Source: Sphingopyxis sp. (GTDB lineage: Bacteria; Pseudomonadota; Alphaproteobacteria; Sphingomonadales; Sphingomonadaceae). Taken from it: a stretch of 64,000 bases of DNA. A model generated the notes under the pieces. That model was not told the origin of the DNA. It searched no databases and was given only the letters and a program-made list of their open reading frames with translations. The translations under genes were made by a program, and so were the position numbers. The stretch spans positions 16,521-80,520 of the forward strand of contig JAEULK010000076.1 in the NCBI GenBank assembly GCA_016793775.1, written 5' to 3'. Positions 1-64,000 of this stretch are shown here, in pieces. Every line of letters starts with the position of its first letter. The stretch's first letter is position 1.

Positions 1-303
1 CTGCGCCGCAATTGTTGCCGCCAATGGATTGGCGCGCGCCGCCGCCGCCAGCCGCTCGACCTGCGCGTCGACCTCGCGTGGGTCGAGCTGTACCCAGGGC
101 CGCGGCGGGTCCTTCGCCAGCGTCAGCAACAGATCGAAATCGTCGACGGCGACGGCCGGCAGGGCGCCCTCGCGGTCCACCCCGATCACCACCGTCTGGA
201 TCGACGCCTCCGGCCTTGTCCAGCGCGCCGCATCCACGACCAGCACCGGCTCGCCGCCCGGCGCGGACCAGCGATCGGCGTCGAGATGGTCAGGCATCGT
301 CAT
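1..303 (-). CDS. Enoyl-CoA hydratase/isomerase-like protein, partial (N-terminus only)
   Basis: Incomplete at the left edge: an open frame of 101 codons runs from the ATG at 303 on the complement strand with no stop. The visible residues (LLLTLAKDPPRPWV at about 58-71, then an alanine-rich helix with ANPLAATIAAQ) resemble the N-terminal part of a divergent crotonase-type protein found beside acyl-CoA ligases, which is a judgement from memory. The catalytic core is outside the window. It starts 9 bases after the stop of the ligase gene and so is probably the last visible gene of a three-gene minus-strand operon. The family call is tentative; the reading frame itself is well supported by context. 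Confidence 0.5.
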   Translation of the reverse strand, partial: MTMPDHLDADRWSAPGGEPVLVVDAARWTRPEASIQTVVIGVDREGALPAVAVDDFDLLLTLAKDPPRPWVQLDPREVDAQVERLAAAARANPLAATIAAQ

Positions 304-312
304 CGCGTCGTC

Positions 313-1818
313 CTACCCCGCGCAAACCTCTTCCGCCAGTTCGGCCTTGAGGATGCGGCGCAGCAGCTTTCCGGTCTCGTTATAAGGGAGCTCATCGCGC
401 AAAAACCATATTTCCGGGGTCTTTGTCGAACGCAGCTTGGCCTTGATCGTTGCCGCCATCGCCCCGGTATCGGGCGCGCCCGATCGCGACACGATCACCG
501 CGACGACCTTCTCGCCCCATTTTTCGCAGGGGATGCCGAGCACCGCGCAATCGGCGATATCGTCGAAGCTGCGAAGCACATCCTCGATCTCGCCCGGCGA
601 GATATTTTCGCCGCCGCGCACGATCACATCGTCGAGTCGCCCCTCGACGAACAGATAGCCGCCCGCGTCGAGCCAGCCCGCGTCGTTGGTCGCGAACCAG
701 CCGTCGTCGGCGATGGCCTTCTTGTGCAGATATTCGCCCGACACCTGCTCGCCGCGCACATGGATCTCGCCATGCTCGCCGACGTCGCAGCATGTCCCGT
801 CCTCGCGCCTTATCTCGAGTTCGAGGCTGGGCAGCGGCTGGCCGACCGAGGCGATGCGCCGCCGCACCACGGGGTCGTCGGAGGCAAAGGCGGCGCGATG
901 GTCCTCGGCGCCCAGCAGCGCGATTGTCGAACTCGTCTCGGTCAGGCCATAAGCATTGACGAAGGCGACGTGCGGCAACATCGCCAGCGCGCGCGCGATG
1001 ACCGGCTCGGGCATCTTGCCGCCGCCATAGGACAGCGCGCGCAGGGCAGGGAGGGTCTCGACCGTCGCCGCTATCACGTCGAGGATGCGGTCGAGCATCG
1101 TTGGCACCACCATCGCATGGGTGATGCCCTCGCGCGCTGCGGTGGCGACCCATTCCTCGGCGGTGAATGCGGGTAGATAGACGATCCGCCGCCCGCCATA
1201 GGCCGCGGTCAAAATCGCCGAAATCCCGGCGATATGGTAACTCGGTACGCTCACCAGCGCCGCCTCTTCCTCGTCGGCGCCAAGGAACTCGACCGTCGAC
1301 ATGACGTAAGAAGTGAGGTTGCCGTGGCGCAGCACCGCCGCCTTGGGCTCGCCGGTCGTGCCGCTGGTGAACAGCAGCACCGCAATATCATTCTCGGCCT
1401 CGTCGAGCAGCACCGGTTCGGGCACCGCGCCTTGCAGGAACTCGGCCTCGAAGGCGCTGCGAGCGACCAGTTCGACGCCATCGACCGGCGCGATCCGCGC
1501 CAGCATATCGTCGTCGGCGACCAGCACCGCGGGCGCGGTCCGCGCGACGAGCTTGTTCAGGTCGGCGTCGGCGAGCCGATAGTTGAGCGGCACAAAGGGT
1601 GTGCCCGCCATCCCGCTCGCGAACAGCAGCACGGGCAGGGCGTCGCCGTTCATGCCGAGGAAGGCTGTGTTCGCCTTGCCCTTGCCGGCCAGCCATACCG
1701 CCACGCGGCTGGCGCGCGCGCGATAGGCGGCGAAATCGAGCCCGCCCGACCGCCCGCCCACCGCCGGGCGGTCGCCGCAGGCGTCGGCGGCGATATCGAG
1801 GAGCAGCGGCGTGCGCAT
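313..1818 (-). CDS. AMP-dependent acyl-CoA synthetase/ligase
   Basis: A 501-residue member of the ANL (acyl/aryl-CoA ligase) superfamily, which activates a carboxylic acid to acyl-AMP and then acyl-CoA in the cytoplasm. The P-loop-like signature TSGTTGEPK lies at 151-159, the adenylate-binding YGLTETSS segment in the middle, and the C-terminal YNETGKLLRR carries the conserved catalytic lysine region. The ATG at 1818 is chosen because the family N-terminus starts there; an upstream extension would overlap the small gene ending at 1824. It sits 5 bases after that gene and just before a crotonase-like gene, so a fatty or aromatic acid beta-oxidation role is likely. The substrate cannot be read from sequence. 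Confidence 0.85.
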   Translation of the reverse strand: MRTPLLLDIAADACGDRPAVGGRSGGLDFAAYRARASRVAVWLAGKGKANTAFLGMNGDALPVLLFASGMAGTPFVPLNYRLADADLNKLVARTAPAVLVADDDMLARIAPVDGVELVARSAFEAEFLQGAVPEPVLLDEAENDIAVLLFTSGTTGEPKAAVLRHGNLTSYVMSTVEFLGADEEEAALVSVPSYHIAGISAILTAAYGGRRIVYLPAFTAEEWVATAAREGITHAMVVPTMLDRILDVIAATVETLPALRALSYGGGKMPEPVIARALAMLPHVAFVNAYGLTETSSTIALLGAEDHRAAFASDDPVVRRRIASVGQPLPSLELEIRREDGTCCDVGEHGEIHVRGEQVSGEYLHKKAIADDGWFATNDAGWLDAGGYLFVEGRLDDVIVRGGENISPGEIEDVLRSFDDIADCAVLGIPCEKWGEKVVAVIVSRSGAPDTGAMAATIKAKLRSTKTPEIWFLRDELPYNETGKLLRRILKAELAEEVCAG

Positions 1819-1823
1819 CGCGG

Positions 1824-2132
1824 TCAGTCCGAGGCGGGAAGCGGCTTCGCGCCCTTGATCGTCATGGCGACGCCGTTGAAGGCCAGCGATCCCTTGCCCG
1901 CCTTGGCGCCCAGCACCTCGATCCCGCTCGCCGCGTCGGTGTAGCGTTTGCCGATCATCACGCCCGCAGCGAAATCGGCGCTGACGTCGCCGCTCGGCGC
2001 GCTTGCATCGTCGATCGGCAGCACCGGCGCCCCGCCGCACTGCAATTCGCCGGCGGCGCTCGGTGGCCGCACGACGACCAACTGCGCATCGCACACCGCC
2101 GATTTCCAGCGCGAACCCGGCTTCAGTTCCAT
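1824..2132 (-). CDS. Small conserved-looking hypothetical protein (102 aa)
   Basis: A 102-residue protein I cannot assign to a named family. It has two cysteines (CDAQLVVVRPP near residue 14 and ELQCGGAPV near 32), no signal peptide and no membrane segment. It begins with an ATG preceded by an AAAGGA ribosome-binding site and is followed after 5 bases by the acyl-CoA ligase, so it is very probably the first gene of that operon. The paired cysteines and 'CGGAP' turn could bind a metal or form a small beta-rich accessory domain, but that is speculation. Coding reality is supported by start signal, spacing and composition. Confidence 0.65.
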   Translation of the reverse strand: MELKPGSRWKSAVCDAQLVVVRPPSAAGELQCGGAPVLPIDDASAPSGDVSADFAAGVMIGKRYTDAASGIEVLGAKAGKGSLAFNGVAMTIKGAKPLPASD

Positions 2133-2182
2133 GTCACTCGATCCTTTCCCGTGGCGCCCGTCTGTCGCCTTTGCTTCGCCAA

Positions 2183-2222
2183 TATGTCAATCGACATAGA
2201 AAGTAAACGTAGTTATATAACT
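2183..2222. promoter_or_regulatory. Two palindromes in the divergent promoter between the acyl-CoA ligase operons
   Basis: Between the divergent genes at 2132 and 2244 there are two perfect dyads: TATGTC-AATC-GACATA at 2183-2198 and AGTTATATAACT at 2211-2222. They lie in an AT-rich stretch about 20-60 bases upstream of the plus-strand ligase start. This is the usual form of an operator for a TetR, MarR or GntR regulator; no regulator gene lies adjacent. Confidence 0.45.
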
Positions 2223-2243
2223 CGAAAGAGCAAAGGGAGAGCG

Positions 2244-3779
2244 ATGCATCCACGGCATTTTGCGGCAACGGCGCCCGATCGCCCGGCGATCGTCATGGCG
2301 GCGGACGGAGCGGCGACACGCTACGCCGAACTCGAGGCCGTCGCAAATCGCGGCGCGCAATTGTTTCGTTCGCTCGGCATCGGTCGCGGCGATACGGTCG
2401 CGGTCTGGCTCAAGAACGTCCGCGAATATTTCGAAATCTACTGGGCCGCGCAGCGCGCGGGCCTCTATCTCTGCCCGATCTCGAGCCAGCTGATGCCTGA
2501 CGAAGCCGCCTATATCCTGAACGACAGCGGTTCGAAGCTGCTCGTCACCCACGCCGATGTGCCTGCATCTGCGCCTTTGGTTGCGGCGCGAGCCGATCTG
2601 ATCCCCGACGTCGCCGATATCTTCGACCTCGGCACCGGCCTCGCGCCCTCCTGGCAGACGGCGGTCGCCGAGCAGCCCGCAACCCGCATCGCCGACGAAT
2701 CGGCGGGCTATCACCTCGTCTACTCGTCGGGCACCACGGGTCGGCCGAAGGGCATCCGCCTGCCGTTGTCGGGCGAACCCGCCGATGCCCCGCATATGCT
2801 CGCCGAGCGCATGGCGGCACGTTACGGCATCGGCCCCGACGCCGTCCTGCTGTCGCCCGCGCCGCTCTATCACACCGCGCCGCTCGCCTATGGCATGTCG
2901 GCGCATCGCCTCGGCGCGACCGTGGTCATCGTGGAGAAGTTCGACGCCGAGGAGGCGTTGCGCCTGATCGAGAAGCACCGCGTAACCTTCATGCAGATGG
3001 TGCCGACGATGTTCATCCGCCTGCTCGCGCTTCCCGAGGAGGTCCGCGCGCGCTACGACATTTCCTCGCTTCAAAAAATCGTCCACGCCGCCGCGCCGTG
3101 CCCGGTCGAGGTCAAGCGCCATATGATCGAATGGCTCGGGCCGATCGTCTATGAATATTACGGCGGGTCGGAAGGAAACGGTTCGACCTTCATCACGCCG
3201 CAGGAATGGCTCGACCATCCGGGCTCGGTTGGCCGCGCCGACTGGGGCACGCTCCATATCTGCGGCGAGGACGGCGAAGAAGTGGGGCCGAACGTCGATG
3301 GTCTCGTCTATTTCGAGGGCGGCTGGGATTTCCAGTATCTCAACGACCCCGCCAAGACCCGGGACGCGCGCCACCCATTGCATCCCGGCTGGTCGACGCT
3401 CGGCGACATCGGCCATGTCGATGAAGAGGGTTATCTCTACCTCACCGACCGCAAAAGCTTCATGATCATCGCGGGCGGGGTGAACATCTATCCGCAAGAG
3501 GCCGAAAACCTGCTCATCCAGCACCCCGAGGTCGCCGACGTCGCGGTGATCGGCGTGCCGCACGCCGAGATGGGCGAGGAAGTGAAGGCGGTGGTCCAGC
3601 CGAAGGACTGGAGCGCCGCCGGCCCCGACCTCGCGGCGCGGCTGATCGCCCATTGCCGCGCGCATCTCAGCCCGATCAAATGCCCACGCTCGGTCGATTT
3701 CGACCCCGCGCTGCCGCGCCACGATACGGGGAAGCTGTACAAGCAGGCGGTGCGTAAGCGCTATTGGCCACCGAAATAG
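2244..3779 (+). CDS. AMP-dependent acyl-CoA synthetase/ligase
   Basis: A 511-residue ANL-superfamily ligase that makes an acyl-CoA from a free acid, ATP and CoA. The signature SSGTTGRPKG is at 161-170; YEYYGGSEG marks the adenylate-binding loop; the C-terminal RHDTGKLYKQAVRKRYW carries the catalytic lysine. The ATG at 2244 is preceded by AAAGGGAGAG, a good ribosome-binding site, and the open frame upstream of it is non-coding in character. It is transcribed divergently from the other ligase operon and shares its promoter region. FadD- or feruloyl-CoA-synthetase-like specificity is possible but cannot be settled here. Confidence 0.87.
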   Translation: MHPRHFAATAPDRPAIVMAADGAATRYAELEAVANRGAQLFRSLGIGRGDTVAVWLKNVREYFEIYWAAQRAGLYLCPISSQLMPDEAAYILNDSGSKLLVTHADVPASAPLVAARADLIPDVADIFDLGTGLAPSWQTAVAEQPATRIADESAGYHLVYSSGTTGRPKGIRLPLSGEPADAPHMLAERMAARYGIGPDAVLLSPAPLYHTAPLAYGMSAHRLGATVVIVEKFDAEEALRLIEKHRVTFMQMVPTMFIRLLALPEEVRARYDISSLQKIVHAAAPCPVEVKRHMIEWLGPIVYEYYGGSEGNGSTFITPQEWLDHPGSVGRADWGTLHICGEDGEEVGPNVDGLVYFEGGWDFQYLNDPAKTRDARHPLHPGWSTLGDIGHVDEEGYLYLTDRKSFMIIAGGVNIYPQEAENLLIQHPEVADVAVIGVPHAEMGEEVKAVVQPKDWSAAGPDLAARLIAHCRAHLSPIKCPRSVDFDPALPRHDTGKLYKQAVRKRYWPPK

Positions 3780-3937
3780 CTAAGGCACGAAGGATTCGGA
3801 CAAAAGGCGCAGGCGGATTCCTGTTTTCGCGGGGATGACGAGAGAGGTTGCAAGCCCGCTGTAACCGCCATTCGCCTTGCTTTCGCCCCGAATTTCCGTA
3901 TTTTGGCGCGGCATGATCCGCTCGGTGCTCATGCCTG

Positions 3938-4552
3938 ATGCTCGCCGTCGCCGTCGCTTTCCAGCGCGTGACCGGCTGCGCTATGGCTGAGACCGTGGCG
4001 GCCGCGCCACCGAGCGACCATTGCGCCGAAATGGCGGCCAGCGAGTCCGGCGATACCGGTCATCACCAGATGCCTGACGGCGACGCGCCCCATGATTGCA
4101 AACATGGTTGTTATCTGCCCGCGATCTCCGCGCCGCCGACGCTCGTCGCCGATATCGCCCCGAACCCGTCGCGAACTTACGCGGCGATCGGGATCGAGGG
4201 GGTCGCGCCCTACTGGTTACGCCTCGAGGGCAGTGCGTTCGTCTCGACCAAGGGCGACGTCCATCTGCGCGCCGAGGGCAGCCACGACCATCGCATCATC
4301 CAGCGCCTGATCGTGCAGCCCCGGTTCGAAGCCAGTCCGGCGGCGCAGGATGTCCCCGAACTGGGCATCGGCGCCGGGCTGTCCGACGTCGAGCTGGGCC
4401 TCCGCTTCCGCCACGAAATCGTCCCCGAATTCGCGCCTTATGTGGGCGTTGAACATGCGCGCAAGATCGGCGACACCGCCCGCTTTGCCCGCACCATGGG
4501 AGAGGGTGTCGGCGGGACAAGCTTCGTCGCGGGGGTGCGCCTCTGGTTCTGA
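3938..4552 (+). pseudogene. copB: Fusion of a DUF2946-like copper-operon leader protein with the C-terminal part of CopB
   Basis: The 204-residue frame has two unrelated halves. Residues 1-75 resemble the small His/Cys-rich exported protein (DUF2946 type) that often precedes copA: a hydrophobic start, then DHC, GHH and HDCKHGC. Residues 80-204 match the C-terminal beta-barrel of the outer-membrane copper-resistance protein CopB (YAAIGIEGVAPYWL, QRLIVQPRFE, ELGIGAGLSD, FAPYVGVEHARKIGDTA, FVAGVRLWF end). All of CopA and the N-terminal half of CopB are missing. The simplest reading is an internal deletion that joined the two genes in frame near 4160-4180. The product, if made, is unlikely to be a working CopB. 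Domain identities are from memory of the families. Confidence 0.7.
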
Positions 4553-4562
4553 TTTATCATTT

Positions 4563-4646
4563 CGTCATTGCGAGCGGAGCGAAGCAATCCAGGGCGGTTT
4601 ACGGCACTCTGGATTGCCGCGTCGCCTTTGGCTCCTCGCAATGACG
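4563..4646. repeat. REP-like imperfect inverted repeat
   Basis: The arm starting CGTCATTGCGAG at 4563 is mirrored by CTCGCAATGACG ending at 4646, with GCAATCCAG and CTGGATTGC as further matching inner parts around a short centre. It lies between the convergent copB remnant and the ynfA-like gene. This form is known from dispersed extragenic palindromic repeats of sphingomonads; only one clear copy is seen here. It may also act as a bidirectional terminator. Confidence 0.65.
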
Positions 4647-4654
4647 AGGATTGG

Positions 4655-4993
4655 TCAACCCCGCCCGGGCCCCCACAGGATCAGCGCGGCCCCGCCCACG
4701 CAGACGAGCCCGCCGAGTATGTCCCACCGGTCGGGCGAGACCCCTTCGACCAGCTTCAGCCAGGCGAGCGACGCGACGATATAGATGCCGCCATAGGCCG
4801 CAAAGGCGCGGCCCGCCGCCTCGGCCTCGACGCGCGTCAGCGCAAAAGCGAAAAAGGCGAGCGCCAGCGCGCCGGGCGCCAGCCACCATGGCGACTTGCC
4901 CAGCCGCAGCACGGCCCAGAAGGCGAAGCAGCCGCCAATCTCGCCGAGCGCGGCGAGGACATACCATCCGATCGTCGTCAGTGGCGCGGTCAT
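4655..4993 (-). CDS. YnfA/UPF0060 family small membrane protein
   Basis: A 112-residue inner-membrane protein with four hydrophobic helices, matching the YnfA (UPF0060) family in length and in conserved parts such as [25 protein letters not shown] and [12 protein letters not shown]. The family is related to small multidrug-resistance transporters; its physiological role is not firmly established. The ATG at 4993 overlaps the stop of the MerR-family gene by four bases (ATGA), so the two are translationally coupled. The neighbourhood (MerR regulator, CDF transporter, copB remnant) points to metal or cation stress. Confidence 0.85.
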
Positions 4994-5403
4994 GCGTGCC
5001 GGCCTTCGCAATATCCATGATCGCCCAGCGCCTCGATGACCCGGCAATCGCCGGCTAGCCCGCCGCGGCACCGCCCGATGATGCGTGCCAGCTCGTCGCG
5101 CAACACCTGCAACTGCGCGATCTTTTCCTCGACCTGGCTCAAATGGCGCGTTGCGATACGGTCGGCCTCGCCGCAATCGCGCTCGGGATGGTCCGACAGA
5201 TCGAGCAGCGAGCGCACCTCCTCGATCGTGAAGCCCAGATCGCGCGAATGGCGCACGAATGCCAGCCGCGACCGATGCGCCTCGCCATAGCTGCGATAAT
5301 TGGCCGCGGTCCGGTGCGGCTCGGGGAGCAGCCCAATGCGCTCATAATAGCGGATCGTCTCGATATTGGCGCCGGTGACGCGCGCGAGTTCGCCGATTTT
5401 CAT
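4990..5403 (-). CDS. MerR family heavy-metal-responsive regulator (CadR/PbrR type)
   Basis: A 137-residue MerR regulator: N-terminal winged helix ([20 protein letters not shown]), coiled-coil dimer helix, C-terminal metal loop. Cysteines at 77, 112, 120 and 132 reproduce the C77/C112/C119-type pattern of Cd/Pb sensors such as CadR and PbrR, so Cd(II), Pb(II) or Zn(II) is the likely ligand (family knowledge plus residue positions). It is divergent from a CDF-type transporter, with a typical MerR promoter in the 68-base gap, and overlaps the downstream ynfA-like gene by four bases. It should repress and then, with metal, activate the transporter. Confidence 0.88.
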
Positions 5404-5406
5404 GCC

Positions 5407-5437
5407 TTGACCCTGTAGCTGCTACAGGCTGCATATA
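5407..5437 (+). promoter_or_regulatory. MerR-type promoter/operator with 19-bp spacer
   Basis: TTGACC (5407-5412) is followed after 19 bases by CATATA (5432-5437). The spacer holds a perfect dyad, CCTGTAG-CTG-CTACAGG (5412-5428). A long spacer containing a dyad is diagnostic for MerR-activated promoters, and the operator resembles those of cadR/pbrR. It points toward the CDF-type gene starting at 5472. Confidence 0.85.
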
Positions 5438-5471
5438 GGTTCGCGACTCGAAACCCCAAGGAGATTCGGCG

Positions 5472-6113
5472 ATGGCCGATCAATGCTGCGCCGGCAAGAG
5501 CGGCAAGACCGCGCTTAACGATCCCAAGTGGCGGCGCGTCCTGTGGATCGCGCTGCTCGTCAACGCGGGCATGTTCGCGGTCGAGATCGCCGCCGGCGTC
5601 GCGGCGGATTCGCGCGCGCTCCAGGCCGACGCGCTGGATTTCCTCGGCGATGCCGCCAATTATGCGCTCAGCCTCGGCGTTGCGGGGATGGCGCTCGCCT
5701 GGCGCGCCCGCGCCGCGCTGGTCAAGGCGGCGACGATGCTGCTCTTCGGCCTCGGCGTACTCGGCGCGACGATCTGGGGTTTCGTGAACGGCACGGCCCC
5801 GCATGCCGAGACGATGGGGCTCATCGGCGCCGCCGCGCTGGCCGCCAATGTCGCCGTCGCGCTGATGCTCTATCGCTGGCGTACGGGCGATGCGAACATG
5901 CGCTCGGTGTGGATCTGCTCGCGCAACGACGCGATCGGCAATCTCGCGGTGCTCGCCGCCGCGCTCGGGGTGTTCGGTACCGGGCGCGGCTGGCCCGATC
6001 TCGCGGTCGCCGCGATCATGGCGGGCCTCGCCATCTGGGGCAGCGCGGAGGTCTTCCGTCAGGCGCGCGGCGAACTGCGGGAAGCTCCGGCGCTCGCTGA
6101 AAGCACAGCCTGA
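5472..6113 (+). CDS. Cation diffusion facilitator-like transporter (short form)
   Basis: A 213-residue inner-membrane protein with about six transmembrane helices, of the CDF superfamily, which exports Zn(II), Cd(II) or Co(II) by proton antiport. The two metal-site helices are visible: QADALDFLGDAANY (D-x3-D) near 53-66 and CSRNDAIGN in the fifth helix. The cytoplasmic C-terminal domain of full-length CDF proteins is absent, as in the short forms often paired with CadR-like regulators. The N-terminus has a CC pair. AAGGAGATTC precedes the ATG. Regulation by the divergent MerR gene is strongly suggested by the promoter at 5407. Confidence 0.85.
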   Translation: MADQCCAGKSGKTALNDPKWRRVLWIALLVNAGMFAVEIAAGVAADSRALQADALDFLGDAANYALSLGVAGMALAWRARAALVKAATMLLFGLGVLGATIWGFVNGTAPHAETMGLIGAAALAANVAVALMLYRWRTGDANMRSVWICSRNDAIGNLAVLAAALGVFGTGRGWPDLAVAAIMAGLAIWGSAEVFRQARGELREAPALAESTA

Positions 6114-6199
6114 CGCGCGGCGGCGGCGATTGCGGTTGCCCGGCGACTTCCCTAATATTGCGCCACATAAAGACCGTGGGTGGTCGCAGGAGCAATATA

Positions 6200-6706
6200 G
6201 TGGCGAAAACCGGACAGCGTTTTCGGCATCCGGCCGAATATTATACCGATCCCGAAAACAGTATCGGCTATCTGGCGCGCATCGTCTTTCGTTCCTTTTC
6301 GCGGCTGCTCGAACGACGGACGCTGACGCACGACGTATCGGCGGGCCAGTGGCGTTTCCTGCGCCAGTTGTGGCGCGAGGACGGCATCACCCAGCGCGAG
6401 CTCAGCGAACGCGTCGGCATGCGCGAGCCGACGACGGTGGTGGCGCTGAAGGGCCTCGAAAAGGCGGGTTTCATCACGCGCAAGAAGACCGCCGAGGACC
6501 GGCGCAAGACCTTCATCTTCCTGACCCCGCACGCGCGCAAACTCGAACTGATCCTTGCGCCGATGAACGCCGAGATCCACGAAATCGCCACGCGCGGCAT
6601 GAGCGACGCCGAGGTGGAGACGTTGCAGACGCTGATGCGCCGCGTCATCGCCAACCTCGGCGAAGAGGCGCGCAGCCTCGCGGTGCTGTCCGACATAGGG
6701 GCGTAA
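6200..6706 (+). CDS. MarR family transcriptional regulator
   Basis: A 168-residue winged-helix protein: dimer helix 1, then ISAGQ-like start of the DNA-binding domain, TQRELSERVGMREPTTVVALKGLEKAGFI as recognition part, and the beta-wing with DRRKTF. The GTG at 6200 is chosen because CAGGAG lies 8 bases upstream; an in-frame TTG at 6158 would add 14 unusual residues without a ribosome-binding site. MarR proteins sense phenolic or other small ligands. The target is unclear: it faces an IS3 remnant downstream, so its regulated neighbour may have been lost. Confidence 0.85.
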   Translation: MAKTGQRFRHPAEYYTDPENSIGYLARIVFRSFSRLLERRTLTHDVSAGQWRFLRQLWREDGITQRELSERVGMREPTTVVALKGLEKAGFITRKKTAEDRRKTFIFLTPHARKLELILAPMNAEIHEIATRGMSDAEVETLQTLMRRVIANLGEEARSLAVLSDIGA

Positions 6707-6949
6707 CGCCGCAGTATCGGAATGCCGAGCCCTGCTGGGCTTGGACCACGCCCAATCGGCCAGGCGATTGGGCCGAAAAGCTTCGATGGTTCGCCGACCT
6801 TGTCCTCGTCCAGAACCCGCTTCGCCGCGAGTTGCATCTGATATCGCTATTGCCTGGAAGCCGACCGGATGCGGTGAAGAATATCGATCTTGAGCTGTCG
6901 ACGTTCGCGCGCTGGGGTTGTTCGTGCCGGCGCAAAAGGCGGCGAAGAG
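6707..6949. other. Unassigned degenerate stretch next to the IS3 remnant
   Basis: No convincing gene between the marR stop and the recognisable IS part. All frames give short, low-quality translations. It may be further decayed transposon sequence or the debris of a lost gene; I recognise nothing specific. Confidence 0.4.
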
Positions 6950-7223
6950 AAAGCTCTCTGCATCCCGCGCAAGCTGTCCATTCTCTTTCTCCAGAGCCTT
7001 CATCCGCCGCGCCTGGTCGGTCTTCAGAACGATAACAGGTCTGCTCGCTGATCGCGATCCGACGGCACGCTTCCGCCGTCGTGGCGCCCTGTGCAAGCAC
7101 AACCTCCGCCCCACGCGGCTTGCCGATAATCTCTTCCGGGCGATGCTTCTTGCTCGGCATTCCATATCTCCTTCGCCGTCCAAAATATCATCGATTCGGG
7201 ACTACTCAGAAGGGGGCAGATCA
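6950..7223 (-). mobile_element. Left IS3-family remnant: 5' end and broken orfA
   Basis: On the complement strand a terminal sequence TGATCTGCCCCC begins at 7223, followed at 7160 by the orfA start (MPSKKHRPEEIIGK, then VLAQGATTAEACRRIAISEQ), a typical IS3-family orfA helix-turn-helix. Near 7028 several codons are lost and the frame changes; the sequence continues as LKTDQARRMKALEKEN in another frame and fades out by about 6950. orfB is absent. The intact terminus abuts the propionyl-CoA synthetase stop codon at 7225-7227. Orientation is the same as that of the remnant at 16943. Confidence 0.75.
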
Positions 7224-7224
7224 A

Positions 7225-9108
7225 TTATGAGAACTCGGGATTCCGTCGGGCTTGCAACGCAGCTGCAATTTCTGCCAGCGCCTCGGGATTTTCGATCGTT
7301 GGCGACATAACGACATCTTTTCCGTTGGCTAGCCCGCGAATAGCTGCCCGGAGAATCTTCCCCGATCGGGTCTTGGGCAGCGCACTGACGAGGATCGCCT
7401 GCTTCAAGGCGGCGACCGGTCCCAATTCCTGGCGGACAAGAGATATGATTTCTCCCGGCAGTTCCTCGCCCGCGATTACACCGCTCTTTACGACCGCAAG
7501 GGCGAGGGGGATCATGCCCTTGAGGCGGTCGTCGGCGCCGATAACGGCGCATTCGGCGATTGCGGGATGCTTCGCGATGATCTGTTCGATCTGTCCCGTC
7601 GACAGGCGATGGCCGGCGACGTTGATGATGTCGTCGGTGCGGCCCATGATATGGACGAAACCGTCGGTATCGATGTGGCCGGCATCGCCGCTTTCATAGT
7701 CGCCAGCAAAGCTTTGGAACGCGCGGAGGTAGCCATCGGCATTGTTCCATAGTGACGAATAACAACCGGGAGGGAGTGGAGTCGCGACGACGATGTGGCC
7801 GCTCGCACCGGCCTCGACTGGCTCGCCGTCGTCCCCCAACACCGCGAAGCGGAATCCGGGAACCGGAAAACCTGCACTGCCCGCGCGCCGCCGCGTGTCG
7901 CCGAGCCCGAGACAGGTCGCGACCGCAGGCCAGCCCAGTTCGGTCTGCCACCAATGGTCGATCACCGGAATGTCCAGTTGCCGCTCCGCCCAGATCAACG
8001 TGTCGGGATCGGCACGCTCGCCCGCGAGATACATCGCGCGCAGGCGCCCGGTGCCGATGTCCTGAATGAATCGACCCCCGGGATCCTCCTTGCGGATCGC
8101 GCGGATCGCGGTCGGCGCGGTGAAGAAGATATCGACCTGATGCTTGGTTATCGTGCGCCAGAACGTTCCGGCGTCGGGGGTGCCGACCGGTTTGCCTTCG
8201 AAAAGCAATGTGGTGCATCCCGCGATCAGCGGACCGTAGACGATATAGCTGTGCCCCACGACCCACCCGACGTCGGATGCGGCCCAGAAGGTGTCGCCGG
8301 CTTGGGTTCCATAAATATGACGCATGCTCCACGCGAGCGCCACCGCATGCCCGCCGTTCTGGCGCACCACGCCCTTTGGCGTTCCCGTGGTGCCCGAGGT
8401 GTAGAGGATATAGAGCGGGTCGGTCGCGGCGATCGCGACGCAGGCCGCCGGGCGGGCAGCATCATGGCTTTCGGCCCAGTCATGGTCGCGGCCGTGGATC
8501 AACTCGGCGACACATTGCGGGCGCTGCAACAGCACGACATGCTCGATCCGGTGCGACGCCAATGCGATCGCCTGGTCGACCAGCGGCTTGTAGGGAAGAA
8601 TCCGGCCGCCCTCGATCCCGCACGAGGCGGTCAGCAGGGCGCGCGGTGCTGCATCGTCGATACGCTTGGCGAGTTCGGGGGCAGCGAAGCCGCCGAATAC
8701 GACCGAATGGATCGCCCCGATCCGCGCGCAGGCGAGCATCGCGAAGAGCGTCTCGGGGATCATCGGCATATAGATGATGACGCGGTCGCCTTTGCCGATG
8801 CCGAGGTTCGTCAGCATTCCGGCGGTTCGCGACACGCGCTTCAGAAGTGTGTCGAAATCGATCTGCTGGCGTGTGCCCGCAACCGGACTTTCGTAGATGA
8901 CTGCTATGTCTTTCCCGCGCCCTGCAGCGACATGGCGGTCGACCGCGTTGTAGCAGGTGTTGAGCGTGCCGTCGGCGAACCAGCCTCGGCCCTCGGTCCA
9001 TCCGGTGTGCGGGAGCTCGATCCAGTCGACGGCCCCGGCCGCCTCAAGCCAGAAGGCGTCGGGATCCGAGAGGCTGCTGGTATAGGCGTCTTCGTAAGTT
9101 GCGCTCAT
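7225..9108 (-). CDS. prpE: Propionyl-CoA/acetyl-CoA synthetase (PrpE-like)
   Basis: A 627-residue acetate/propionate-CoA ligase of the ANL superfamily. Features: the N-terminal WFADGTLNTCYNAVDRH segment shared by PrpE and Acs, ATP loop YTSGTTGTPKGVV at 236-248, WWQTELGWP adenylate motif, the hinge region GRTDDIINVAGHRLSTG, and the C-terminal TRSGKILR with the acetylation-regulated lysine. Length and the N-terminal block favour PrpE over Acs. The ATG at 9108 follows the cupin stop by 4 bases. It is last in the operon TonB receptor-cupin-PrpE and its stop lies 2 bases from an IS3 terminus. It probably activates a short acid released by the pathway. Confidence 0.85.
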   Translation of the reverse strand: MSATYEDAYTSSLSDPDAFWLEAAGAVDWIELPHTGWTEGRGWFADGTLNTCYNAVDRHVAAGRGKDIAVIYESPVAGTRQQIDFDTLLKRVSRTAGMLTNLGIGKGDRVIIYMPMIPETLFAMLACARIGAIHSVVFGGFAAPELAKRIDDAAPRALLTASCGIEGGRILPYKPLVDQAIALASHRIEHVVLLQRPQCVAELIHGRDHDWAESHDAARPAACVAIAATDPLYILYTSGTTGTPKGVVRQNGGHAVALAWSMRHIYGTQAGDTFWAASDVGWVVGHSYIVYGPLIAGCTTLLFEGKPVGTPDAGTFWRTITKHQVDIFFTAPTAIRAIRKEDPGGRFIQDIGTGRLRAMYLAGERADPDTLIWAERQLDIPVIDHWWQTELGWPAVATCLGLGDTRRRAGSAGFPVPGFRFAVLGDDGEPVEAGASGHIVVATPLPPGCYSSLWNNADGYLRAFQSFAGDYESGDAGHIDTDGFVHIMGRTDDIINVAGHRLSTGQIEQIIAKHPAIAECAVIGADDRLKGMIPLALAVVKSGVIAGEELPGEIISLVRQELGPVAALKQAILVSALPKTRSGKILRAAIRGLANGKDVVMSPTIENPEALAEIAAALQARRNPEFS

Positions 9109-9112
9109 CGTC

Positions 9113-9505
9113 TCATACCGCCGCGGAAAGATCCTCCAGCAACTTGTGGTCGAGGATCGACGATATTTCGCCTGCTTCATCCAGAAAGGCGATCGGACCA
9201 TAGTTGGTGAAGAGCAGTTCGGTATATTCGGGAAATGCGGTGTGATCGTGCACGACGCCGAGCGGCTCATAACCATAGGTGCCGGGGCCCGCTTCGCCCA
9301 TACGGTACGTCATCCGGCCCTTCGTCACATAATATTCTCCGGCGCCGAGGTGACGGTGCGGTCCGAAGAAGCTGCCCGGCTGGGCGCGGAACAGCACGGT
9401 CCAGCGGCCGGTCTCGGCGCTCGAATAGAGCAATGCAAATTCGATCCCGTCGGCGATCGTTGCCCATTTCATGGCGGCGGGCGGCGTCAGATGTTCGTCC
9501 ATCAT
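9113..9505 (-). CDS. Cupin-fold protein, 2,4'-dihydroxyacetophenone dioxygenase/acetylacetone-cleavage-like
   Basis: A 130-residue single-domain cupin. Potential metal ligands are H50, H52 and E57 (PHRHLGAGEYYV) and H86/H88 (VVHDH), the usual bicupin/cupin motif pattern. The GEYYVTKG and YGYEPLGVVHDHT parts resemble the 2,4'-dihydroxyacetophenone dioxygenase family and Dke1-like diketone-cleaving enzymes (from memory), which split C-C bonds next to a carbonyl with Fe(II) and O2. The start is ATGATG at 9505 or 9502; no strong ribosome-binding site is seen, so coupling to the upstream receptor gene, 23 bases away, is likely. In context it may produce the short acid that PrpE activates. Confidence 0.7.
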   Translation of the reverse strand: MMDEHLTPPAAMKWATIADGIEFALLYSSAETGRWTVLFRAQPGSFFGPHRHLGAGEYYVTKGRMTYRMGEAGPGTYGYEPLGVVHDHTAFPEYTELLFTNYGPIAFLDEAGEISSILDHKLLEDLSAAV

Positions 9506-9528
9506 GTCGAAATACTCGTGTAAGGGGT

Positions 9529-11748
9529 TCAGAAACGGACGGAAAATTCGGCGCCATAGGTCGCGCGCTCGCCATAATAGCGGGGCACGAAACCGAAGCC
9601 GCTCGTGTCGGTGGCGTCGACGATATAGGCCTTGCCGGTCACGTTCTTCGCCCAGGCGGCGAGTTCCCATCCCTGGTCGGGATCGGCGAAGGCGACGCGC
9701 AGATTGAGCAGGCCATAACCTTCGCCCGAACTGATCAGTTCGTCCTGCGCATTGTTGTAATATTTCTTGCCGGTGTAGTTGTATTCGGCGCGCCAGCGCG
9801 TTTCGAACCTGCCGACCGGCACCGTGACTTGTGCAAAGGTCGACAGGGTGAATTTCGGTGCGCCGGGCATGCGGTTGCCCGAAAAGTCGCGCGGATCGCC
9901 GGTCACGGGATCGATCGCACCCGACAGGTAATTCTTGTACTTGGCGTCGAGGATGCCGAGGTTGAGCCCCATGTCGAGCCAGTCCGTCGGTACGGCTGTC
10001 GCCTCGACCTCAATCCCCTTGATCGTGGCGTCGGCCGCATTGTCGAGCCCCAGCGTCGGCACCGCGCTCCCCGCCTGCCGGTTCACTGACAGCACCTGCA
10101 GATCGGTATAGTCGTAGTAGAAGGCCGAGAGGTTCAGTCGCAGGCGGCGATCGAACAAGGTGCTCTTCAGCCCGATTTCATAGGAGGTCAGATATTCGGG
10201 ATCGACCTGCGTCCGCTCGGCGACGCTGGTGATGATGCCGATATTGAAGCCGCCCGCCTTGAACCCGCGGTCGACGCTGGCATAGGCCAGGATGTCGTCG
10301 GTGACGTCAAAGTCGGCCGCGACCCGCCAGGTGAAAGATTTGAAGGTGTCGCGCAGCGCCGCGAAGGGCACCAGCGGCACCGGTGCGCCGTCGGGAATGT
10401 CGGCGTCGAAGAACCCGGGCACCAGGTCGGCGCGGTGCGTCGCGCGGACCTTGTCGATCGTGTAACGGCCGCCAACGGTCAGCCGCAGCGTTGGTATCAC
10501 CGCGTAAGTCGCCTGTCCGAAGATCGCATAGGCGCGGTTCTTGCGCGTCGCGCGCGTGATCAGCGGCAGCGCGCCCTGCGCGAAGGTCAGTTCGCCGAGC
10601 AGGTCGGCATTGCTGTCGGCGCCGAGATCCTCCTGAAAATAGTAAAGTCCGGCGATCGCGTTGAGCGGGCCGTTGTCATAGGCCAGCTGAAACTCCTGCG
10701 TCAGCTGTTCGGCGTCGGTCAGGAAGGTGATCTCGTCGACGCGCTTTGTACCGCCATCGACATCGACGCGGTTGTCGACGTCGCTCTTGTCATAGCCGCT
10801 GATCGACTTGAAGGTGAAGTCGCCGAAGCTTTGCGCGATGTTGAGATTGACGAAGACATTGTCGCTGTAATTGCGCGACTGGCCGTTGAAGTTGAGCAAA
10901 TTGGGATTGTCGGGGAAGGGGTCGGAATAGCCGAACAGGTCGGCTCCGCCCAACGTCCCGACGGGTTTGTTTTCCAGATAGTCGCTGCGGTCGCGGCCGC
11001 CGCCTACCGACAGACGGACGTCGGTGTCATCCGACGGCTGCCAGCGCAGGATCGCGCGAGCGGCGGCTTCGTCGACATTGATCGCGCGGTCGCCGGTAAA
11101 CAGGTTGACCTTCTCGCCGTCACGGCGGCGGACGATCCCCGCGACGCGCAGCGAGAGCGTATCGGCCAGCGGCAGGCTCAGGGCGGCTTCGCCTTCGACC
11201 AGGTCGAAGCGGCCATAGCCGAAGCGGGCATTGCCTTCGAATTCGCCATCGGGAAGCTTCGAGAAAAACTGGATCGCGCCGCCGGTCGTGTTCTTGCCGA
11301 ACAAGGTGCCTTGCGGGCCGCGCACCACCTCGATCCGCTCAAGGTCGAACAGCGAGAAGATCTGGCTGCCGGTCGAGGCGACGACGACATCGTCGCGATA
11401 GATGCTGATCGGCCCGATCGACGATGCGTTGAAATCATTGTTGCCGACGCCGCGGATGAAGATGTTGGGAACGCCGCCGAACGTCTTGATCTCAAGGTTC
11501 GGAACCTGGTCTCCGATCGACAGGCTGTTCGTGAAGCCCGCCTCCCGGATCGCGGTATCATCGAACGCGCTGACCGAGATTGGAACATCCTGAAGATTCT
11601 GCGCGCGCTTCTGGGCGGTAACGACGATTTCGCCGACGCCGCTCTGCGTGGCGCTATCCGTGCTTTCCTGAGCAAAAGCCGGGGTTGCGATGGCGAGCGC
11701 CTGAACAGCGGCGGCGGCGTAAAGCGACGTACGAAACTGGTTTGTCAT
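9529..11748 (-). CDS. TonB-dependent outer-membrane receptor
   Basis: A 739-residue receptor for energised uptake across the outer membrane. It has a signal peptide (cleavage after TPAFA), a TonB-box-like start (GEIVVTAQKRAQNLQDVPISV), a plug domain with the VRGPQGTLFGKNTTGGAI motif, and a C-terminal barrel ending in FSVRF. The FecA-like N-terminal signalling domain is absent. The ATG at 11748 has GGGAGGGGATC just upstream. This is the Caulobacterales/Sphingomonadales type with 'NLQDVPISV'. First gene of the operon with the cupin and PrpE, so its ligand is probably the pathway substrate. Confidence 0.92.
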   Translation of the reverse strand: MTNQFRTSLYAAAAVQALAIATPAFAQESTDSATQSGVGEIVVTAQKRAQNLQDVPISVSAFDDTAIREAGFTNSLSIGDQVPNLEIKTFGGVPNIFIRGVGNNDFNASSIGPISIYRDDVVVASTGSQIFSLFDLERIEVVRGPQGTLFGKNTTGGAIQFFSKLPDGEFEGNARFGYGRFDLVEGEAALSLPLADTLSLRVAGIVRRRDGEKVNLFTGDRAINVDEAAARAILRWQPSDDTDVRLSVGGGRDRSDYLENKPVGTLGGADLFGYSDPFPDNPNLLNFNGQSRNYSDNVFVNLNIAQSFGDFTFKSISGYDKSDVDNRVDVDGGTKRVDEITFLTDAEQLTQEFQLAYDNGPLNAIAGLYYFQEDLGADSNADLLGELTFAQGALPLITRATRKNRAYAIFGQATYAVIPTLRLTVGGRYTIDKVRATHRADLVPGFFDADIPDGAPVPLVPFAALRDTFKSFTWRVAADFDVTDDILAYASVDRGFKAGGFNIGIITSVAERTQVDPEYLTSYEIGLKSTLFDRRLRLNLSAFYYDYTDLQVLSVNRQAGSAVPTLGLDNAADATIKGIEVEATAVPTDWLDMGLNLGILDAKYKNYLSGAIDPVTGDPRDFSGNRMPGAPKFTLSTFAQVTVPVGRFETRWRAEYNYTGKKYYNNAQDELISSGEGYGLLNLRVAFADPDQGWELAAWAKNVTGKAYIVDATDTSGFGFVPRYYGERATYGAEFSVRF

Positions 11749-12024
11749 ATGATCCCCTCCCAGGATGGCGGCGCCCTCTGTCGGGGCGTCCTGTTCGTTC
11801 CCGTTTCTAGGCGAGGGCGGTCGCCAGGCGCATGTGCCTGAGCGGTGCAAAATTTGGCTGAGCGGGAACTGCGTGCGGCGGAAAGCGCACGGAAGGCCGT
11901 GTTTACGTGGCGGCAATTGTCTCATCGCGTAGCCATATTTGTGTCAGCGTGAACCCGGCGGACCCCTCGATTGCATCGCCACGCCAAAAGGCATAGCTTG
12001 CCGCGTTGGAGAGAGGGCGGGCCA

Positions 12025-13032
12025 ATGCTTCTGACCGAGGAACAATGGACATCGGCGCATTTGCCGCCGCCGCGGCAATTGCCGGGATTCCAGGAAGTGT
12101 TCGACCGGACGCATTTCCATTGGGGGCTGAGCAAGGGCAACGGCGAGCGTTACGATGCGCAGGTGCGGCGGCGCGCGATCGACGACTTCGTCTTCACCGA
12201 TATCGTGTGCGATCCGGTCACCGGCTATCGCACGATGGACGATGTGAAGCGCGGGACCGAGGATTATTTCTGCCTGCTCCATTTCGAGGAGGGGAATTGC
12301 CTGCTGCGGCAAGGGCGCAATGAATCGGTGGTGCGGCGCGACACGATCGCGGTGTGGGACAGCACGCGTCCCGCGATGTTCCAGAACAGCGAGCAGTTGC
12401 ACCAGCTGTCGATCATGATCCCGCATCATATGGCGAAAACGATCGTGCCGGGAATCGAGGATATGTGCGGGCTGACCGTCGACGGCAGCGCGGGGCTGGG
12501 AGCGATCCTGCTGTCGCATCTGCGTCAAATCCACCGCACGGTCGAAACGGTGGATCCGCGCGACCGGACGGCCGTGCTTCGCGCAACCGTCGAGCTGGTT
12601 GCGGCGGCCTTTCGCCCTGACGTCGAGCAGCTTGGCGGCACCAATTTCCGGCGTGCGTTGCTCGGCCGGGTGCAGGACCATATCGTTGCGCATCTGGGCG
12701 ACCCCGGATTGTCGGCCGCCAGCATCGCCGCCGCCTTTCGTTTCAGCCCGCGCTATCTCCACCGACTGTTCGAGGAGTTCGGGGTCACCGTCGGAACCTG
12801 GATCCGCGAACGCCGTCTGCTCGCGGCCCGTAGCGACCTGTCGAGCCGGTCGATGGCCTCCTATTCGATCACCGAGATCGCGATGCGACGCGGCTTCGCC
12901 GATGCCTCGCATTTCAGCCACGCATTTCGCGATGCTTTCGGGCTCTCGCCGAGAGCGTTTCGCCGCGCGGCGGCCGAATGTCCCGATGGGATGTCGCCGG
13001 TTCCCTCCCGCCCAAATAAGCCGCCGTTCTGA
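12025..13032 (+). CDS. AraC family transcriptional regulator
   Basis: A 335-residue regulator: N-terminal AraC-binding-like sensing domain (about 1-210; DYFCLLHFEEGNCLLRQG) and C-terminal double helix-turn-helix (about 235-330; SIAAAFRFSPRYLHRLFEE and ITEIAMRRGFADASHFSHAFRDAFGLSPRAFR). The architecture is like FeaR or NahR-type activators of catabolic operons. The ATG at 12025 is preceded by GAGAGAGGGCGGG. It is divergent from the TonB receptor operon, with a 276-base gap, and lies 57 bases upstream of the SDR-E1 operon, so it probably controls both. No clear operator repeat was recognised in the gap. Confidence 0.88.
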   Translation: MLLTEEQWTSAHLPPPRQLPGFQEVFDRTHFHWGLSKGNGERYDAQVRRRAIDDFVFTDIVCDPVTGYRTMDDVKRGTEDYFCLLHFEEGNCLLRQGRNESVVRRDTIAVWDSTRPAMFQNSEQLHQLSIMIPHHMAKTIVPGIEDMCGLTVDGSAGLGAILLSHLRQIHRTVETVDPRDRTAVLRATVELVAAAFRPDVEQLGGTNFRRALLGRVQDHIVAHLGDPGLSAASIAAAFRFSPRYLHRLFEEFGVTVGTWIRERRLLAARSDLSSRSMASYSITEIAMRRGFADASHFSHAFRDAFGLSPRAFRRAAAECPDGMSPVPSRPNKPPF

Positions 13033-13089
13033 CGCAAGTCAGGCCGCCTCCGCTCCCTTAGGTCGAAGAAACGACGATGGGAGAAGGAT

Positions 13090-13863
13090 ATGGGCGACAG
13101 GCTCAGCAACAAGGTCGCGCTGGTTACAGGGGCGGCGCAGGGAATAGGCGCAGCTATTGCACAGGCGATGGCGGCCGAGGGGGCCCGGGTCATTGCGGCC
13201 GACCGCAATTTGGCGGGGTGCCAGGCGCTGGCGGCCGAAAGCGGCATTGCGGCGCTGGCGCTCGATGTGACGAACGAAAGCGACTGGGCCGCGGCGGCCG
13301 ACCATATCGCATCGACCTTTGGTAGCCTTTCGATCCTGGTCAACAACGCGGGCGTCGAACTGGTCAAGCCGATGACCGAGCATAGTCTGGCCGACTGGCG
13401 CGGGCTGATGGCCGTCAATGTCGATGGGCTGTTCCTCGGTTGCCGGACGATGCAGCCGCTGCTTGCGGCGAGTGGCGCGGCGAGCGTCGTCAATATCTCG
13501 TCGATCGCCGGGCTTGTCGGCTATCCCGACCAGCTCGCCTATAACACGTCGAAAGGCGCGGTGCGCCATATGACCAAGAGCCTCGCGATCGAATGGGCAT
13601 CGCATGCGCTGACGATCCGCTGCAATTCGATCCATCCCGGCTGCATTCGCACCCCGATGCTCGAAATGGCGGTCGAGGGTTGGGTGCGCGAAGGGTCGAT
13701 CCCGGCTGAAGACCCGTGGGCCGCGGTCGCTTCGCTGTGCCCGTTGAATCTCGTCGGCAGCCCTCAGGATATTGGGATGGGGGCGGTTTACCTCGCCGGC
13801 GACGAAGCGCGTTTCGTGACCGGGATCGAGCTGGTCATCGACGGCGGATGGGTCGCGCGATGA
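13090..13863 (+). CDS. Short-chain dehydrogenase/reductase (SDR)
   Basis: A 257-residue classical SDR, NAD(P)-dependent alcohol or ketone oxidoreductase. Cofactor motif TGAAQGIG at 13-20, NNAG at 85-88, catalytic S137/S138, Y151 and K155 (YNTSK), and a C-terminal GGW end typical for the family. Aspartate at 38 after beta-2 favours NAD(H). It is the first gene of a tight operon; its stop overlaps the E1 alpha start (ATGA). In this setting it may oxidise a secondary alcohol or reduce a diketone to give the acyloin or 2-oxo acid used by the E1 enzyme; the substrate is not known. Confidence 0.88.
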   Translation: MGDRLSNKVALVTGAAQGIGAAIAQAMAAEGARVIAADRNLAGCQALAAESGIAALALDVTNESDWAAAADHIASTFGSLSILVNNAGVELVKPMTEHSLADWRGLMAVNVDGLFLGCRTMQPLLAASGAASVVNISSIAGLVGYPDQLAYNTSKGAVRHMTKSLAIEWASHALTIRCNSIHPGCIRTPMLEMAVEGWVREGSIPAEDPWAAVASLCPLNLVGSPQDIGMGAVYLAGDEARFVTGIELVIDGGWVAR

Positions 13864-14849
13864 ACGGCGCGAGCAACGCCAGCGACCGGCTGTGGATGTA
13901 TGCCACGATGGTCAAGAGCCGCCATTTCGAGGCGCTGATCAAGCCCGCCTATTTCGAAGGCAAAAGCCCGGTGTTCAATATGGCGAAGGGGCCTTTGCCG
14001 GGAGAGATGCATCTGTCCGACGGGCAGGAACCCTGCGCCGTTGGCGTCTGTGCGCATCTTCGGCCCGGCGATACGATCACGGCGACGCACCGCCCGCACC
14101 ATGTCGCCATCGCCAAAGGGGTCGATCTGGACGCAATGGCCGCGGAGATCTTTGGCAAGGCAAGCGGGCTGGCGGGCGGACGCGGCGGTCATATGCATTT
14201 GTTCGACGCGCGGGTGAATTTCGCCTGTTCGGGCATCATCGCGCAGGGTTTGGGGCCGGCGGTCGGCGCGGCGCTGGCGAGCAAGCTGCGCGGTGACGAT
14301 ACCGTCGCGGTCGCCTTTCTCGGCGAGGGCGCTGCGAACCAGGGGGCCTTTCACGAGGCGCTCAATCTCGCCTCGGTGTGGAAGGTGCCGGCGGTTTTCG
14401 TGATCGAGGACAATGCCTATGGCATCTCGGTCTCCAAGCGCGACTGCACGGCGGTCGAGCGCAACGCCGATCGCGCGGCGGCCTATTCGATGCCCGGCCA
14501 TTTCGTCGCCGGCAATGACGCCGACGCGGTCCACGCCATTGCCGGCGAGGCGATCGCGCGCGCTCGGCGCGGGGAAGGGCCATCGCTGATCGAGATCGAA
14601 ACCTGCCGGCTTGAGGGGCATTTCATGGGCGACGCGGAGGGTTATCGACCCGCAGGCGAGGTCGAACGGTTGAAGGCGCGCGATCCCATTCCGGCCTATC
14701 GCGCGCGCCTGCTCGCCGACGGTTTCGAGGCGATCGACCTCGACCGCGCCGAGGCCGAAGCCCGGGCGGCCGTCGATGCCGCCTTTGCCTTCGCACGCGC
14801 CGCGGCTTATCCCGATCCGGAAGAGGCTTTTGCCCATGTCTTCGCCTGA
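13860..14849 (+). CDS. Thiamine-diphosphate-dependent dehydrogenase E1 component, alpha subunit (AcoA/PdhA-like)
   Basis: A 329-residue E1 alpha subunit. The ThDP/Mg motif is present in variant form, GEGAANQG at 155-162 through VIEDN at 181-185 (usually GDG...NN). RGGHMHLFD and THRPHHVAIAKGVDL are close to acetoin:DCPIP oxidoreductase and branched-chain/pyruvate E1 alpha chains. With E1 beta it decarboxylates a 2-oxo acid, or cleaves an acyloin, and transfers the acyl group to a lipoyl arm. Overlaps the SDR stop by four bases and the E1 beta start by 14 bases, so stoichiometric expression is expected. The acetoin-type reading is an inference from similarity and neighbours. Confidence 0.88.
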   Translation: MNGASNASDRLWMYATMVKSRHFEALIKPAYFEGKSPVFNMAKGPLPGEMHLSDGQEPCAVGVCAHLRPGDTITATHRPHHVAIAKGVDLDAMAAEIFGKASGLAGGRGGHMHLFDARVNFACSGIIAQGLGPAVGAALASKLRGDDTVAVAFLGEGAANQGAFHEALNLASVWKVPAVFVIEDNAYGISVSKRDCTAVERNADRAAAYSMPGHFVAGNDADAVHAIAGEAIARARRGEGPSLIEIETCRLEGHFMGDAEGYRPAGEVERLKARDPIPAYRARLLADGFEAIDLDRAEAEARAAVDAAFAFARAAAYPDPEEAFAHVFA

Positions 14850-15879
14850 TACTGCAACGGCCGTTCGGCCGGCTCGCCGCCTGACCATCGCCCGCGCGAT
14901 CGCCGAAGCGATCGGGCAGGAAATGGAGCGGGATTCCGATGTCCTTGTCATGGGCGAGGATATCGCGAAGCTCGGCGGCGTTTTCGGCACGACAACCGGG
15001 CTGCTCGACCGCTTCGGCCCCGAACGTGTCCGCGACACGCCGATTTCCGAGACCGCCTTCATCGGCGCCGCGGTGGGTCTCGCGGCTTCGGGAATGCGCC
15101 CCGTGGTCGAGCTGATGTTCGTCGATTTCTTCGGCGTGTGCATGGACGCGATTTACAATCTCGCGGCCAAGCAGAGCTATTTTTCGGGCGGGCAGGTGAC
15201 GTGTCCGATGGTGCTGATGACCAGCGTCGGCGGCGGCTATGGCGATGCGGGTCAGCATAGTCAGGCGCTCTACGCGACTTTCGGCCATCTGCCGGGGCTG
15301 AAGGTTGTCATTCCCTCGAACGCGCACGATGCGAAGGGTCTGATGCTGGCGGCCATCCGCGATCCCAACCCGGTGATCTTCATGTATCACAAGGCGCTGC
15401 AGGGCATGGGCTGGCTTGGTACTGTACAGCGGTCGATCACCGATGCGCCGGAGGGCGATTATGTCGTCCCGCTCGGCAAAGCGAAATGCGTGCGCGAGGG
15501 CGAAGATGTCACGGTCGTAGGCCTGGGCCTTTCGGTTCATCAGGCGCTCGATGCCGCCGGGCGGCTCGCCGAAGAGGGTGTTTCGGCCGAGGTCATCGAT
15601 CTGATCAGCATCGCGCCGGTCGACCGCGAAACGGTAAGGGCATCGGTGCGCCGGACCGGGCGGCTGCTCGTCGTCGACGATGATTATCTGAGCTACGGCG
15701 TCGGCGCCGAGATCATCGCCAGCGTCTGCGAAGCGGGCATCCCGCTTCTCGTACCGCCGCAGCGCATTGCCTTTCCCGACATTCCCGTACCCTTCACCCC
15801 GGTGATGGAGCATTTCGTGCTGCCCAATGCCGACAAGGTCGCGGCCGCTGTACGTCAGATGATGGAGGTTCCGAACTGA
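14836..15879 (+). CDS. Thiamine-diphosphate-dependent dehydrogenase E1 component, beta subunit (AcoB/PdhB-like)
   Basis: A 347-residue E1 beta subunit with a transketolase-type pyrimidine-binding domain (GEDIAKLGGVFGTT, then DTPISETAFIGAAVGLAASGMRP in two blocks) and the C-terminal transketolase domain (EVIDLISIAPVD). The conserved glutamate that activates the ThDP aminopyrimidine lies in PISETAF. The ATG at 14836 lies inside the E1 alpha coding end. The stop TGA shares one base with the ATG of the lipoyl protein. Together with E1 alpha it forms an alpha2-beta2 E1; no E2 or E3 gene follows. Confidence 0.88.
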   Translation: MSSPDTATAVRPARRLTIARAIAEAIGQEMERDSDVLVMGEDIAKLGGVFGTTTGLLDRFGPERVRDTPISETAFIGAAVGLAASGMRPVVELMFVDFFGVCMDAIYNLAAKQSYFSGGQVTCPMVLMTSVGGGYGDAGQHSQALYATFGHLPGLKVVIPSNAHDAKGLMLAAIRDPNPVIFMYHKALQGMGWLGTVQRSITDAPEGDYVVPLGKAKCVREGEDVTVVGLGLSVHQALDAAGRLAEEGVSAEVIDLISIAPVDRETVRASVRRTGRLLVVDDDYLSYGVGAEIIASVCEAGIPLLVPPQRIAFPDIPVPFTPVMEHFVLPNADKVAAAVRQMMEVPN

Positions 15880-16109
15880 TGACCGATGTGACGATTCCAT
15901 CCGGCCTGTGGGGCGCCGACGATGAAGCCGCGATTTCGGCATGGCTCTACGCGGACGGCGACCCGGTCGCCGAAGGCGCGATCATTGCCGAGATCATGGT
16001 CGAGAAATCTAGTTATGAGCTCATCGCGCCCGCTGCGGGAACGCTGCAAATCTTGATCGCGGCCGAGGTGCCGGTACGTGCGGGGGCGGTGGCAGCGCAG
16101 ATCGTCTGA
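15879..16109 (+). CDS. Free-standing lipoyl-domain protein (76 aa)
   Basis: A 76-residue single lipoyl/biotinyl domain with nothing else: no peripheral-subunit-binding domain and no acyltransferase core. The lipoylatable lysine is K43 in MVEKSSYEL, followed by the conserved IAPAAG turn; GLWGADDEAAISAWLYADGD is the family's first hairpin. Normal E2 proteins have 400 or more residues, yet here start and stop are clean and the next gene abuts, so this is not an obvious truncation. It should be the acyl carrier for the E1 pair, and the next gene encodes a likely lipoylating ligase. Which protein hands the acyl group to CoA is unknown. Confidence 0.85.
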   Translation: MTDVTIPSGLWGADDEAAISAWLYADGDPVAEGAIIAEIMVEKSSYELIAPAAGTLQILIAAEVPVRAGAVAAQIV

Positions 16110-16805
16110 ATGATCGTGCCATCGACGATCGTGTCGCGCCTGGCGATGGCGATAGCAGATGATGTTCCGGTCGAGTGCGGCGACGGACGGACAGCGATCG
16201 ACGCGGATGACGTGCGCCTCGACGCCCTGCTCGGGGGTGACGCCAGCGCGGGCGGGTGGCGGCTATGGACAAACCGCCCTTGTCTCGTCACGACGCGGCG
16301 TTTTGCGGCTATGCCCCGCTTCGCCGATGCGGCGCTGGAGAGCGCCTGCCGAGGGTGGCCGGTATTTGTGCGACCGAGCGGGGGAACGACGGTGGCGCAC
16401 CGGCCCGGCACACTGAACGCCAGCCATTTTCAATCGTGGGGCGGGGACGGCGACGACGCAATCCAGCGGTTCCGGATATTCTGCGAGCATCTGGCAGCGT
16501 CCATATGTTCCGTAGGCGTCCGGGCATGCTTGGGTCGTGTCCATCGCAGCCACTGCGACGGCCGCTTTAATCTGGTATCGGCGGGACGGAAATTGGCCGG
16601 TACTGCGTCGCTCGTACGACGCAAAGGCGACTATGTCGGTTTGCTATGCCATGCGTCAATTTGGGCCGAAGGCGACGTCGCGGCGGACGTGAGGGCCATT
16701 GAACGTTTCGAGGCAGCCTTGGAACTTGATACGTCATACTCCGAGAATGTGCATGCAACGTTGGAACAGCATTTTATGTCGGCTTTCGCAGACACAGGCA
16801 CGTAA
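16110..16805 (+). CDS. Lipoate-protein ligase A-like protein
   Basis: A 231-residue protein of the LplA/BPL superfamily. Diagnostic parts are PSGGTTVAHRPGTLNAS near 90-106 (compare RRxGGGxVxHxxGxLN) and CDGRFNLVSAGRKLAGTA near 149-166, which contains the catalytic GRK lysine that binds lipoyl-AMP. It would attach lipoate or transfer lipoyl/octanoyl to K43 of the carrier encoded immediately before it. It starts directly at the base after that gene's stop. Shorter than E. coli LplA; the C-terminal accessory domain seems to be missing, as in several bipartite or transferase-type members, so ligase versus transferase activity is open. Confidence 0.75.
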   Translation: MIVPSTIVSRLAMAIADDVPVECGDGRTAIDADDVRLDALLGGDASAGGWRLWTNRPCLVTTRRFAAMPRFADAALESACRGWPVFVRPSGGTTVAHRPGTLNASHFQSWGGDGDDAIQRFRIFCEHLAASICSVGVRACLGRVHRSHCDGRFNLVSAGRKLAGTASLVRRKGDYVGLLCHASIWAEGDVAADVRAIERFEAALELDTSYSENVHATLEQHFMSAFADTGT

Positions 16806-16942
16806 GCAGACCATCGACCAACGGCCACAATGGCAATGATGTCGCAGAGAAGCATGCTCTGTGTATTGCTTGAATATGCCGACTTTTCGTCATGCGCGGC
16901 GCTAGCCGTTTGCCAAGGCTGCTGTCCGGTCGCTGAGCCGCC

Positions 16943-17210
16943 CTGACCTGACCCCGATCTTTCATCCATCTGCAACCAGAGGCCGAGGGGTGTTGTCGCG
17001 CATAGGCGCAGGCGAAGCAACGGGCGGGGTTGACCCCGCCCGTTGCTTTTCGAGTTCGGCGGCGAACGCCGCCGGGGTGGCGTAGCCGAGCGAGGAGTGC
17101 GGCCGCTCGCTGTTGTAATCGTCGACCGCCCGTTCTCCCTCCTCCAGCGCCCGAAGCCGCCTGGCGTCCGACACCTCCAGCCCGCCGAACTATGCGCCCG
17201 AAGGCCGTTA
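16943..17210 (-). mobile_element. Right IS3-family remnant: orfB C-terminus and 3' end
   Basis: On the complement strand the frame ending near 16962 reads RAVDDYNSERPHSSLGYATP and then AAFAAEL, the hallmark C-terminus of IS3-family orfB integrase (DDE) proteins. It ends close to a terminal sequence read on the plus strand as TGACCTGACCCC from 16943. This matches the terminus of the left remnant (TGATCTGCCCCC) in 10 of 12 positions. Everything upstream of about 17210, including the catalytic core, is missing. Same orientation as the left copy. The left boundary abuts the lipoate-ligase side, the right boundary is ragged. Confidence 0.75.
17017..17050 (+). terminator. Strong intrinsic-terminator-like hairpin inside the IS3 remnant
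   Basis: GCAACGGGCGGGG (17017-17029), loop TTGA, CCCCGCCCGTTGC (17034-17046), then TTTT. A perfect 13-bp stem with a T run on the plus strand, about 210 bases after the lipoate-ligase stop. It would stop transcripts of the SDR-E1-lipoyl operon. Confidence 0.75.
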
Positions 17211-17247
17211 TTCGGCATTCGCTAACTGAGAGCCGTTGGCGCGCGAA

Positions 17248-18387
17248 CTAGCTTCGGATCGTGGGCTTGCTGAGAAATGGCACCGCCGCCAGCATGAGGA
17301 ATATCGCGCCGCTGAAAATCATCGCGGCGTCGATCGAAAAGCTGCCGACGGCCACCCCGGCGATCGAGGGCAGCACCGCTGCGCCGCCTAACTGGAAGGC
17401 CGTGAGGTAAAGGACCGCGCGACGGCCGGGATCGATTTCGATCAGCCATCCGGCGAAGAAGGGCAGGGTGAAGAGCCATATAAAACCGAACGCGATGCTC
17501 ACGGCAAGGATTGCGGCGGCATTGCCGCGGCCCACGAAGAATAGGGCGATCAACAGGGCTCCGGCGAGAGCGCAGACCGAAATCGTCTGCCGGTTTGGCA
17601 GGCGCTCGCCAAATCGCGCTGCGGCCAGCGCGCCGACGACTTGCGCGACAAGGCATAACGACACGGCGGTTCCCTCGAAAGTCGGCGGGTATCCATAGCG
17701 GATGAGCCAGAGGCCAAAATAGCTCCAGACCGAGACGATCGCGCCGAGGAACAGGCCCGCTCCCCAAAGGGCGGTGAGGCTGGCGCGTGTCAGGCCGCCG
17801 CGTTCGCCATCCGGCGCGGCGGGTTGAAGCTGCGATGGAAGTGACCAGGCCGCCGCTGCGGCGATCGCGCCGGCGAGGGCGAGGGCCAGCAACGCGATGT
17901 CCGTGCGCGAACTGCCCGCAATGACGAAGGGAAGTGCGGCGGCAACGGCCGCCTGCAAAAATGTCTGGACGGCGAGGAAGATGGCGCTGGCGCGTTCGAC
18001 CCGCTCGACACGCGAAATGGCGACAAGCGCTGAGGCCACGAGCACCCCTTCGCTTAGCCCGGCAACTCCGCGCAAGGAGGAGAGGACCGCCATGCCCGAC
18101 TGGCCCGCCATCGCGAGGTTCATGGCGACGACGACGAGCCCAGCAACGCCGATCACGACGCGCGCGCCCATCTTGCGGAGCAAGGCGATGCCGGCCAGCG
18201 ATCCGAGGGCCATCGCGATCATCTCGATCGTCACCAGATTGCCGACCTGCGCCTCGGCGATGCGGCCTTCCTGCACCATCGCGCCGAGCAGAACCGGCTG
18301 AACGCCGAGCACCAGTAGCGCGCAAGAGCCGATCAGAATGGAGGTGGCGAGCGTCCGGCCCGTGACTGGCGACAACGGGCCGGTCAA
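17248..18387 (-). CDS. MFS transporter
   Basis: A 379-residue major facilitator with about twelve hydrophobic helices, of inner-membrane type. It has no clear long periplasmic loop and carries the loop-2/3 segment with LRKMGARVVIG. No specific substrate motif is recognisable. It starts inside the stop of the TetR-family gene (four-base ATGA overlap), so the pair is one operon; by divergence it shares a promoter region with the TonB receptor of the aminotransferase-kinase-aldolase operon. Either import of the same substrate or efflux is possible; I favour import across the inner membrane after TonB-dependent uptake. Confidence 0.85.
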   Translation of the reverse strand: MTGPLSPVTGRTLATSILIGSCALLVLGVQPVLLGAMVQEGRIAEAQVGNLVTIEMIAMALGSLAGIALLRKMGARVVIGVAGLVVVAMNLAMAGQSGMAVLSSLRGVAGLSEGVLVASALVAISRVERVERASAIFLAVQTFLQAAVAAALPFVIAGSSRTDIALLALALAGAIAAAAAWSLPSQLQPAAPDGERGGLTRASLTALWGAGLFLGAIVSVWSYFGLWLIRYGYPPTFEGTAVSLCLVAQVVGALAAARFGERLPNRQTISVCALAGALLIALFFVGRGNAAAILAVSIAFGFIWLFTLPFFAGWLIEIDPGRRAVLYLTAFQLGGAAVLPSIAGVAVGSFSIDAAMIFSGAIFLMLAAVPFLSKPTIRS

Positions 18388-19046
18388 GGAGCGGTCTTTC
18401 GGCCCGCACGCAGCTGCAGATATTCGGGAAGAAAGGTTCGCGAATAGGCAATGCGGGCCCGGCGCGCCTGTTCCTCCATCTCGTCGGTGATCAGCCCATG
18501 GCGGTGGATCGACAGTGACCAGATCGCATCATTGATCACGATGACTTCGACCAGCCGGTCATGCAGGTCGGGTATCTCGGGCATCACGAACATCTGCGTC
18601 ATCAATTCGATGCTGCGCCCCGCGGTCACGAAATTGCTGTCGAGATCCTGCAGGCGGATGTCGGACGACCAGGCGGGGCCTTCGAGCAGCACCTGGCGCG
18701 CAGCAGGATGCGCGTTGAACCATTTTTGTCCGGCGCGATATTGCAGCGTCTGCAATTCCTGCCAGCTTTCGACGTCCTGGGGTACTTCGGTCAGCACCCC
18801 CGCTTCGAACCGTTTCAGATACCGCTCGGCGAGTGCGCTGAACACGAGATGGGGTTCGGGAAAGAAATGATAGATCGAGGGCGGCGAGATGCCGACTTCG
18901 GCCGCGATCACATGGATGCTGATGGCAGAAGGCGGCAATGTCTCGAGCAGGCGCTCGGCCCCGTCAAGGATAGCCTCGAACCGCTCCCGGCTGCGTTTCT
19001 GCGCCGGGCGGCGGATTTCGGCGCGGGTCATTTCACCTGTGGTCAT
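18384..19046 (-). CDS. TetR family transcriptional regulator
   Basis: A 220-residue TetR-type repressor. The N-terminal helix-turn-helix is at about 25-75 (AILDGAERLLETLPPSAISIHVIAAEVG, then ISPPSIYHFFPEP), and the C-terminal ligand domain is all helical. The ATG at 19046 has AGGAGC just upstream; longer starts lack such a site. Overlaps the MFS gene by four bases. The palindrome at 19165-19180 in the leader of the divergent TonB receptor gene is the natural candidate operator, so this is probably the local repressor of uptake and catabolism, released by the substrate. Confidence 0.88.
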   Translation of the reverse strand: MTTGEMTRAEIRRPAQKRSRERFEAILDGAERLLETLPPSAISIHVIAAEVGISPPSIYHFFPEPHLVFSALAERYLKRFEAGVLTEVPQDVESWQELQTLQYRAGQKWFNAHPAARQVLLEGPAWSSDIRLQDLDSNFVTAGRSIELMTQMFVMPEIPDLHDRLVEVIVINDAIWSLSIHRHGLITDEMEEQARRARIAYSRTFLPEYLQLRAGRKTAP

Positions 19047-19164
19047 GCGTGCTCCTGACAACGCACGCATCACCGATGGCCGTGAACAAATCAACCTTTT
19101 ATCCGGTTCTATTGACGATGATGTGAAATATTCTTGACTCTATCGTAGCGTCTTGCTCTCTAAA

Positions 19165-19180
19165 TCGGATAAATATCCGA
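19165..19180. promoter_or_regulatory. Perfect 16-bp palindrome, probable TetR operator
   Basis: TCGGATA-AA-TATCCGA lies 17 bases upstream of the receptor start codon and downstream of a TTGACT (19134-19139) that could be a -35 box. A related half-site, TTTTATCCGG, lies near 19098. Position and form fit a repressor site that blocks initiation or early elongation. Confidence 0.6.
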
Positions 19181-19197
19181 ACATGGAGAAGGGGAAG

Positions 19198-21435
19198 ATG
19201 ATGAAACGCGGTTTTGCGATGATGTCGGTCTCGTTGCTGGCGCTGATTCCGGCGGTTGCGGCGGCGCAGGAGTCCGCAGGTTCTTCTTCTTCGGCCGTCG
19301 CGGAGCAGGACGGGATCGGCGAGATCGTCGTGACCGCCCAGCGGCGTGAGCAGAATATCCAGGATGTCCCGATCAGCATCACCGCGATCAGCGGCGAGGC
19401 GCTGACCGAAGTCGGCATCCGCGATCCGCGCGATCTGTCGCTGCTCGTCCCCGGCCTTTCGTCGCAGGCGGGCACCTCGGCGACGACGACCTCGCTGTTC
19501 CTGCGCGGCGTCGGGATTGGCGACTTCAACTCGAACACCACCGGCGCGGTCGGCGTCTATGTCGACGACGTCTTTCTCGGAGCGAACGCCGGCAAGCTGT
19601 TCAACGTCTTCGACAGCGAGGGCATCGAAGTGCTGAAGGGGCCGCAGGGTACGCTCTATGGCCGCAACACCACCGCCGGTGCGATCCGCTTTTCGTCGCG
19701 CAAGCCGACCGACGAATTCAGCGCCAATGCCGCCGTCTCCTATGGACGCTACAATGAAGTGCAGGTCGAGGGCGGGGTCGGCGGGCCGATCGCCGGCGAT
19801 GTGCTGAAGGCGCGCGTCGCCGGCACCTATCTGCGCCGCGACGGCTGGCTGCTCAACCGCGTTACCGGGAACAAGCTCAACAATCTCGACATGTGGGCGG
19901 GCCGCGCGATCGTCGATTTCACGCCCAATTCCGACATATTGATCCGCGCGATCGTCCATGGCGGGCAGAACCGGGGCGGCGCGCGTCAGTTCCAGCATCG
20001 CGGGCAGGGCATCGATTTTGCCGGCAATCCCAATTTCGCGAACGGCGTGCCGCTCGACGCCTTGGGCTATGCCGATACCGACGGCGACCTCAATGCGGGC
20101 GATTATGACATCGAGGGGCAGGAGCGCGTCAATGTCTTCGGCGGCTCGCTGACCGCGAGCATCGATATGGGCGGGGTCATGCTGACATCGATCAGCGCCT
20201 ATGAACAGGTGCGCCGGAGCACGGTCGAGGATACTGACGCGAGCCCGAACAATGTGCTGACCGCGACCTATATCGACCGGCCAAAGCAATATAGCCAGGA
20301 ACTGCGGCTGCAGTCGAAGGACGGCGGCACGGTGAACTGGATCGTCGGGGGTTATTATTTCCACGACAAGCTCGTCACCGAGAGCGCGTTCGACATCCTC
20401 CGCGTGTTCCGCGATCCGAACGATCTTCTCGGCACGTTCGATCCGGCCAATTCCATCGGCAATTTCGCCTATCCCTATACGCAGACGACCGAGAGCTGGG
20501 CCGCCTTTGCGCAGGCCGACGTCAAGCTGTCGGACAAGCTGACCCTGACCGGGGGGCTGCGCTATTCGGTCGACAGCATCGATTTCGATTTTCACAGCTT
20601 CTTCGACGACGTGATCGTCGTGCCGGTGCTCGACTTCACCGGTTCGAAGACCTTCAAGGATCTGTCGTGGCGTGCCGCGCTGTCGTTCCAGGCGACCGAC
20701 GATCTGCTCTTCTACGCCTCGTCGTCGAAGGGCTATAACAGCGGCGGTTTTGCGGGTGGGTCGTCGAGCGATTCGGCGCAGTTGCAGCCGTTCCGGTCGG
20801 AAAAGCTCTACGCCTATGAGGCGGGTTTCAAAAGCGATCTTCTGGGCCGGAAACTGCGCTTCAATGCCGCAGCCTTCTATTATGATTATCGCGATTTGCA
20901 GGTGTTCGTTTTCGATACGTCGGGCGTGCTGCCGGTCCAGCGCAAGCTCAACGCGGGCAATGCCGAGCTATATGGTCTCGAAGTCGAATTGCAGGCGCAG
21001 CCGTCGCGCAATTTCAACGCCTTCGTCAACGCCAGCCTCCTCCACGCGCGCTACAAGGATTTCACCGCGCTCGCGGCGGACGATTATTCGGGCAACAAGC
21101 TGGTCAACGCGCCCGAAGTGGCGATCTCGGCCGGTTTCTCGCTGACCCAGCCGCTGCCCGGCGACAGCGCGCTGCGCCTTCGCGTCGACGGCAGCCTTCA
21201 GTCGGAGGTGTTTCTGACGCCGGACAATGTGCAGGCCAATCGCGTGAAGCCTTATGGCACCGCCAACGTCCGGCTTTCGTGGCTCTCGCCCGACGAGAAT
21301 CTCGAACTCGCATTGTGGGGCAAAAACATCACCGGCACGCGCTTCGTCACCTATGTTTCGCCGGTCGTGACCATGGACCAGATCAACTACAATGATCCGG
21401 CGACCTATGGTGTCCAGGCTGTCCTGAAATTCTGA
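19198..21435 (+). CDS. TonB-dependent outer-membrane receptor
   Basis: A 745-residue receptor with a signal peptide (cleavage near AVAAAQES), N-terminal GEIVVTAQRREQNIQDVPISI, plug motif KGPQGTLYGRNTTAGAI and a beta barrel ending in QAVLKF. Same subfamily as the receptor at 9529. ATG at 19198 (or 19201) is preceded by GGAGAAGGGGAAG. It starts an operon with the FumI-like aminotransferase (12 bases later), the PfkB kinase and the aldolase, and should import their amphiphilic or polyol-like substrate. Confidence 0.92.
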   Translation: MMKRGFAMMSVSLLALIPAVAAAQESAGSSSSAVAEQDGIGEIVVTAQRREQNIQDVPISITAISGEALTEVGIRDPRDLSLLVPGLSSQAGTSATTTSLFLRGVGIGDFNSNTTGAVGVYVDDVFLGANAGKLFNVFDSEGIEVLKGPQGTLYGRNTTAGAIRFSSRKPTDEFSANAAVSYGRYNEVQVEGGVGGPIAGDVLKARVAGTYLRRDGWLLNRVTGNKLNNLDMWAGRAIVDFTPNSDILIRAIVHGGQNRGGARQFQHRGQGIDFAGNPNFANGVPLDALGYADTDGDLNAGDYDIEGQERVNVFGGSLTASIDMGGVMLTSISAYEQVRRSTVEDTDASPNNVLTATYIDRPKQYSQELRLQSKDGGTVNWIVGGYYFHDKLVTESAFDILRVFRDPNDLLGTFDPANSIGNFAYPYTQTTESWAAFAQADVKLSDKLTLTGGLRYSVDSIDFDFHSFFDDVIVVPVLDFTGSKTFKDLSWRAALSFQATDDLLFYASSSKGYNSGGFAGGSSSDSAQLQPFRSEKLYAYEAGFKSDLLGRKLRFNAAAFYYDYRDLQVFVFDTSGVLPVQRKLNAGNAELYGLEVELQAQPSRNFNAFVNASLLHARYKDFTALAADDYSGNKLVNAPEVAISAGFSLTQPLPGDSALRLRVDGSLQSEVFLTPDNVQANRVKPYGTANVRLSWLSPDENLELALWGKNITGTRFVTYVSPVVTMDQINYNDPATYGVQAVLKF

Positions 21436-21447
21436 TCAACAAGCGAG

Positions 21448-22728
21448 ATGGAAATGAGCCGAGTACAGGATGCGGCGCTGCGTGCGCGCGCGATGGAAGT
21501 GATCCCGAACGGGATGTATGGGCATGAATCGGTGCGGATGCTCCCCGACAGCTTCCCGCAATTCTTCAGCAAGGCCGAGGGCGCCTATATCTGGGACGCC
21601 GACGGCAATCGCTATCTCGACTATATGTGCGCCTATGGGCCCAGTCTGCTCGGCTATCGCGACGCGCGCATCGATGCGGCGGCACAGGCGCAAGCGGCGC
21701 TCGGCGATACGCTGACCGGACCGTCGCCGCTGATGGTCGAACTCGCCGAAACCCTGGTGGAGATGGTCGACCACGCCGACTGGGCGATGTTCTGCAAGAA
21801 CGGTACCGACGCGACGACGATGGCGATGAGCAGCGCGCGCGCGCAGACGGGCAAACGCATCGTGCTGGTCGCGAAGGGGGCATATCATGGCGCTGCGCCT
21901 TGGTGCACGCCGATCCCGTCAGGGACCGTCGCCGAAGACCGGGCGCACCTCCGCACCTATGCCTATAACGACATCGCGAGCCTGGAGGCAGCGGTCGCCG
22001 ACGCGGGCGACGATCTCGCCGCAATCTTCGCATCGCCTTTCCGCCACGACGCCTTTATCGATCAGGAAGCGCCCGATCCTGCCTATGCCCGGCGCGCGCG
22101 CGAACTTTGCGATCAGACGGGTGCGATGCTGATTGTCGACGAGGTTCGCGCGGGTTTCCGCCTCGCGCGTGGCAGCAGCTGGACCGAACTCGGCGTTCAG
22201 CCCGACCTCAGCGCCTGGGGCAAATGCTTCGCCAATGGCCATCCCATCTCGGCGTTGCTCGGATCCGATAGCTGCCGTGAAGGCGCCGGTTCGATCTATG
22301 CCACCGGATCCTTCTGGTTGTCGGCGGTGCCGATGGCGGCGGCGATCGAGACGTTGCGGATCATACGCGAGAGCGATTATCTCGAACATATGGTTCGCCT
22401 TGGCAATAGCCTGCGGTCGGGGCTCGACGCCGCTGCGACAAAGCATGGCTTCGTGCTGCGCCAGACCGGCCCTGTCCAGATGCCGCAGATCATGTTCGCC
22501 GACGATCCCGATTTCCGCGTCGGCTATGGCTGGGCGGAAGAGATGCTCGCACGCGGCGTCTATGTGCATCCCTGGCATAATATGTTCCTGTGCGCTGCGA
22601 TGACCGATGCCGACATCGACCTGACCGTCACGGCAGCCGGCGACGCCTTTGCCGCGCTTGCAAAGCGAAGCGGCGAGCTTGAGCCGCACCCGGTCCTCGT
22701 TGCGCTTGCGGCGGCCGCGGACGGTTGA
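21448..22728 (+). CDS. Class III PLP-dependent aminotransferase, FumI-like
   Basis: A 426-residue fold-type I, class III aminotransferase related to glutamate-1-semialdehyde aminomutase. PLP lysine is K259 in SAWGKCFANG; D231 in DEVRAGFR contacts the pyridine nitrogen. Conspicuous stretches such as YGHESVRMLP, IWDADGNRYLDYMCAYGP, MFCKNGTDAT and VYVHPWHNMF look almost the same as in the fumonisin B1 aminotransferase FumI of Sphingopyxis, as I remember it; no alignment was made. FumI removes the 2-amino group of hydrolysed fumonisin, a sphingoid-base analogue, with pyruvate as acceptor. Start at 21448 or the ATG 6 bases later. Followed 2 bases after its stop by a kinase gene. Confidence 0.85.
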   Translation: MEMSRVQDAALRARAMEVIPNGMYGHESVRMLPDSFPQFFSKAEGAYIWDADGNRYLDYMCAYGPSLLGYRDARIDAAAQAQAALGDTLTGPSPLMVELAETLVEMVDHADWAMFCKNGTDATTMAMSSARAQTGKRIVLVAKGAYHGAAPWCTPIPSGTVAEDRAHLRTYAYNDIASLEAAVADAGDDLAAIFASPFRHDAFIDQEAPDPAYARRARELCDQTGAMLIVDEVRAGFRLARGSSWTELGVQPDLSAWGKCFANGHPISALLGSDSCREGAGSIYATGSFWLSAVPMAAAIETLRIIRESDYLEHMVRLGNSLRSGLDAAATKHGFVLRQTGPVQMPQIMFADDPDFRVGYGWAEEMLARGVYVHPWHNMFLCAAMTDADIDLTVTAAGDAFAALAKRSGELEPHPVLVALAAAADG

Positions 22729-22730
22729 CC

Positions 22731-23675
22731 ATGCAACTCGACCTTCTCGCCGTCGGCCTCACGACGATCGACGTCACGGTCTATCCGGTGGCGTCATTGC
22801 CCGAGGGCGAGACGGGGCAAATCGTCGAGAAGATCGTTCTGTCGCCCGCCGGCACCGCGGGCGGGACCGCCTTTGTCGCGCAGAAGCTGGGCCTCCGCGC
22901 GGGAATCGCTTCGGCGGTCGGTGACGATCCGCAGGGGCAGTTGATCCGGTCGATGTTCGACGCGGCCGGGGTCGATACCAGCCTGCTTTGCGTCGATCCG
23001 GCTTGGCCGACATCGACCACGGTCCTGCCGATCCGCCCGAACGGTGACCGTCCGAACTGGCATATGATGGGGGCTAGTATCTTCGCGCCGGTCACCGATG
23101 CGGTATTCGCCGCGCTGGCCCGCACCGCCGCCGTCCACTGGGGCGGTGTGGGCTTTCCGGGCGCCGCAGGGAAGGGCGCCGACCTGCTGCGTGAGGCGCG
23201 CGCGCGCGGCGTGTTCACATCGTGCGACCTGATCGCGCCTTCGGACGCGGCGCAGGCCGATCTCGATGTCCTGTTGCCGCATGTCGACCTGTTCATGCCA
23301 AGCCTTGCGGAGGTTCGCGCGCTGGCCGGGACCGACGATCCGGTCGAGGGCGCCGGCCGCTTCATGGTGCGCGGCGCGGGTGGCTGCCTGATCAAGATGG
23401 GCGGCGACGGCGCGCTGCTCATCCTGCCCGACCGGCAGATCCAGGTTCCTGCGCACCGGATCGATCCTGTCGATACCACCAGCTGCGGAGACAGCCTGTG
23501 TGCGGGATATATCGCGGGTCGCACGCGCGGCCTTGATCCCGTCGATGCGCTGCGTTTCGGGGTCGCCACCGCGGCGCAGGTCGCGCTCGGCGTCGGCACG
23601 CTGGGCAAGCTCGAAAGCTATGATACGACCTTGGCGTTCATGGGCGATACGTCGGCAAGGGAGGAGGATCGATGA
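22731..23675 (+). CDS. PfkB family carbohydrate kinase
   Basis: A 314-residue ribokinase/PfkB-family kinase, phosphorylating a hydroxyl group with ATP. N-terminal GxT/GG substrate-binding turn (SPAGTAGGTAFVAQKLG) at about 39-55; C-terminal signature DTTSCGDSLCAGY at 248-260 with D254 as catalytic base (usually DTxGAGD, here SCGD). The ATG at 22731 is preferred to a TTG six bases earlier. The stop overlaps the aldolase start by four bases. In the proposed pathway it phosphorylates C1-OH of a 2-keto polyol, making a ketose-1-phosphate-like substrate for the aldolase. Confidence 0.88.
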   Translation: MQLDLLAVGLTTIDVTVYPVASLPEGETGQIVEKIVLSPAGTAGGTAFVAQKLGLRAGIASAVGDDPQGQLIRSMFDAAGVDTSLLCVDPAWPTSTTVLPIRPNGDRPNWHMMGASIFAPVTDAVFAALARTAAVHWGGVGFPGAAGKGADLLREARARGVFTSCDLIAPSDAAQADLDVLLPHVDLFMPSLAEVRALAGTDDPVEGAGRFMVRGAGGCLIKMGGDGALLILPDRQIQVPAHRIDPVDTTSCGDSLCAGYIAGRTRGLDPVDALRFGVATAAQVALGVGTLGKLESYDTTLAFMGDTSAREEDR

Positions 23676-24322
23676 CCGAAGACGAAGCCCGGCAGCAGCT
23701 TGTCGATGCGATGCGCTCGCTCGACGCGCGCGGTCTGAATCGTGGGACATCGGGCAATCTTTCGGTGCGTTTCGCATCGGGCATGTTGGTCACCCCTTCG
23801 GGCGTGACGCCCGACCGCCTGACCGCCGACCTGATGGTCTATGTCGATGGCGACGGAAGCGTGGCTGCGGGATCCGCACGCCCGTCGAGCGAATGGCAAA
23901 TGCATATGGGCCTGTATCGGCGCCGGCCCGACGCGAATGCGATTGTGCATTGCCACGCACGATACTCGACGATCCTGGCTTGTGCGCACCGCGAGATTCC
24001 GCCGCTGCATTACATGGTGGCGGTCAGTGGCGGAGCCAGCGTCCCCATCGCACCCTATGCGACATTCGGCAGCGAGGAACTCGCCGACGGCGTCGTGCAG
24101 ACGCTCGACGGGCGTTCCGCGTGCCTGATGGCCAATCATGGGCTAATTGCACTCGGCCCCAAACTTCCGGTCGCGATGGCGATTGCCGAGGAAATAGAGG
24201 AACAGGCGGCCGTCTATTGCGGTACGCTTGCGATAGGCGGTCCGAAGTTGCTTAACGCAATCGAGATGGAAAGGATCATCGCGGCCTTCACGCAGTATGG
24301 CCAGCGCGACACGAAGGGGTGA
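23672..24322 (+). CDS. Class II aldolase/adducin family protein (FucA-like)
   Basis: A 216-residue zinc-dependent aldolase. Zinc and catalytic residues match those of L-fuculose-1-phosphate aldolase shifted by one: E74, H93, H95 and H156 (SSEWQMH, HCHARYS, ANHG), plus the TSGNLSVR phosphate-binding segment at 26-33. FucA cleaves a 2-keto-3,4-dihydroxy-1-phosphate into dihydroxyacetone phosphate and an aldehyde. Length is as in the family. It is the last gene of the operon, coupled to the PfkB kinase by a four-base overlap, which supports sequential action. Confidence 0.88.
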   Translation: MTEDEARQQLVDAMRSLDARGLNRGTSGNLSVRFASGMLVTPSGVTPDRLTADLMVYVDGDGSVAAGSARPSSEWQMHMGLYRRRPDANAIVHCHARYSTILACAHREIPPLHYMVAVSGGASVPIAPYATFGSEELADGVVQTLDGRSACLMANHGLIALGPKLPVAMAIAEEIEEQAAVYCGTLAIGGPKLLNAIEMERIIAAFTQYGQRDTKG

Positions 24323-24462
24323 AGGGTGTTGCGGACGACGCTCTGGTCCTGATTGCGCTTGGTGTCCGGGTTTGATTGTTGAACGCAGACCGTCTCCAGG
24401 GGGCCAAAGTTCGATGGTCTCGCCTGGGTAACCGGAGCTTGCGGTCGTCGCGCCGACAGGGG

Positions 24463-25953
24463 CTATCGTTGATGGATGAGGAGTTCGGTCCCGATGTAGC
24501 GGGCCGGGCTGACATGCTCGATCCGCTGTGTTTTTCGACTGGTATTGCCCATGAAGGTCACTTCGACGGTAACGGGCGTCATTGAGGCGAGGCCGAAATG
24601 GAGCGGCTGGGTGCCTTGCGAATTATAGCCGTCGCCGGTCGAGATCTGGCGCGTCGCGAGGATCTTGCCCTCGGCGTCGAACAGGCGGACCTCGGCGCCC
24701 ATGCGGGTGTAGCGCCCAGCCTTGTCGAGCACGCGAACCGAAAGGCTGCGGCGCGCGGCCTTCTTGCCAAGGTCGTTGTGGAATAGGAAATGGCCGCCGG
24801 TGTCGGTGTATCCGCGCGTTACCGAGAGATCGAGCGCACCGTCGCGGTCATAGTCGATCCACTGGACGCCATGGTCGGCGACGTCGAGCGCCGAGCCGGC
24901 GGGCAGGATGTTCTCGAAGCCCTTGCCGCCGAGGTTGCGATAGAGCCGGTTCGCGGGCTGCTGCGCGCCCGACTTGCCGGTGTAGGCGGCGACGAAGAGG
25001 TCGAGCCAGCCGTCATTGTCGAAATCGCCCCAGGCGGCGCCCACGGCATGATTGTCCTCGGCGAGGCCGAGCGTCGGAGCGACATTTTCGAAGCTGCCGT
25101 TGCCCTTGTTGCGGTAAAGGATGTTGACCCCGTAGCTCGCCACGAACAGGTCGAGGTGGCCATCATTGTCATAGTCACCGACAGCGCAGCCGACGCTGCC
25201 TTCGGTGCGGGGACGGCCGGGGCGATCCATGCCGAGGGCGGGGGCGACGTCGGTGAAGCGGTCGCCGTCGTTGCGCCACAGCGCGTCGGTCGCGCCCGAC
25301 TGGTTGGCGAGGAAAAGATCGAGTTCGCCGTCGCGGTCATAGTCGAACCAGCAAGCGCCGACGGTCGGCCGCGCATCGTCGCCGGCCTGATCGGCGGGGA
25401 CGCGCACGAAACGGCCCGCCTCCTGGCGATAGAGGGCATTGGGTCCCGAGCGGTTCGCGGCGAAGAGATCGAGGTCGCCGTCATTGTCGAAATCGACCCA
25501 GTTGGACTGGCGTGCCGAGCGCCCGGCCGCTACGGGATCGACACCCTGCGCGACGAAACGGCGGCCGCTTGCGTTTCGGAAGAGGAGGTTCGCGGCATTT
25601 TCTTCGGTCGCGCCCGCGTAAAGATCGGGCCAGCCGTCGCCGTCGTAATCGCCCCAGGCTAGGCCGCGCATCTCGGCGCCGGTTACGGGAAGTCCCATAG
25701 CCGCGCCGACGCTGGTGAAATGGCCGCGGTCGTTTCGATAGAGGCGAATTTCGCCGCTTTCGAGCGAGACCGCGAGGTCGAGGTCCCCATCGCGGTCGAA
25801 ATCGGCCCAACTGTTCGACAGCGAGCCGGGCAGGCTGAAGTCGGCGGCTTGGACGGGGGTAAAAGCTGGACCGGTCGCCCCGGCCGCCCCGCCGCCGGCA
25901 ATACCGGTCGATAGGACGGCCCAGGACAAGATCCGCATCAATTCATCGCGCAT
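24463..25953 (-). CDS. CRTAC1 family protein with seven FG-GAP/VCBS repeats and C-terminal ASPIC/UnbV domain
   Basis: A 496-residue exported protein. A short hydrophobic leader is followed by seven calcium-binding blades, each with a D-F/Y-D-x-D-G-x-x-D-L loop (for example DFDRDGDLDL, DYDGDGWPDL, DFDNDGWLDL), forming a seven-bladed propeller; residues after about 400 are the ASPIC/UnbV domain. CTGGAG precedes the ATG at 25953. It lies 27 bases after the TonB receptor gene and is probably its periplasmic or surface partner; receptor-CRTAC1 pairs are common in sphingomonads. The molecular role of this family in uptake is not established. Confidence 0.87.
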   Translation of the reverse strand: MRDELMRILSWAVLSTGIAGGGAAGATGPAFTPVQAADFSLPGSLSNSWADFDRDGDLDLAVSLESGEIRLYRNDRGHFTSVGAAMGLPVTGAEMRGLAWGDYDGDGWPDLYAGATEENAANLLFRNASGRRFVAQGVDPVAAGRSARQSNWVDFDNDGDLDLFAANRSGPNALYRQEAGRFVRVPADQAGDDARPTVGACWFDYDRDGELDLFLANQSGATDALWRNDGDRFTDVAPALGMDRPGRPRTEGSVGCAVGDYDNDGHLDLFVASYGVNILYRNKGNGSFENVAPTLGLAEDNHAVGAAWGDFDNDGWLDLFVAAYTGKSGAQQPANRLYRNLGGKGFENILPAGSALDVADHGVQWIDYDRDGALDLSVTRGYTDTGGHFLFHNDLGKKAARRSLSVRVLDKAGRYTRMGAEVRLFDAEGKILATRQISTGDGYNSQGTQPLHFGLASMTPVTVEVTFMGNTSRKTQRIEHVSPARYIGTELLIHQR

Positions 25954-25980
25954 GATACGGACTCCAGTGGATGGTCTTGA

Positions 25981-28455
25981 TCAGAAATCGAGCGAGATCC
26001 GACCATAATAATAGCCGCCATATTGGCCGAACGGTCCGGCGCCATAGGGTGCGAGCCCGATGGTGTTGGCGACAGTCGTGCGGTCCGGATAGACGTCGAA
26101 GATGTTATAGGCGCCCGCGGCGACCCGCAACTTCTCGGTCACGCCGTAGGACACCTCGAGATCGGTGATCCACTTGGCGCCGAAGCTCTGGTCGTTGACG
26201 GGAAGACCGCCGACGAGATTGTCGAGCGACTTGAACTTGTCGTAGCGGGTTTCCTTGAGGTTGATCGCGAACGGACCCGATTCGAAGTTGGCGCCGAGGA
26301 TCAGCTTCGTTTTGGGAGCCGAAGTGAACCAGCCCTGGGTGCGCCGGTCGAACAGGGTCAGGCCGAGACCTGCGAGTTCGCTCGGGTTGGCCGCGATTTT
26401 GCGGATGTCGGTATCGTTATAGTTGAAACCGACGCTGGTGCGCAGGCGTCCGGCGCTGCCGACATCGAATGCATAGGTGCCGACGACATCGACGCCGCGC
26501 GTGCGGGTATCGACGGCGTTGGTGAAGAAACGCACCGACTGGTCACCCGAAAAGCCGTTGGCGACCAGGATGTTCCGGATCCCCGTGCCCGACAACAAGC
26601 CGGTGAGGGTGATGCGGTCGTCGAGATCGATCTGATAGGCATCGACCGAGAGCGAGAGGCCCGACGCCGGCGTCAAGGTGAAGCCGAGACTGAAGTTCTT
26701 CGACTTTTCGGGCTTGAGCGGCTGCGCGCCGAGGGCCTGTGCAACCGCCGAGTTCGTCTTCACGATCTTGGTGAGCACCGGGATATACACGCCGCCGACG
26801 AGGTTGATCGACGTCGAGGTCTGCGCGAAGTCCTGTTGCGCAAGCGAAGGCGCGCGGAAGCCGTTGCTGAACGCGCCGCGGAAGGCGAGCCAGTCCGTAA
26901 CCTCGTAGCGCGCGCTGAGCTTGCCGCTGAAGACGCTGCCCGAGCTGTCGTCGAAATGCTCGAAGCGACCCGCCGCGGTGACGAGGAAGCGCGGGCTGAC
27001 GTCGAGCGCGAGATCGACATAGCCGGCCCAGATGTTGCGGTTGATGTTCGCCGCATCCTCGGGGGTGACGACGATCGCGCCTTGTGCCCCCACCTGCGCC
27101 GGGCGTCCGGCGAGCGGACCGGTCGGGTAGAAATAGCCCCCCGCTCGATAGCTGTCGACGTCGAGCGGCTTGGTGACGTAATTCTCGTAACGATATTCAG
27201 CGCCGAGCGAGACCTGGAGTGCGGTGTCGCCGCCGAACTCGATACGGCGGGTGAGGTCGAGATTGTTCGTCCACTGGTCGAATGCCGAGCTGAAGGTCTT
27301 GAACTCGGTCGGGCTCGACGGGCCGAGCGACGCGTTGAGCGTATTTTCGGCGCCATTCTTGGCATAGTTGCGGCCATAGGTGCTGCTGAGATCGATGTTC
27401 CAGCCCGCCGTCTCGCCGCGAAGGCCGCCGGTGAACTGGAAGTCGGTTTCCTGCAGCGTGTAGTAAGGCGTGAAGCCGTCGGGATATATCTGGATGATAT
27501 TCTGGTTGCTGTTCGGGCGGCGGCCGGCCTGGCCGACGCGCGCGTCGCGATAGCCGAAGGTGCCATCCGAATAGAAGGTGACGTTGCCGAGCGGCAGGAC
27601 GAGCGTTTGCGCGACCTTGACGTCCTTCACGTCGGGGAGGCCGCCTTGATAGGTCCGGCGATTGGCGGTGAGTTCGCGCGGATCGGGTACACCGCCGGCG
27701 AGCGGAAAATAGAGCGCCCCGGTCACGTCGGTGTTGCGCACGGCGGCGTTGGCCTTCTTTCCTTCGACCGACAGCGTGAACGAACCGCCGTCGCCGATCG
27801 CGAAGCCGTGCGAGACGCTGCCCGAGATGGTTTCGCCGTCGCTGCCGCTGCCGTCGCGGCCATAGCGCTGACCGGCTTCGAGGGTCGCCTTGCCGCCCGA
27901 GTCATTGGTCTTCAGGATGACGTTGATCACCCCCGCGATCGCATCCGAGCCATATTGCGCCGAGGCACCGTCGCGCAGCACTTCGATGCGCTCGATCGCA
28001 CTCGACGGAATGAGATCGAGATCGACCGGGTTGCCGCCCTGCGACGTCGCGCCCGAGTTGATGTCGATGATCGAGCTGTTGTGGCGGCGCTTGCCGTTGA
28101 CGAGCACCAGCACATGGACGCCCGACAGGCCGCGAAGGCCCGCGGGACGCGTCAGGCTGTTGAACGACGAACTGCCCACGGTCGTCGATTGGAAGGACGG
28201 CACGAGTTGCGTCAGCGCGTCGCGAAGTTGCATGCCACCGCCGAGCTTTTCAAGGTCTTCGCCGCCGATCACGTCGATCGGAGTCGGGCTTGATATGACG
28301 GTACGCGCCTGGCCGCGCGTGCCGGTGACGATGATTTCGGAAGGCGATGCCGATTCGCCGGCGTCGTCGGCCGGTGCATCCTGCGCGAAGGCGGGCATGG
28401 ACATGGCGGCGGCGACGCAGGACGCCCCCACCAGCAGTCGCGTATATGTTTTCAT
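25981..28455 (-). CDS. TonB-dependent outer-membrane receptor
   Basis: An 824-residue receptor of a second subfamily (VLVNGKRRHNSS, LIPSSAIERIEVLRDGASAQYGSDAIAGVIN in separate blocks). Signal peptide cleaved after MPAFA. The plug is typical; the barrel ends in YYYGRISLDF. CAGGAGCAAGACC precedes the ATG at 28455. It lies 76 bases downstream of the cystathionine-lyase-like gene and an ECF sigma gene, and upstream of the CRTAC1 gene. It lacks the N-terminal STN domain needed for FecA-type signalling, so the sigma factor is not controlled through this receptor in the classical way. Confidence 0.92.
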   Translation of the reverse strand: MKTYTRLLVGASCVAAAMSMPAFAQDAPADDAGESASPSEIIVTGTRGQARTVISSPTPIDVIGGEDLEKLGGGMQLRDALTQLVPSFQSTTVGSSSFNSLTRPAGLRGLSGVHVLVLVNGKRRHNSSIIDINSGATSQGGNPVDLDLIPSSAIERIEVLRDGASAQYGSDAIAGVINVILKTNDSGGKATLEAGQRYGRDGSGSDGETISGSVSHGFAIGDGGSFTLSVEGKKANAAVRNTDVTGALYFPLAGGVPDPRELTANRRTYQGGLPDVKDVKVAQTLVLPLGNVTFYSDGTFGYRDARVGQAGRRPNSNQNIIQIYPDGFTPYYTLQETDFQFTGGLRGETAGWNIDLSSTYGRNYAKNGAENTLNASLGPSSPTEFKTFSSAFDQWTNNLDLTRRIEFGGDTALQVSLGAEYRYENYVTKPLDVDSYRAGGYFYPTGPLAGRPAQVGAQGAIVVTPEDAANINRNIWAGYVDLALDVSPRFLVTAAGRFEHFDDSSGSVFSGKLSARYEVTDWLAFRGAFSNGFRAPSLAQQDFAQTSTSINLVGGVYIPVLTKIVKTNSAVAQALGAQPLKPEKSKNFSLGFTLTPASGLSLSVDAYQIDLDDRITLTGLLSGTGIRNILVANGFSGDQSVRFFTNAVDTRTRGVDVVGTYAFDVGSAGRLRTSVGFNYNDTDIRKIAANPSELAGLGLTLFDRRTQGWFTSAPKTKLILGANFESGPFAINLKETRYDKFKSLDNLVGGLPVNDQSFGAKWITDLEVSYGVTEKLRVAAGAYNIFDVYPDRTTVANTIGLAPYGAGPFGQYGGYYYGRISLDF

Positions 28456-28531
28456 GGTCTTGCTCCTGAACACGGAAAAATGTTCCCCCAATTGAACCTG
28501 CTACATTTTCGTTTTCCGCCGGTTTCGGCGC

Positions 28532-29737
28532 TTATCCTGCGGCCCTCAACTTGCGCTGGGGTGCCGCCATGTCCTGCGAAAGGGTGTCGAGCCCTTGCCG
28601 CAAATCCGCGATGAGGTCATCCACCCTTTCGAGCCCGATGTGCAATCTTAGCAAGGGGCCGGGATAGCTGACCTTGTGGGTCCGCGCCTTCAGCTGCGGA
28701 TCGACCGGGATCGCGAGGCTCTCATAGCCCCCCCAACTGAAACCGAGACCGAAGAGCTCGAGACGTTCGACCATCGCCGAGACCGCTGCTTCGGACGTCG
28801 GGTGGAGAACCGCGCCGATCAATCCGCAAATGCCGGTAAAGTCGCGTTTCCAGATCGCGTGGCCGGGGTCGGCGGGCAGGGCGGGGCACATGACCGAATG
28901 AATTTCGGGCTGCGCCTCGAGCCACTGTGCGACCTGGAGCGCCGAGGCGCCGTGATGGGCAAGGCGGGTATGAAGGGTGCGCAGGCCGCGGATCGCCATA
29001 TAGGCGTCGTCGGGCGACACCGCCCAGCCGGTCTCGTAGCTCGAACCGGCGAGCAGTTCGGCGGCCTGGCCCTTGGCTGCGGCGAGACCCATGAACACGT
29101 CCGAATGCCCGCACACATATTTGGTGAGCGACTGGATGCTGACATCGACTCCGTGATCGAGCGGCTTGAAGAGAACGCCCGCCGCCCAGGTATTGTCGAT
29201 GACGGTCATCACGCCGGCTTCCCTCGCCATGGCGGCGATTGCGGGGATATCCTGCATCTCGAAGGTCAGCGAGCCGGGAGATTCAAGGAAGATCACGCGC
29301 GTCGCCGGCGTGATCATCGCGCGGATCGCCTCGGCATCGTCGGCCGGATGGAAGTAGCGCGCGGTGACGCCGTAGCGCGCCAGCGTGCCGGCAAGAAAGC
29401 GCCGGGTCGGATTATAGACGGTGTCGCAGGCGAGGACCTCGTCGCCTGCCGAGAGCAGCGCGAGGAGCGTGCCGGTGATCGCGGTGAGGCCCGAGGGATA
29501 GATGAATGCCTCATCGGCATTTTCGAGGTCACGCAGCGCGTCGCGCAGTGTGCGCTGGGTCGAAAGGCCGACGCGTCCGTAGGTCACCGTGCCGCCATCA
29601 TAGAGCGCCTCGCAGGTGGGCAGAAGGACGGTCGATCCGCGCTGGATCGGCGGGCCGGGGGTCCGCTGGAGCGCGTCGCACGGCGTGTCGCCGTGGATGA
29701 GCCGCGTCTGCTCGTGAACCGTGCTGCAAAGCGTCAT
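28532..29737 (-). CDS. metC: Cystathionine beta-lyase-like PLP enzyme
   Basis: A 401-residue Cys/Met-metabolism PLP enzyme. PLP lysine K206 in SLTKYVCGHSD; YGRVGLST and ESPGSLTFEMQDI match cystathionine beta-lyase (MetC) rather than gamma-synthase. The reaction is beta-elimination from cystathionine or another cysteine S-conjugate, releasing a thiol, ammonia and pyruvate. It lies 15 bases after the sigma gene and upstream of a TonB receptor, not in a methionine operon, so a catabolic lyase for imported S-conjugates is possible. That fits the sulfide-oxidation genes at 53880-57214, but this link is an inference. Confidence 0.82.
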   Translation of the reverse strand: MTLCSTVHEQTRLIHGDTPCDALQRTPGPPIQRGSTVLLPTCEALYDGGTVTYGRVGLSTQRTLRDALRDLENADEAFIYPSGLTAITGTLLALLSAGDEVLACDTVYNPTRRFLAGTLARYGVTARYFHPADDAEAIRAMITPATRVIFLESPGSLTFEMQDIPAIAAMAREAGVMTVIDNTWAAGVLFKPLDHGVDVSIQSLTKYVCGHSDVFMGLAAAKGQAAELLAGSSYETGWAVSPDDAYMAIRGLRTLHTRLAHHGASALQVAQWLEAQPEIHSVMCPALPADPGHAIWKRDFTGICGLIGAVLHPTSEAAVSAMVERLELFGLGFSWGGYESLAIPVDPQLKARTHKVSYPGPLLRLHIGLERVDDLIADLRQGLDTLSQDMAAPQRKLRAAG

Positions 29738-29752
29738 TTTATCTTTTCTTTC

Positions 29753-30442
29753 TCAGATGGACTTGGAGAGGAGTTTCTGCCGCTGCGGCGACACATCGCT
29801 GCGGTGTGCCGCGACGAGATCGCTGCGGCGGACGACCGAGAGCGCTTTCGCGGCCTTGGTCACATGCTTTTCGATCGCGCTCGTCGAGATGTTGTAGCGG
29901 CTCGCGAGGCACTTCAGGCTCGATCCTTCGACGCGGATCGCGACGAGGATTTCCTGGGTGCGTTCGGGGAGCTGGCTGAGCGTGGTCTCGACCGCGCGAA
30001 CCTCGTCCTTGGCGAGCAGGATGCGCAGCGGCGACATCTCATCGACCGGGTGGTCCGGCTCGTCGAGCTGGCAATGGCAGTCGCTGCGGCGCGTCGCCTG
30101 GCGGCGGTGGCGGTCGATCAGCGCGGCCTGCGCGGCCTGGAACAGATAGCATTTGGGATGGGCGACCGCGGCGGCATCGGCGCGGCGAATGATGCTGAGG
30201 AGCACGTCCTGAAGTATATCGTCGAGGTCGACGGCCGGTACGCGGCGGCGAAGATATTTCCGAAGAAGGGGAAGGTGGGGCCAGAAGGCCTCGACGATAT
30301 CGGGAGCGGGTTCGCTCGAGGCCGGAACGGCGGCAATCGGCGGCTTTTCCGCGGGCGGCGCGGCAAATTCGAACGCCTGCCATACATCGTCGGTCGCGAC
30401 GTTTTCATTCCCATACTCTGCCCCATAGGCGCTGAATGTCAT
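29753..30442 (-). CDS. ECF-type RNA polymerase sigma factor (FecI-like) with N-terminal extension
   Basis: A 229-residue sigma-70 family protein. Region 2 is LPLLRKYLRRRVPAVDLDDI and following (about 58-115), region 4 is ERTQEILVAIRVEGSSLKCL and ISTSAIEKHVTKAAKAL (about 160-205). About 55 residues precede region 2, rich in Ala, Pro and Glu, which is longer than usual for FecI-type factors, and there is a CHC cluster in the linker. No FecR anti-sigma gene is adjacent. It leads an operon with a MetC-like enzyme, a TonB receptor and a CRTAC1 protein. AAGGGGAC precedes the ATG. Confidence 0.85.
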   Translation of the reverse strand: MTFSAYGAEYGNENVATDDVWQAFEFAAPPAEKPPIAAVPASSEPAPDIVEAFWPHLPLLRKYLRRRVPAVDLDDILQDVLLSIIRRADAAAVAHPKCYLFQAAQAALIDRHRRQATRRSDCHCQLDEPDHPVDEMSPLRILLAKDEVRAVETTLSQLPERTQEILVAIRVEGSSLKCLASRYNISTSAIEKHVTKAAKALSVVRRSDLVAAHRSDVSPQRQKLLSKSI

Positions 30443-30758
30443 CGTGCGTCCCCTTATGGCGACATTTTATGACATGGGTGCCGGGGTGAATTCATCACCG
30501 ACTTTGACGCGGATTCGTCAAATATTGGGATGATTGAACTCAATATTCGCTATTACATAGATTAAATGATCGAATAGCTACATGAACGACGTTCGTTCGG
30601 TCGAATCATTTGTCGCGGATTCGCCTTCGAATTGCAACAATCGATCCCGGGGCGGGAAACTTCCTCGCGGAATCGTACTTTGGGCGATGGGGTATTCGGT
30701 TCGTAGCGCGTCAAAGCCAAGGGGCCTCCCGCAACGAGGAGGCAAGAGGAGTGGTCGC
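30443..30758. promoter_or_regulatory. AT-rich divergent regulatory region with two dyads
   Basis: A 316-base gap between the divergent sigma factor and DAACS-lrp operons. It is clearly richer in AT than its neighbours and contains TTTGACG-CGGATT-CGTCAAA (30503-30522) and GAACGA-CGT-TCGTTC (30584-30598). These are candidate sites for the Lrp-type regulator encoded in the operon to the right, or for another regulator. The rest, 30600-30740, shows no convincing gene; a strong ribosome-binding site (GAGGAGGCAAGAGGAG) precedes the ATG at 30759. Confidence 0.5.
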
Positions 30759-32093
30759 ATGGCGAGAACCTGGCTCATATTGTCGTCGCTGGTCGCGGGG
30801 CTTGCGCTGGGCGTGGGATGGACGCGGCTCGGCCTTGCCGGTCTCACAGACGCGGTTTCGATTGCCGACAGCATCGGCGGCGTTTGGCTCGACGGCCTCC
30901 GGATGACGATCATCCCGCTCGTCGTCTCGCTTCTCATAACCGGGATCGCAAAGACGGTCGACAGCGCGCGCGGCGACCGCGTTGCGATGCGCTCGGTCGT
31001 CACCTTCATCGCGCTGCTGTGGATTTCGACCGCGATGGCGGCGGTACTCGTCCCCGCGCTGCTCGGCATCTTCCCGATGCCCGCCGAGGCGGCGCGCTCG
31101 CTCGCGGCGAGCCTGACGACCTCGGCGCATATCGAGGCGCCGACGGTCGGGATGGCGGCGTTCCTCCGCTCGATCGTGCCCACCAATCCGATCGCCGCGG
31201 CCGCGAACGACGCGCTGTTGCCGCTCATCCTCTTCACTGCCGTCTTCGCCGTTGCGCTGGCGCGGCTGCCCGCCGCGCAGCGCGAACCGGTCACGGCCTT
31301 TTTCGACACGATCGCAAGTGCGGTGTTGCTCATCGTCGGCTGGGTGCTCGCGCTCGCGCCGATCGGTGTGCTTGCGCTGGCCTTTGGCGTCGGCGCCCGG
31401 GCGGGTACATCGGCGATCGGCGCGCTCGCCCATTATGTGGTGATCGTGTCTAGCGCCGGGCTGGCGGCCTGGGCGCTCGCCTATCCGGTCGCGGTGTTCG
31501 GCGGCCGCGTCCGCCTGCTCGCCTTCGCGAAGGCGGTGGCGCCGGCGCAGGTGGTCGCGCTCAGCACCCAGTCGTCGCTCGCCTCTTTGCCGCCCATGCT
31601 GAAGGCATCGGCCGATCTCGGGGTCGACCGTTCGGTCTCGCGCGTATCGCTGCCCGTCGCGGTCGCCATCTTCCGGGTGACGAGCCCGGCGATGAACCTC
31701 GCGGTCGCCATATACGTCGCGCATTGGCTGGGCCTGCCGCTCGCCCCCTCGGCGATCGCGGCGGGCGCCGCCGTCGCGGCGATCACGACGATCGGCTCGG
31801 TGAGCCTTCCCGGACAGGTGAGTTTCCTGACCTCGATCGCACCGATCTGCGTCGCGATGGGCATTCCGATCGAGCCGCTCGCGCTGCTCATCGCGGTCGA
31901 GATGATCCCCGATCTCGTGCGAACGGTCGGCAATGTGACGATGGACGTCGCGGCGACCACCGCAATCGCACGAATGGGGCGGACACCGCGGGCCGCCGGC
32001 GAGGATGCAGACGGTCTTGGGGAGGTGGAAGCGCGTATCACCCGGCGACCCGCGCTCGCCGGCGCACGGGAATTTGAAGGAGCAAAGCCATGA
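30759..32093 (+). CDS. Dicarboxylate/amino acid:cation symporter (DAACS family)
   Basis: A 444-residue inner-membrane symporter of the GltP/DctA type, with eight or so hydrophobic segments and two re-entrant loops; STQSSLASLPPMLKA matches the first hairpin (usually SSxATLP), and VTSPAMNLAVAIYVAH takes the place of the NMDGT helix, so substrate and cation specificity may differ. The C-terminal 35 residues are hydrophilic. Chosen start ATG 30759 has a strong ribosome-binding site. It overlaps the Lrp-type gene by four bases, which suggests amino-acid-responsive expression. A second, more canonical DAACS gene is at 39134. Confidence 0.82.
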   Translation: MARTWLILSSLVAGLALGVGWTRLGLAGLTDAVSIADSIGGVWLDGLRMTIIPLVVSLLITGIAKTVDSARGDRVAMRSVVTFIALLWISTAMAAVLVPALLGIFPMPAEAARSLAASLTTSAHIEAPTVGMAAFLRSIVPTNPIAAAANDALLPLILFTAVFAVALARLPAAQREPVTAFFDTIASAVLLIVGWVLALAPIGVLALAFGVGARAGTSAIGALAHYVVIVSSAGLAAWALAYPVAVFGGRVRLLAFAKAVAPAQVVALSTQSSLASLPPMLKASADLGVDRSVSRVSLPVAVAIFRVTSPAMNLAVAIYVAHWLGLPLAPSAIAAGAAVAAITTIGSVSLPGQVSFLTSIAPICVAMGIPIEPLALLIAVEMIPDLVRTVGNVTMDVAATTAIARMGRTPRAAGEDADGLGEVEARITRRPALAGAREFEGAKP

Positions 32094-32569
32094 CCCGCGT
32101 TTCACTCGACGATGCCGATGTCCGGATCCTGGGGTTCCTCCAGGAGGATGCGACGCTCTCGGTCGCGGCCGTCGCCGCCAAGGCCAATATGTCGCAAAAT
32201 GCGTGCTGGCGGCGGATCAAGCGGCTCGAGGAGAGCGGGGTGATCTCGCGCCGCGTGACGATCCTCGACGCGAGCGCGCTCGGGCTCGATCTCACCGTCT
32301 TCGTGAGCCTGCGCGCCTCGGAGCATAGCGAGGCATGGCTCGAGATGCTCAATTCGGCGATCCGCGACATTCCCGAGGTTGTCGAATTCTACCGCATGAC
32401 CGGCGACGTCGACTATCTGCTCAAGCTCAGGGTCGAGAATATGGCCGCCTATGACGCGGTCTACCGGCGCATCATCCGGTCGATCCGGCTCACCGACGTG
32501 AGCTCGGCTTTCTCGATGGAAGAAATCAAGTTCACCACCGCGCTGCCGCTCGCAGCGCGCCCGTCCTGA
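32090..32569 (+). CDS. Lrp/AsnC family transcriptional regulator
   Basis: A 159-residue regulator: N-terminal helix-turn-helix (DDADVRILGFLQEDATLSVA, then NMSQNACWRRIKRLEESGVI) and C-terminal RAM ligand-binding domain (about 70-145; GDVDYLLKLRVENMAAYD). These proteins sense amino acids and often regulate adjacent transport genes. Translationally coupled to the DAACS gene by an ATGA overlap. Likely to act on the dyads in 30443-30758 and possibly on the amidohydrolase operon that converges on it. Confidence 0.9.
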   Translation: MTRVSLDDADVRILGFLQEDATLSVAAVAAKANMSQNACWRRIKRLEESGVISRRVTILDASALGLDLTVFVSLRASEHSEAWLEMLNSAIRDIPEVVEFYRMTGDVDYLLKLRVENMAAYDAVYRRIIRSIRLTDVSSAFSMEEIKFTTALPLAARPS

Positions 32570-32596
32570 CGATTCAAGACGGGCGCGGCGCGGGAG

Positions 32597-33844
32597 TCAG
32601 CGCGTGTAGCGCTTGCCGAGCTCGGTGGCGCGCGAGGTCAGCGGCTGCTCCTTGCCGGCGATGAAGATCGCGGTCGGCTGGGTCAACGGCTCGAGCGGAT
32701 CGCCGTCCCAGATCACGATGTCGGCCGCCTTGCCGGGTGCGATCGATCCCATCTGGTCGGCGACGCCGAAGATGCGCGCCGGCGCAAGCGTGAGCGCCTC
32801 GATGCCCGCCGCATAAGGAAGGCCGCGCGACACCGCGAGGCCTGCATTGTAGCGCATTTCGCGCACGCGGTGCCCGGCATCGTTGCCGCCGATCGCGATC
32901 TCGACCCCCGCGGCCTTCAGGATCGACGCGTTCTGGAGCGAGGCTCCCAGCATGTCGAAGTTCGAGGGGATGTTCGAGGTCGGGTTGATGAGCACGGGAA
33001 TCCTTGCCGTCGCGATCTCGTCCGCCACGCGCCAGGCTTCCTCGGCGCCCGAGAGGATGATCTTGAGCTTGTAGTCGCGCGCGAGCTTCAGCACCTGCTG
33101 GATGTCGGAGGCGCGGTGGACGACGACGATCAGCGGCATCGTGCTTGCGAGCACGGGTTTCAGCGCCGCGACGTCGGCCTGCGAGAGCTCGAAGGGATAT
33201 TCGTCGCGCGGCGCCTGGCGTGCGAGATCGAAGATCTGGCGTAGCTGGACGAATTCGGCAGCGCGTGAGCCGCCTATGCGCGCGGCGCCGTCTTCGCCGA
33301 GTTCGAGCATCATGCCGACGCCCGGCCGATGGAGGATCGCCGCGCCCTCGCCGAGCGAAATCAGCGCCGCCCTGCCTGCGAACGGCAACTCGCGCTCCTT
33401 GTCGCTGTCGTCATAGTCGGGCATCACCACGGCGTGGGTGACGCCGCCGAGCCGCGCGATCGGGATGAGCGTCGAGTCCGGATTGAGCCCGTACTGGACG
33501 TCGAACGAGGCACTGATCCCCGAATTATGCGTCTTGTTGTCGACCGAGCCGTCGACCGAACTGACCTCGATCAGTCCGAGCGCGGTGTTCACCGCGATGA
33601 GCCCGGGGGTGACGATCGCGCCCTTGGCGTCGATCGTGCGCACGCCTGCGGGCACCGCGACGTTCGAACCGGCGGCGGAAATCCGCCCGTCGCGCACGAG
33701 AACCGTGCCGTTTTCGACTTCGCCGACCGGGCCGGGGGTCAGAAGATGCGCGTTGGTGATCGCAAAAGTCTGCGCTGCGACCGGGGTGGCGACCGCTGCG
33801 AGGACCAGGGCGAGGCCTGTGAAAACCGGGAGCCGTCTTTGCAT
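32597..33844 (-). CDS. Amidohydrolase-fold protein with lost HxH metal motif, exported
   Basis: A 415-residue member of the amidohydrolase superfamily with a signal peptide (cleavage after TPVAA). In active relatives the first strand ends TPGIIDAHSHLG; here positions 81-90 read GLIAVNTALG, so D and both metal-binding histidines are replaced (N86, A88). A later His (VVVHRASD) remains. It therefore probably lacks the usual binuclear site. It starts 1 base after the stop of the preceding amidohydrolase gene, whose motif is intact, so the two may form an active/pseudoenzyme heteromeric pair in the periplasm. Substrate unknown; peptides or N-acyl amino acids are plausible. Confidence 0.82.
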   Translation of the reverse strand: MQRRLPVFTGLALVLAAVATPVAAQTFAITNAHLLTPGPVGEVENGTVLVRDGRISAAGSNVAVPAGVRTIDAKGAIVTPGLIAVNTALGLIEVSSVDGSVDNKTHNSGISASFDVQYGLNPDSTLIPIARLGGVTHAVVMPDYDDSDKERELPFAGRAALISLGEGAAILHRPGVGMMLELGEDGAARIGGSRAAEFVQLRQIFDLARQAPRDEYPFELSQADVAALKPVLASTMPLIVVVHRASDIQQVLKLARDYKLKIILSGAEEAWRVADEIATARIPVLINPTSNIPSNFDMLGASLQNASILKAAGVEIAIGGNDAGHRVREMRYNAGLAVSRGLPYAAGIEALTLAPARIFGVADQMGSIAPGKAADIVIWDGDPLEPLTQPTAIFIAGKEQPLTSRATELGKRYTR

Positions 33845-33845
33845 C

Positions 33846-35303
33846 TCATTCCTCCCCGACCGGTTGGCCGATTTCAAAATCGCTTCGGTAGCGCGTGGCG
33901 GGATCGCTCGTGTCAAGGACGAGCGCGCCGTCGATGAAAACCTTTTCGGCGATCGCGTAGACGCTGAACGGATTTTTGCTCCACAGCACGACGTCGGCCA
34001 TTTTCCCGGGCTCGAGCGAGCCAGTCTTGTCGGCGATCCCCATGATTTTTGCGGGATTGATGGTGATCCACTTGATCGCCTCCTCCTGCGTTATGTCGAT
34101 CCCCGCGCGGCGTCCGGCGGCCATCGCGACCGCGCTCTCGACGTTGAGGCGCTGGATCAGCCTCTGCTCGTCCGAGTGGATCGCGACGCAGACGCCCGCC
34201 TTGCTCAGAATCGCGGCATTTTCCTCGATCGCATCATAGGCTTCCATCTTGAAGCCCCAGCGCGTCGCCCAGGTCGCGACGCAGACATCGTCGGCGACGA
34301 GCAGGTCGGCAATTTTGTATGCCTCGACGGCGTGGTGAAAGGCGCGCGTCTTGTAGCCGAACTCGTGGCCGACATCGAGCATCACCGCCATTTCGTCGGC
34401 ACGGTAGCAATGGTTCTGGACAAGAATGTCGCCCTTGAGCACGCCCGCGAGCGTCTCCAGCCCGAGGTCGCGTTTGGGCGCTTCGCCGCCTTCGCCGCGT
34501 GCGCGCTTCTTCTCATAGGCGTCGATCTTGCGGCCATATTCGGCCGCGTCGATCCATGCGCGGCGGAAACCCGCGACCTCGCCCATGCGCGTGGCGGGGG
34601 CGCGGCCGCGGCTACCGTAGCGGCCTTTGGGATTCTCGCCGCAGGCCATCTTAAGTGTGTACGGAGCGCCCGGGAATTTCATCTGCTGGACGGTGACCGC
34701 GGGTACATTCTTCACGCTGACGCCGCGCCCGCCGAACAGGTTGGCCGAGCCCGGGAGAATGAGCAGGCTGGTCACGCCGCCGGCGCGCGCCTTGGTGAAC
34801 ACGGGGTCCTGCGGCCAGATCGAATGCTCGGCCCAGACATGCGCGGTATAGGGGTCGATATTCTCGTTGCCATCGGCATGCCCCTGGACGCCAGGCGCCG
34901 GGAATACGCCAAGGTGCGAGTGGGCGTCGATGATGCCGGGAGTTACCCATTTGCCGCGTCCGTCGATGACGCGCACGCCCGAGGGAACGGCGATGTCGGC
35001 GCCGACCGCGACGATCTTGCCCGACGCCATCAGTACCGTGCCATTGTCGATCCGCGTGCCGGTTCCGGTGAGGATCGAGGCGCCGACGATGGCGGTGTCG
35101 GCGGCGGGGCGCGGTGCGTAAGTGCTCTGGAAGGGCTCGGGCGCCGGTTTGGCTGGCTCGGCGGGCGGCGCCGGGGTGCTCGCCGGACGGGCCGACGAGG
35201 CATCGGAAGCGCAACCTGCAAGGAGCGCGAGTGCGGTGCCGAGGAGAGCGGCGCGCAGGGTGCCGCGGCTGCGAAGCGAAGCTATTGGGACATGTCGTGT
35301 CAC
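33846..35303 (-). CDS. Amidohydrolase, predicted lipoprotein
   Basis: A 485-residue imidazolonepropionase-like amidohydrolase. N-terminal signal with lipobox LLAGC (C31), then an Ala/Pro linker to about residue 65, which suits a membrane-anchored periplasmic enzyme. Metal motif DAHSHLG with H128 and H130; further ligands in VQNHCYRAD, AFHHAVEA and VAIHSDEQ. Such enzymes hydrolyse dipeptides or N-acyl amino acids. It lies 85 bases downstream of the 1027-residue TonB receptor gene and just before a degenerate paralogue, forming a three-gene uptake and hydrolysis operon. Confidence 0.87.
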   Translation of the reverse strand: MTRHVPIASLRSRGTLRAALLGTALALLAGCASDASSARPASTPAPPAEPAKPAPEPFQSTYAPRPAADTAIVGASILTGTGTRIDNGTVLMASGKIVAVGADIAVPSGVRVIDGRGKWVTPGIIDAHSHLGVFPAPGVQGHADGNENIDPYTAHVWAEHSIWPQDPVFTKARAGGVTSLLILPGSANLFGGRGVSVKNVPAVTVQQMKFPGAPYTLKMACGENPKGRYGSRGRAPATRMGEVAGFRRAWIDAAEYGRKIDAYEKKRARGEGGEAPKRDLGLETLAGVLKGDILVQNHCYRADEMAVMLDVGHEFGYKTRAFHHAVEAYKIADLLVADDVCVATWATRWGFKMEAYDAIEENAAILSKAGVCVAIHSDEQRLIQRLNVESAVAMAAGRRAGIDITQEEAIKWITINPAKIMGIADKTGSLEPGKMADVVLWSKNPFSVYAIAEKVFIDGALVLDTSDPATRYRSDFEIGQPVGEE

Positions 35304-35388
35304 GCCGGAATCACCTTGTGCGAACCGATGGGAAGGGCGGCAATCCGACCGCCGTGCTTAATTGCGCGGCGGCCGGACGAGAGGCGGG

Positions 35389-38300
35389 TCAGAAGTTCTT
35401 CCGCACGCTTGCATACCAGTAGCGCGGGTTCGGCGAATAGAGCGAGCCCATATAGCCGAAGGCGCTGGAATCGAGCGGCGGACGCGCATTTGTGACGTTG
35501 CGCACGCCGACCCGGAGTTGGGTGCCGTCGGTGAAGCCGCCCTTGAAGTCGTATTGGAGATAGAGGTTTCCGGTCGTGTAGGCCTTGAGCAGCAGATTTT
35601 CGCCGTTCACCGAAATATCGTTGTCGAGGACGCTTCCGGTGTAGTTCACGAAGCCGCCCGCAGTGAACCGACCTAGCTTCCACGTCAGCGAAGCCGAGCC
35701 GCGCCACTTGGGAAGGCCGTCCTGACGGATCAGGCTGCCGCCCTGGGGAATAATCGTATCGACGTTAATCGTTCCCGCCGCGCGCGCATCGAGCAGCGTC
35801 TGGATGTCGGGCGAGGCGTCGCGGAAATATTTGAGCAGATAGGCGGCGTTGGCGCTGAAGTCGAAGGTGCCGATGCCGGTATCGCGAACCGAAAGGTTGA
35901 GGCCGAAGTCGATGCCGCGGACGGTCTGCGGTTCGAGGTTGCGGTAGATGTCGTCGACATATTGAACCTGCCCGACCGGCGCGATGCCGGTGCCGGCGAA
36001 CAGGGCGATATCGTCGGCGGTCGGCGCGAGGCGGACGACATTGGGGTCGGTCGAACCCTGCAGGCGCTGGAGATAGTCGTTGATGAGCGCATTGCCCTCG
36101 CCATAGACGCCGACGATGCCCTTCTGCTTCACCTGCCAATAGTCGACCGTGAAGGTCGTGCGCACGCTGCCGCTGTTGAAGATTGGCGGCTGGAGCACGG
36201 TCCCGACCGTGAAGGTGGTCGAGGTTTCGGGCTTGAGGTCGGGGTTGCCCGCGCGGCGACCGGTGGTCACGAAGCTCTGCGCGCAATTGCCGAAGGTTGC
36301 AATACGGCCCGCGCGCAGGTCGGCCTCGCAGCGGATATAGTCGGTACGGCTGTTGCCGCGGGTGACGATCGTCGCGTTGGTCTGCTCGAGGTTCGGCGCC
36401 CGGAAGCCCTGCGCCCACGAACCGCGGATGCGCCAGCCTTCGAACAGGTCCCACGCCGCCGCGACCTTGGGCTTCGCAATGCTGCCGAAGTCCGAATAAT
36501 GTTCGTAGCGGCCCGCGAGTTGCAGCTCGAGACTACGGATGAGCGGGATATCCATCTCGGGTGCGATCAGCGGCACCGCGAGTTCGGCATAGGCCGCGAA
36601 TACGGTGCGCGAACCTTTGGTGTCAGGGGTCGGGCTGACGCCGAAAAGGTCGCTGTCCTGGACGACCCCCGTGACGGTATCGGTCCATTTTGTCGTGCCG
36701 TCGACGCGCTCGTCGCGATCGTCGAGCTGCGAATCCCGGCGAAGCTCGCCGCCGATCGCCATCCCGACATTGCCGGCGGGCAGCGCGAAGAGGTCGGCCT
36801 TCGACGCCTTGAAGTCCCACATGGCGAGCGTCGCCTTGCCGCGGCGGGTGCTCTTAATGCGGATCGCGTCGAGCGCAGCCTGGTTGCTCGGGCTCGTGTC
36901 GATGCCGGTCGGGTCGGCCGGGTTGCCGCCGTTGAACGGATTATAGGCCTCGGGGGTGGAGAGGGCGAGATTGCGCTGGAGCAGCGTCGCGCTGATCCCG
37001 TCCTGCACGTCGCGCACGCTCGACTCCGAATAGACCGCGGCGGTTTCCCAGTTGAAGCCGAGAGCTTCGCCCTTCAAGCCGAGAAGGGCGCGATATTGCC
37101 GGTTGGTCACGTCGACGATCGTCGGCCCGAGATCGGTGAAGCGATAATTGGTCATCGTGACCGGAAGGCCTGCGGCGGGAGCGTCGATCCCCGGAAGGCG
37201 GTTCGGGTTGACGCTGCCGTTCGCGAACGTGACCGGCCCGAAGGGATTCCAGTAGTTCGATGCGGGGATCGACATGCGGATCGAGCCGATCGTGAAGACG
37301 CTGTCCTGGATGCTGCGCGTCTTGCCGTAATAATAGCCGGCCTCGCCAAACAGTGTCACATTGTCGCTGAGATCGTAATGGCCGCTAGCAAACAGGTTGA
37401 TGCGGTCGAGCTTCGGCGAGATCGAGATCGGGTAATTGGCCTGCGCGTTCCAACGCGTGTTGCGGTCGGCCCCGGTAGTGGCTCGCGTGCCGTCGTCGAT
37501 GCAAATGTCGCCTGCGAGCGTCGCTGAGCAGCCACCGTTCACGGTCGGCTGAAGCGAGAAGACCCCGGCATTGGTGGTGATGTTGGTCGTCCCCCGACGA
37601 ACGCGCACCCCGGTCGTGAAATCTCCCCAGGGCGACAATGTGCTGCGATCGTCGAGCGCATTGTTGCCGGCGAAGACGGTGCCCGCGAAATCCGGGAAGT
37701 CGCGGTGGTCGGCGGTTGCCGTGAAGTCTTGATCCTGCGACGTCAGCGCGGTGCGGCGGGTGTAGTTGAAAAGCAGCGAGATATTGCCGCGGTTCTCGGC
37801 GAGATCCTTGCCGACATAGCCCGAGGCGTTGAATTCGCGCAGGCCGGTGCCTTCGCCGCCGCCATATTGCAGCGACAGGCTGCCGCCGTCGATATTGTCG
37901 CGCAGCACCGTGTTGACGACGCCGGCAACCGCATCGGTGCCGTAGAGCGCCGCGGCGCCGTCGCGCAGCACTTCGACGCGCTGGACGCCGTACACGGGGA
38001 TGGCATTGGTGTTGTAGGTGATGACCGGGGCGAGCGAGGCGCTCGCCTGGCTGCCGGGATGCTGGACGACGCGGCGGCCGTTGAGGAGCACGAGCGTGTT
38101 GCCGACACCGAGTCCGCGCAGGTCGACCGATCCGATGTCGCCGCGGGCGAAGTTGCTGCTCGTCTGGCCGTTGCTGCTGTTGAAAGAAACGTCGCCCATC
38201 TGCGGGATCGAGCGGAACAGGTCGTCGCCCGAAACCGCGGCAGTGGCGGCGATTTCACTTTCGCCGACGACGGTGACGGGAAGTGCTTCGGTGATTTTCG

Positions 38301-38472
38301 AACCGGCGATGCGGCTGCCGGTCACTACGATTTCGGACGCCGCCGAATCTGCCGAGGTTGTCTCGGGTTCGGCGGCGCTATCCTGAGCAAAGGCGGTTCC
38401 AGCGCCGACGAGGCAGAGCGATGAGGATGCGAGCAGCAAGGCCCGGCGAAGCGATGAGTTAAGCTTAAGCAT
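35389..38472 (-). CDS. Large TonB-dependent outer-membrane receptor
   Basis: A 1027-residue receptor of the long 'NGRRVVQHPG' subfamily, often linked to peptide or oligosaccharide uptake. Signal peptide cleaved after GTAFA; TonB box area SEIVVTGSRI; plug with VEVLRDGAAALYGTDAVAGVVN in two parts; C-terminus YWYASVRKNF. The ATG at 38472 follows AGGGGAC. Operon with the two amidohydrolases downstream. Its size and neighbours suggest import of a peptide or amide. Confidence 0.92.
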   Translation of the reverse strand: MLKLNSSLRRALLLASSSLCLVGAGTAFAQDSAAEPETTSADSAASEIVVTGSRIAGSKITEALPVTVVGESEIAATAAVSGDDLFRSIPQMGDVSFNSSNGQTSSNFARGDIGSVDLRGLGVGNTLVLLNGRRVVQHPGSQASASLAPVITYNTNAIPVYGVQRVEVLRDGAAALYGTDAVAGVVNTVLRDNIDGGSLSLQYGGGEGTGLREFNASGYVGKDLAENRGNISLLFNYTRRTALTSQDQDFTATADHRDFPDFAGTVFAGNNALDDRSTLSPWGDFTTGVRVRRGTTNITTNAGVFSLQPTVNGGCSATLAGDICIDDGTRATTGADRNTRWNAQANYPISISPKLDRINLFASGHYDLSDNVTLFGEAGYYYGKTRSIQDSVFTIGSIRMSIPASNYWNPFGPVTFANGSVNPNRLPGIDAPAAGLPVTMTNYRFTDLGPTIVDVTNRQYRALLGLKGEALGFNWETAAVYSESSVRDVQDGISATLLQRNLALSTPEAYNPFNGGNPADPTGIDTSPSNQAALDAIRIKSTRRGKATLAMWDFKASKADLFALPAGNVGMAIGGELRRDSQLDDRDERVDGTTKWTDTVTGVVQDSDLFGVSPTPDTKGSRTVFAAYAELAVPLIAPEMDIPLIRSLELQLAGRYEHYSDFGSIAKPKVAAAWDLFEGWRIRGSWAQGFRAPNLEQTNATIVTRGNSRTDYIRCEADLRAGRIATFGNCAQSFVTTGRRAGNPDLKPETSTTFTVGTVLQPPIFNSGSVRTTFTVDYWQVKQKGIVGVYGEGNALINDYLQRLQGSTDPNVVRLAPTADDIALFAGTGIAPVGQVQYVDDIYRNLEPQTVRGIDFGLNLSVRDTGIGTFDFSANAAYLLKYFRDASPDIQTLLDARAAGTINVDTIIPQGGSLIRQDGLPKWRGSASLTWKLGRFTAGGFVNYTGSVLDNDISVNGENLLLKAYTTGNLYLQYDFKGGFTDGTQLRVGVRNVTNARPPLDSSAFGYMGSLYSPNPRYWYASVRKNF

Positions 38473-38669
38473 GCGATGTCCCCTGATTGTCGACCCTGTG
38501 TCGTCCTCCATGCGAGCGGATGGATCGTTGACGCCCATCCCAATTCGCTCTGACGCAACGCCGATTGAAATCCCCACCGCAACACGGCAGAAAATTTCAA
38601 CCGGCTCTGCCGGAAGGCAACTTTATGTGGGGAGACCCCATAGCAGCCGTTCCGTAATTGTCTATTGAT

Positions 38670-39131
38670 TTAATCGACAATCTCGAATGAGGCGTCGACT
38701 TCGACCGCGAAGTTGAACGGCAGGCGGTAGACGCCGATCGCGGACCGCGCATGTTTCCCGGCTTCGCCGAAGACGTCGACGATCAGGTCCGAGCAGCCGT
38801 TCATCACCGCCGGAATTTCGAAGAATTCGGGGCCGGCCTGGACATAGCCGACGAGCCTGAGGACGCGGACGCGGTCGAGATCGCCATCGGCCGCCGCCCT
38901 GAACTGGGCGATGAGGTTGATCGCGCAGAGCCGCGCGGCGGTGATGCCGTCGGCAAGGCTGCAGTCATCGCCGACAATGCCCTTGATCCCGCCATTGGCA
39001 TGGGTCGAGAGCTGCCCCGAGACCTGCACGATATTGCCCGAGCGCATTGCCGAGACGTAGTTGGCGACGGGCGGGCAGACCTGCGGCAGTTCGATCCCGA
39101 GACTGGCGAGACGGCTTTCGATGCGAGACAT
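38670..39131 (-). CDS. RidA family protein (reactive imine deaminase-like)
   Basis: A 153-residue member of the YjgF/YER057c/UK114 family. Typical parts: YVSAMRSGNIVQVSGQLS, GYVQAGPEFFEIPAVMNGCSDLIVDVFGE (read in two blocks), HARSAIGVYRLP with the conserved arginine, and the final VEVDASFEI. RidA proteins hydrolyse enamine/imine intermediates made by PLP enzymes; longer members such as this may have other deaminase roles. It starts 2 bases after the DAACS stop. A match with nearby PLP lyase chemistry (29737) is possible. Confidence 0.88.
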   Translation of the reverse strand: MSRIESRLASLGIELPQVCPPVANYVSAMRSGNIVQVSGQLSTHANGGIKGIVGDDCSLADGITAARLCAINLIAQFRAAADGDLDRVRVLRLVGYVQAGPEFFEIPAVMNGCSDLIVDVFGEAGKHARSAIGVYRLPFNFAVEVDASFEIVD

Positions 39132-39133
39132 AA

Positions 39134-40420
39134 TCACTCCTTGGTTGCGAGAGACGGTAGTTGTTCGGCGGGCGCGGGTTCGCCGGCGGCGGCTTCGCGT
39201 GCCATGCGGCGGCCTTCCCAGCGGTCGATGACGGCGGCGGCGACCGAATTGCCGACGACGTTGGTCGCCGAGCGGCCCATGTCGAGCAGATGGTCGACCG
39301 CGAGGATCAGGAGCAGCCCGGCCTCGGGCAGCTTGAAGTAAGCGAGCGTCGCCGAGATGACGACGAGCGAGGCGCGCGGGACGCCCGCCATGCCTTTCGA
39401 GGTCACCATGAGCAGGAGCAGCATGGTGATCTGCTGCCCGATGGTCATGTCGATACCATAGGCCTGCGCGATGAAGAGCACCGCGAAGGTGCAATACATC
39501 ATCGAGCCGTCGAGATTGAAGCTGTAGCCGAGCGGCAGGACGAAGGAGACGATGCGCCGGTTGACGCCCTGCTTTTCGAGCTCTTCCATCGTCCTGGGAT
39601 AGGCCGCCTCCGAGCTGGCGGTCGAAAAGGCGAGAAGGACCGGGGTGCGGATGCCGCGAAACAGGCCGAAGGCGCGCGCGCCGATGATCGCCAGCGCGGC
39701 GAGGAAGAGCACCAGCCAGAGCACGCCGAGCGAGAGATAGAAGCCCGACACGAAACCCGCATAGGTGACGAGCACGCCGGGGCCCTGCGTCGCGACGGTC
39801 GAAGCGAGCGCGGCGAAGATCGCGACGGGCGCGGTTTTCATCACGAAGCCCGTCACCTTGAGCATGATCGCGGCGACCTGCTCGACGAGCGCGAGCACGG
39901 CGGGCGCCTTGTCGTCGATCGCGGCGACGGCCGAGCCGACGAGGACCGAGAAGACGACGATCTGGAGGATCTCGTTCTCGGCCATCGCCTGGACGATCGA
40001 TTGCGGGATGAGATGCGTGACGAACTGCTTGAGCGAGAAGTCGCCCGTCGCAACGACGCCTTCGGCGCCGGTCGTCGGCAGCTCGAGCGCGAGGCTCGCG
40101 CCGGGCTGGAGCAGATGCACCATGACGAGCCCGATCGAGAGCGAGACGATCGAGGCCCCGATGAACCAGCCCATGGTCTTTGCCCCGACGCGGCCGATCG
40201 CGGCGGCGTCTTCCATATGTGCGATCCCGGCGACGAGCGTCGCGAAGACGAGTGGCGCGATGATCATCTTGATGAGACGCAGGAAGAGGTCGGTGAGGAT
40301 CGAGAGATTGTCGGCGATTTCGGCTGCCTTGGCGGGGGGGAAATGCGAATTGACGAACCAGCCGGCCGAGATGCCGGCGACCATCGCGAAGATGAGGATG
40401 AAGGCGAAAGCTCTGTTCAT
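39134..40420 (-). CDS. Dicarboxylate/amino acid:cation symporter (DctA/GltP-like)
   Basis: A 428-residue canonical DAACS symporter. Visible signatures: FSTASSEAAYPRTMEELEKQGV (serine-rich hairpin, in two parts), LPLGYSFNLDGSMMY (the NMDGT position reads NLDGS) and the C-terminal DHLLDMGRSATNVVGNSVAA with the conserved D and N. It co-transports acidic amino acids or C4-dicarboxylates with Na+ or H+. The ATG at 40420 is chosen by the family start; earlier codons give an Arg-rich, non-membrane extension. It leads a two-gene operon with ridA. Confidence 0.9.
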   Translation of the reverse strand: MNRAFAFILIFAMVAGISAGWFVNSHFPPAKAAEIADNLSILTDLFLRLIKMIIAPLVFATLVAGIAHMEDAAAIGRVGAKTMGWFIGASIVSLSIGLVMVHLLQPGASLALELPTTGAEGVVATGDFSLKQFVTHLIPQSIVQAMAENEILQIVVFSVLVGSAVAAIDDKAPAVLALVEQVAAIMLKVTGFVMKTAPVAIFAALASTVATQGPGVLVTYAGFVSGFYLSLGVLWLVLFLAALAIIGARAFGLFRGIRTPVLLAFSTASSEAAYPRTMEELEKQGVNRRIVSFVLPLGYSFNLDGSMMYCTFAVLFIAQAYGIDMTIGQQITMLLLLMVTSKGMAGVPRASLVVISATLAYFKLPEAGLLLILAVDHLLDMGRSATNVVGNSVAAAVIDRWEGRRMAREAAAGEPAPAEQLPSLATKE

Positions 40421-40623
40421 GACTGTCCCGTTCCGGCTTCGCCCCGGCCGGGGCGTACAGAAGGCAGAGACGCAGGTGCGGCGCGGTTCCGCAGCAGCAA
40501 TGCGGTCGACAAGCGCATTTTGTTGCGACATGGCGGGCGCGGACCGAACAGGCTGGTGGGGTTATCCGCCGCCGCTGCGTCAAAGCAGGGCAGGGTGACA
40601 ATCAGATTATCGAGGAGACGCGC

Positions 40624-42423
40624 GTGGCCAGTTTTCGGAAGATGCTTGTAGCGGGAACGGCAATTGCCGCCGGGCTTGGCTGGGCGGGCCAGTCGGTGCT
40701 TGCCAAGCCGGGCGGCGAGGTGGTCGCGATCACCGGCGCGACGATCTTCGATGCCACGGGCAAGGATCCGTACCGCGGCACCGTCGTCGTGCGCGATGGC
40801 CGGATCGAGGCGGTCGGCGCCGCCGTCAAGGTTCCGAAGGGCGCGACGATCGTGCGCGCCGAGGGCAAGGCGCTCCTGCCGGGCTTCATCGACGTCCACA
40901 CCCATTGGTCGCCGTCGGGCATGCCCGGCACGCTGCCGCAGATCGCGGGCGCTTATCTTGCGAGCGGCGTCACGACCGTGAACGACTTCCACCAGCAGCC
41001 CGAGGCCTTTGCGCCGCGCCGTGCCTGGCTTGCCGACATTTACGCGCCCCACGTCAACTTCGTCGCGCGGATGAGCACGCCCGGCGGCCACGGCGCCGAC
41101 TGGGGCGACACCAACACCACCAAATGGGTCGCGACAGCCGAGAGCGCGCGGCGCGAGGTGCAGGCGCTCCAGCCCTACCGCCCCGATTATATCAAGGCGT
41201 TCGCCGACGGCTGGCGCTACGGGCAGCTCCCCGAAGAGACTTCGATGAATGTCGAGACGCTCGCCGCGCTCGCCGACGAGGCGCACAAACATGGGCAGCG
41301 CGTCCTCACCCACACGGTGACCGTCGAGCGCGGCAAGCTCGCCGCCGACGCCGGGATCGACGTGATCGCGCACAGCATCCAGGACGGCGTACTCGACGCC
41401 GAGGCGATCGCCCGGATCAAAAAGGCGGGCACCTTCTACGCCCCGACGCTCGCCATCTATCAGCTCAAGCCCGATGAAATGGGTCCCGGGCGCAAGGACG
41501 ATGCCGCTACGCGCCTGCGCATCCGCAAATATGGCTATGCCGAGGAGAATGTCCGCAATCTTCATGCGGCCGGGGTCACGATCGCGGTCGGGACCGACGC
41601 GGGCATCGGCGGAGCGAAGCATGGCATCTCGACGCTCCAGGAAATGGAGCTGCTCGTGGCGGCCGGGCTCACGCCCAAGGCGGCGCTGCTCGCGGGCACG
41701 TCGAACAGCGCGCTGGCGCTCGGTCTCGCGGGCGACCGCGGCACGATCGAAAAGGGCAAGCGCGCCGATCTCGTTCTCATCGACGGCAAGCCCTGGGAGA
41801 CGATCGGCGACGTCGAGAGGATCGACCGCGTCTATGTCGACGGCAAGTTCGTCCATGGCGGCGGCGTCAAGCCGCCTGCTGGTAATGCCGCGACGTCGCT
41901 TCCCGCGCTGCCCGCCGCAGCGTTGATCGACGATTTCGAGCGCGCCGACGGGCGCAGCTCGCTCGACACGCTGCGTCTCACCGACATGGACGGCGGTGTC
42001 GAGCGCTCGTCGGTGGTCATGAACCGCGTCACCCATGCGGGCGGTAACGGCTCGGCGCTCGCCTTTGCGGTGCGGATGTCGCTCAAGGAGAAGCCCGAGG
42101 GCGGTGTCCTCGTGCCCTTGAGCCGCGGCTCCGTCCGCCCGGTCGATGCGCGCAAGTTTGCGGGTGTCCGGGTCGATATGCGCGGCGCCGGCCGCTATCT
42201 CCTTGTCGTCAACACCCTCGCGGGCGAATTCACAGCGTCCATCGAGGCGAAGGAAGGCTGGTCGGAACTGCGCGTGCCGTTCGCCTCGCTCGTGGCGACG
42301 CGTCCGGGCCGCGGCGACGCGCCGTCGTGGCGCGGCGATGATCTCGTCCAGGTCGGGGTCGCCGTCCAGCGCGAGGCCGGGGCAAGCGCCTGGGGCGAAA
42401 TCGACAATCTCGGCTTCTACTGA
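40624..42423 (+). CDS. Exported amidohydrolase with C-terminal CIA30-like domain
   Basis: A 599-residue protein. It starts with GTG at 40624 after GAGGAG; a signal peptide ends near residue 27 (SVLAKPG). Residues 30-430 form the amidohydrolase domain with VHTHW (H92, H94), HTVTVERGK, VIAHSIQDG and GTDAGIGG metal/catalytic parts. Residues about 438-599 resemble the CIA30/NADH-dehydrogenase-assembly beta-sandwich (ALIDDFERADG..., W-GEIDNLGFY end), a putative carbohydrate- or ligand-binding module. The combination is unusual but occurs in exported amidohydrolases. Monocistronic, ended by the hairpin at 42517. Confidence 0.8.
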   Translation: MASFRKMLVAGTAIAAGLGWAGQSVLAKPGGEVVAITGATIFDATGKDPYRGTVVVRDGRIEAVGAAVKVPKGATIVRAEGKALLPGFIDVHTHWSPSGMPGTLPQIAGAYLASGVTTVNDFHQQPEAFAPRRAWLADIYAPHVNFVARMSTPGGHGADWGDTNTTKWVATAESARREVQALQPYRPDYIKAFADGWRYGQLPEETSMNVETLAALADEAHKHGQRVLTHTVTVERGKLAADAGIDVIAHSIQDGVLDAEAIARIKKAGTFYAPTLAIYQLKPDEMGPGRKDDAATRLRIRKYGYAEENVRNLHAAGVTIAVGTDAGIGGAKHGISTLQEMELLVAAGLTPKAALLAGTSNSALALGLAGDRGTIEKGKRADLVLIDGKPWETIGDVERIDRVYVDGKFVHGGGVKPPAGNAATSLPALPAAALIDDFERADGRSSLDTLRLTDMDGGVERSSVVMNRVTHAGGNGSALAFAVRMSLKEKPEGGVLVPLSRGSVRPVDARKFAGVRVDMRGAGRYLLVVNTLAGEFTASIEAKEGWSELRVPFASLVATRPGRGDAPSWRGDDLVQVGVAVQREAGASAWGEIDNLGFY

Positions 42424-42516
42424 CGCGTATCGGCGGGAGCGGCGCTCGCCGCCCCGATTCTGACGGGCTCTCCCGTCCGCGGTGTGCGCCTTCAGGGGTG
42501 CGTGCCACGATGACCC

Positions 42517-42560
42517 CCGCACCGGCATTGCGGTTCGCCGCGGCGCCGGTGCGGATTTTT
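42517..42560 (+). terminator. Intrinsic terminator between convergent genes
   Basis: CCGCACCGGC (42517-42526) pairs with GCCGGTGCGG (42545-42554), followed by ATTTTT. A perfect 10-bp stem with T run, about 95 bases after the amidohydrolase stop and just before the convergent M20 peptidase stop at 42564. Confidence 0.75.
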
Positions 42561-42563
42561 CGC

Positions 42564-43682
42564 TTACAGCGTCTGGAGCAGGCGCTCGACGAGCTGGCGG
42601 CGGGGGTCGATCGACGAGATCAGGCAATATTCGTCGAGCGTATGCGCGCCGTCGCCATCGACGCCAAGGCCGTCGAGCGTCGGAATACCGAGCGCGGCGG
42701 TGAAATTGCCGTCGGAGCCGCCGCCGACCATCGGGACTTCGGCGAGATCGAAGCCGAGCGCCGCAGCTTCGCTACGGGCCGTCTCGAAGAGGCTCGCGAC
42801 GCCTTCGCTGCGTTCATAGGCAGGCCGGTTGATCCCGCCGCCGACTTTCACCGCGACATCGGGGCCGACCGGCTCGAGTCCGAGAATGGCGCGCTCCATC
42901 CGTTCGCCCTCGGCGCTATTGGTGATGCGCACGTCGACCGCGAAACGGCACTGATGCGGCACGACATTGATCGCTGTGCCGCCGCTGACCTTGCTGACCG
43001 TCGCGGTCGTGCCGCGATCATAGTCGGTCATGTCCTCGATATTGAGTATCTGGCGCGCGGCCTCGCGGATTGCGCTGCGTCCGTCCTGGTGGCGCGATCC
43101 CGCGTGCGCGGGGCGGCCTTCGACCTCGACGTCGAACCAGCCCACGCCCTTGCGCGCAGTGACCGCAGCGCCGCCGGGCCGCGCGGGCTCCATCACGAGC
43201 ACATGGCTCGACCGGCGCCCGAGGTCCTCGACAAGCGCGCGCGTCGTCGGGCTGCCGATCTCTTCGTCGGGCGAGAGGAGGAAACGGATCGGCCGGCCGA
43301 TCGCGGCGCCGAGGCGCGCCGCATTGCGAAACGCCACCAGCGCCAGATAGATGCCGCCCTTCATGTCATAGACGCCGGGTCCGTAAAGCCGGTCGCCGTC
43401 GCGGCGGACCGGGAGCGGCCCCGCAAGCGTGCCGACGGGATGAACGGTGTCGACATGGGTGACGACAAGAATCCCGGGCCGGCCATTGTCCGTACCGGCG
43501 TGGAGTACCGCGCAATCGCCGAGCCCGTCGCGGCCCGGAATGCGTTCGACCCGGATCGGCTCGCCGGCGACCTCCTTGAGAATCATGTCCTGCATCGCGT
43601 TGATCGCGGCGGCGTCGTGGGTGGGGCTTTCGAGCGTGAGCCATCGGCTAAGCGTCGCTACCGCTTGTTCGTCTGATGTCAT
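42564..43682 (-). CDS. M20 family metallopeptidase (glutamate carboxypeptidase-like)
   Basis: A 372-residue M20 peptidase. Zinc ligands and catalytic residues are seen in THVDTVH (H76, D78), YGPGVYDMKGG (D106), SPDEEIG (E140, E141) and GGGSDGNF; the dimerisation domain lies at about 175-290. The overall sequence resembles carboxypeptidase G2-like enzymes that remove C-terminal glutamate or hydrolyse N-acyl amino acids. No signal peptide with the chosen ATG at 43682 (AAGAAGG upstream); an ATG at 43736 would add 18 non-hydrophobic residues. Divergent from the IclR operon. Confidence 0.87.
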   Translation of the reverse strand: MTSDEQAVATLSRWLTLESPTHDAAAINAMQDMILKEVAGEPIRVERIPGRDGLGDCAVLHAGTDNGRPGILVVTHVDTVHPVGTLAGPLPVRRDGDRLYGPGVYDMKGGIYLALVAFRNAARLGAAIGRPIRFLLSPDEEIGSPTTRALVEDLGRRSSHVLVMEPARPGGAAVTARKGVGWFDVEVEGRPAHAGSRHQDGRSAIREAARQILNIEDMTDYDRGTTATVSKVSGGTAINVVPHQCRFAVDVRITNSAEGERMERAILGLEPVGPDVAVKVGGGINRPAYERSEGVASLFETARSEAAALGFDLAEVPMVGGGSDGNFTAALGIPTLDGLGVDGDGAHTLDEYCLISSIDPRRQLVERLLQTL

Positions 43683-43773
43683 GCTGGGCCTTCTTGCTGC
43701 TGAGTCGATGCCCGGCCGAAGGGCTTGACGAGTCATAGGCGATGCTGTCATCTCGTTCAACATGACAAATCCA

Positions 43774-43789
43774 GTTCACATATATGAAC
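43774..43789. promoter_or_regulatory. Palindrome covering the iclR-family start codon
   Basis: GTTCA-CATATA-TGAAC includes the ATG (43784-43786) of the IclR-family gene. A related sequence, GTTCAACATGAC, lies at 43755-43766. There is no Shine-Dalgarno sequence before the ATG, so the mRNA may be leaderless, with the operator overlapping the promoter start; autoregulation is likely. Confidence 0.55.
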
Positions 43790-44551
43790 GATAGCGTTCG
43801 CTCCGCCTCGCGCGTTCTCGACCTTCTCGAACTGCTCGCGGGAGCCGAGAACGGGCTGTCGCTTGCCGAGGCGTGCGAGCGGCTTTGCGCGCCCAAGAGC
43901 AGCACTTTGATGCTGCTGCGGACCCTCGCGGGCCGCGGTTATGCGGTGCGGGGCGAAGGCGATCGCTACCGGCTTCACGCGGACTTCCGCAGCGGCGGTT
44001 TCGGCTGGGGCGGGCAGGCTGCGCGCCTCGTCGCGGTCGCCGAGCCCGTGCTGCGCGAGCTTGCCGACACGATCGGCGAGACCGCGATCCTCGCGACCCT
44101 CACCGACAAGGGCATGGTGCGGCTGCTCGCCAAGGCGGTGACGCACGAGAATATCCGCTACGATATCGACCTCGGGCAGGAGTTGCCCGCCTATTGCACC
44201 GCGATCGGCCGCGTCCTCCTCGCGCAGATGCCGCGCGAGGCGCGCGCGCCCTTCCTCGACCGCATCGATCCGGTGGCGGTCACCCCGCACAGCCTGACCG
44301 ACCGTGCCGCGATCGAGGCGCGGATCGACGAGGCGGCGCGCGAGGGCATATCGGTCGTTGCCGAGGAATATGCGCTTGGCGGGACCGGCGCGGCGGTGCC
44401 GATCCGGCTCGCCGATGGCCGCGTCGTCGGGGCTGTCAACGCGGGCTGCATCTCGCCGCGCTTCGTCGGCAAGGAAGTGGCGGTAGCAGACGCCTTGCGC
44501 GCTGCGGCTTCGGCCATTGCGGCGCGCCTCGCCAATCGCGGCGCCGCATGA
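43784..44551 (+). CDS. IclR family transcriptional regulator
   Basis: A 255-residue regulator: N-terminal winged helix (SASRVLDLLELLAGAENGLS, then PKSSTLMLLRTLAGRGYAV) and C-terminal effector domain (about 85-250; AYCTAIGRVLLAQM, GISVVAEEYALGGTGAAVPI). IclR proteins usually control the catabolic operon they adjoin. It is the first gene of a long plus-strand operon and overlaps the PanE-like gene by four bases. The start codon lies in a palindrome and lacks a ribosome-binding site. Confidence 0.9.
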   Translation: MNDSVRSASRVLDLLELLAGAENGLSLAEACERLCAPKSSTLMLLRTLAGRGYAVRGEGDRYRLHADFRSGGFGWGGQAARLVAVAEPVLRELADTIGETAILATLTDKGMVRLLAKAVTHENIRYDIDLGQELPAYCTAIGRVLLAQMPREARAPFLDRIDPVAVTPHSLTDRAAIEARIDEAAREGISVVAEEYALGGTGAAVPIRLADGRVVGAVNAGCISPRFVGKEVAVADALRAAASAIAARLANRGAA

Positions 44552-45576
44552 GCGGGCGCGTCCTCGTCTGCGGCGCGGGCGCCGTCGGCGGTTCGGTCGG
44601 CGCGGCGCTCGTCGATGCGGGCCATGACGTCGAATTCGTCGATATGGACGGGGATCATGTCGCCGCGCTTCGCGACCCGGCCCGCGGCCTCGTGATCGAA
44701 GGTCCTGTCCGCTCGCGGGCCGGTCCGGTCCGCGCCTGGCGTCCCGATGAGCTTGCGGGACGATGGGACAAGGTCATGATCTGCGTGAAGGCGCATCACA
44801 CAGCCGCCGCGACGACGATGATCGCGCCGCATCTTGCCGACGGCGGCTGCGTGCTCACCTTGCAGAATGGGCTCGCCGCGCGCCTTGCCGCCGATGTGCT
44901 CGGGCGAGCGCGTGTCGTCGTCGGCTTCGTCAATTTCGGGGCCGACCGGACCGGCGACGGCAGGATCATGCTCGGCAACCGCGGCGCAGTGGCGCTCGGC
45001 GAATGGGACGGGACGACGACCGTTCGCCTCGGCGAGCTCTTCCGCTTGCTCGGCGATTTCGAACCCGATGCGATCGCCACCCCCGACATCTGGGCCTTCA
45101 TCTGGGGCAAGCTCGCTTATGCCGCGCTGCTCTTTGCCGAGGCGACCGCGACCGCGGGCATCGCCGCGACGCTCGACCGCCCAGAACTGCTGCCGCTCTG
45201 GCGCAAGCTTGCCGGAGAGGCGATCCGGACGGCGCGCGCCGAAGGCGTCGAGCCCGCAGGATTCAACGGGTTCGACCCCGAGGCGTTCGGACCGCGAGCG
45301 CGCGCCGCCGAAAGCGCCGCGAGCATTCGCGCAATCGCCGATTTCTATCGCGGCGGCGCCAAGTCCCATTCGGGCGTCTGGCGCGACCTTGCCGTTCACC
45401 TTCGTAAGACCGAGGTCGATGCGCAGCTTGGCATGGTCGCGGACATCGCGGCCGCGCGGGGTATCGCGACGCCCGCATTGTCGGGGCTGATCGCGCTCAT
45501 CCACCGGATCGAGGGCGGCACGGCGGTCCAGGACGACGTGCATCTCGCGGAGCTCGCCGATGCCCTCGCTGCCTGA
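44548..45576 (+). CDS. Ketopantoate reductase-like dehydrogenase (PanE/ApbA family)
   Basis: A 342-residue NAD(P)-dependent 2-keto acid reductase fold: CGAGAVGGSVG at 8-18, a Rossmann domain to about 170, then the all-helical ApbA C-terminal domain (WAFIWGKLAYAA, GGAKSHSGVWRDL, with the catalytic-lysine-containing WGK). Being placed in a catabolic operon and not with pan genes, it probably acts on another 2-keto or 2-hydroxy acid. Overlaps IclR by four bases and the next SDR by 17 bases. Confidence 0.85.
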   Translation: MSGRVLVCGAGAVGGSVGAALVDAGHDVEFVDMDGDHVAALRDPARGLVIEGPVRSRAGPVRAWRPDELAGRWDKVMICVKAHHTAAATTMIAPHLADGGCVLTLQNGLAARLAADVLGRARVVVGFVNFGADRTGDGRIMLGNRGAVALGEWDGTTTVRLGELFRLLGDFEPDAIATPDIWAFIWGKLAYAALLFAEATATAGIAATLDRPELLPLWRKLAGEAIRTARAEGVEPAGFNGFDPEAFGPRARAAESAASIRAIADFYRGGAKSHSGVWRDLAVHLRKTEVDAQLGMVADIAAARGIATPALSGLIALIHRIEGGTAVQDDVHLAELADALAA

Positions 45577-46318
45577 TCTTGCCGGCCGCTCCGTCGCCGT
45601 CAGCGGTGTCGGCTCGGCTTTCGGCGTTGCGATCGCCGACGCTTTTCATGCGCAGGGCGCCCATGTCTATGGATGCGATCTCGATCCTTCGGGCTTCGAG
45701 GCGCTGGTCGCCTCGGGGATTCGCTGCTCGTCGGTCGATCTTCGCGACCGCGCGGCGGCGGCAGGCTGGATCGAGGCGGTCGTCGGCGAGGGAAGGGGCA
45801 TCGATATCCTCGTCAACAATGCCGGCGGTGTCTCTGGACAAGATGCGCAGCCGTTCGAGACGCTGTCCGATGCCGACTGGGACCTTGTCGTCGACATCAA
45901 CCTCAACGCGGCGATGGCTCTGTCGCGCGCCGCCACCCGGCATATGGCGGCCGCCGGATCGGGCGCGATCGTCAACATCTGTTCGGGCGCCTCGCTACGT
46001 GCCTCGCTCACCGGCATCCAGGCCTATTGCGCGGCTAAGCACGCGCTTCTCGGACTGACCCGGCAGCTCGCGCACGAGCTCGGACCGCAGGGTATTCGGG
46101 TCAACGCCATCGCACCGGGCCTCGTGCTCACCGGCAAGGCGACGCGCCGCCAATGGGATGCCTATGGCCCGGAGCGACAGGCGGATATTCTCGGCGGTGT
46201 TGCGATGCGCCGGCTCGGCAGCGCGGAGGACATTGCGCGCGCGGCGCTGTTCCTCGCCTCGGACTGGGCGGGGTTCGTGACCGGCCAGATATTGAGCGTC
46301 GACGGCGGTATCCGGTGA
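45560..46318 (+). CDS. Short-chain dehydrogenase/reductase with variant cofactor motif
   Basis: A 252-residue SDR. The cofactor loop reads SGVGSAFG (15-22) instead of TGxxxGIG, so the first Thr and the third Gly are changed; NNAG at 86-89 and the catalytic S142, Y156 and K160 are intact, as is the final VDGGIR. D40 after beta-2 favours NAD(H). It probably interconverts a hydroxy and a keto intermediate in the amide pathway. Starts inside the PanE-like gene; followed after 13 bases by the deacetylase gene. Confidence 0.87.
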   Translation: MPSLPDLAGRSVAVSGVGSAFGVAIADAFHAQGAHVYGCDLDPSGFEALVASGIRCSSVDLRDRAAAAGWIEAVVGEGRGIDILVNNAGGVSGQDAQPFETLSDADWDLVVDINLNAAMALSRAATRHMAAAGSGAIVNICSGASLRASLTGIQAYCAAKHALLGLTRQLAHELGPQGIRVNAIAPGLVLTGKATRRQWDAYGPERQADILGGVAMRRLGSAEDIARAALFLASDWAGFVTGQILSVDGGIR

Positions 46319-46331
46319 GGGAGCAAGGATT

Positions 46332-47255
46332 ATGACCGAAGAGACGGCACGCGAGCCCTGGCAATGGGAAGAGGCCGAATGGCGCGGGCGCGTGAACCGC
46401 GTGCGCGCGGGACGGCGGCTCGCCCCGGCCGCCTGGCCGGACGGCAAGGGGTTTGCGGTCGCCATCTCCTTCGACAGCGACCATGAGACCAACGAGCTGC
46501 GCGATGGCGGCCATTCGATTTCGCGGCTGAGTTGGGGCGAATATGGCGCGCGCGTCGGCGTGCCGCGTATATTGGACCTGCTAGCGCGCCATAGCGTGCC
46601 CGCGAGTTTCTACGTCCCGGCAGTCGCCGCGCTATTGCATCCCGACGAACAGCGCCGTGTCGTTGCCGAGGGCCATGAGATCGGTCTTCACGGCTGGATT
46701 CACGAGCGCAATTCGGTTCTGCCCGAAGCGGCCGAACGCGACCTCATGCTGCGCTCGGCCGACACGATCGAGGCGGTCTGCGGCGAACGCGCGGTCGGTA
46801 TCCGCACCCCGTCGTGGGATTTCGGGCCGGGTACGCTCCGGACGATCCGCGACATGGGGCTCGCCTATGACAGCTCGCTCATGGCCGACGAGGATTGCTA
46901 CGAGCTGCTGCTCGATGGCGAGGAATGCGGCGTCGCCGAACTCCCCGTCGAATGGATCCGCGACGACGCGCCCTATTTCATGATGGACCGCTTCGGATCG
47001 GCGCGGCCGCATCTCGCGCCCGGCGACGTGTTCGACATTTACCGCCGCGAGCTCGATGCCGCGTGCGACGCGGGCGGACTGTTCCAGCTTACCCTCCATC
47101 CGCACATCATCGCCGCGCGCTCGCGCATCTGGATTCTCGACGAGTTGCTCGGCCACGCCGCCGCGCGCGGGGCCTGGTTCGCCACCCACCGCGACGTCGT
47201 TGCCCATGCGCGCGCTGCCGTTGCGGGTGCGGGATCGGGCGGAGAAAAAACATGA
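46332..47255 (+). CDS. Polysaccharide deacetylase (NodB)-type hydrolase
   Basis: A 307-residue carbohydrate-esterase-4 fold protein. NodB motif 1 is ISFDSDHETNE (D48, D50), motif 2 HEIGLHGWIHE (H120, H124 as metal ligands), motif 3 RTPSWDFGPGT. No signal peptide. Cytoplasmic NodB proteins of this kind include PuuE-type allantoinase and imidase-like enzymes that open cyclic amides or imides, which would fit the neighbouring creatininase-like protein and amidohydrolases better than a sugar deacetylase. This assignment of type is an inference. Confidence 0.83.
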   Translation: MTEETAREPWQWEEAEWRGRVNRVRAGRRLAPAAWPDGKGFAVAISFDSDHETNELRDGGHSISRLSWGEYGARVGVPRILDLLARHSVPASFYVPAVAALLHPDEQRRVVAEGHEIGLHGWIHERNSVLPEAAERDLMLRSADTIEAVCGERAVGIRTPSWDFGPGTLRTIRDMGLAYDSSLMADEDCYELLLDGEECGVAELPVEWIRDDAPYFMMDRFGSARPHLAPGDVFDIYRRELDAACDAGGLFQLTLHPHIIAARSRIWILDELLGHAAARGAWFATHRDVVAHARAAVAGAGSGGEKT

Positions 47256-47305
47256 ACCTGAAAATGTCTGGTGGGGTCAACCCGCAAGGCTGCGTCTTAA
47301 CCAAC

Positions 47306-47344
47306 GAGGGCGGGCCCTTCAGGCCGAATCAAGTGCCCGCCCTC
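47306..47344 (+). promoter_or_regulatory. Leader stem-loop before the amidohydrolase gene
   Basis: GAGGGCGGGC (47306-47315) and GCCCGCCCTC (47335-47344) are exact complements with a 19-base loop. The structure ends 8 bases before the AAAGGAG ribosome-binding site of the gene at 47369, in the only sizeable gap (113 bases) of the operon. There is no T run, so it looks like an mRNA processing or stability element or a partial attenuator, not a classical terminator. Confidence 0.5.
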
Positions 47345-47368
47345 ACTTCAAAGGAGCCGCTGTCCGCC

Positions 47369-48823
47369 ATGAAAGCGAAACTGTCCTTCCAGTCGTCCCT
47401 TGCGAGGACCTGTCTCGGGGCCACGGCCGCAGCGGCTCTTCTTGCCCTTTCGGCCGCTTCGGCTGCGCAGGCGCCCGCCGGCGAGCCCGTTCCCAAGCTC
47501 AACGATCGCCGACCATATCTCGGACCCGACGCGCGGACGAGCGAGGATCCGGTCCGTATCCCGATGAAGCCCGTCGCCGAGACCGGCCCCGAGCTCGTCA
47601 TTCGCGGCGGCCGCCTGTTCGACGCGGTGAGCGGCGCCGTGCGCCCCGCGACCGTCGTCATCCAGGGCAATCGCATCAAGGCGGTGCTCCCGCCCGATGC
47701 GATCGGCTGGGGCGCCGACGCGAAGATCATCGACGCCGCGGGCAAGACGGTAATGCCGGGGCTCATCGACATGCACACGCACGTCACCTATCCCGACCGC
47801 GCCTCGCCTTTCGACGAGCAGGGCAGCGAGGGGGCGGGGACGCTCCGCGGCCAGCGCAATCTTCGCTATTTCCTCGAATCGGGCTTCACCTCCGTCCGCG
47901 ACCTCAACGGCGTCAGCAACGCGCCGTTCCTGCTCAGCCAGTGGAGCGCGGCGGACATGATCCCGGCGCCGCGCGTCTTCGCCGCGGGCTGGATCATCAC
48001 CGGCACCGGCGGCCACGCCACCGAGCGGCCCGTGATCCCCAGCCATGGCCCAGATTATGCGAAAGAGGTCGACGGCCCCGACGCCTGGCGCGGCATGGTC
48101 CGCAAGGCGTTCAAGGAAGGCGCGAGCGTCATCAAGATTGCGAGCCATTTCGCGCCCGACGAAGTGCGCGCCGGAATCGAGGAAGCGCATCTTCTCGGCC
48201 TCAAGGTCACCTGCGACTGCGAGACCATCTACACCGAGATGGCGGTCGACGCAGGGATCGACATGATCGAGCATCCGCTGCCGCGCTCGGACGCCGCGAT
48301 CGCCAAGATGGCGAAGAAGAAGATCGCCGCGGTGCCGACCTTGCAGGTCTACCAGAATCTGCTCGACCGCGCCGGCGGTTTCTATGGCTCGACCTCGCGC
48401 CGGTTCACGATGACGAGCCAGGGCAATTTCGACGAGTTCAAGAAGATGAAGGCCGCGGGCATCATCATGGGTGTCGGCACCGACACAATCGGCGACGCGA
48501 GCCTGATGGTTCCGAACAGCTATATCGCCGAGCTCAAATGGTTCGTGCGCGGCGGCTATTCGGTCACCGATGCCCTGAAGGCGGGGACGGTTGTGAACGC
48601 CCGCCTCCTCGACATGGATGACGAACTCGGCAGCATCGAGCCCGGCAAGCTCGCCGACATCATCATTGTGGACGGCCGTCCCGACGAGAACCTCGACGAT
48701 CTGGCGAAGGTCGAGCAAGTCATCAAGGACGGGCAGTGGCTGATCCGGCACGGTGAGCTCGTCACCCCGCGTCATGTCTCGACCCCGCTCGTCAAACCCT
48801 CGCCTCCCGCGGACGTGAAGTGA
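47369..48823 (+). CDS. Exported amidohydrolase
   Basis: A 484-residue imidazolonepropionase-related amidohydrolase with a signal peptide (cleavage near AASAAQA, about 31-34). Metal motif DMHTHV (H136, H138); IKIASHFAPDE with the carbamylated-lysine position, EHPLPRSD and GVGTDTIGDA supply the other ligands. The ATG at 47369 begins the signal sequence and has AAAGGAG upstream; an in-frame ATG at 47252 would bury the signal peptide and is rejected. It acts in the periplasm on the imported substrate. Followed after 42 bases by an MFS carrier for the product. Confidence 0.87.
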   Translation: MKAKLSFQSSLARTCLGATAAAALLALSAASAAQAPAGEPVPKLNDRRPYLGPDARTSEDPVRIPMKPVAETGPELVIRGGRLFDAVSGAVRPATVVIQGNRIKAVLPPDAIGWGADAKIIDAAGKTVMPGLIDMHTHVTYPDRASPFDEQGSEGAGTLRGQRNLRYFLESGFTSVRDLNGVSNAPFLLSQWSAADMIPAPRVFAAGWIITGTGGHATERPVIPSHGPDYAKEVDGPDAWRGMVRKAFKEGASVIKIASHFAPDEVRAGIEEAHLLGLKVTCDCETIYTEMAVDAGIDMIEHPLPRSDAAIAKMAKKKIAAVPTLQVYQNLLDRAGGFYGSTSRRFTMTSQGNFDEFKKMKAAGIIMGVGTDTIGDASLMVPNSYIAELKWFVRGGYSVTDALKAGTVVNARLLDMDDELGSIEPGKLADIIIVDGRPDENLDDLAKVEQVIKDGQWLIRHGELVTPRHVSTPLVKPSPPADVK

Positions 48824-48865
48824 TGCCCCGCGCGTCGCTTGCCGCATCTTAGGGGAGGGAGCGCG

Positions 48866-50173
48866 ATGAACGCGACCGAGGCTGCCGCCCGACGCATCGA
48901 CCCGACGCGCCGCGAAACCGCGCGCGCGCTGGGCTCGGCGATGATCGGCAACTGGTTCGAGCTCTTCGATTTCATCATTTACGGCTATTTCGCGGCACAG
49001 ATCGGTCACGCGATGTTCCCCGAGGCCGACCCGGTGACCATCATCCTCTCGAGCTTCGCGACCTATGGGGTCGGCTTCGTCATGCGTCCCGTCGGCGGCG
49101 TGGTTCTAGGCCATTTCGGCGACCTTTATGGCCGCAAGAGCGCGCTCGTCTTCACCATGTTGCTTATGGCCGGCGCCACCGGCGCAACAGGCCTCATCCC
49201 CTCCTATGCGACGATCGGCATCGCGGCGCCGATCCTGCTCGTGATCTGCCGGCTCCTCCAGGGCTTCGCCGCAGGCGGCGAATGGGGCGGCGCGACCACC
49301 TTTCTCGTCGAATATGCGCCGCCGCACCGCCGCGGCCTTTACGGGGCCCTCCAGCAGCTCAGCACGAGCGTCGCGATCCTCTCGGCGCTCGGCACGTCGC
49401 TCCTGCTCAACGCGCTGCTTACCGAGCAGCAGATGATCGACTGGGGCTGGCGTATTCCTTTCCTCCTCGGCTTTCTCGTTGCGCCGGTCGGCTTTTACCT
49501 GCGCCGAAGCGTCCGCGAGACGCCGCGCTACCGCGCCGCGAGCGAGGATCGCTCGGCGAGCCCGATCCGCGAAGTGATTGCGCATCACCGGGGCGCGGTC
49601 GCCGACGTCTTCGGCGTCGCGGTCATCTGGTGTGTCGCCGGTTATACGTTCGGCGCCTTCCTCATCAGCTATGCGACCGAGCTGCTCCACATCGACCGCG
49701 GCACGGTGCTGCTCGCGATCACCGCCGGCACGCTCGTGAATCTTGCCGTGATTCCGCTCGCCGGACATCTCTCGGACCGCTTCGGACGTAAGCCCTTTCT
49801 CGTCGCGAGCGCGACCGGCTTTCTGCTGCTCGTCTTCCCGCTCTTTCATGCGATGGCCACCTTCGCGGCGCCGTGGACCATTTATGCGACGGCAATCACG
49901 GCGGGTGTGTTGAGCGGCCTCTACAGCGGCTGCGCCCCGACCTTCCTCTGCGAACTCCTGCCGACGCGGGTGCGCTATTCGGCGCTATCGGTCGGCTACA
50001 ACGCCGCGGTCATGCTCTTCGGCGGCTTTGCGCCCTTCATCGCGACCTTGCTCATCCAGCAGACGGGGGCACTCGCAGCGCCCGCCTTCTACGTCATGTC
50101 GGCCGCTGCGCTGACGCTTGTCTTCCTGCTTCGACTGAAAGCGCCCGATCAGGCCACCGCGCTCGATCGCTAA
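48866..50173 (+). CDS. MFS transporter (metabolite:H+ symporter type)
   Basis: A 435-residue carrier of the ProP/KgtP-like MHS family, twelve helices, with characteristic GNWFELFDFIIYGYFA near the start, GDLYGRKSALV in loop 2-3, RLLQGFAAGGEWGGA in helix 4-5 and DRFGRKPFL in loop 8-9. The family imports carboxylates, betaines or amino-acid-like compounds with protons. ATG at 48866 follows GGGGAGGGAGCG. It sits between an exported amidohydrolase and an exported M14 peptidase and so probably brings their products into the cytoplasm. Confidence 0.9.
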   Translation: MNATEAAARRIDPTRRETARALGSAMIGNWFELFDFIIYGYFAAQIGHAMFPEADPVTIILSSFATYGVGFVMRPVGGVVLGHFGDLYGRKSALVFTMLLMAGATGATGLIPSYATIGIAAPILLVICRLLQGFAAGGEWGGATTFLVEYAPPHRRGLYGALQQLSTSVAILSALGTSLLLNALLTEQQMIDWGWRIPFLLGFLVAPVGFYLRRSVRETPRYRAASEDRSASPIREVIAHHRGAVADVFGVAVIWCVAGYTFGAFLISYATELLHIDRGTVLLAITAGTLVNLAVIPLAGHLSDRFGRKPFLVASATGFLLLVFPLFHAMATFAAPWTIYATAITAGVLSGLYSGCAPTFLCELLPTRVRYSALSVGYNAAVMLFGGFAPFIATLLIQQTGALAAPAFYVMSAAALTLVFLLRLKAPDQATALDR

Positions 50174-50207
50174 CCGCCTACCGAACAATAAAGAGGGTCC
50201 CTGATTT

Positions 50208-52991
50208 ATGAAAAGACTGGCTGCCGCCGCCGCCTTCGCATGGCTGATGACGACAAGTGCCGCGATCGCTGGGCCGGTTCCGACGCCGAAGGAGGTGCTC
50301 GGGCACGACATGGGCGAAGACCGCTATGTCGCGAGCTACAGCGAAACCGCCATCTACTGGAAGCGGCTCGCTGAGGTCAGCGACCGGATCAAGCTCGTCG
50401 ATATCGGGCCCACCGTCGAAAAGCGGCGCCAGCTCATGGCGATCGTCTCTTCGCCCGAAAATTTGACGATGCTCGACAAATATAAGGATATCTCCGAGCG
50501 GCTCGGTCGCGCCGAAGGATTGACCGACGAGCAGGCTCGCGCGCTCGCCGCCGAAGGCAAGGCCGTGATCTGGGTCGATGGCGGCATTCATGCGAGCGAG
50601 ACGCTGACCCATTCGGCGATCATCCAGCAGGTCTACGACCTTGTGAACAGCGACGACGCCGAGGCGAAGCGCATCCGCGACAATGTCATCATCCTCTTCG
50701 TCGCCAACAATCCCGACGGGCAGGAGCTCGTCGCCAACTGGTATATGCGCATCAAGGATCCGGCGAAGCGCGAGGCGGGCTTCGAAAGCCTGCCCAAGCT
50801 TTACCACGCCTATGTCGGTCATGATAACAACCGCGACTTCTACATGGCCGAGATGCCCGAGACGCAGAATATCACCCGCGTCCTGTTCCGCGACTGGCGT
50901 CCGCAGGTCGTGCTCAACCAGCACCAGACCGGCCCCGCCGGAACGGTCATGTTCATTCCGCCCTTCCGCGATCCGTTCAACTTCAACTTCGATCCGCTCG
51001 TGATGACGAGCCTCGAAGAAGTCGGCGCGGCGATGCAGTCGCGTCTCCTCGCCGAGGGCAAACGCGGCGGCACCTCACGTGACGGGGCGCATTACGACAC
51101 CTGGTACAACGGCAACCTCCGCTCGATCTCCTATTTCCACAATGCGATCGGGATTCTCACCGAGACGATCGGCAAGCCGGTGCCGATCGACATCGAACTC
51201 GTCCCCGAGCGTCAGCTTCCCGGCAACAACCAGCCGGCACCGATCGCGCCGCAGAAATGGCATATCGGCCAGTCGCTCGAATATAGCATGACGATCAATC
51301 GCGCGGTGCTGAGCTATGCCGCGGCGAACCGCGAGAAACTGCTCTTCAACATCTACCGCATGGGCGCGAACAGTATCGCGCGCGGCAGCGCGGACAGCTG
51401 GACGATGACACCGACGCGGATCGCCGAGATGCACGCCGCCTCGGCGGCGACCGGGGCCAAGCCGGTCGCAACCCGCACGCGCGGTAGCAGCTCGATCGAC
51501 CCCCGCTTCTACGGCGCGGTGATGAAGAATCCGGCGAACCGTGACGCGCGCGCCTATATCATCGACCCCGGCCAGCGCGACTATCCGACCGCGATCCGCT
51601 TCCTCAATGCCCTGATCAAGCTCGGGGTCGATGTCGACCGCGCCAGCGCACCGTTCAGCGCCAACGGCAAGTCGTGGCCCGCCGGCACCTATTTCGTCCG
51701 CACAGCGCAAGCGTATCGCCCGCATATCCTCGATATGTTCGAGCCGCAGGATTATCCCGAAAATTTTGAATATCCCGGCGGCCCGCCGATCCCGCCCGCC
51801 GACGCGACCGGCTATACGCCCGCCTTTCAGATGGGCGTCGGCTTCGAGCGGGTGCTCGACCCGCTCGACGTGGCGTCCGAGCGCATTTCGACCCAGCTTT
51901 CGACGAGTCCGGGGCGGATCGTTGGCGATGGCAGGGCGGGTTATCTCGTCGGGCACGGGGCGAACAACAGTTTCATCCTCTCGAACCGTCTCCTGAAGGC
52001 CGGCCGGCCGGTCTCCTGGCTGTCGCAGCCGGTGGCGGTCGCGGGCGGCGCGGTCGAGCCCGGCGCGCTCTGGGTTCCCGCGAGCCCGGCGGCGACGCGC
52101 ATCGTCGAAGCGGCGGCCACGGAGCTCGGCCTCGACGTCGAGCGCGCAGCGGCGGCGCCGGCCGGCGAGCGCAGGGCGATGAAGCGTCCGCGGATCGCGC
52201 TCGTCGACATCTATGGCGGGCTGATGCCCACGGGCTGGATGCGCTGGATATTCGACCAGCATGAGTTTCCTTTCACCATCGTCTATCCCAAGCAGCTCGA
52301 TGCCGGGAAACTCCGCAAGGATTTCGACGTCATCATCATGCCGCACGCGGCCTTCCAGCTTCAGGCGGCACGCGCGAGCGGCGACGGCATGTTCCGCGGG
52401 CGTGGCGACGACAAACAGCCCAAGCCCGAGGAAATCCCCGCCGAATATCGCGCCTGGCTCGGCACGGTGACTCCCGAGAAGACCATCCCCGCGCTGAAAG
52501 TCTTCGTCGAGGACGGCGGCTCGCTGATCGCGATGGGCGGATCGGCGCAGGCGCTAGCACAGGCGATGGACCTGCCGGTCGAGGATGCCGTGGCCGAGAC
52601 GGTCGATGGCAAGACCGCGCGCCCGCCGCGCAGCAAATTCTATGTCCCCGGCGCGCTGGTCGAGGCGTCGGTCGACCCTGCGTCGCCCTTCGCTTACGGC
52701 ATGCCCGACAAGGTCGATCTCTTCTTCGACGACAGCCCGGTGTGGAAGCTCAAGCCGGGGGCGACAGGCGTCCAGGTTCCGGTGCGCTTCGCGGGCCTAC
52801 CAAAACTCAAGAGCGGCTGGGCGCACGGGCTCGACCGTCTCGACGGCGCAGGCGCCATCGTCGAGGTCGATCGTGGCAAGGGCCGGATCGTGCTCATCGG
52901 TCCCGAGGTCGCTCTCCGCGCGCAGACGCATGGCGCCTTCAAGCTCCTGTTCAACGCCATCTATCTGGGCGCGGGCCATGGCAAGCGCTGA
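50208..52991 (+). CDS. M14 family zinc carboxypeptidase, exported
   Basis: A 927-residue protein with a signal peptide (cleavage after SAAIA) and an M14 peptidase domain at about 35-400. Zinc motif HASE (H128, E131), third ligand in NQHQTGPAG, substrate arginine region DNNRDF. The remaining 500 residues include a glutamine-amidotransferase-like alpha/beta region (DVIIMPHAAFQ) and a C-terminal beta domain; this long form is common in soil Proteobacteria. It removes C-terminal residues from peptides in the periplasm. The end overlaps the creatininase-like gene by 14 bases. Confidence 0.87.
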   Translation: MKRLAAAAAFAWLMTTSAAIAGPVPTPKEVLGHDMGEDRYVASYSETAIYWKRLAEVSDRIKLVDIGPTVEKRRQLMAIVSSPENLTMLDKYKDISERLGRAEGLTDEQARALAAEGKAVIWVDGGIHASETLTHSAIIQQVYDLVNSDDAEAKRIRDNVIILFVANNPDGQELVANWYMRIKDPAKREAGFESLPKLYHAYVGHDNNRDFYMAEMPETQNITRVLFRDWRPQVVLNQHQTGPAGTVMFIPPFRDPFNFNFDPLVMTSLEEVGAAMQSRLLAEGKRGGTSRDGAHYDTWYNGNLRSISYFHNAIGILTETIGKPVPIDIELVPERQLPGNNQPAPIAPQKWHIGQSLEYSMTINRAVLSYAAANREKLLFNIYRMGANSIARGSADSWTMTPTRIAEMHAASAATGAKPVATRTRGSSSIDPRFYGAVMKNPANRDARAYIIDPGQRDYPTAIRFLNALIKLGVDVDRASAPFSANGKSWPAGTYFVRTAQAYRPHILDMFEPQDYPENFEYPGGPPIPPADATGYTPAFQMGVGFERVLDPLDVASERISTQLSTSPGRIVGDGRAGYLVGHGANNSFILSNRLLKAGRPVSWLSQPVAVAGGAVEPGALWVPASPAATRIVEAAATELGLDVERAAAAPAGERRAMKRPRIALVDIYGGLMPTGWMRWIFDQHEFPFTIVYPKQLDAGKLRKDFDVIIMPHAAFQLQAARASGDGMFRGRGDDKQPKPEEIPAEYRAWLGTVTPEKTIPALKVFVEDGGSLIAMGGSAQALAQAMDLPVEDAVAETVDGKTARPPRSKFYVPGALVEASVDPASPFAYGMPDKVDLFFDDSPVWKLKPGATGVQVPVRFAGLPKLKSGWAHGLDRLDGAGAIVEVDRGKGRIVLIGPEVALRAQTHGAFKLLFNAIYLGAGHGKR

Positions 52992-53883
52992 GGCGAAGAC
53001 CAGGGCGCGCGCGGCAGGACGCAGCGAGACCGTCGCGGCGTCGGCGCGTGGTTCGGGCGCGCCCGCGAAGCGCGCGCATGCGCTGCAGGATTTGAGCTGG
53101 CCCGAGTTTCGCGCGCGGCTCACAGGCAATCCGCCGATCCTGCTTCCGCTCGGCAGCCAGGAACAGCAGGGGCCGCACGCGCCGATGGGCGATTATGTGC
53201 TCGCCGAACGGCTCGCGCTGGCCGCCGCCGAACGCGCGGGCGCGATCTGCGCGCCGGTGCTGCCGTTCGGATATGCCGATTTCTTCCGCGGCGCTGCGGG
53301 CGGGGTCCAGCTTCGCGCCGAAACATTCTCGATGGTCCTCGAGGATATGGTCACGGCCTTTCTCGACCATGGTCTCAGTCACATCATCATCTGCAACGGC
53401 CATTCGACCAACGCCCCGCTTATTGCGCAGGTCGCGCAGAAGGTGCGGCGCGAGCATGGCGTCATGATCGCCTCGCTAAACCTCTGGCGGATGATTCCGG
53501 ACAGCCTCTGGGAAGAGGTGCATGGCGCCGGAAGCGCGCGGGCTCGGGGGCATGGCGCGGATCCGGTGACGTCGGTCGGACTGCATCTCACACCGGGACT
53601 GATGCGCATGGGCGCAGCGCGCCCGGCGATGCGTTCGAACGCCTTCGGACTGCCATCGACGAGCCAGTTCGCCGGGGTGACTTTCGGCGGATTCGAGGTC
53701 GCTCTCCCGCTCGACGTTACCGAAGTCGCGTCGAACGGGGTCGGTGCGGGCGACCCCACGCTCGCATCGGCCGAGGCCGGCGCGCGGTTCAGCGACTGGA
53801 TCATCGGTGCGATCACCGATTTTGTGACGCATTTCCGGCGCTGCGATCCGGCGCGGCCCCATTTGGGACCGCAAGCGTCGTGA
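52978..53883 (+). CDS. Creatininase family protein with altered metal ligands
   Basis: A 301-residue creatininase/formamide-hydrolase family protein. The family block is GSxEQHGPHLP...D and HAGExETS; here it reads GSQEQQGPHAPMGD (58-72), so the second metal-binding His is Gln64, NGHSTN keeps H141, and HGADPVTS at 191-198 replaces the usual glutamate by aspartate. The family opens cyclic amides (creatinine, lactams) or N-formyl compounds with Mn/Zn. The changes suggest altered metal use. About 30 Ala/Arg-rich residues precede the domain. GTGA overlap with the following gene. Confidence 0.8.
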   Translation: MASAEAKTRARAAGRSETVAASARGSGAPAKRAHALQDLSWPEFRARLTGNPPILLPLGSQEQQGPHAPMGDYVLAERLALAAAERAGAICAPVLPFGYADFFRGAAGGVQLRAETFSMVLEDMVTAFLDHGLSHIIICNGHSTNAPLIAQVAQKVRREHGVMIASLNLWRMIPDSLWEEVHGAGSARARGHGADPVTSVGLHLTPGLMRMGAARPAMRSNAFGLPSTSQFAGVTFGGFEVALPLDVTEVASNGVGAGDPTLASAEAGARFSDWIIGAITDFVTHFRRCDPARPHLGPQAS

Positions 53884-54809
53884 GCGCCGCGAAGCCAGAT
53901 CCCGCTCTCGCCGCGGCGCACGAGCAGATAGCGGCCAGCGCGAAGGGCGCTGCCGTCGTGCGCGCCTTCTTCGATCCGGCGACCTCGACCATCTCCTATG
54001 TCGTCCACGATCCCGCGACGATGCGCGGCGCGGTGATCGACAGCGTCCTCGACTATGAGGCAGCCTCCGGACGGACCTCGACGAAGTCGGCCGAAGCGAT
54101 CGTCGCTTATGTACGCGAAGCCGGCATCGCGATCGACTGGCTGCTCGAGACCCATGCGCATGCCGACCATCTCTCGGCTGCACCCTGGCTCGCGAAGATC
54201 CTCGGCGGCACGATCGCGATCGGCGAGCATATTCGCGACGTTCAGACCGTGTTCGGCGACATCTTCAACGCCGGTCCCGATTTCCGCCGCGACGGTTCGG
54301 ACTTTGGCCGCCTGTTCGCCGACGGCGAGCATTTCGCGATCGGCGAACTCCCGGTCACCGTGCTCCATGTCCCGGGGCACACCCCGGCATGCGTCGCCTA
54401 TGTCGTGGGCGATGTCGTCTTCGTCGGCGATACGATGTTCATGCCCGACTACGGTTCGGCGCGCGCCGACTTTCCGGGCGGCGATGCGGCGCAACTTTTC
54501 CGCTCGCTGCGGCGCATCCTTGACCTGCCCGCCGAAACGCCGCTCTTCATGTGCCACGATTATCTGACCGCGGAGCGCGAGGACCATCGATGGGAGGCGA
54601 CCGTCGGCGAGCAGCGCGCGGGCAATGTCCATGCGCGCGACGGGATTTCGGAGGGTGAATTCGTCGCTCGGCGGCGCGCGCGCGACGCCAGCCTGTCGAT
54701 GCCCGCGCTGCTTCTGCCCGCAGTGCAGGTCAATATGCGCGCCGGGCGGCTGCCCCCCGCTGAAGACAATGGCGTCACCTACCTCAAGATACCGGTCGAT
54801 CGGCTTTAG
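53880..54809 (+). CDS. Metallo-beta-lactamase-fold protein, persulfide dioxygenase-like
   Basis: A 309-residue MBL-fold protein. Metal motif THAHADHLSA (H92, H94, D96, H97), HVPGHTPACVAY and FVGDTMFMPDYG, a pattern of ETHE1/Blh-type persulfide dioxygenases that oxidise glutathione persulfide to sulfite with one Fe(II) and O2. It starts with GTG inside the creatininase stop (GTGA). The next two genes are a DUF442-SQR fusion and a TauE/SafE exporter, the usual set for sulfide oxidation, which supports this reading over a beta-lactamase or glyoxalase II. Confidence 0.85.
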   Translation: MSAAKPDPALAAAHEQIAASAKGAAVVRAFFDPATSTISYVVHDPATMRGAVIDSVLDYEAASGRTSTKSAEAIVAYVREAGIAIDWLLETHAHADHLSAAPWLAKILGGTIAIGEHIRDVQTVFGDIFNAGPDFRRDGSDFGRLFADGEHFAIGELPVTVLHVPGHTPACVAYVVGDVVFVGDTMFMPDYGSARADFPGGDAAQLFRSLRRILDLPAETPLFMCHDYLTAEREDHRWEATVGEQRAGNVHARDGISEGEFVARRRARDASLSMPALLLPAVQVNMRAGRLPPAEDNGVTYLKIPVDRL

Positions 54810-54839
54810 GCGCCGGCGGCCCCAACGAACGGAGAGATT

Positions 54840-56420
54840 ATGACCATCAGGATCCTGACCCCGACGCTGCGCGTGTCGCCGCAGATCGACCCGGCCGATG
54901 TCGCCGCACTCGCTGCTTCCGGCATCCGTTCGATCGTCTGCAATCGTCCCGATGGCGAGGAAGCGGGCCAGCCGACAGCGGCGTCGGTCGCCGCCGCGGC
55001 GGCGGCGCATGGCCTCCATTTCGTACATATCCCCGTCGTGTCCGGGGCGATGGGGGAAGCCGATATCGCCGCGATGGCGCGCGCGCTCGCCGATCTCCCG
55101 GCGCCGGTTCTCGCCTACTGCCGCTCGGGGGCGCGGTCCGAGCAACTCGCCGGCCTGGCGGCGGCGCGCAGCGACGATGACGAGGTCGCTCGTTATGACA
55201 TCGTCGTGATCGGTGGCGGCAGCGCAGGGATAGCGACGGCCGCCAGCATCTTGCGCCGACGTCCGGCCGTATCGATCGCGATCGTCGAGCCGAGCGAAGA
55301 TCATTATTATCAGCCCGGTTTCACGATGGTCGGCGGCGGGATATTCGCCGCCGAGGCGACGCGGCGCGGCGAAGCCGGGCTTATCCCCAAAGGGGCCGAG
55401 TGGGTCCGGGGTGCGGCGGCTTCTTTCGATCCCGCCGGAAACCGGGTTACGCTCGCCGACGGTCGCGTGCTCGCCTATCGTGCGCTGGTCGTTTGTCCGG
55501 GCCTGAAGCTCGACTGGGACGCCATTCCAGGGCTCGCTGAAGCCCTTGGGTCGGATGGTGTGACGTCCAACTATCGCTACGATCTGGCCCCCTATACCGA
55601 CAGGCTGGTGCGGCGCTTTCGCGGAGGTAGAGCGCTGTTCACCCAGCCGCCGATGCCGATCAAATGCGCGGGTGCGCCGCAGAAAGCGATGTATCTCTCC
55701 TGCCATCGCTGGGAGCGCGCCGGAATTCTCGGGCAAGCCGATGTGCAATTTCATACCGCGACCCCATCGCTGTTCGGGGTTGCGGCCTATGTGCCGGCAC
55801 TCGAGGCCTATATCGCGCGATACGGAATCGACCTGCAGCTCGAATCCCGGCTCGTCTCGATCGACGGCGCTACGAAGGTGGCACTGTTCGAGCAACGCCG
55901 CGGCGATGACGTCCGCCGCGTCGAGGAGCGGTTCGACATGATCCATGTCGTGCCGCCGCAGGTCGCGCCCGAATTCATCGCATCGAGCCCGCTTGCGGCG
56001 CCTTCGGGCTTCGTAGCCGTCGACGAGGCGACGCTCAGGCACCCCGTCCACGCAAATGTCTTCGCGCTTGGCGACGTCGCGGCCACTACCAACGCCAAGA
56101 CCGCGGCAGCGGCGCGCAAGCAGGCACCCGTTGTCGCGCTCAACATACTCGCGGCGCTCGACGGAGCGCCGCCGGTCGCAGCCTATGATGGCTATGGCAG
56201 CTGCCCGCTGACCGTCGAGGCCGGGCGCATCGTGCTCGCCGAATTCGGCTATGGCGGCAAATTGCTTCCGACCTTCCCCAAATGGCTGATCGAAGGAACG
56301 CGGCCATCGCGCCTGTCCTGGCTGCTCAAGGAGAAGATCCTGCCACCCGTATATTGGCACGGCATGCTGCGCGGCCGTGAATGGCTTGCGGCGCCCGCGC
56401 CGATCGGTTCGGGCGGGTGA
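54840..56420 (+). CDS. Fusion of DUF442 (TIGR01244-like) phosphatase/rhodanese-type domain and sulfide:quinone oxidoreductase
   Basis: A 526-residue two-domain protein. Residues 1-110 form a tyrosine-phosphatase-like DUF442 domain with active-site C94 in YCRSGARS. Residues about 118-510 are a flavoprotein of the SQR family: FAD motif VVIGGGSAG (122-130), PMPIKCAGAPQKAMYLSCHRW with cysteines that could take part in persulfide chemistry, and FALGDVAATTNAKTAAAARKQ near the C-terminus. SQR oxidises sulfide with quinone and makes persulfide; the DUF442 domain may move sulfane sulfur. Separated from the dioxygenase by 30 bases and overlapping the exporter gene. Confidence 0.88.
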   Translation: MTIRILTPTLRVSPQIDPADVAALAASGIRSIVCNRPDGEEAGQPTAASVAAAAAAHGLHFVHIPVVSGAMGEADIAAMARALADLPAPVLAYCRSGARSEQLAGLAAARSDDDEVARYDIVVIGGGSAGIATAASILRRRPAVSIAIVEPSEDHYYQPGFTMVGGGIFAAEATRRGEAGLIPKGAEWVRGAAASFDPAGNRVTLADGRVLAYRALVVCPGLKLDWDAIPGLAEALGSDGVTSNYRYDLAPYTDRLVRRFRGGRALFTQPPMPIKCAGAPQKAMYLSCHRWERAGILGQADVQFHTATPSLFGVAAYVPALEAYIARYGIDLQLESRLVSIDGATKVALFEQRRGDDVRRVEERFDMIHVVPPQVAPEFIASSPLAAPSGFVAVDEATLRHPVHANVFALGDVAATTNAKTAAAARKQAPVVALNILAALDGAPPVAAYDGYGSCPLTVEAGRIVLAEFGYGGKLLPTFPKWLIEGTRPSRLSWLLKEKILPPVYWHGMLRGREWLAAPAPIGSGG

Positions 56421-57214
56421 CGCTCGATACGCTCCAATATATGCTCGGCGGCCTGTCGGGCGGCATAGTCGGCTTCACGCTCGGCCTCGTCGGCGGCGGG
56501 GGCTCGATTCTCGCGGTGCCGCTGATGGTTTATCTCGTCGGCGTCGCCAGCCCGCATGTGGCGATCGGAACGAGCGCGCTTGCCGTCGCCGCCAACGCGG
56601 CCTCGGGGCTTGCGCAACATGCGCGCGCCGGGACGGTGAAATGGCGCTGCGGCTTTCTCTACGCGGGGAGCGGCGTCGTCGGGGCGCTGGCGGGCTCGAC
56701 CATCGGCAAGGCGATCGACGGCCAGAAACTCCTGTTCCTCTTCGCGTTGCTGATGCTCGGCGTGGGCGTGCTGATGCTGCGCGGACGGAATAATCCCGGG
56801 GTCGAGGGCGCGGCGTGTAACCGTCAAAACGCTCCCAAGGTGCTTGGCTATGGACTTGGCACCGGCTGCTTTTCGGGCTTCTTCGGCATCGGCGGCGGGT
56901 TTCTGATCGTTCCCGGCCTCATCGCGTCGACGCGGATGCCAATTCTGAATGCGGTCGGCACCGGTCTCGTCGCGGTGACCGCCTTCGGTCTCACCACCGG
57001 GCTCAGCTACGCCGCATCGGGACTTATAGACTGGACGCTGGCAGGGGTATTCATTGCCGGCGGACTCGTCGGTGGCATCGCGGGCGCGCGGGCAGCACGA
57101 ACGCTGTCGCGCCGCGGCTTTCTGACCGCTATCTTCGCCGGACTGATCTTCGCGGTCGCGGCCTATATGCTCTTTCGCAGCGCGACTGCGCTATTTGCCG
57201 GTGCGGGCGGTTGA
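56417..57214 (+). CDS. TauE/SafE family sulfite/anion exporter
   Basis: A 265-residue inner-membrane protein with about eight helices and the duplicated family motif: GFTLGLVGGGGSILAVPLMVYLVG and FSGFFGIGGGFLIVPGLIA (each in an N- and C-half). GTG at 56417 overlaps the stop of the SQR gene. The family exports sulfite, sulfoacetate or similar anions; here sulfite made by the dioxygenase is the natural cargo. Last gene of the long operon that starts at 43784. Confidence 0.88.
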   Translation: MTLDTLQYMLGGLSGGIVGFTLGLVGGGGSILAVPLMVYLVGVASPHVAIGTSALAVAANAASGLAQHARAGTVKWRCGFLYAGSGVVGALAGSTIGKAIDGQKLLFLFALLMLGVGVLMLRGRNNPGVEGAACNRQNAPKVLGYGLGTGCFSGFFGIGGGFLIVPGLIASTRMPILNAVGTGLVAVTAFGLTTGLSYAASGLIDWTLAGVFIAGGLVGGIAGARAARTLSRRGFLTAIFAGLIFAVAAYMLFRSATALFAGAGG

Positions 57215-57302
57215 TGTCCGGCCACACCGGCGCCATGCTCGCCCCTCTTCTTCGCGGTAGAGCCGCGCAGCCCCGACCTCCCGCCGACGAAGAGGCCTTG
57301 CC

Positions 57303-57903
57303 ATGACCGCGCCGCACCCCGACCTCACCGCGCCCGGCGGCGGCAACGGACGCGATGTTCCGCCGCGCGGCCTTGCACGCTGGAAGCTCGTCGGTCCCGG
57401 CATCGTGGTCGCGGCGACCGGGGTAGGTGCGGGCGATCTCGTCGCCACCTCGTTGCGGGCGCGCGCTTCGGAAATGCGCTACTGTGGGCGGCCGTCATCG
57501 GCTGCATCGTCAAGGTCGCGCTCGCCGAGGCGACGGCGCTGGCGCCTTTCTACGAAGCGATTGTGATCGACGAGCCGACGGAGTGGGTGAAGGCCAATGC
57601 GCTGCCGGTGCTAAGGTCGACGCCCCTGCCGCGCGAAGTCGTGCGAAATCGCTTCGCAGATTATCTGATGGACGATCCTGCACCCTTGCTCGTCGCCGAC
57701 CGGCCAGAGGATATCGCGCTCGCGGCGCAGTTGCTGATCGTCGGCCTCGGTTTTATGAAGCCCGTGCGCAGTATCGGATTGAACTGGCCGATCCCGACAT
57801 CACAGGGCCGCCGGTGCCGGGTGAAACACCCCACAATGCCTATTATGACGCCGTCGCGTTGCGCGCGACGATGCTGGCGTGGGAAGCGCGGATGGCGCGT
57901 TAG
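57303..57903 (+). pseudogene. Chimeric remnant: Nramp transporter N-terminus joined to a 3'-5' exoribonuclease-like fragment
   Basis: From the ATG at 57303 the frame reads as an Nramp-type metal transporter start (WKLVGPGIVVAATGVGAGDLVATSL). A single base seems to be missing near 57455; in the next frame the Nramp sequence continues as AGARFGNALLWAAVIGCIV and KVALAEAT. Near 57535-57545 it passes in frame into ALAPFYEAIVIDEPTEWVKAN and further sequence resembling a small exoribonuclease/DUF5051-type protein, and a second frame change near 57755 leads to a terminal HNAYYDAVALRATMLAWEAR. Neither gene is complete. The second identity is weak. Convergent with hutC and overlapping it by four bases. 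Confidence 0.55.
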
Positions 57904-58559
57904 GTTCGGCTCGGCTCGAAGTGGGCGACCATGTCGAACATGTCGCCGCGAAAGACCTGGCGAACCGTCGTCACCGCCGCATCGCCGCGCCAGGTGCTGC
58001 GTTCGAGAATGAGGCAGGCGGTGTTTTCGGCGACGCCCAGCGCGCGCGCCTCGGCGGCGCTGGCGCCCGCCGCCCGGATGCGGTGCCGCGCCGAGGTCCA
58101 GGGGATATGTGCGAGCAGCCAGGTGCCAGGCGCGATAGTGTCGAAACTTTCCTGCGCGGCCTGGGGGACCGTGTCGATGGCGATCGAGCGGGTCTCGAGC
58201 GCGAGCGCGGTGTCGCCCTCATGATGCAGGCCTTCGACGTGCAACGCGGACCCCGACAGCCGCCGCGACAGAAGTTGCCAGCGATAGACATGGCCGCGCG
58301 CCGCGATGAGCGCGGCGAGGTCGGGGACTTCGAGCACCGCCGAATGGACATGCTGATCGGCGACGAACGACCCCGCCTTGCGCCGACGTTCGATCAGCCC
58401 GGCGCGGTGCAGCGCGCCCATGGCCTTGCTGACCGTCGCACGCGAGCAGCCGTGGAGCGCGGCGAGTTCATGCTCGGAGAGCAGGCGATTGCCGGGGCGC
58501 AGCGTGCCGCTGCGGATATCGCCCTCGATCGCGGCGCGGATGCGGGCGTCGAAGCTCAT
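57900..58559 (-). CDS. hutC: Histidine utilisation repressor HutC (GntR family)
   Basis: A 219-residue GntR/HutC regulator: winged helix at 5-70 (IRSGTLRPGNRLLSEHELAA, then CSRATVSKAMGALHRAGLIERR) and UTRA ligand domain (about 85-215; YRWQLLSRRLSG, LETRSIAIDTVPQAA, ILERSTWRGDAAVTTVRQVF). Urocanate is the known inducer in this family. It starts in the stop of hutF (ATGA). The perfect palindrome at 59929-59946 between hutF and hutI is its probable operator. Confidence 0.9.
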   Translation of the reverse strand: MSFDARIRAAIEGDIRSGTLRPGNRLLSEHELAALHGCSRATVSKAMGALHRAGLIERRRKAGSFVADQHVHSAVLEVPDLAALIAARGHVYRWQLLSRRLSGSALHVEGLHHEGDTALALETRSIAIDTVPQAAQESFDTIAPGTWLLAHIPWTSARHRIRAAGASAAEARALGVAENTACLILERSTWRGDAAVTTVRQVFRGDMFDMVAHFEPSRT

Positions 58560-59905
58560 GCGAGCAGCGCGGTCACCGCGCGGCGATAGCGGTCGGCGAT
58601 GGCGTCGCGCGCGACATGACGCCCGGCTTCGACCCATTTCCGCCCCGCGCGCCAGACGCAGTCGATGGCGTTACTGCGGGCGGCGAAGACCCAACGATCG
58701 AGTATCGTGCGCGTATCGGCGCCCGCCAACACCGGATCGTCGGTTGCCAAAGTGAAGAGGTCGGCGGGCTGGCCGACGGCGATCCCCGTGCCCGCCCGCG
58801 TCGCGCGCGCGCCGCCCGCGAGCGCCTCGCGGAACAGGCGCTCGCCAATCGACGGCACCGCCTCGCTGCCGAGCATGGCGCGGCGGCGATCGCGGAGGCG
58901 TTGGCTATATTCGAGGGCGCGCAGTTCGTCGGCGGCGTCGATCAGGATGTTCGAGTCGGTGCCGATGCCGATAAGACCGCCCACCGCGAGATAGCGGGTT
59001 GCGGGGAAAATGCCGTCGCCAAGATTGGCCTCGGTGACCGGGCAAAGCCCCGCGACCGCGCCACTCGCCGCGAGGCGATCACATTCGGCGTCGGTGAGGT
59101 GGGTGGCGTGGACGAGGCACCAGCGTGCATCCACATCGGCATTGTTGAGCAGCCACTCGACCGGGCGCTGGCCGCTCCAGGCGAGCGAGGCTTCGACCTC
59201 GCGTGTCTGCTCGGCGGCGTGGATGTGCACCGGGCCGTCGCCCGCGAGCGGCAGGATGGCGGTCAGTTCCTCGGCGGTGACCGCGCGCAGCGAATGCGGA
59301 GCGATGCCGAAGGCGGCGTCGGCGGGCAGCTTGGCGCGGCTTGTGTCGACGAGCGCCGCGAAACCGTCGATGTCCGAGAGGAAGCGCCGCTGGCCCGGCG
59401 CGGGCGGCGCGCCGCCGAAATCGCCATGCGCGTAGAAGACGGGTAGGAGGGTGAGGCCGATGCCGCTCTCGTCAGCCGCCGCGACCACCGCGCCCGCCAT
59501 CTCGGCGGGGTCGGCATAGCGGCGTCCGTCGGCGTCATTGTGGAGATAATGGAATTCGGCGACGCGGGTGAAGCCGCTCTCCATCATCTCGACGAAGGCG
59601 AGGCTGTTGATCGCGGCGATATCGTCCGGGGTCAACCGATCGAGGAACCGGTACATGATCTCGCGCCAGCTCCAGAAATCATCGTCTGGCGCGCCGCGAA
59701 ATTCGGAGAGGCCGGCCATGCCCCGCTGGAAGCCGTGGCAATGGAGGTTGGCGAGGCCGGGCAGGGCGATCGCGTGGCGTTCGTCGCCGGGCTGCGCGGC
59801 GGCATCGATTTCGACCGCAGAAATCCGCCCTGAGCCCAGCGTTATGCGGACATTTTCTGCCCAGCCCTCGGGGAGCAGCGCCCGTTCGAACCAGAGTGTC
59901 GTCAT
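58556..59905 (-). CDS. hutF: Formimidoylglutamate deiminase HutF
   Basis: A 449-residue amidohydrolase that converts N-formimino-L-glutamate to N-formyl-L-glutamate and ammonia. Metal motif [13 protein letters not shown] (H55, H57), [23 protein letters not shown] and GTDSNI are all present and typical of HutF. With hutG it forms the two-step route to glutamate used by pseudomonads and many alphaproteobacteria in place of HutG-type formiminoglutamase. Divergent from hutI-hutH-hutG-hutU; coupled to hutC. Confidence 0.93.
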
Positions 59906-59928
59906 GCGTCGCTCCTCGCCTGTCCGAT

Positions 59929-59946
59929 ATTATGTCTAGACATAAT
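59929..59946. promoter_or_regulatory. Perfect 18-bp palindrome, probable HutC operator
   Basis: ATTATGTCTAGACATAAT lies in the 65-base gap between the divergent hutF and hutI genes and is its own reverse complement. HutC operators in other bacteria are AT-rich palindromes of similar length (ATGTATATACAT-like). One site can silence both operons. Confidence 0.75.
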
Positions 59947-59970
59947 AATCCACGCTGGCAAGTTGGCGCC

Positions 59971-61158
59971 ATGGATCGACTCTGGACCAATGCCCGACTC
60001 GCGACGCTCACCGGCGACGGCCTTGGCCCGGTCGAGCGGGGTGCGGTGGCGGCCCGCGACGGTCGGATCGCGTGGGTCGGGGACGTGGCCGATGCGCCCG
60101 ATGCCGCCGATATCGTCGATTGCGCTGGGCGGCTGATCACCCCCGGCCTGATCGACTGCCACACCCACCTCGTTCACGGCGGCAGCCGCGCGAACGAATG
60201 GGCCATGCGGCTCGAAGGCGCGACCTATGAGGAAATCGCGCGCGCGGGCGGCGGTATCGTCTCGACGATGCGCGCGACGCGCGAAATGGACGAGGAGGCG
60301 CTGGTCGCCAGCGCCTTGCCGCGCCTCGACGCGCTGCTCGCCGAGGGGGTGACGACGATCGAGATCAAGTCGGGTTACGGTCTGACCCTCGACGACGAGA
60401 TCAAGATGCTGCGCGCGGCGCGGGCGCTGGGCGACGCGCGCATGATACGCGTCGCGGCGACGCTGCTCGCCGCGCATGTGGTGCCGCCCGAGTATAAGGG
60501 CGACGCCGACGCCTATGTCGATCTGGTCTGCGAGCGGATCATTCCCGCCGCGGTCGGACTCGCCGATGCGGTCGATGGTTTCTGCGAGGGCATCGGCTTT
60601 TCGCCCCAGCAGATCGCCCGCGTTTTCGATGCGGCCAAGGCCGCCGGCTTACCGGTCAAGCTCCACGCCGAACAATTGTCGCACCTCGCGGGTGCCAGCC
60701 TTGCCGCGTCCTATCGCGCACTGTCCGCCGACCATCTCGAACATATCGACGCCGCCGACATCGCCGCGATGGCGGAGGCCGGAACGGTCGCGGTGCTGCT
60801 GCCGGGCGCCTATTATGTCATGCGCGAGACGCACAAGCCGCCGGTCGAGGCGCTGCGCGACGCGGGGGTGCCGATGGCGCTGGCGACCGACTGCAACCCG
60901 GGCACTTCGCCGACGACCTCGCTGCTGCTGATGCTGAACATGGGCGCGACCTTGTTCGGGCTATCGGTGACCGAGTGCCTGCGCGCGGTGACGGTCAACG
61001 CCGCCGCTGCGCTTGGCCTGCAGGGCGAGATCGGCACGATCGAGGTCGGCAAGGCGGCCGACCTGGCGATCTGGAACACCAGCGAGCCCGCCGAGCTCGT
61101 CTATCGTCTCGGCTTCAACCCGCTTCATAAACGCATCAAGGACGGACTATGCACCTGA
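59971..61158 (+). CDS. hutI: Imidazolonepropionase HutI
   Basis: A 395-residue amidohydrolase hydrolysing imidazolone-5-propionate to N-formimino-L-glutamate, third step of histidine catabolism. [16 protein letters not shown] (H64, H66), [20 protein letters not shown] and [13 protein letters not shown] are diagnostic for HutI. The ATG at 59971 fits the family start; the ribosome-binding site is weak. Ends 10 bases inside the hutH gene. Confidence 0.94.
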
Positions 61159-62669
61159 CCCCCGGCTCGATCGGCCTTGCCGACTGGCGCGAGATCTATA
61201 GCGGGGCGCCGGTGCGTTTGGCGGCCGAATGCCGAGCCGCCATCGCCGAGAGCGCGGCGGCGGTCGAGCGCATCCTCGCGCGCGGCGAGGCGGTGTACGG
61301 GATCAACACCGGATTCGGAAAGCTCGCGACGGTGCGGATCGAGGCGGGCGACCTCGAAACGCTCCAGCGCAATATCGTGCTGAGCCATGCCGCGGGCGTC
61401 GGCGCGCCGATGCCCGAGCGTATCGCGCGGTTGATGATGGCGCTGAAGCTTACCAGCCTGGCGCGCGGTGCCTCGGGCGTGCGCCCTGCGACGATCGAAT
61501 TGCTCGAGGCGATGATCGAGCGGCACCTGATCCCGGTGATCCCCGCGCAGGGGTCGGTCGGCGCGTCGGGCGACCTCGCGCCGCTGTCGCATATGGCGGC
61601 GGCGATGATCGGCGAGGGCGAGATATTCGTCGACGGGGGGCGCGTACCCGCCGCCATTGCGCTTGCCGATGCCGGGCTGGACCCGCTGACCCTCGGCCCC
61701 AAGGAAGGGCTTGCGCTGCTCAACGGCACGCAATTCTCGACCGCCTATGCGCTCGCCGGGCTGTTCGAGGCCGAGCGGCTCTACGGCAGCGCGCTCGTCA
61801 CGGGCATCCTCTCGACCGAGGCGGCCAAGGGATCGGACACGCCCTTCGACCCGCGCATCCACGCGCTGCGCGGGCACAGGGGACAGATCGAGACCGCGGC
61901 GGCGCTTGCCGCACTGATGGAGGGCTCTCAAATCCGGGCCAGCCATATCCTCGGCGATGTGCGCGTGCAGGACCCTTACTGCCTGCGCTGCCAGCCGCAG
62001 GTGATGGGCGCGGTGCTCGACCTGCTGCGGCAGGCGGCGGCAACGCTGCTGGTCGAGGCCAATGGCGTCTCGGACAACCCCTTGATCTTCCCCGACACCG
62101 ATGAGGCCTTGTCGGGCGGCAATTTCCACGCCGAACCCGTCGCCTTCGCCGCCGACATGATCGCGCTGGCGCTGTGCGAGATCGGCAGCCTGTCCGAGCG
62201 GCGCACCGCGATGCTCGTCGATCCGGCGCTCTCGGGGCTGCCCGCCTTCCTCGTCGCCAGGCCGGGGCTCAATTCGGGATTCATGATCCCGCAGGTGACT
62301 GCGGCGGCGCTGGTGTCCGAAAACAAGCAGCGCGCCTACCCCGCCAGCGTCGATTCGATCCCGACGTCGGCGAACCAGGAGGATCATGTCTCGATGGCGG
62401 CGCATGCTGCGCGGCGGCTGATCGAGATGGCGGCGAATGTCGATGCGGTGCTTGCGATCGAATTGCTCGCGGCGGGGCAGGGGTGCGATTTCCACAGCGG
62501 ATTGAAGTCGAGCGATGCGATCGAACGTGTGCGCGGCCTGCTGCGCGCCGATGTGCCGACGCTCGACGAGGACCGCCATATGGCGCTTGACATTGCGGCG
62601 GCGCAGAACATGGTCCGTAGCGGCAAGCTGGTCGATCTCGTCGGCGATCTGCCCGGCCTGCTGGCGTGA
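61149..62669 (+). CDS. hutH: Histidine ammonia-lyase HutH
   Basis: A 506-residue lyase converting L-histidine to urocanate and ammonia, first step of the pathway. The MIO prosthetic group forms from A139-S140-G141 in [24 protein letters not shown] near 50-59, SDNPLIF and [11 protein letters not shown] are also conserved. Full family length. Overlaps hutI at its start and hutG (GTGA) at its end. Confidence 0.95.
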
Positions 62670-63469
62670 GCTGGCTGCGCGTCGTGCGCGGCGACGCGCC
62701 GCTCGTCGTCGCTTTTCCGCATGGAGGGACCGATCTCGCGGGCCTCGACGACCAGTTCGTCTCGCCCTGGCTGGCGCGGCTCGACACCGATTGGTGGATC
62801 GCCGAGCTTTGCGCCTTTGCCGCCGATCTCGGCGCGACATTGGTCGCGACCGATATTTCGCGCAGCGTCATCGACATGAACCGCGATCCCTCGGGCGCCT
62901 CGCTCTATCCGGGGCAGGCGACGACCGAGCTGTGCCCGACGACGACCTTCGACGGCGCGCGGCTTTACCGCGACGGCGGGCCCGATGCGGCCGAGATCGC
63001 ACGGCGGCTGGAAACCTGGCACCGCCCCTATCATGCGGCGCTGGCAGCCGAGATCGACCGGCTCAAGGCGCGCCATGGCCGGGTTGTCCTGTATGACGCC
63101 CATTCGATCCGCAGTCATGTGCCGCGGCTGTTCGACGGCGAATTGCCGCAGTTCAACATCGGCACCAACGGCGGGGCGACCTGCGCGCCCGAGCTTGAAA
63201 CGATCGTTGCGACCATCTGTGCCGACAGCGGGTACAGCCATGTCGCCAACGGCCGCTTCAAGGGCGGCTGGACGACGCGCCATTATGGGCGCCCCGAACG
63301 CGGCGTGCATGCGATCCAGATGGAACTGGCGCAGCGCGGCTATATGGCCGAGCCCGCGACGCCGGGCGAGGCGAACTGGCCGTCGCCGCTCGACCCCGAC
63401 CCCGCGATCCGGCCCGTGCTGGAGCAAGTGATCGCCGCGACCCTCGATTTTGCGAAAGGATGTTCATGA
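62666..63469 (+). CDS. hutG: N-formylglutamate deformylase HutG
   Basis: A 267-residue N-formylglutamate amidohydrolase, giving formate and L-glutamate, the last step of this branch. Typical parts: [45 protein letters not shown] and [11 protein letters not shown]. Start GTG at 62666 in the hutH stop. It pairs with hutF, which makes its substrate, and overlaps hutU by four bases. Confidence 0.93.
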
Positions 63470-64000
63470 CCCGTCTCGACAACAGCCGCGTGATCCGCCC
63501 GGCGACCGGCAGCGAGATCAGCGCGAAAAGCTGGCTCACCGAAGCGCCGCTGCGCATGCTGATGAACAATCTCCACCCCGACGTCGCCGAGGCGCCGCAC
63601 GAACTGGTCGTCTATGGCGGCATCGGCCGCGCCGCGCGCGACTGGGAAAGCTATGACCGGATCGTCGAGACGCTGAAGCGGCTCGAGGGCGACGAGACGC
63701 TGCTGATCCAGTCGGGCAAGCCCGTCGGTGTGTTCCGCACGCACGAAAACGCCCCGCGCGTGCTGCTCGCCAATTCGAACCTCGTCCCCGAATGGGCGAA
63801 TTGGGAGCATTTCAACGCGCTCGATAAAAAGGGCCTGATGATGTACGGCCAGATGACCGCGGGCAGCTGGATCTACATCGGCAGCCAGGGAATCGTGCAG
63901 GGCACCTACGAGACCTTCGTCGAGATGGGGCGGCAGCACTACGATGGCCGGCTCGCGGGACGGTGGATCCTCACCGCGGGGCTCGGTGGGATGGGCGGCG
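63466..64000 (+). CDS. hutU: Urocanate hydratase HutU, partial (N-terminal part)
   Basis: First 178 residues of urocanase, which converts urocanate to imidazolone propionate with tightly bound NAD. Conserved N-terminal parts are seen: [72 protein letters not shown] and TAGLGGMGG at the window edge, where the NAD-binding glycine motif begins. The rest (about 380 residues) lies outside the window. Overlaps hutG by ATGA. Confidence 0.95.

What the first reader, a model, noticed from the sequence alone, without database searches (positions are those of the whole stretch)
19198..24322. FumI-like aminotransferase, PfkB kinase and FucA-like aldolase in one operon: a possible transaminate-phosphorylate-cleave pathway for 2-amino-polyols such as phytosphingosine
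Seen: TonB receptor, class III aminotransferase, PfkB kinase and class II aldolase follow each other with 12-, 2- and minus 4-base spacing, under a TetR regulator and beside an MFS carrier. Known: FumI removes the 2-amino group from a sphingoid-base analogue; FucA-type aldolases cut 2-keto-3,4-dihydroxy-1-phosphates to DHAP and an aldehyde, and E74, H93, H95 and H156 match FucA's zinc site. Inferred: a 2-amino-1,3,4-triol (phytosphingosine-like) would become a 1,3,4-trihydroxy-2-ketone, then its 1-phosphate, which is exactly an aldolase substrate giving DHAP plus a long-chain aldehyde. An amino-alditol would also fit. I know no described bacterial route of this logic for sphingoid bases.
Basis: partly seen in the sequence, partly recalled or inferred. 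Interest (0 to 1): 0.78.

Follow-up and report, generated by a model that had tools for sequence, protein, structure and literature searches.

The report
Probable bacterial phytosphingosine-breakdown operon
A conserved set of bacterial genes appears to remove an amino group, add a phosphate and split a molecule in two, most likely to eat plant or fungal membrane lipids of the phytosphingosine type, a route we found no description of; the substrate itself is not yet proven.

Summary
In detail: TonB receptor, class III aminotransferase (AT), PfkB kinase and FucA-like aldolase form one tight + strand operon (19198-24322), divergent from TetR and MFS genes. AT is 62% identical to FumI (257/417) and far from other solved enzymes. 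AT, kinase and aldolase lie within 3.5 kb in 24 further loci (sphingomonads, hyphomonads, caulobacters) in three arrangements; 55 of 80 loci fetched by AT have neither kinase nor aldolase. The trio kinases form one well-supported clade. The aldolase keeps 13 of 14 FucA active-site residues checked (Thr43 is Ser). An acylase-like DMFA2 gene lies in 11 of 24 loci; DadA, alanine racemase and RidA in some, which fits pyruvate as amino acceptor. The nearest other kinases examined sit in sugar ABC operons, two of six with FucA-type aldolase, SDR and ALDH. So the module reads as a polyol dehydrogenase/kinase/aldolase pathway whose oxidation became a transamination and whose importer became TonB plus MFS. 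A phytosphingosine-type substrate is the best guess (about 0.5) but untested; a small amino-polyol is the main rival.

The parts
17251..18387 (-). MFS carrier (379 aa), putative inner-membrane uptake
   Evidence: Pfam MFS_1; homologues of it in 18 of 24 trio loci, an ATG22-like MFS in 5 others
18387..19046 (-). TetR-family regulator, overlaps or abuts MFS
   Evidence: Pfam TetR_N; 79-91% identical in the 7 nearest loci L023-L029
19134..19139 (+). TTGACT, candidate -35 box of the TonB-AT-kinase-aldolase operon
   Evidence: CTTGAC conserved in all 8 aligned intergenic regions
19165..19180 (.). Palindrome TCGGATAAATATCCGA, candidate TetR operator; occurs once in the window
   Evidence: degenerate forms in the 7 aligned relatives
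19198..21435 (+). TonB-dependent receptor (PF00593, PF07715)
   Evidence: a TonB receptor in 21 of 24 trio loci
21448..22728 (+). FumI-family class III aminotransferase, catalytic Lys259 by motif (WGKCFANG)
22731..23675 (+). PfkB-family kinase, motif DTTSCGDS
23672..24322 (+). FucA-like class II (zinc) aldolase

Best explanation
A catabolic operon for a 2-amino-1,3,4-triol, most likely a phytosphingosine-type long-chain base, in some relatives probably released from an N-acyl form. Steps: (1) uptake by TonB receptor and MFS; (2) in many relatives an acylase-like enzyme (DMFA2 domain; not found in this genome) frees the amine; (3) the FumI-family AT moves the C2 amino group to pyruvate, giving a 1,3,4-trihydroxy-2-ketone and alanine, which DadA/Alr/RidA would recycle in several relatives; (4) the PfkB kinase phosphorylates C1-OH; (5) the FucA-type aldolase cuts C3-C4 to DHAP and an aldehyde (pentadecanal for C18 phytosphingosine). 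Own reasoning on stereochemistry: D-ribo-phytosphingosine, once oxidised at C2, has the D-erythro 3,4-diol of D-ribulose-1-P and L-fuculose-1-P, the configuration FucA makes; sphinganine and sphingosine lack the C4-OH and could not be cut. Shown: gene conservation, families, catalytic residues. Inferred: every reaction and the substrate. My estimates: one linked pathway 0.85; DHAP-forming cleavage of a 2-keto-1-phosphate 0.75; long-chain base 0.5.
For: AT 62% identical to FumI, which transaminates hydrolysed fumonisin B1 with pyruvate (PMC2933618, passages); three more homologues, 61-74% identical to the known enzymes, consumed it (PMC9858248, first part and passages). Trio in 24 loci in three arrangements: 10 AT-kinase-aldolase, 11 divergent AT | kinase-aldolase, 3 aldolase-AT-kinase; the last 3 have a more distant aldolase (42-44% identity in the two measured) that keeps the zinc His, Glu, Tyr113 and Phe131 sites, as if replaced. 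In 298 family genomes kinase and aldolase (E<=1e-40) occur only in the same 3, all among the 9 with AT. Kinases of 26 trio loci form one clade (SH-aLRT 100, nine outside kinases), splitting into the same two halves as the AT tree. DMFA2 in the fetched flanks of 11 of 24 trio loci, single copy in 8 of 16 trio genomes and 0 of 14 controls; nearest solved structure an N-acetyl-(R)-beta-phenylalanine acylase, weak match (37.6 bits). DadA in 7, Alr in 6, RidA in 3 of 24 trio loci, none in the 55 others. TonB in 21 of 24 and an MFS in 23 of 24; no sugar-ABC importer like those of the sugar operons in 24 trio loci (only a weak ABC-ATPase match in L024), whereas 6 of 6 annotated regions of the nearest other kinases examined carry sugar ABC importers.
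Against: No sphingolipid-specific gene among the recurrent neighbours annotated; ceramidase PF04734 in 1 of 16 trio genomes. The window genome, its six nearest relatives examined and the L036 genome lack DMFA2, so the acylase step is not general. In PMC9858248 only one of the three homologues gave the 2-keto product; the other two showed only the acetamide product. The ALDH beside the trio in L035, L036 and L103 is 53-54% identical to ALDHs of sugar operons, which points to a small aldehyde there. Aldolase position 43 (phosphate site, recalled) is Ser, not Thr. PfkB kinases with lipid substrates are not known to me. AT, kinase and aldolase all fall below the NCBIfam cut-offs of their best families.
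Confidence: 0.5

Rival explanations
1. Same three-step logic, but the substrate is a small, water-soluble N-acyl or free amino-polyol (for example a 2-amino-2-deoxy-alditol of ribo configuration); products DHAP and a short hydroxy-aldehyde.
For: Kinase and aldolase look derived from sugar enzymes: two of the six annotated nearest kinase regions hold FucA-type aldolase, sugar ABC importer, SDR and ALDH. The ALDH of L103 (98-100% in L035, L036) resembles those sugar-operon ALDHs (53-54%). More distant AT relatives sit with ABC importers and, in Shinella, Agrobacterium and Pseudoroseomonas, with four-carbon acid sugar kinases and class II aldolases.
Against: No sugar ABC importer was found in the 24 trio loci, which mostly carry TonB and MFS. 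The FumI-family members tested act on a long-chain amino-alcohol. I know of no abundant natural amino-alditol of this kind.
Confidence: 0.28
2. AT is a FumI-like detoxifier of sphinganine-analogue toxins, and kinase/aldolase serve an unrelated ketose; the genes are neighbours only.
For: AT family members consume hydrolysed fumonisin; AT occurs without kinase and aldolase in 55 of 80 loci.
Against: Kinase and aldolase of this subfamily stay with AT through three gene arrangements and distant host groups; the kinase forms a single trio-only clade in the tree made; no carboxylesterase among the window genes scanned.
Confidence: 0.1
3. The operon runs in the biosynthetic direction: aldolase condenses DHAP with an aldehyde and AT aminates the product, making an amino-polyol lipid.
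For: Aldolases and transaminases are reversible in principle (established knowledge).
Against: A PfkB kinase would add, not remove, phosphate; TonB and MFS genes and the alanine-to-pyruvate genes DadA/Alr in relatives point to catabolism.
Confidence: 0.05

Closest known systems
FumI (aminopentol aminotransferase, PDB 6hbs) and the fum gene cluster of Sphingopyxis sp. MTA144 (GenBank FJ426269, not seen here)
   Same: AT 62% identical over 417 residues; same signature motifs and PLP lysine; alanine-recycling partners in relatives fit its pyruvate acceptor
   Different: FumI lies outside both trio clades in the AT tree, on a long branch. Its substrate has no C1 hydroxyl, so kinase and aldolase could not follow; from memory the fum cluster has no such genes
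L-fuculose-1-phosphate / ribulose-1-phosphate aldolase (FucA) pathways
   Same: 44% identity to E. coli FucA; 13 of 14 checked zinc, phosphate and tail residues identical
   Different: PfkB instead of the FGGY kinase (recalled) and a transaminase instead of isomerase or dehydrogenase; below the NCBIfam FucA cut-offs
Polyol-type operons with FucA-type aldolase, sugar ABC importer, PfkB kinase, SDR and ALDH (Shinella L148, Sulfitobacter L147)
   Same: Homologous kinase (37%) and aldolase; same kinase-aldolase logic
   Different: SDR and sugar ABC uptake there; transaminase and TonB/MFS uptake here. The operons' own substrates are inferred
Sphingosine-1-phosphate lyase route; Pseudomonas aeruginosa sphBCD
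   Same: Goal: destroy a sphingoid base
   Different: In the lyase route (recalled) the amino-alcohol is phosphorylated with its amine and split by a PLP lyase at C2-C3; SphC and SphB are a periplasmic oxidoreductase and cytochrome c (PMC11893366, abstract and passages)

Membership tests
FumI-type aminotransferase | Sequence kinship well above other class III enzymes | tested here: met
   587 bits to FumI against 167 to the next PDB entry; 257/417 identical
FumI-type aminotransferase | Activity on hydrolysed fumonisin B1 or sphingoid bases | not testable with these tools
   No assay; homologues of 61-74% identity to the known enzymes consume HFB1, one of three with the 2-keto product
fum cluster | Carboxylesterase FumD and the other fum genes beside AT | tested here: not met
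   No carboxylesterase among the window genes scanned; FJ426269 itself not compared
FucA class II aldolase | Zinc His92/94/155, Glu73, T26 N29 T43 G44 S71 S72, Y113 F131 F206 Y209 (roles recalled) | tested here: met
   13 of 14 identical in the window protein, Thr43 is Ser. Among other rows: 43 is Ser or Thr except Ala in L035, L036, L103, which also have Ser26 (and Ile206 in L035); S71 is Thr in L137; ends missing in L036, L049, L102, L103
FucA class II aldolase | NCBIfam FucA cut-off | tested here: not met
   212.7 of 264 bits (NF005984), 196.9 of 400 (TIGR01086)
PfkB kinase | PF00294 over cut-off, catalytic Asp in the GxGD-type motif | tested here: met
   133 bits against 25.8; DTT[S/T]CGDS in all 26 rows, D254 invariant in 16
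PfkB kinase | Membership of a named substrate class (tagatose, fructose-1-P, ribose, KDG kinases) | tested here: not met
   Best NCBIfam 86.7 of 420 bits
Sphingosine-1-phosphate lyase pathway | PLP lyase acting on the phosphorylated amino-alcohol | tested here: not met
   No such gene in the operon; AT is class III. The rest of the genome was not searched for it
N,N-dimethylformamidase-like acylase step | DMFA2_C protein in the genome with the trio | tested here: inconclusive
   8 of 16 trio genomes; not found in this genome

The most novel reading that the evidence does not exclude
A new route for sphingoid-base catabolism: phytoceramide is N-deacylated, transaminated at C2, phosphorylated at C1 by a lipid-acting PfkB kinase and cut by a FucA-type aldolase straight to DHAP and an odd-chain aldehyde. 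The need for a C4 hydroxyl in D-erythro form makes it selective for plant, fungal and algal phytosphingosine and spares 4-unhydroxylated bases. The wider FumI family would be a sphingoid-base transaminase family plugged into different downstream modules: kinase/aldolase for 1-hydroxy bases, and an FMO-like enzyme plus acetyl-CoA synthetase (with a GDSL esterase in L037) for methyl ketones from 1-deoxy bases.
Probability: 0.42. Interest if true: 0.8.

Novelty: new variant of a known kind. Interest (0 to 1): 0.62.

Why it matters
Phytosphingosine is a major backbone of plant and fungal membranes, yet the searches made listed no bacterial pathway that takes it to central metabolism in this way. 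If true, the module gives the FumI family a natural role, extends PfkB kinases and FucA-type aldolases to lipids, and supplies new relatives of mycotoxin-detoxifying enzymes. Even if the substrate is a small amino-polyol, a conserved transaminase-kinase-aldolase pathway would be new to me.

Tried and rejected
Ceramidase as partner: 1 of 16 trio genomes, rejected as a general partner. P450 as sphinganine 4-hydroxylase: in 5 of 24 trio loci, no informative PDB relative for the one tested; left as speculation. Specificity positions separating trio ATs from other family members: four internal positions passed the filter (43, 207, 306, 360), and FumI shares the trio residue at 43, 306 and 360, so AT alone does not tell the substrate. 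The L137 neighbour guessed as ALDH is an alkylsulfatase-like metallo-beta-lactamase. FMO of the sister clade as a strict Baeyer-Villiger enzyme: its motif is FxGxxxHxxxH, not the BVMO form (recalled), and its PDB match 8acs is listed only as FAD-dependent oxidoreductase; undecided. Distance-matrix correlation: AT-kinase r 0.94; AT-aldolase 0.59, or 0.84 without L035, L036 and L103; 0 of 2000 permutations reached any of them. This does not separate co-inheritance from shared species history. Structure prediction was not obtained.

Limits: the genome scan kept 80 of 264 relatives; both trees were quick searches; only representatives of recurrent neighbour clusters were annotated; for the outside kinases 7 of the 24 non-trio hits listed (of 340 records) were opened, 6 of them annotated. 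Literature: open PMC papers only; listings seen, the one shows 15 of 644. From recall, not calls: stereochemistry, FucA residue roles, fum cluster content, lyase route, IS3 and BVMO motifs.
Full report
OBSERVATION. The window lies in a 3.93 Mb genome (G000:C52) whose nearest named relatives at this locus are Sphingopyxis. Pfam supports every gene. A TTGACT box (19134) and a 16-base palindrome TCGGATAAATATCCGA (19165-19180), once in the window, lie between TetR and the TonB gene; CTTGAC and degenerate forms of the palindrome recur in the seven relatives aligned, as expected for one promoter under the divergent TetR.

AMINOTRANSFERASE. Against all PDB sequences AT matches FumI (6hbs, aminopentol aminotransferase) with 587 bits; the next, GSA aminomutase, has 167. 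257 of 417 aligned residues are identical. FumI moves the C2 amino group of hydrolysed fumonisin B1 to pyruvate (PMC2933618, passages). Three other homologues, 61-74% identical to the known enzymes, completely consumed the same substrate, but the 2-keto product was seen for only one of them (PMC9858248, first part and passages).

CONSERVATION. A scan of 84,980 genomes with AT alone gave 264 relatives, of which the best 80 were kept. In 23 of 80, kinase and aldolase homologues lie within 3.5 kb; with plasmid L103 that makes 24 loci. L068 and L077 carry a kinase cut by the contig end. The other 55 have neither in the DNA fetched; several of those contigs are short. Orders in the 24: AT-kinase-aldolase 10, divergent AT | kinase-aldolase 11, aldolase-AT-kinase 3. 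Some of the 24 are near duplicates (L036 and L103 have identical AT), and some record names are loose (one is labelled Rhodobacterales, one only bacterium). In 298 genomes of the window's family AT occurs in 9 (one only 37% identical), kinase in 3 and aldolase in 3; the 3 are the same genomes and lie among the 9. In 385 genomes of the class AT occurs in 13 and the kinase in 4: the window, G620 with AT beside it, and two at 36-41% identity without AT; one of these two has an aldolase-kinase pair.

TREES. The AT tree (90 rows) puts trio ATs in two clades, sphingomonads (SH-aLRT 97) and Hyphomonas/Henriciella/Caulobacter/Phenylobacterium (99). Other groups carry other partners: an amidase (PF01425) in 35 of the 55 non-trio loci, an acetyl-CoA synthetase-like gene in 8 and an FMO-like gene in 7 of a mainly Novosphingobium group. 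FumI sits outside with Variovorax and Pseudosulfitobacter plasmid ATs, on a long branch. One Phenylobacterium genome (PB1.003) holds both a trio AT (L087) and an amidase-type AT (L078), and P. aquaticum (L102) has a second AT 64% identical to the window's, so these look like separate pathways. The kinase tree (rooted on one outside row, nine outside kinases in all) puts all 26 trio kinases in one clade (100) on a long stem, divided into the same two halves; the simplest reading is that kinase and AT joined once.

CHEMISTRY. The window aldolase keeps 13 of 14 FucA residues checked (zinc ligands, catalytic Glu, phosphate site, tail); Thr43 is Ser. The kinase keeps its catalytic Asp in DTTSCGDS. 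The nearest kinases outside the trio that I opened belong to sugar ABC operons (6 of 6 annotated regions), in two of these with FucA-type aldolase, SDR and ALDH. Such importers were not found in the 24 trio loci, apart from a weak ABC-ATPase match in L024. I read the trio as an amino version of that polyol pathway: ketone made by transamination instead of dehydrogenation, uptake by TonB plus MFS instead of sugar ABC.

PARTNERS. A DMFA2-domain protein (PF20254), whose nearest solved relative is an N-acetyl-(R)-beta-phenylalanine acylase (weak, 37.6 bits), lies in the fetched flanks of 11 of 24 trio loci. It occurs once in each of 8 of 16 trio genomes, in one of them on another contig than the trio (G312: C55 against C87), and is absent from 14 control genomes, from the window genome and its six close relatives, and from the L036 genome. 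DMFase-like genes also sit near AT in Variovorax, Pseudoroseomonas and in L142 without kinase and aldolase. D-amino-acid dehydrogenase (7 of 24), alanine racemase (6) and RidA (3) occur in trio loci and in none of the 55 others; with alanine as product of a pyruvate-dependent AT they would restore pyruvate. P450 occurs in 5 of 24, a close ALDH in 3 and a distant one (29%) some 7 kb off in a fourth.

SUBSTRATE. For kinase and aldolase to follow AT, the ketone needs C1-OH and a C3,C4-diol: the substrate is a 2-amino-1,3,4-triol. Phytosphingosine is the abundant natural one, its D-ribo configuration gives the D-erythro diol of FucA substrates (own reasoning), and FumI-family enzymes accept long chains. 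Against: no sphingolipid-specific gene among the recurrent neighbours annotated, ceramidase in 1 of 16 genomes, a sugar-type ALDH in one branch. I put long-chain base at 0.5 and small amino-polyol near 0.28.

LITERATURE. Searches (open PMC papers only, listings seen, 15 of 644) listed no bacterial pathway of this logic. The nearest, P. aeruginosa sphBCD (PMC11893366, abstract and passages), is a periplasmic oxidation with an undefined product.

VERDICT. A real, conserved and apparently undescribed catabolic module; chemistry well supported by context, substrate open and directly testable.

Noticed in passing
13090-16805: SDR, pyruvate/acetoin-dehydrogenase-like E1 alpha and beta, a free-standing 76-aa lipoyl-domain protein (15879-16109) and an LplA-like ligase in a row, behind an AraC regulator; no E2 acyltransferase gene was seen between them.
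   Followed up: partly
about 17000-17200, - strand: Fragment with the IS3-type transposase C-terminal motif DDYNSERPHSSLGY (motif recalled) just beside the MFS gene: a mobile-element remnant at the edge of the module.
   Followed up: partly
24463-28491, - strand: FG-GAP/ASPIC-UnbV repeat protein next to a second TonB receptor; beyond it a Cys/Met-metabolism PLP enzyme and a sigma-70-like factor.
   Followed up: partly
L041, L042, L043, L045, L046, L047: In Novosphingobium relatives the FumI-family AT sits with an FMO-like monooxygenase and an acetyl-CoA synthetase-like gene (a related FMO and a GDSL esterase in L037), which might degrade methyl ketones from 1-deoxysphingoid bases.
   Followed up: partly
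L078 and L087: One Phenylobacterium genome (PB1.003) carries both an amidase-type and a kinase/aldolase-type FumI-family AT locus.
   Followed up: partly
L102:8327-8961: The aldolase match is split into two neighbouring pieces, so the gene may be broken or the assembly may have an error.
   Followed up: no
L137:10376-11803: An alkylsulfatase-like metallo-beta-lactamase lies next to the AT and TetR genes of a distant trio locus, a possible hint of amphiphilic substrates.
   Followed up: partly
L030, L032, L044: ATs 73-75% identical to the window's occur in contigs labelled Acidimicrobiales/Actinomycetota (L032, and by clustering L030, beside an acetyl-CoA C-acyltransferase): horizontal transfer or mis-binned contigs.
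   Followed up: no
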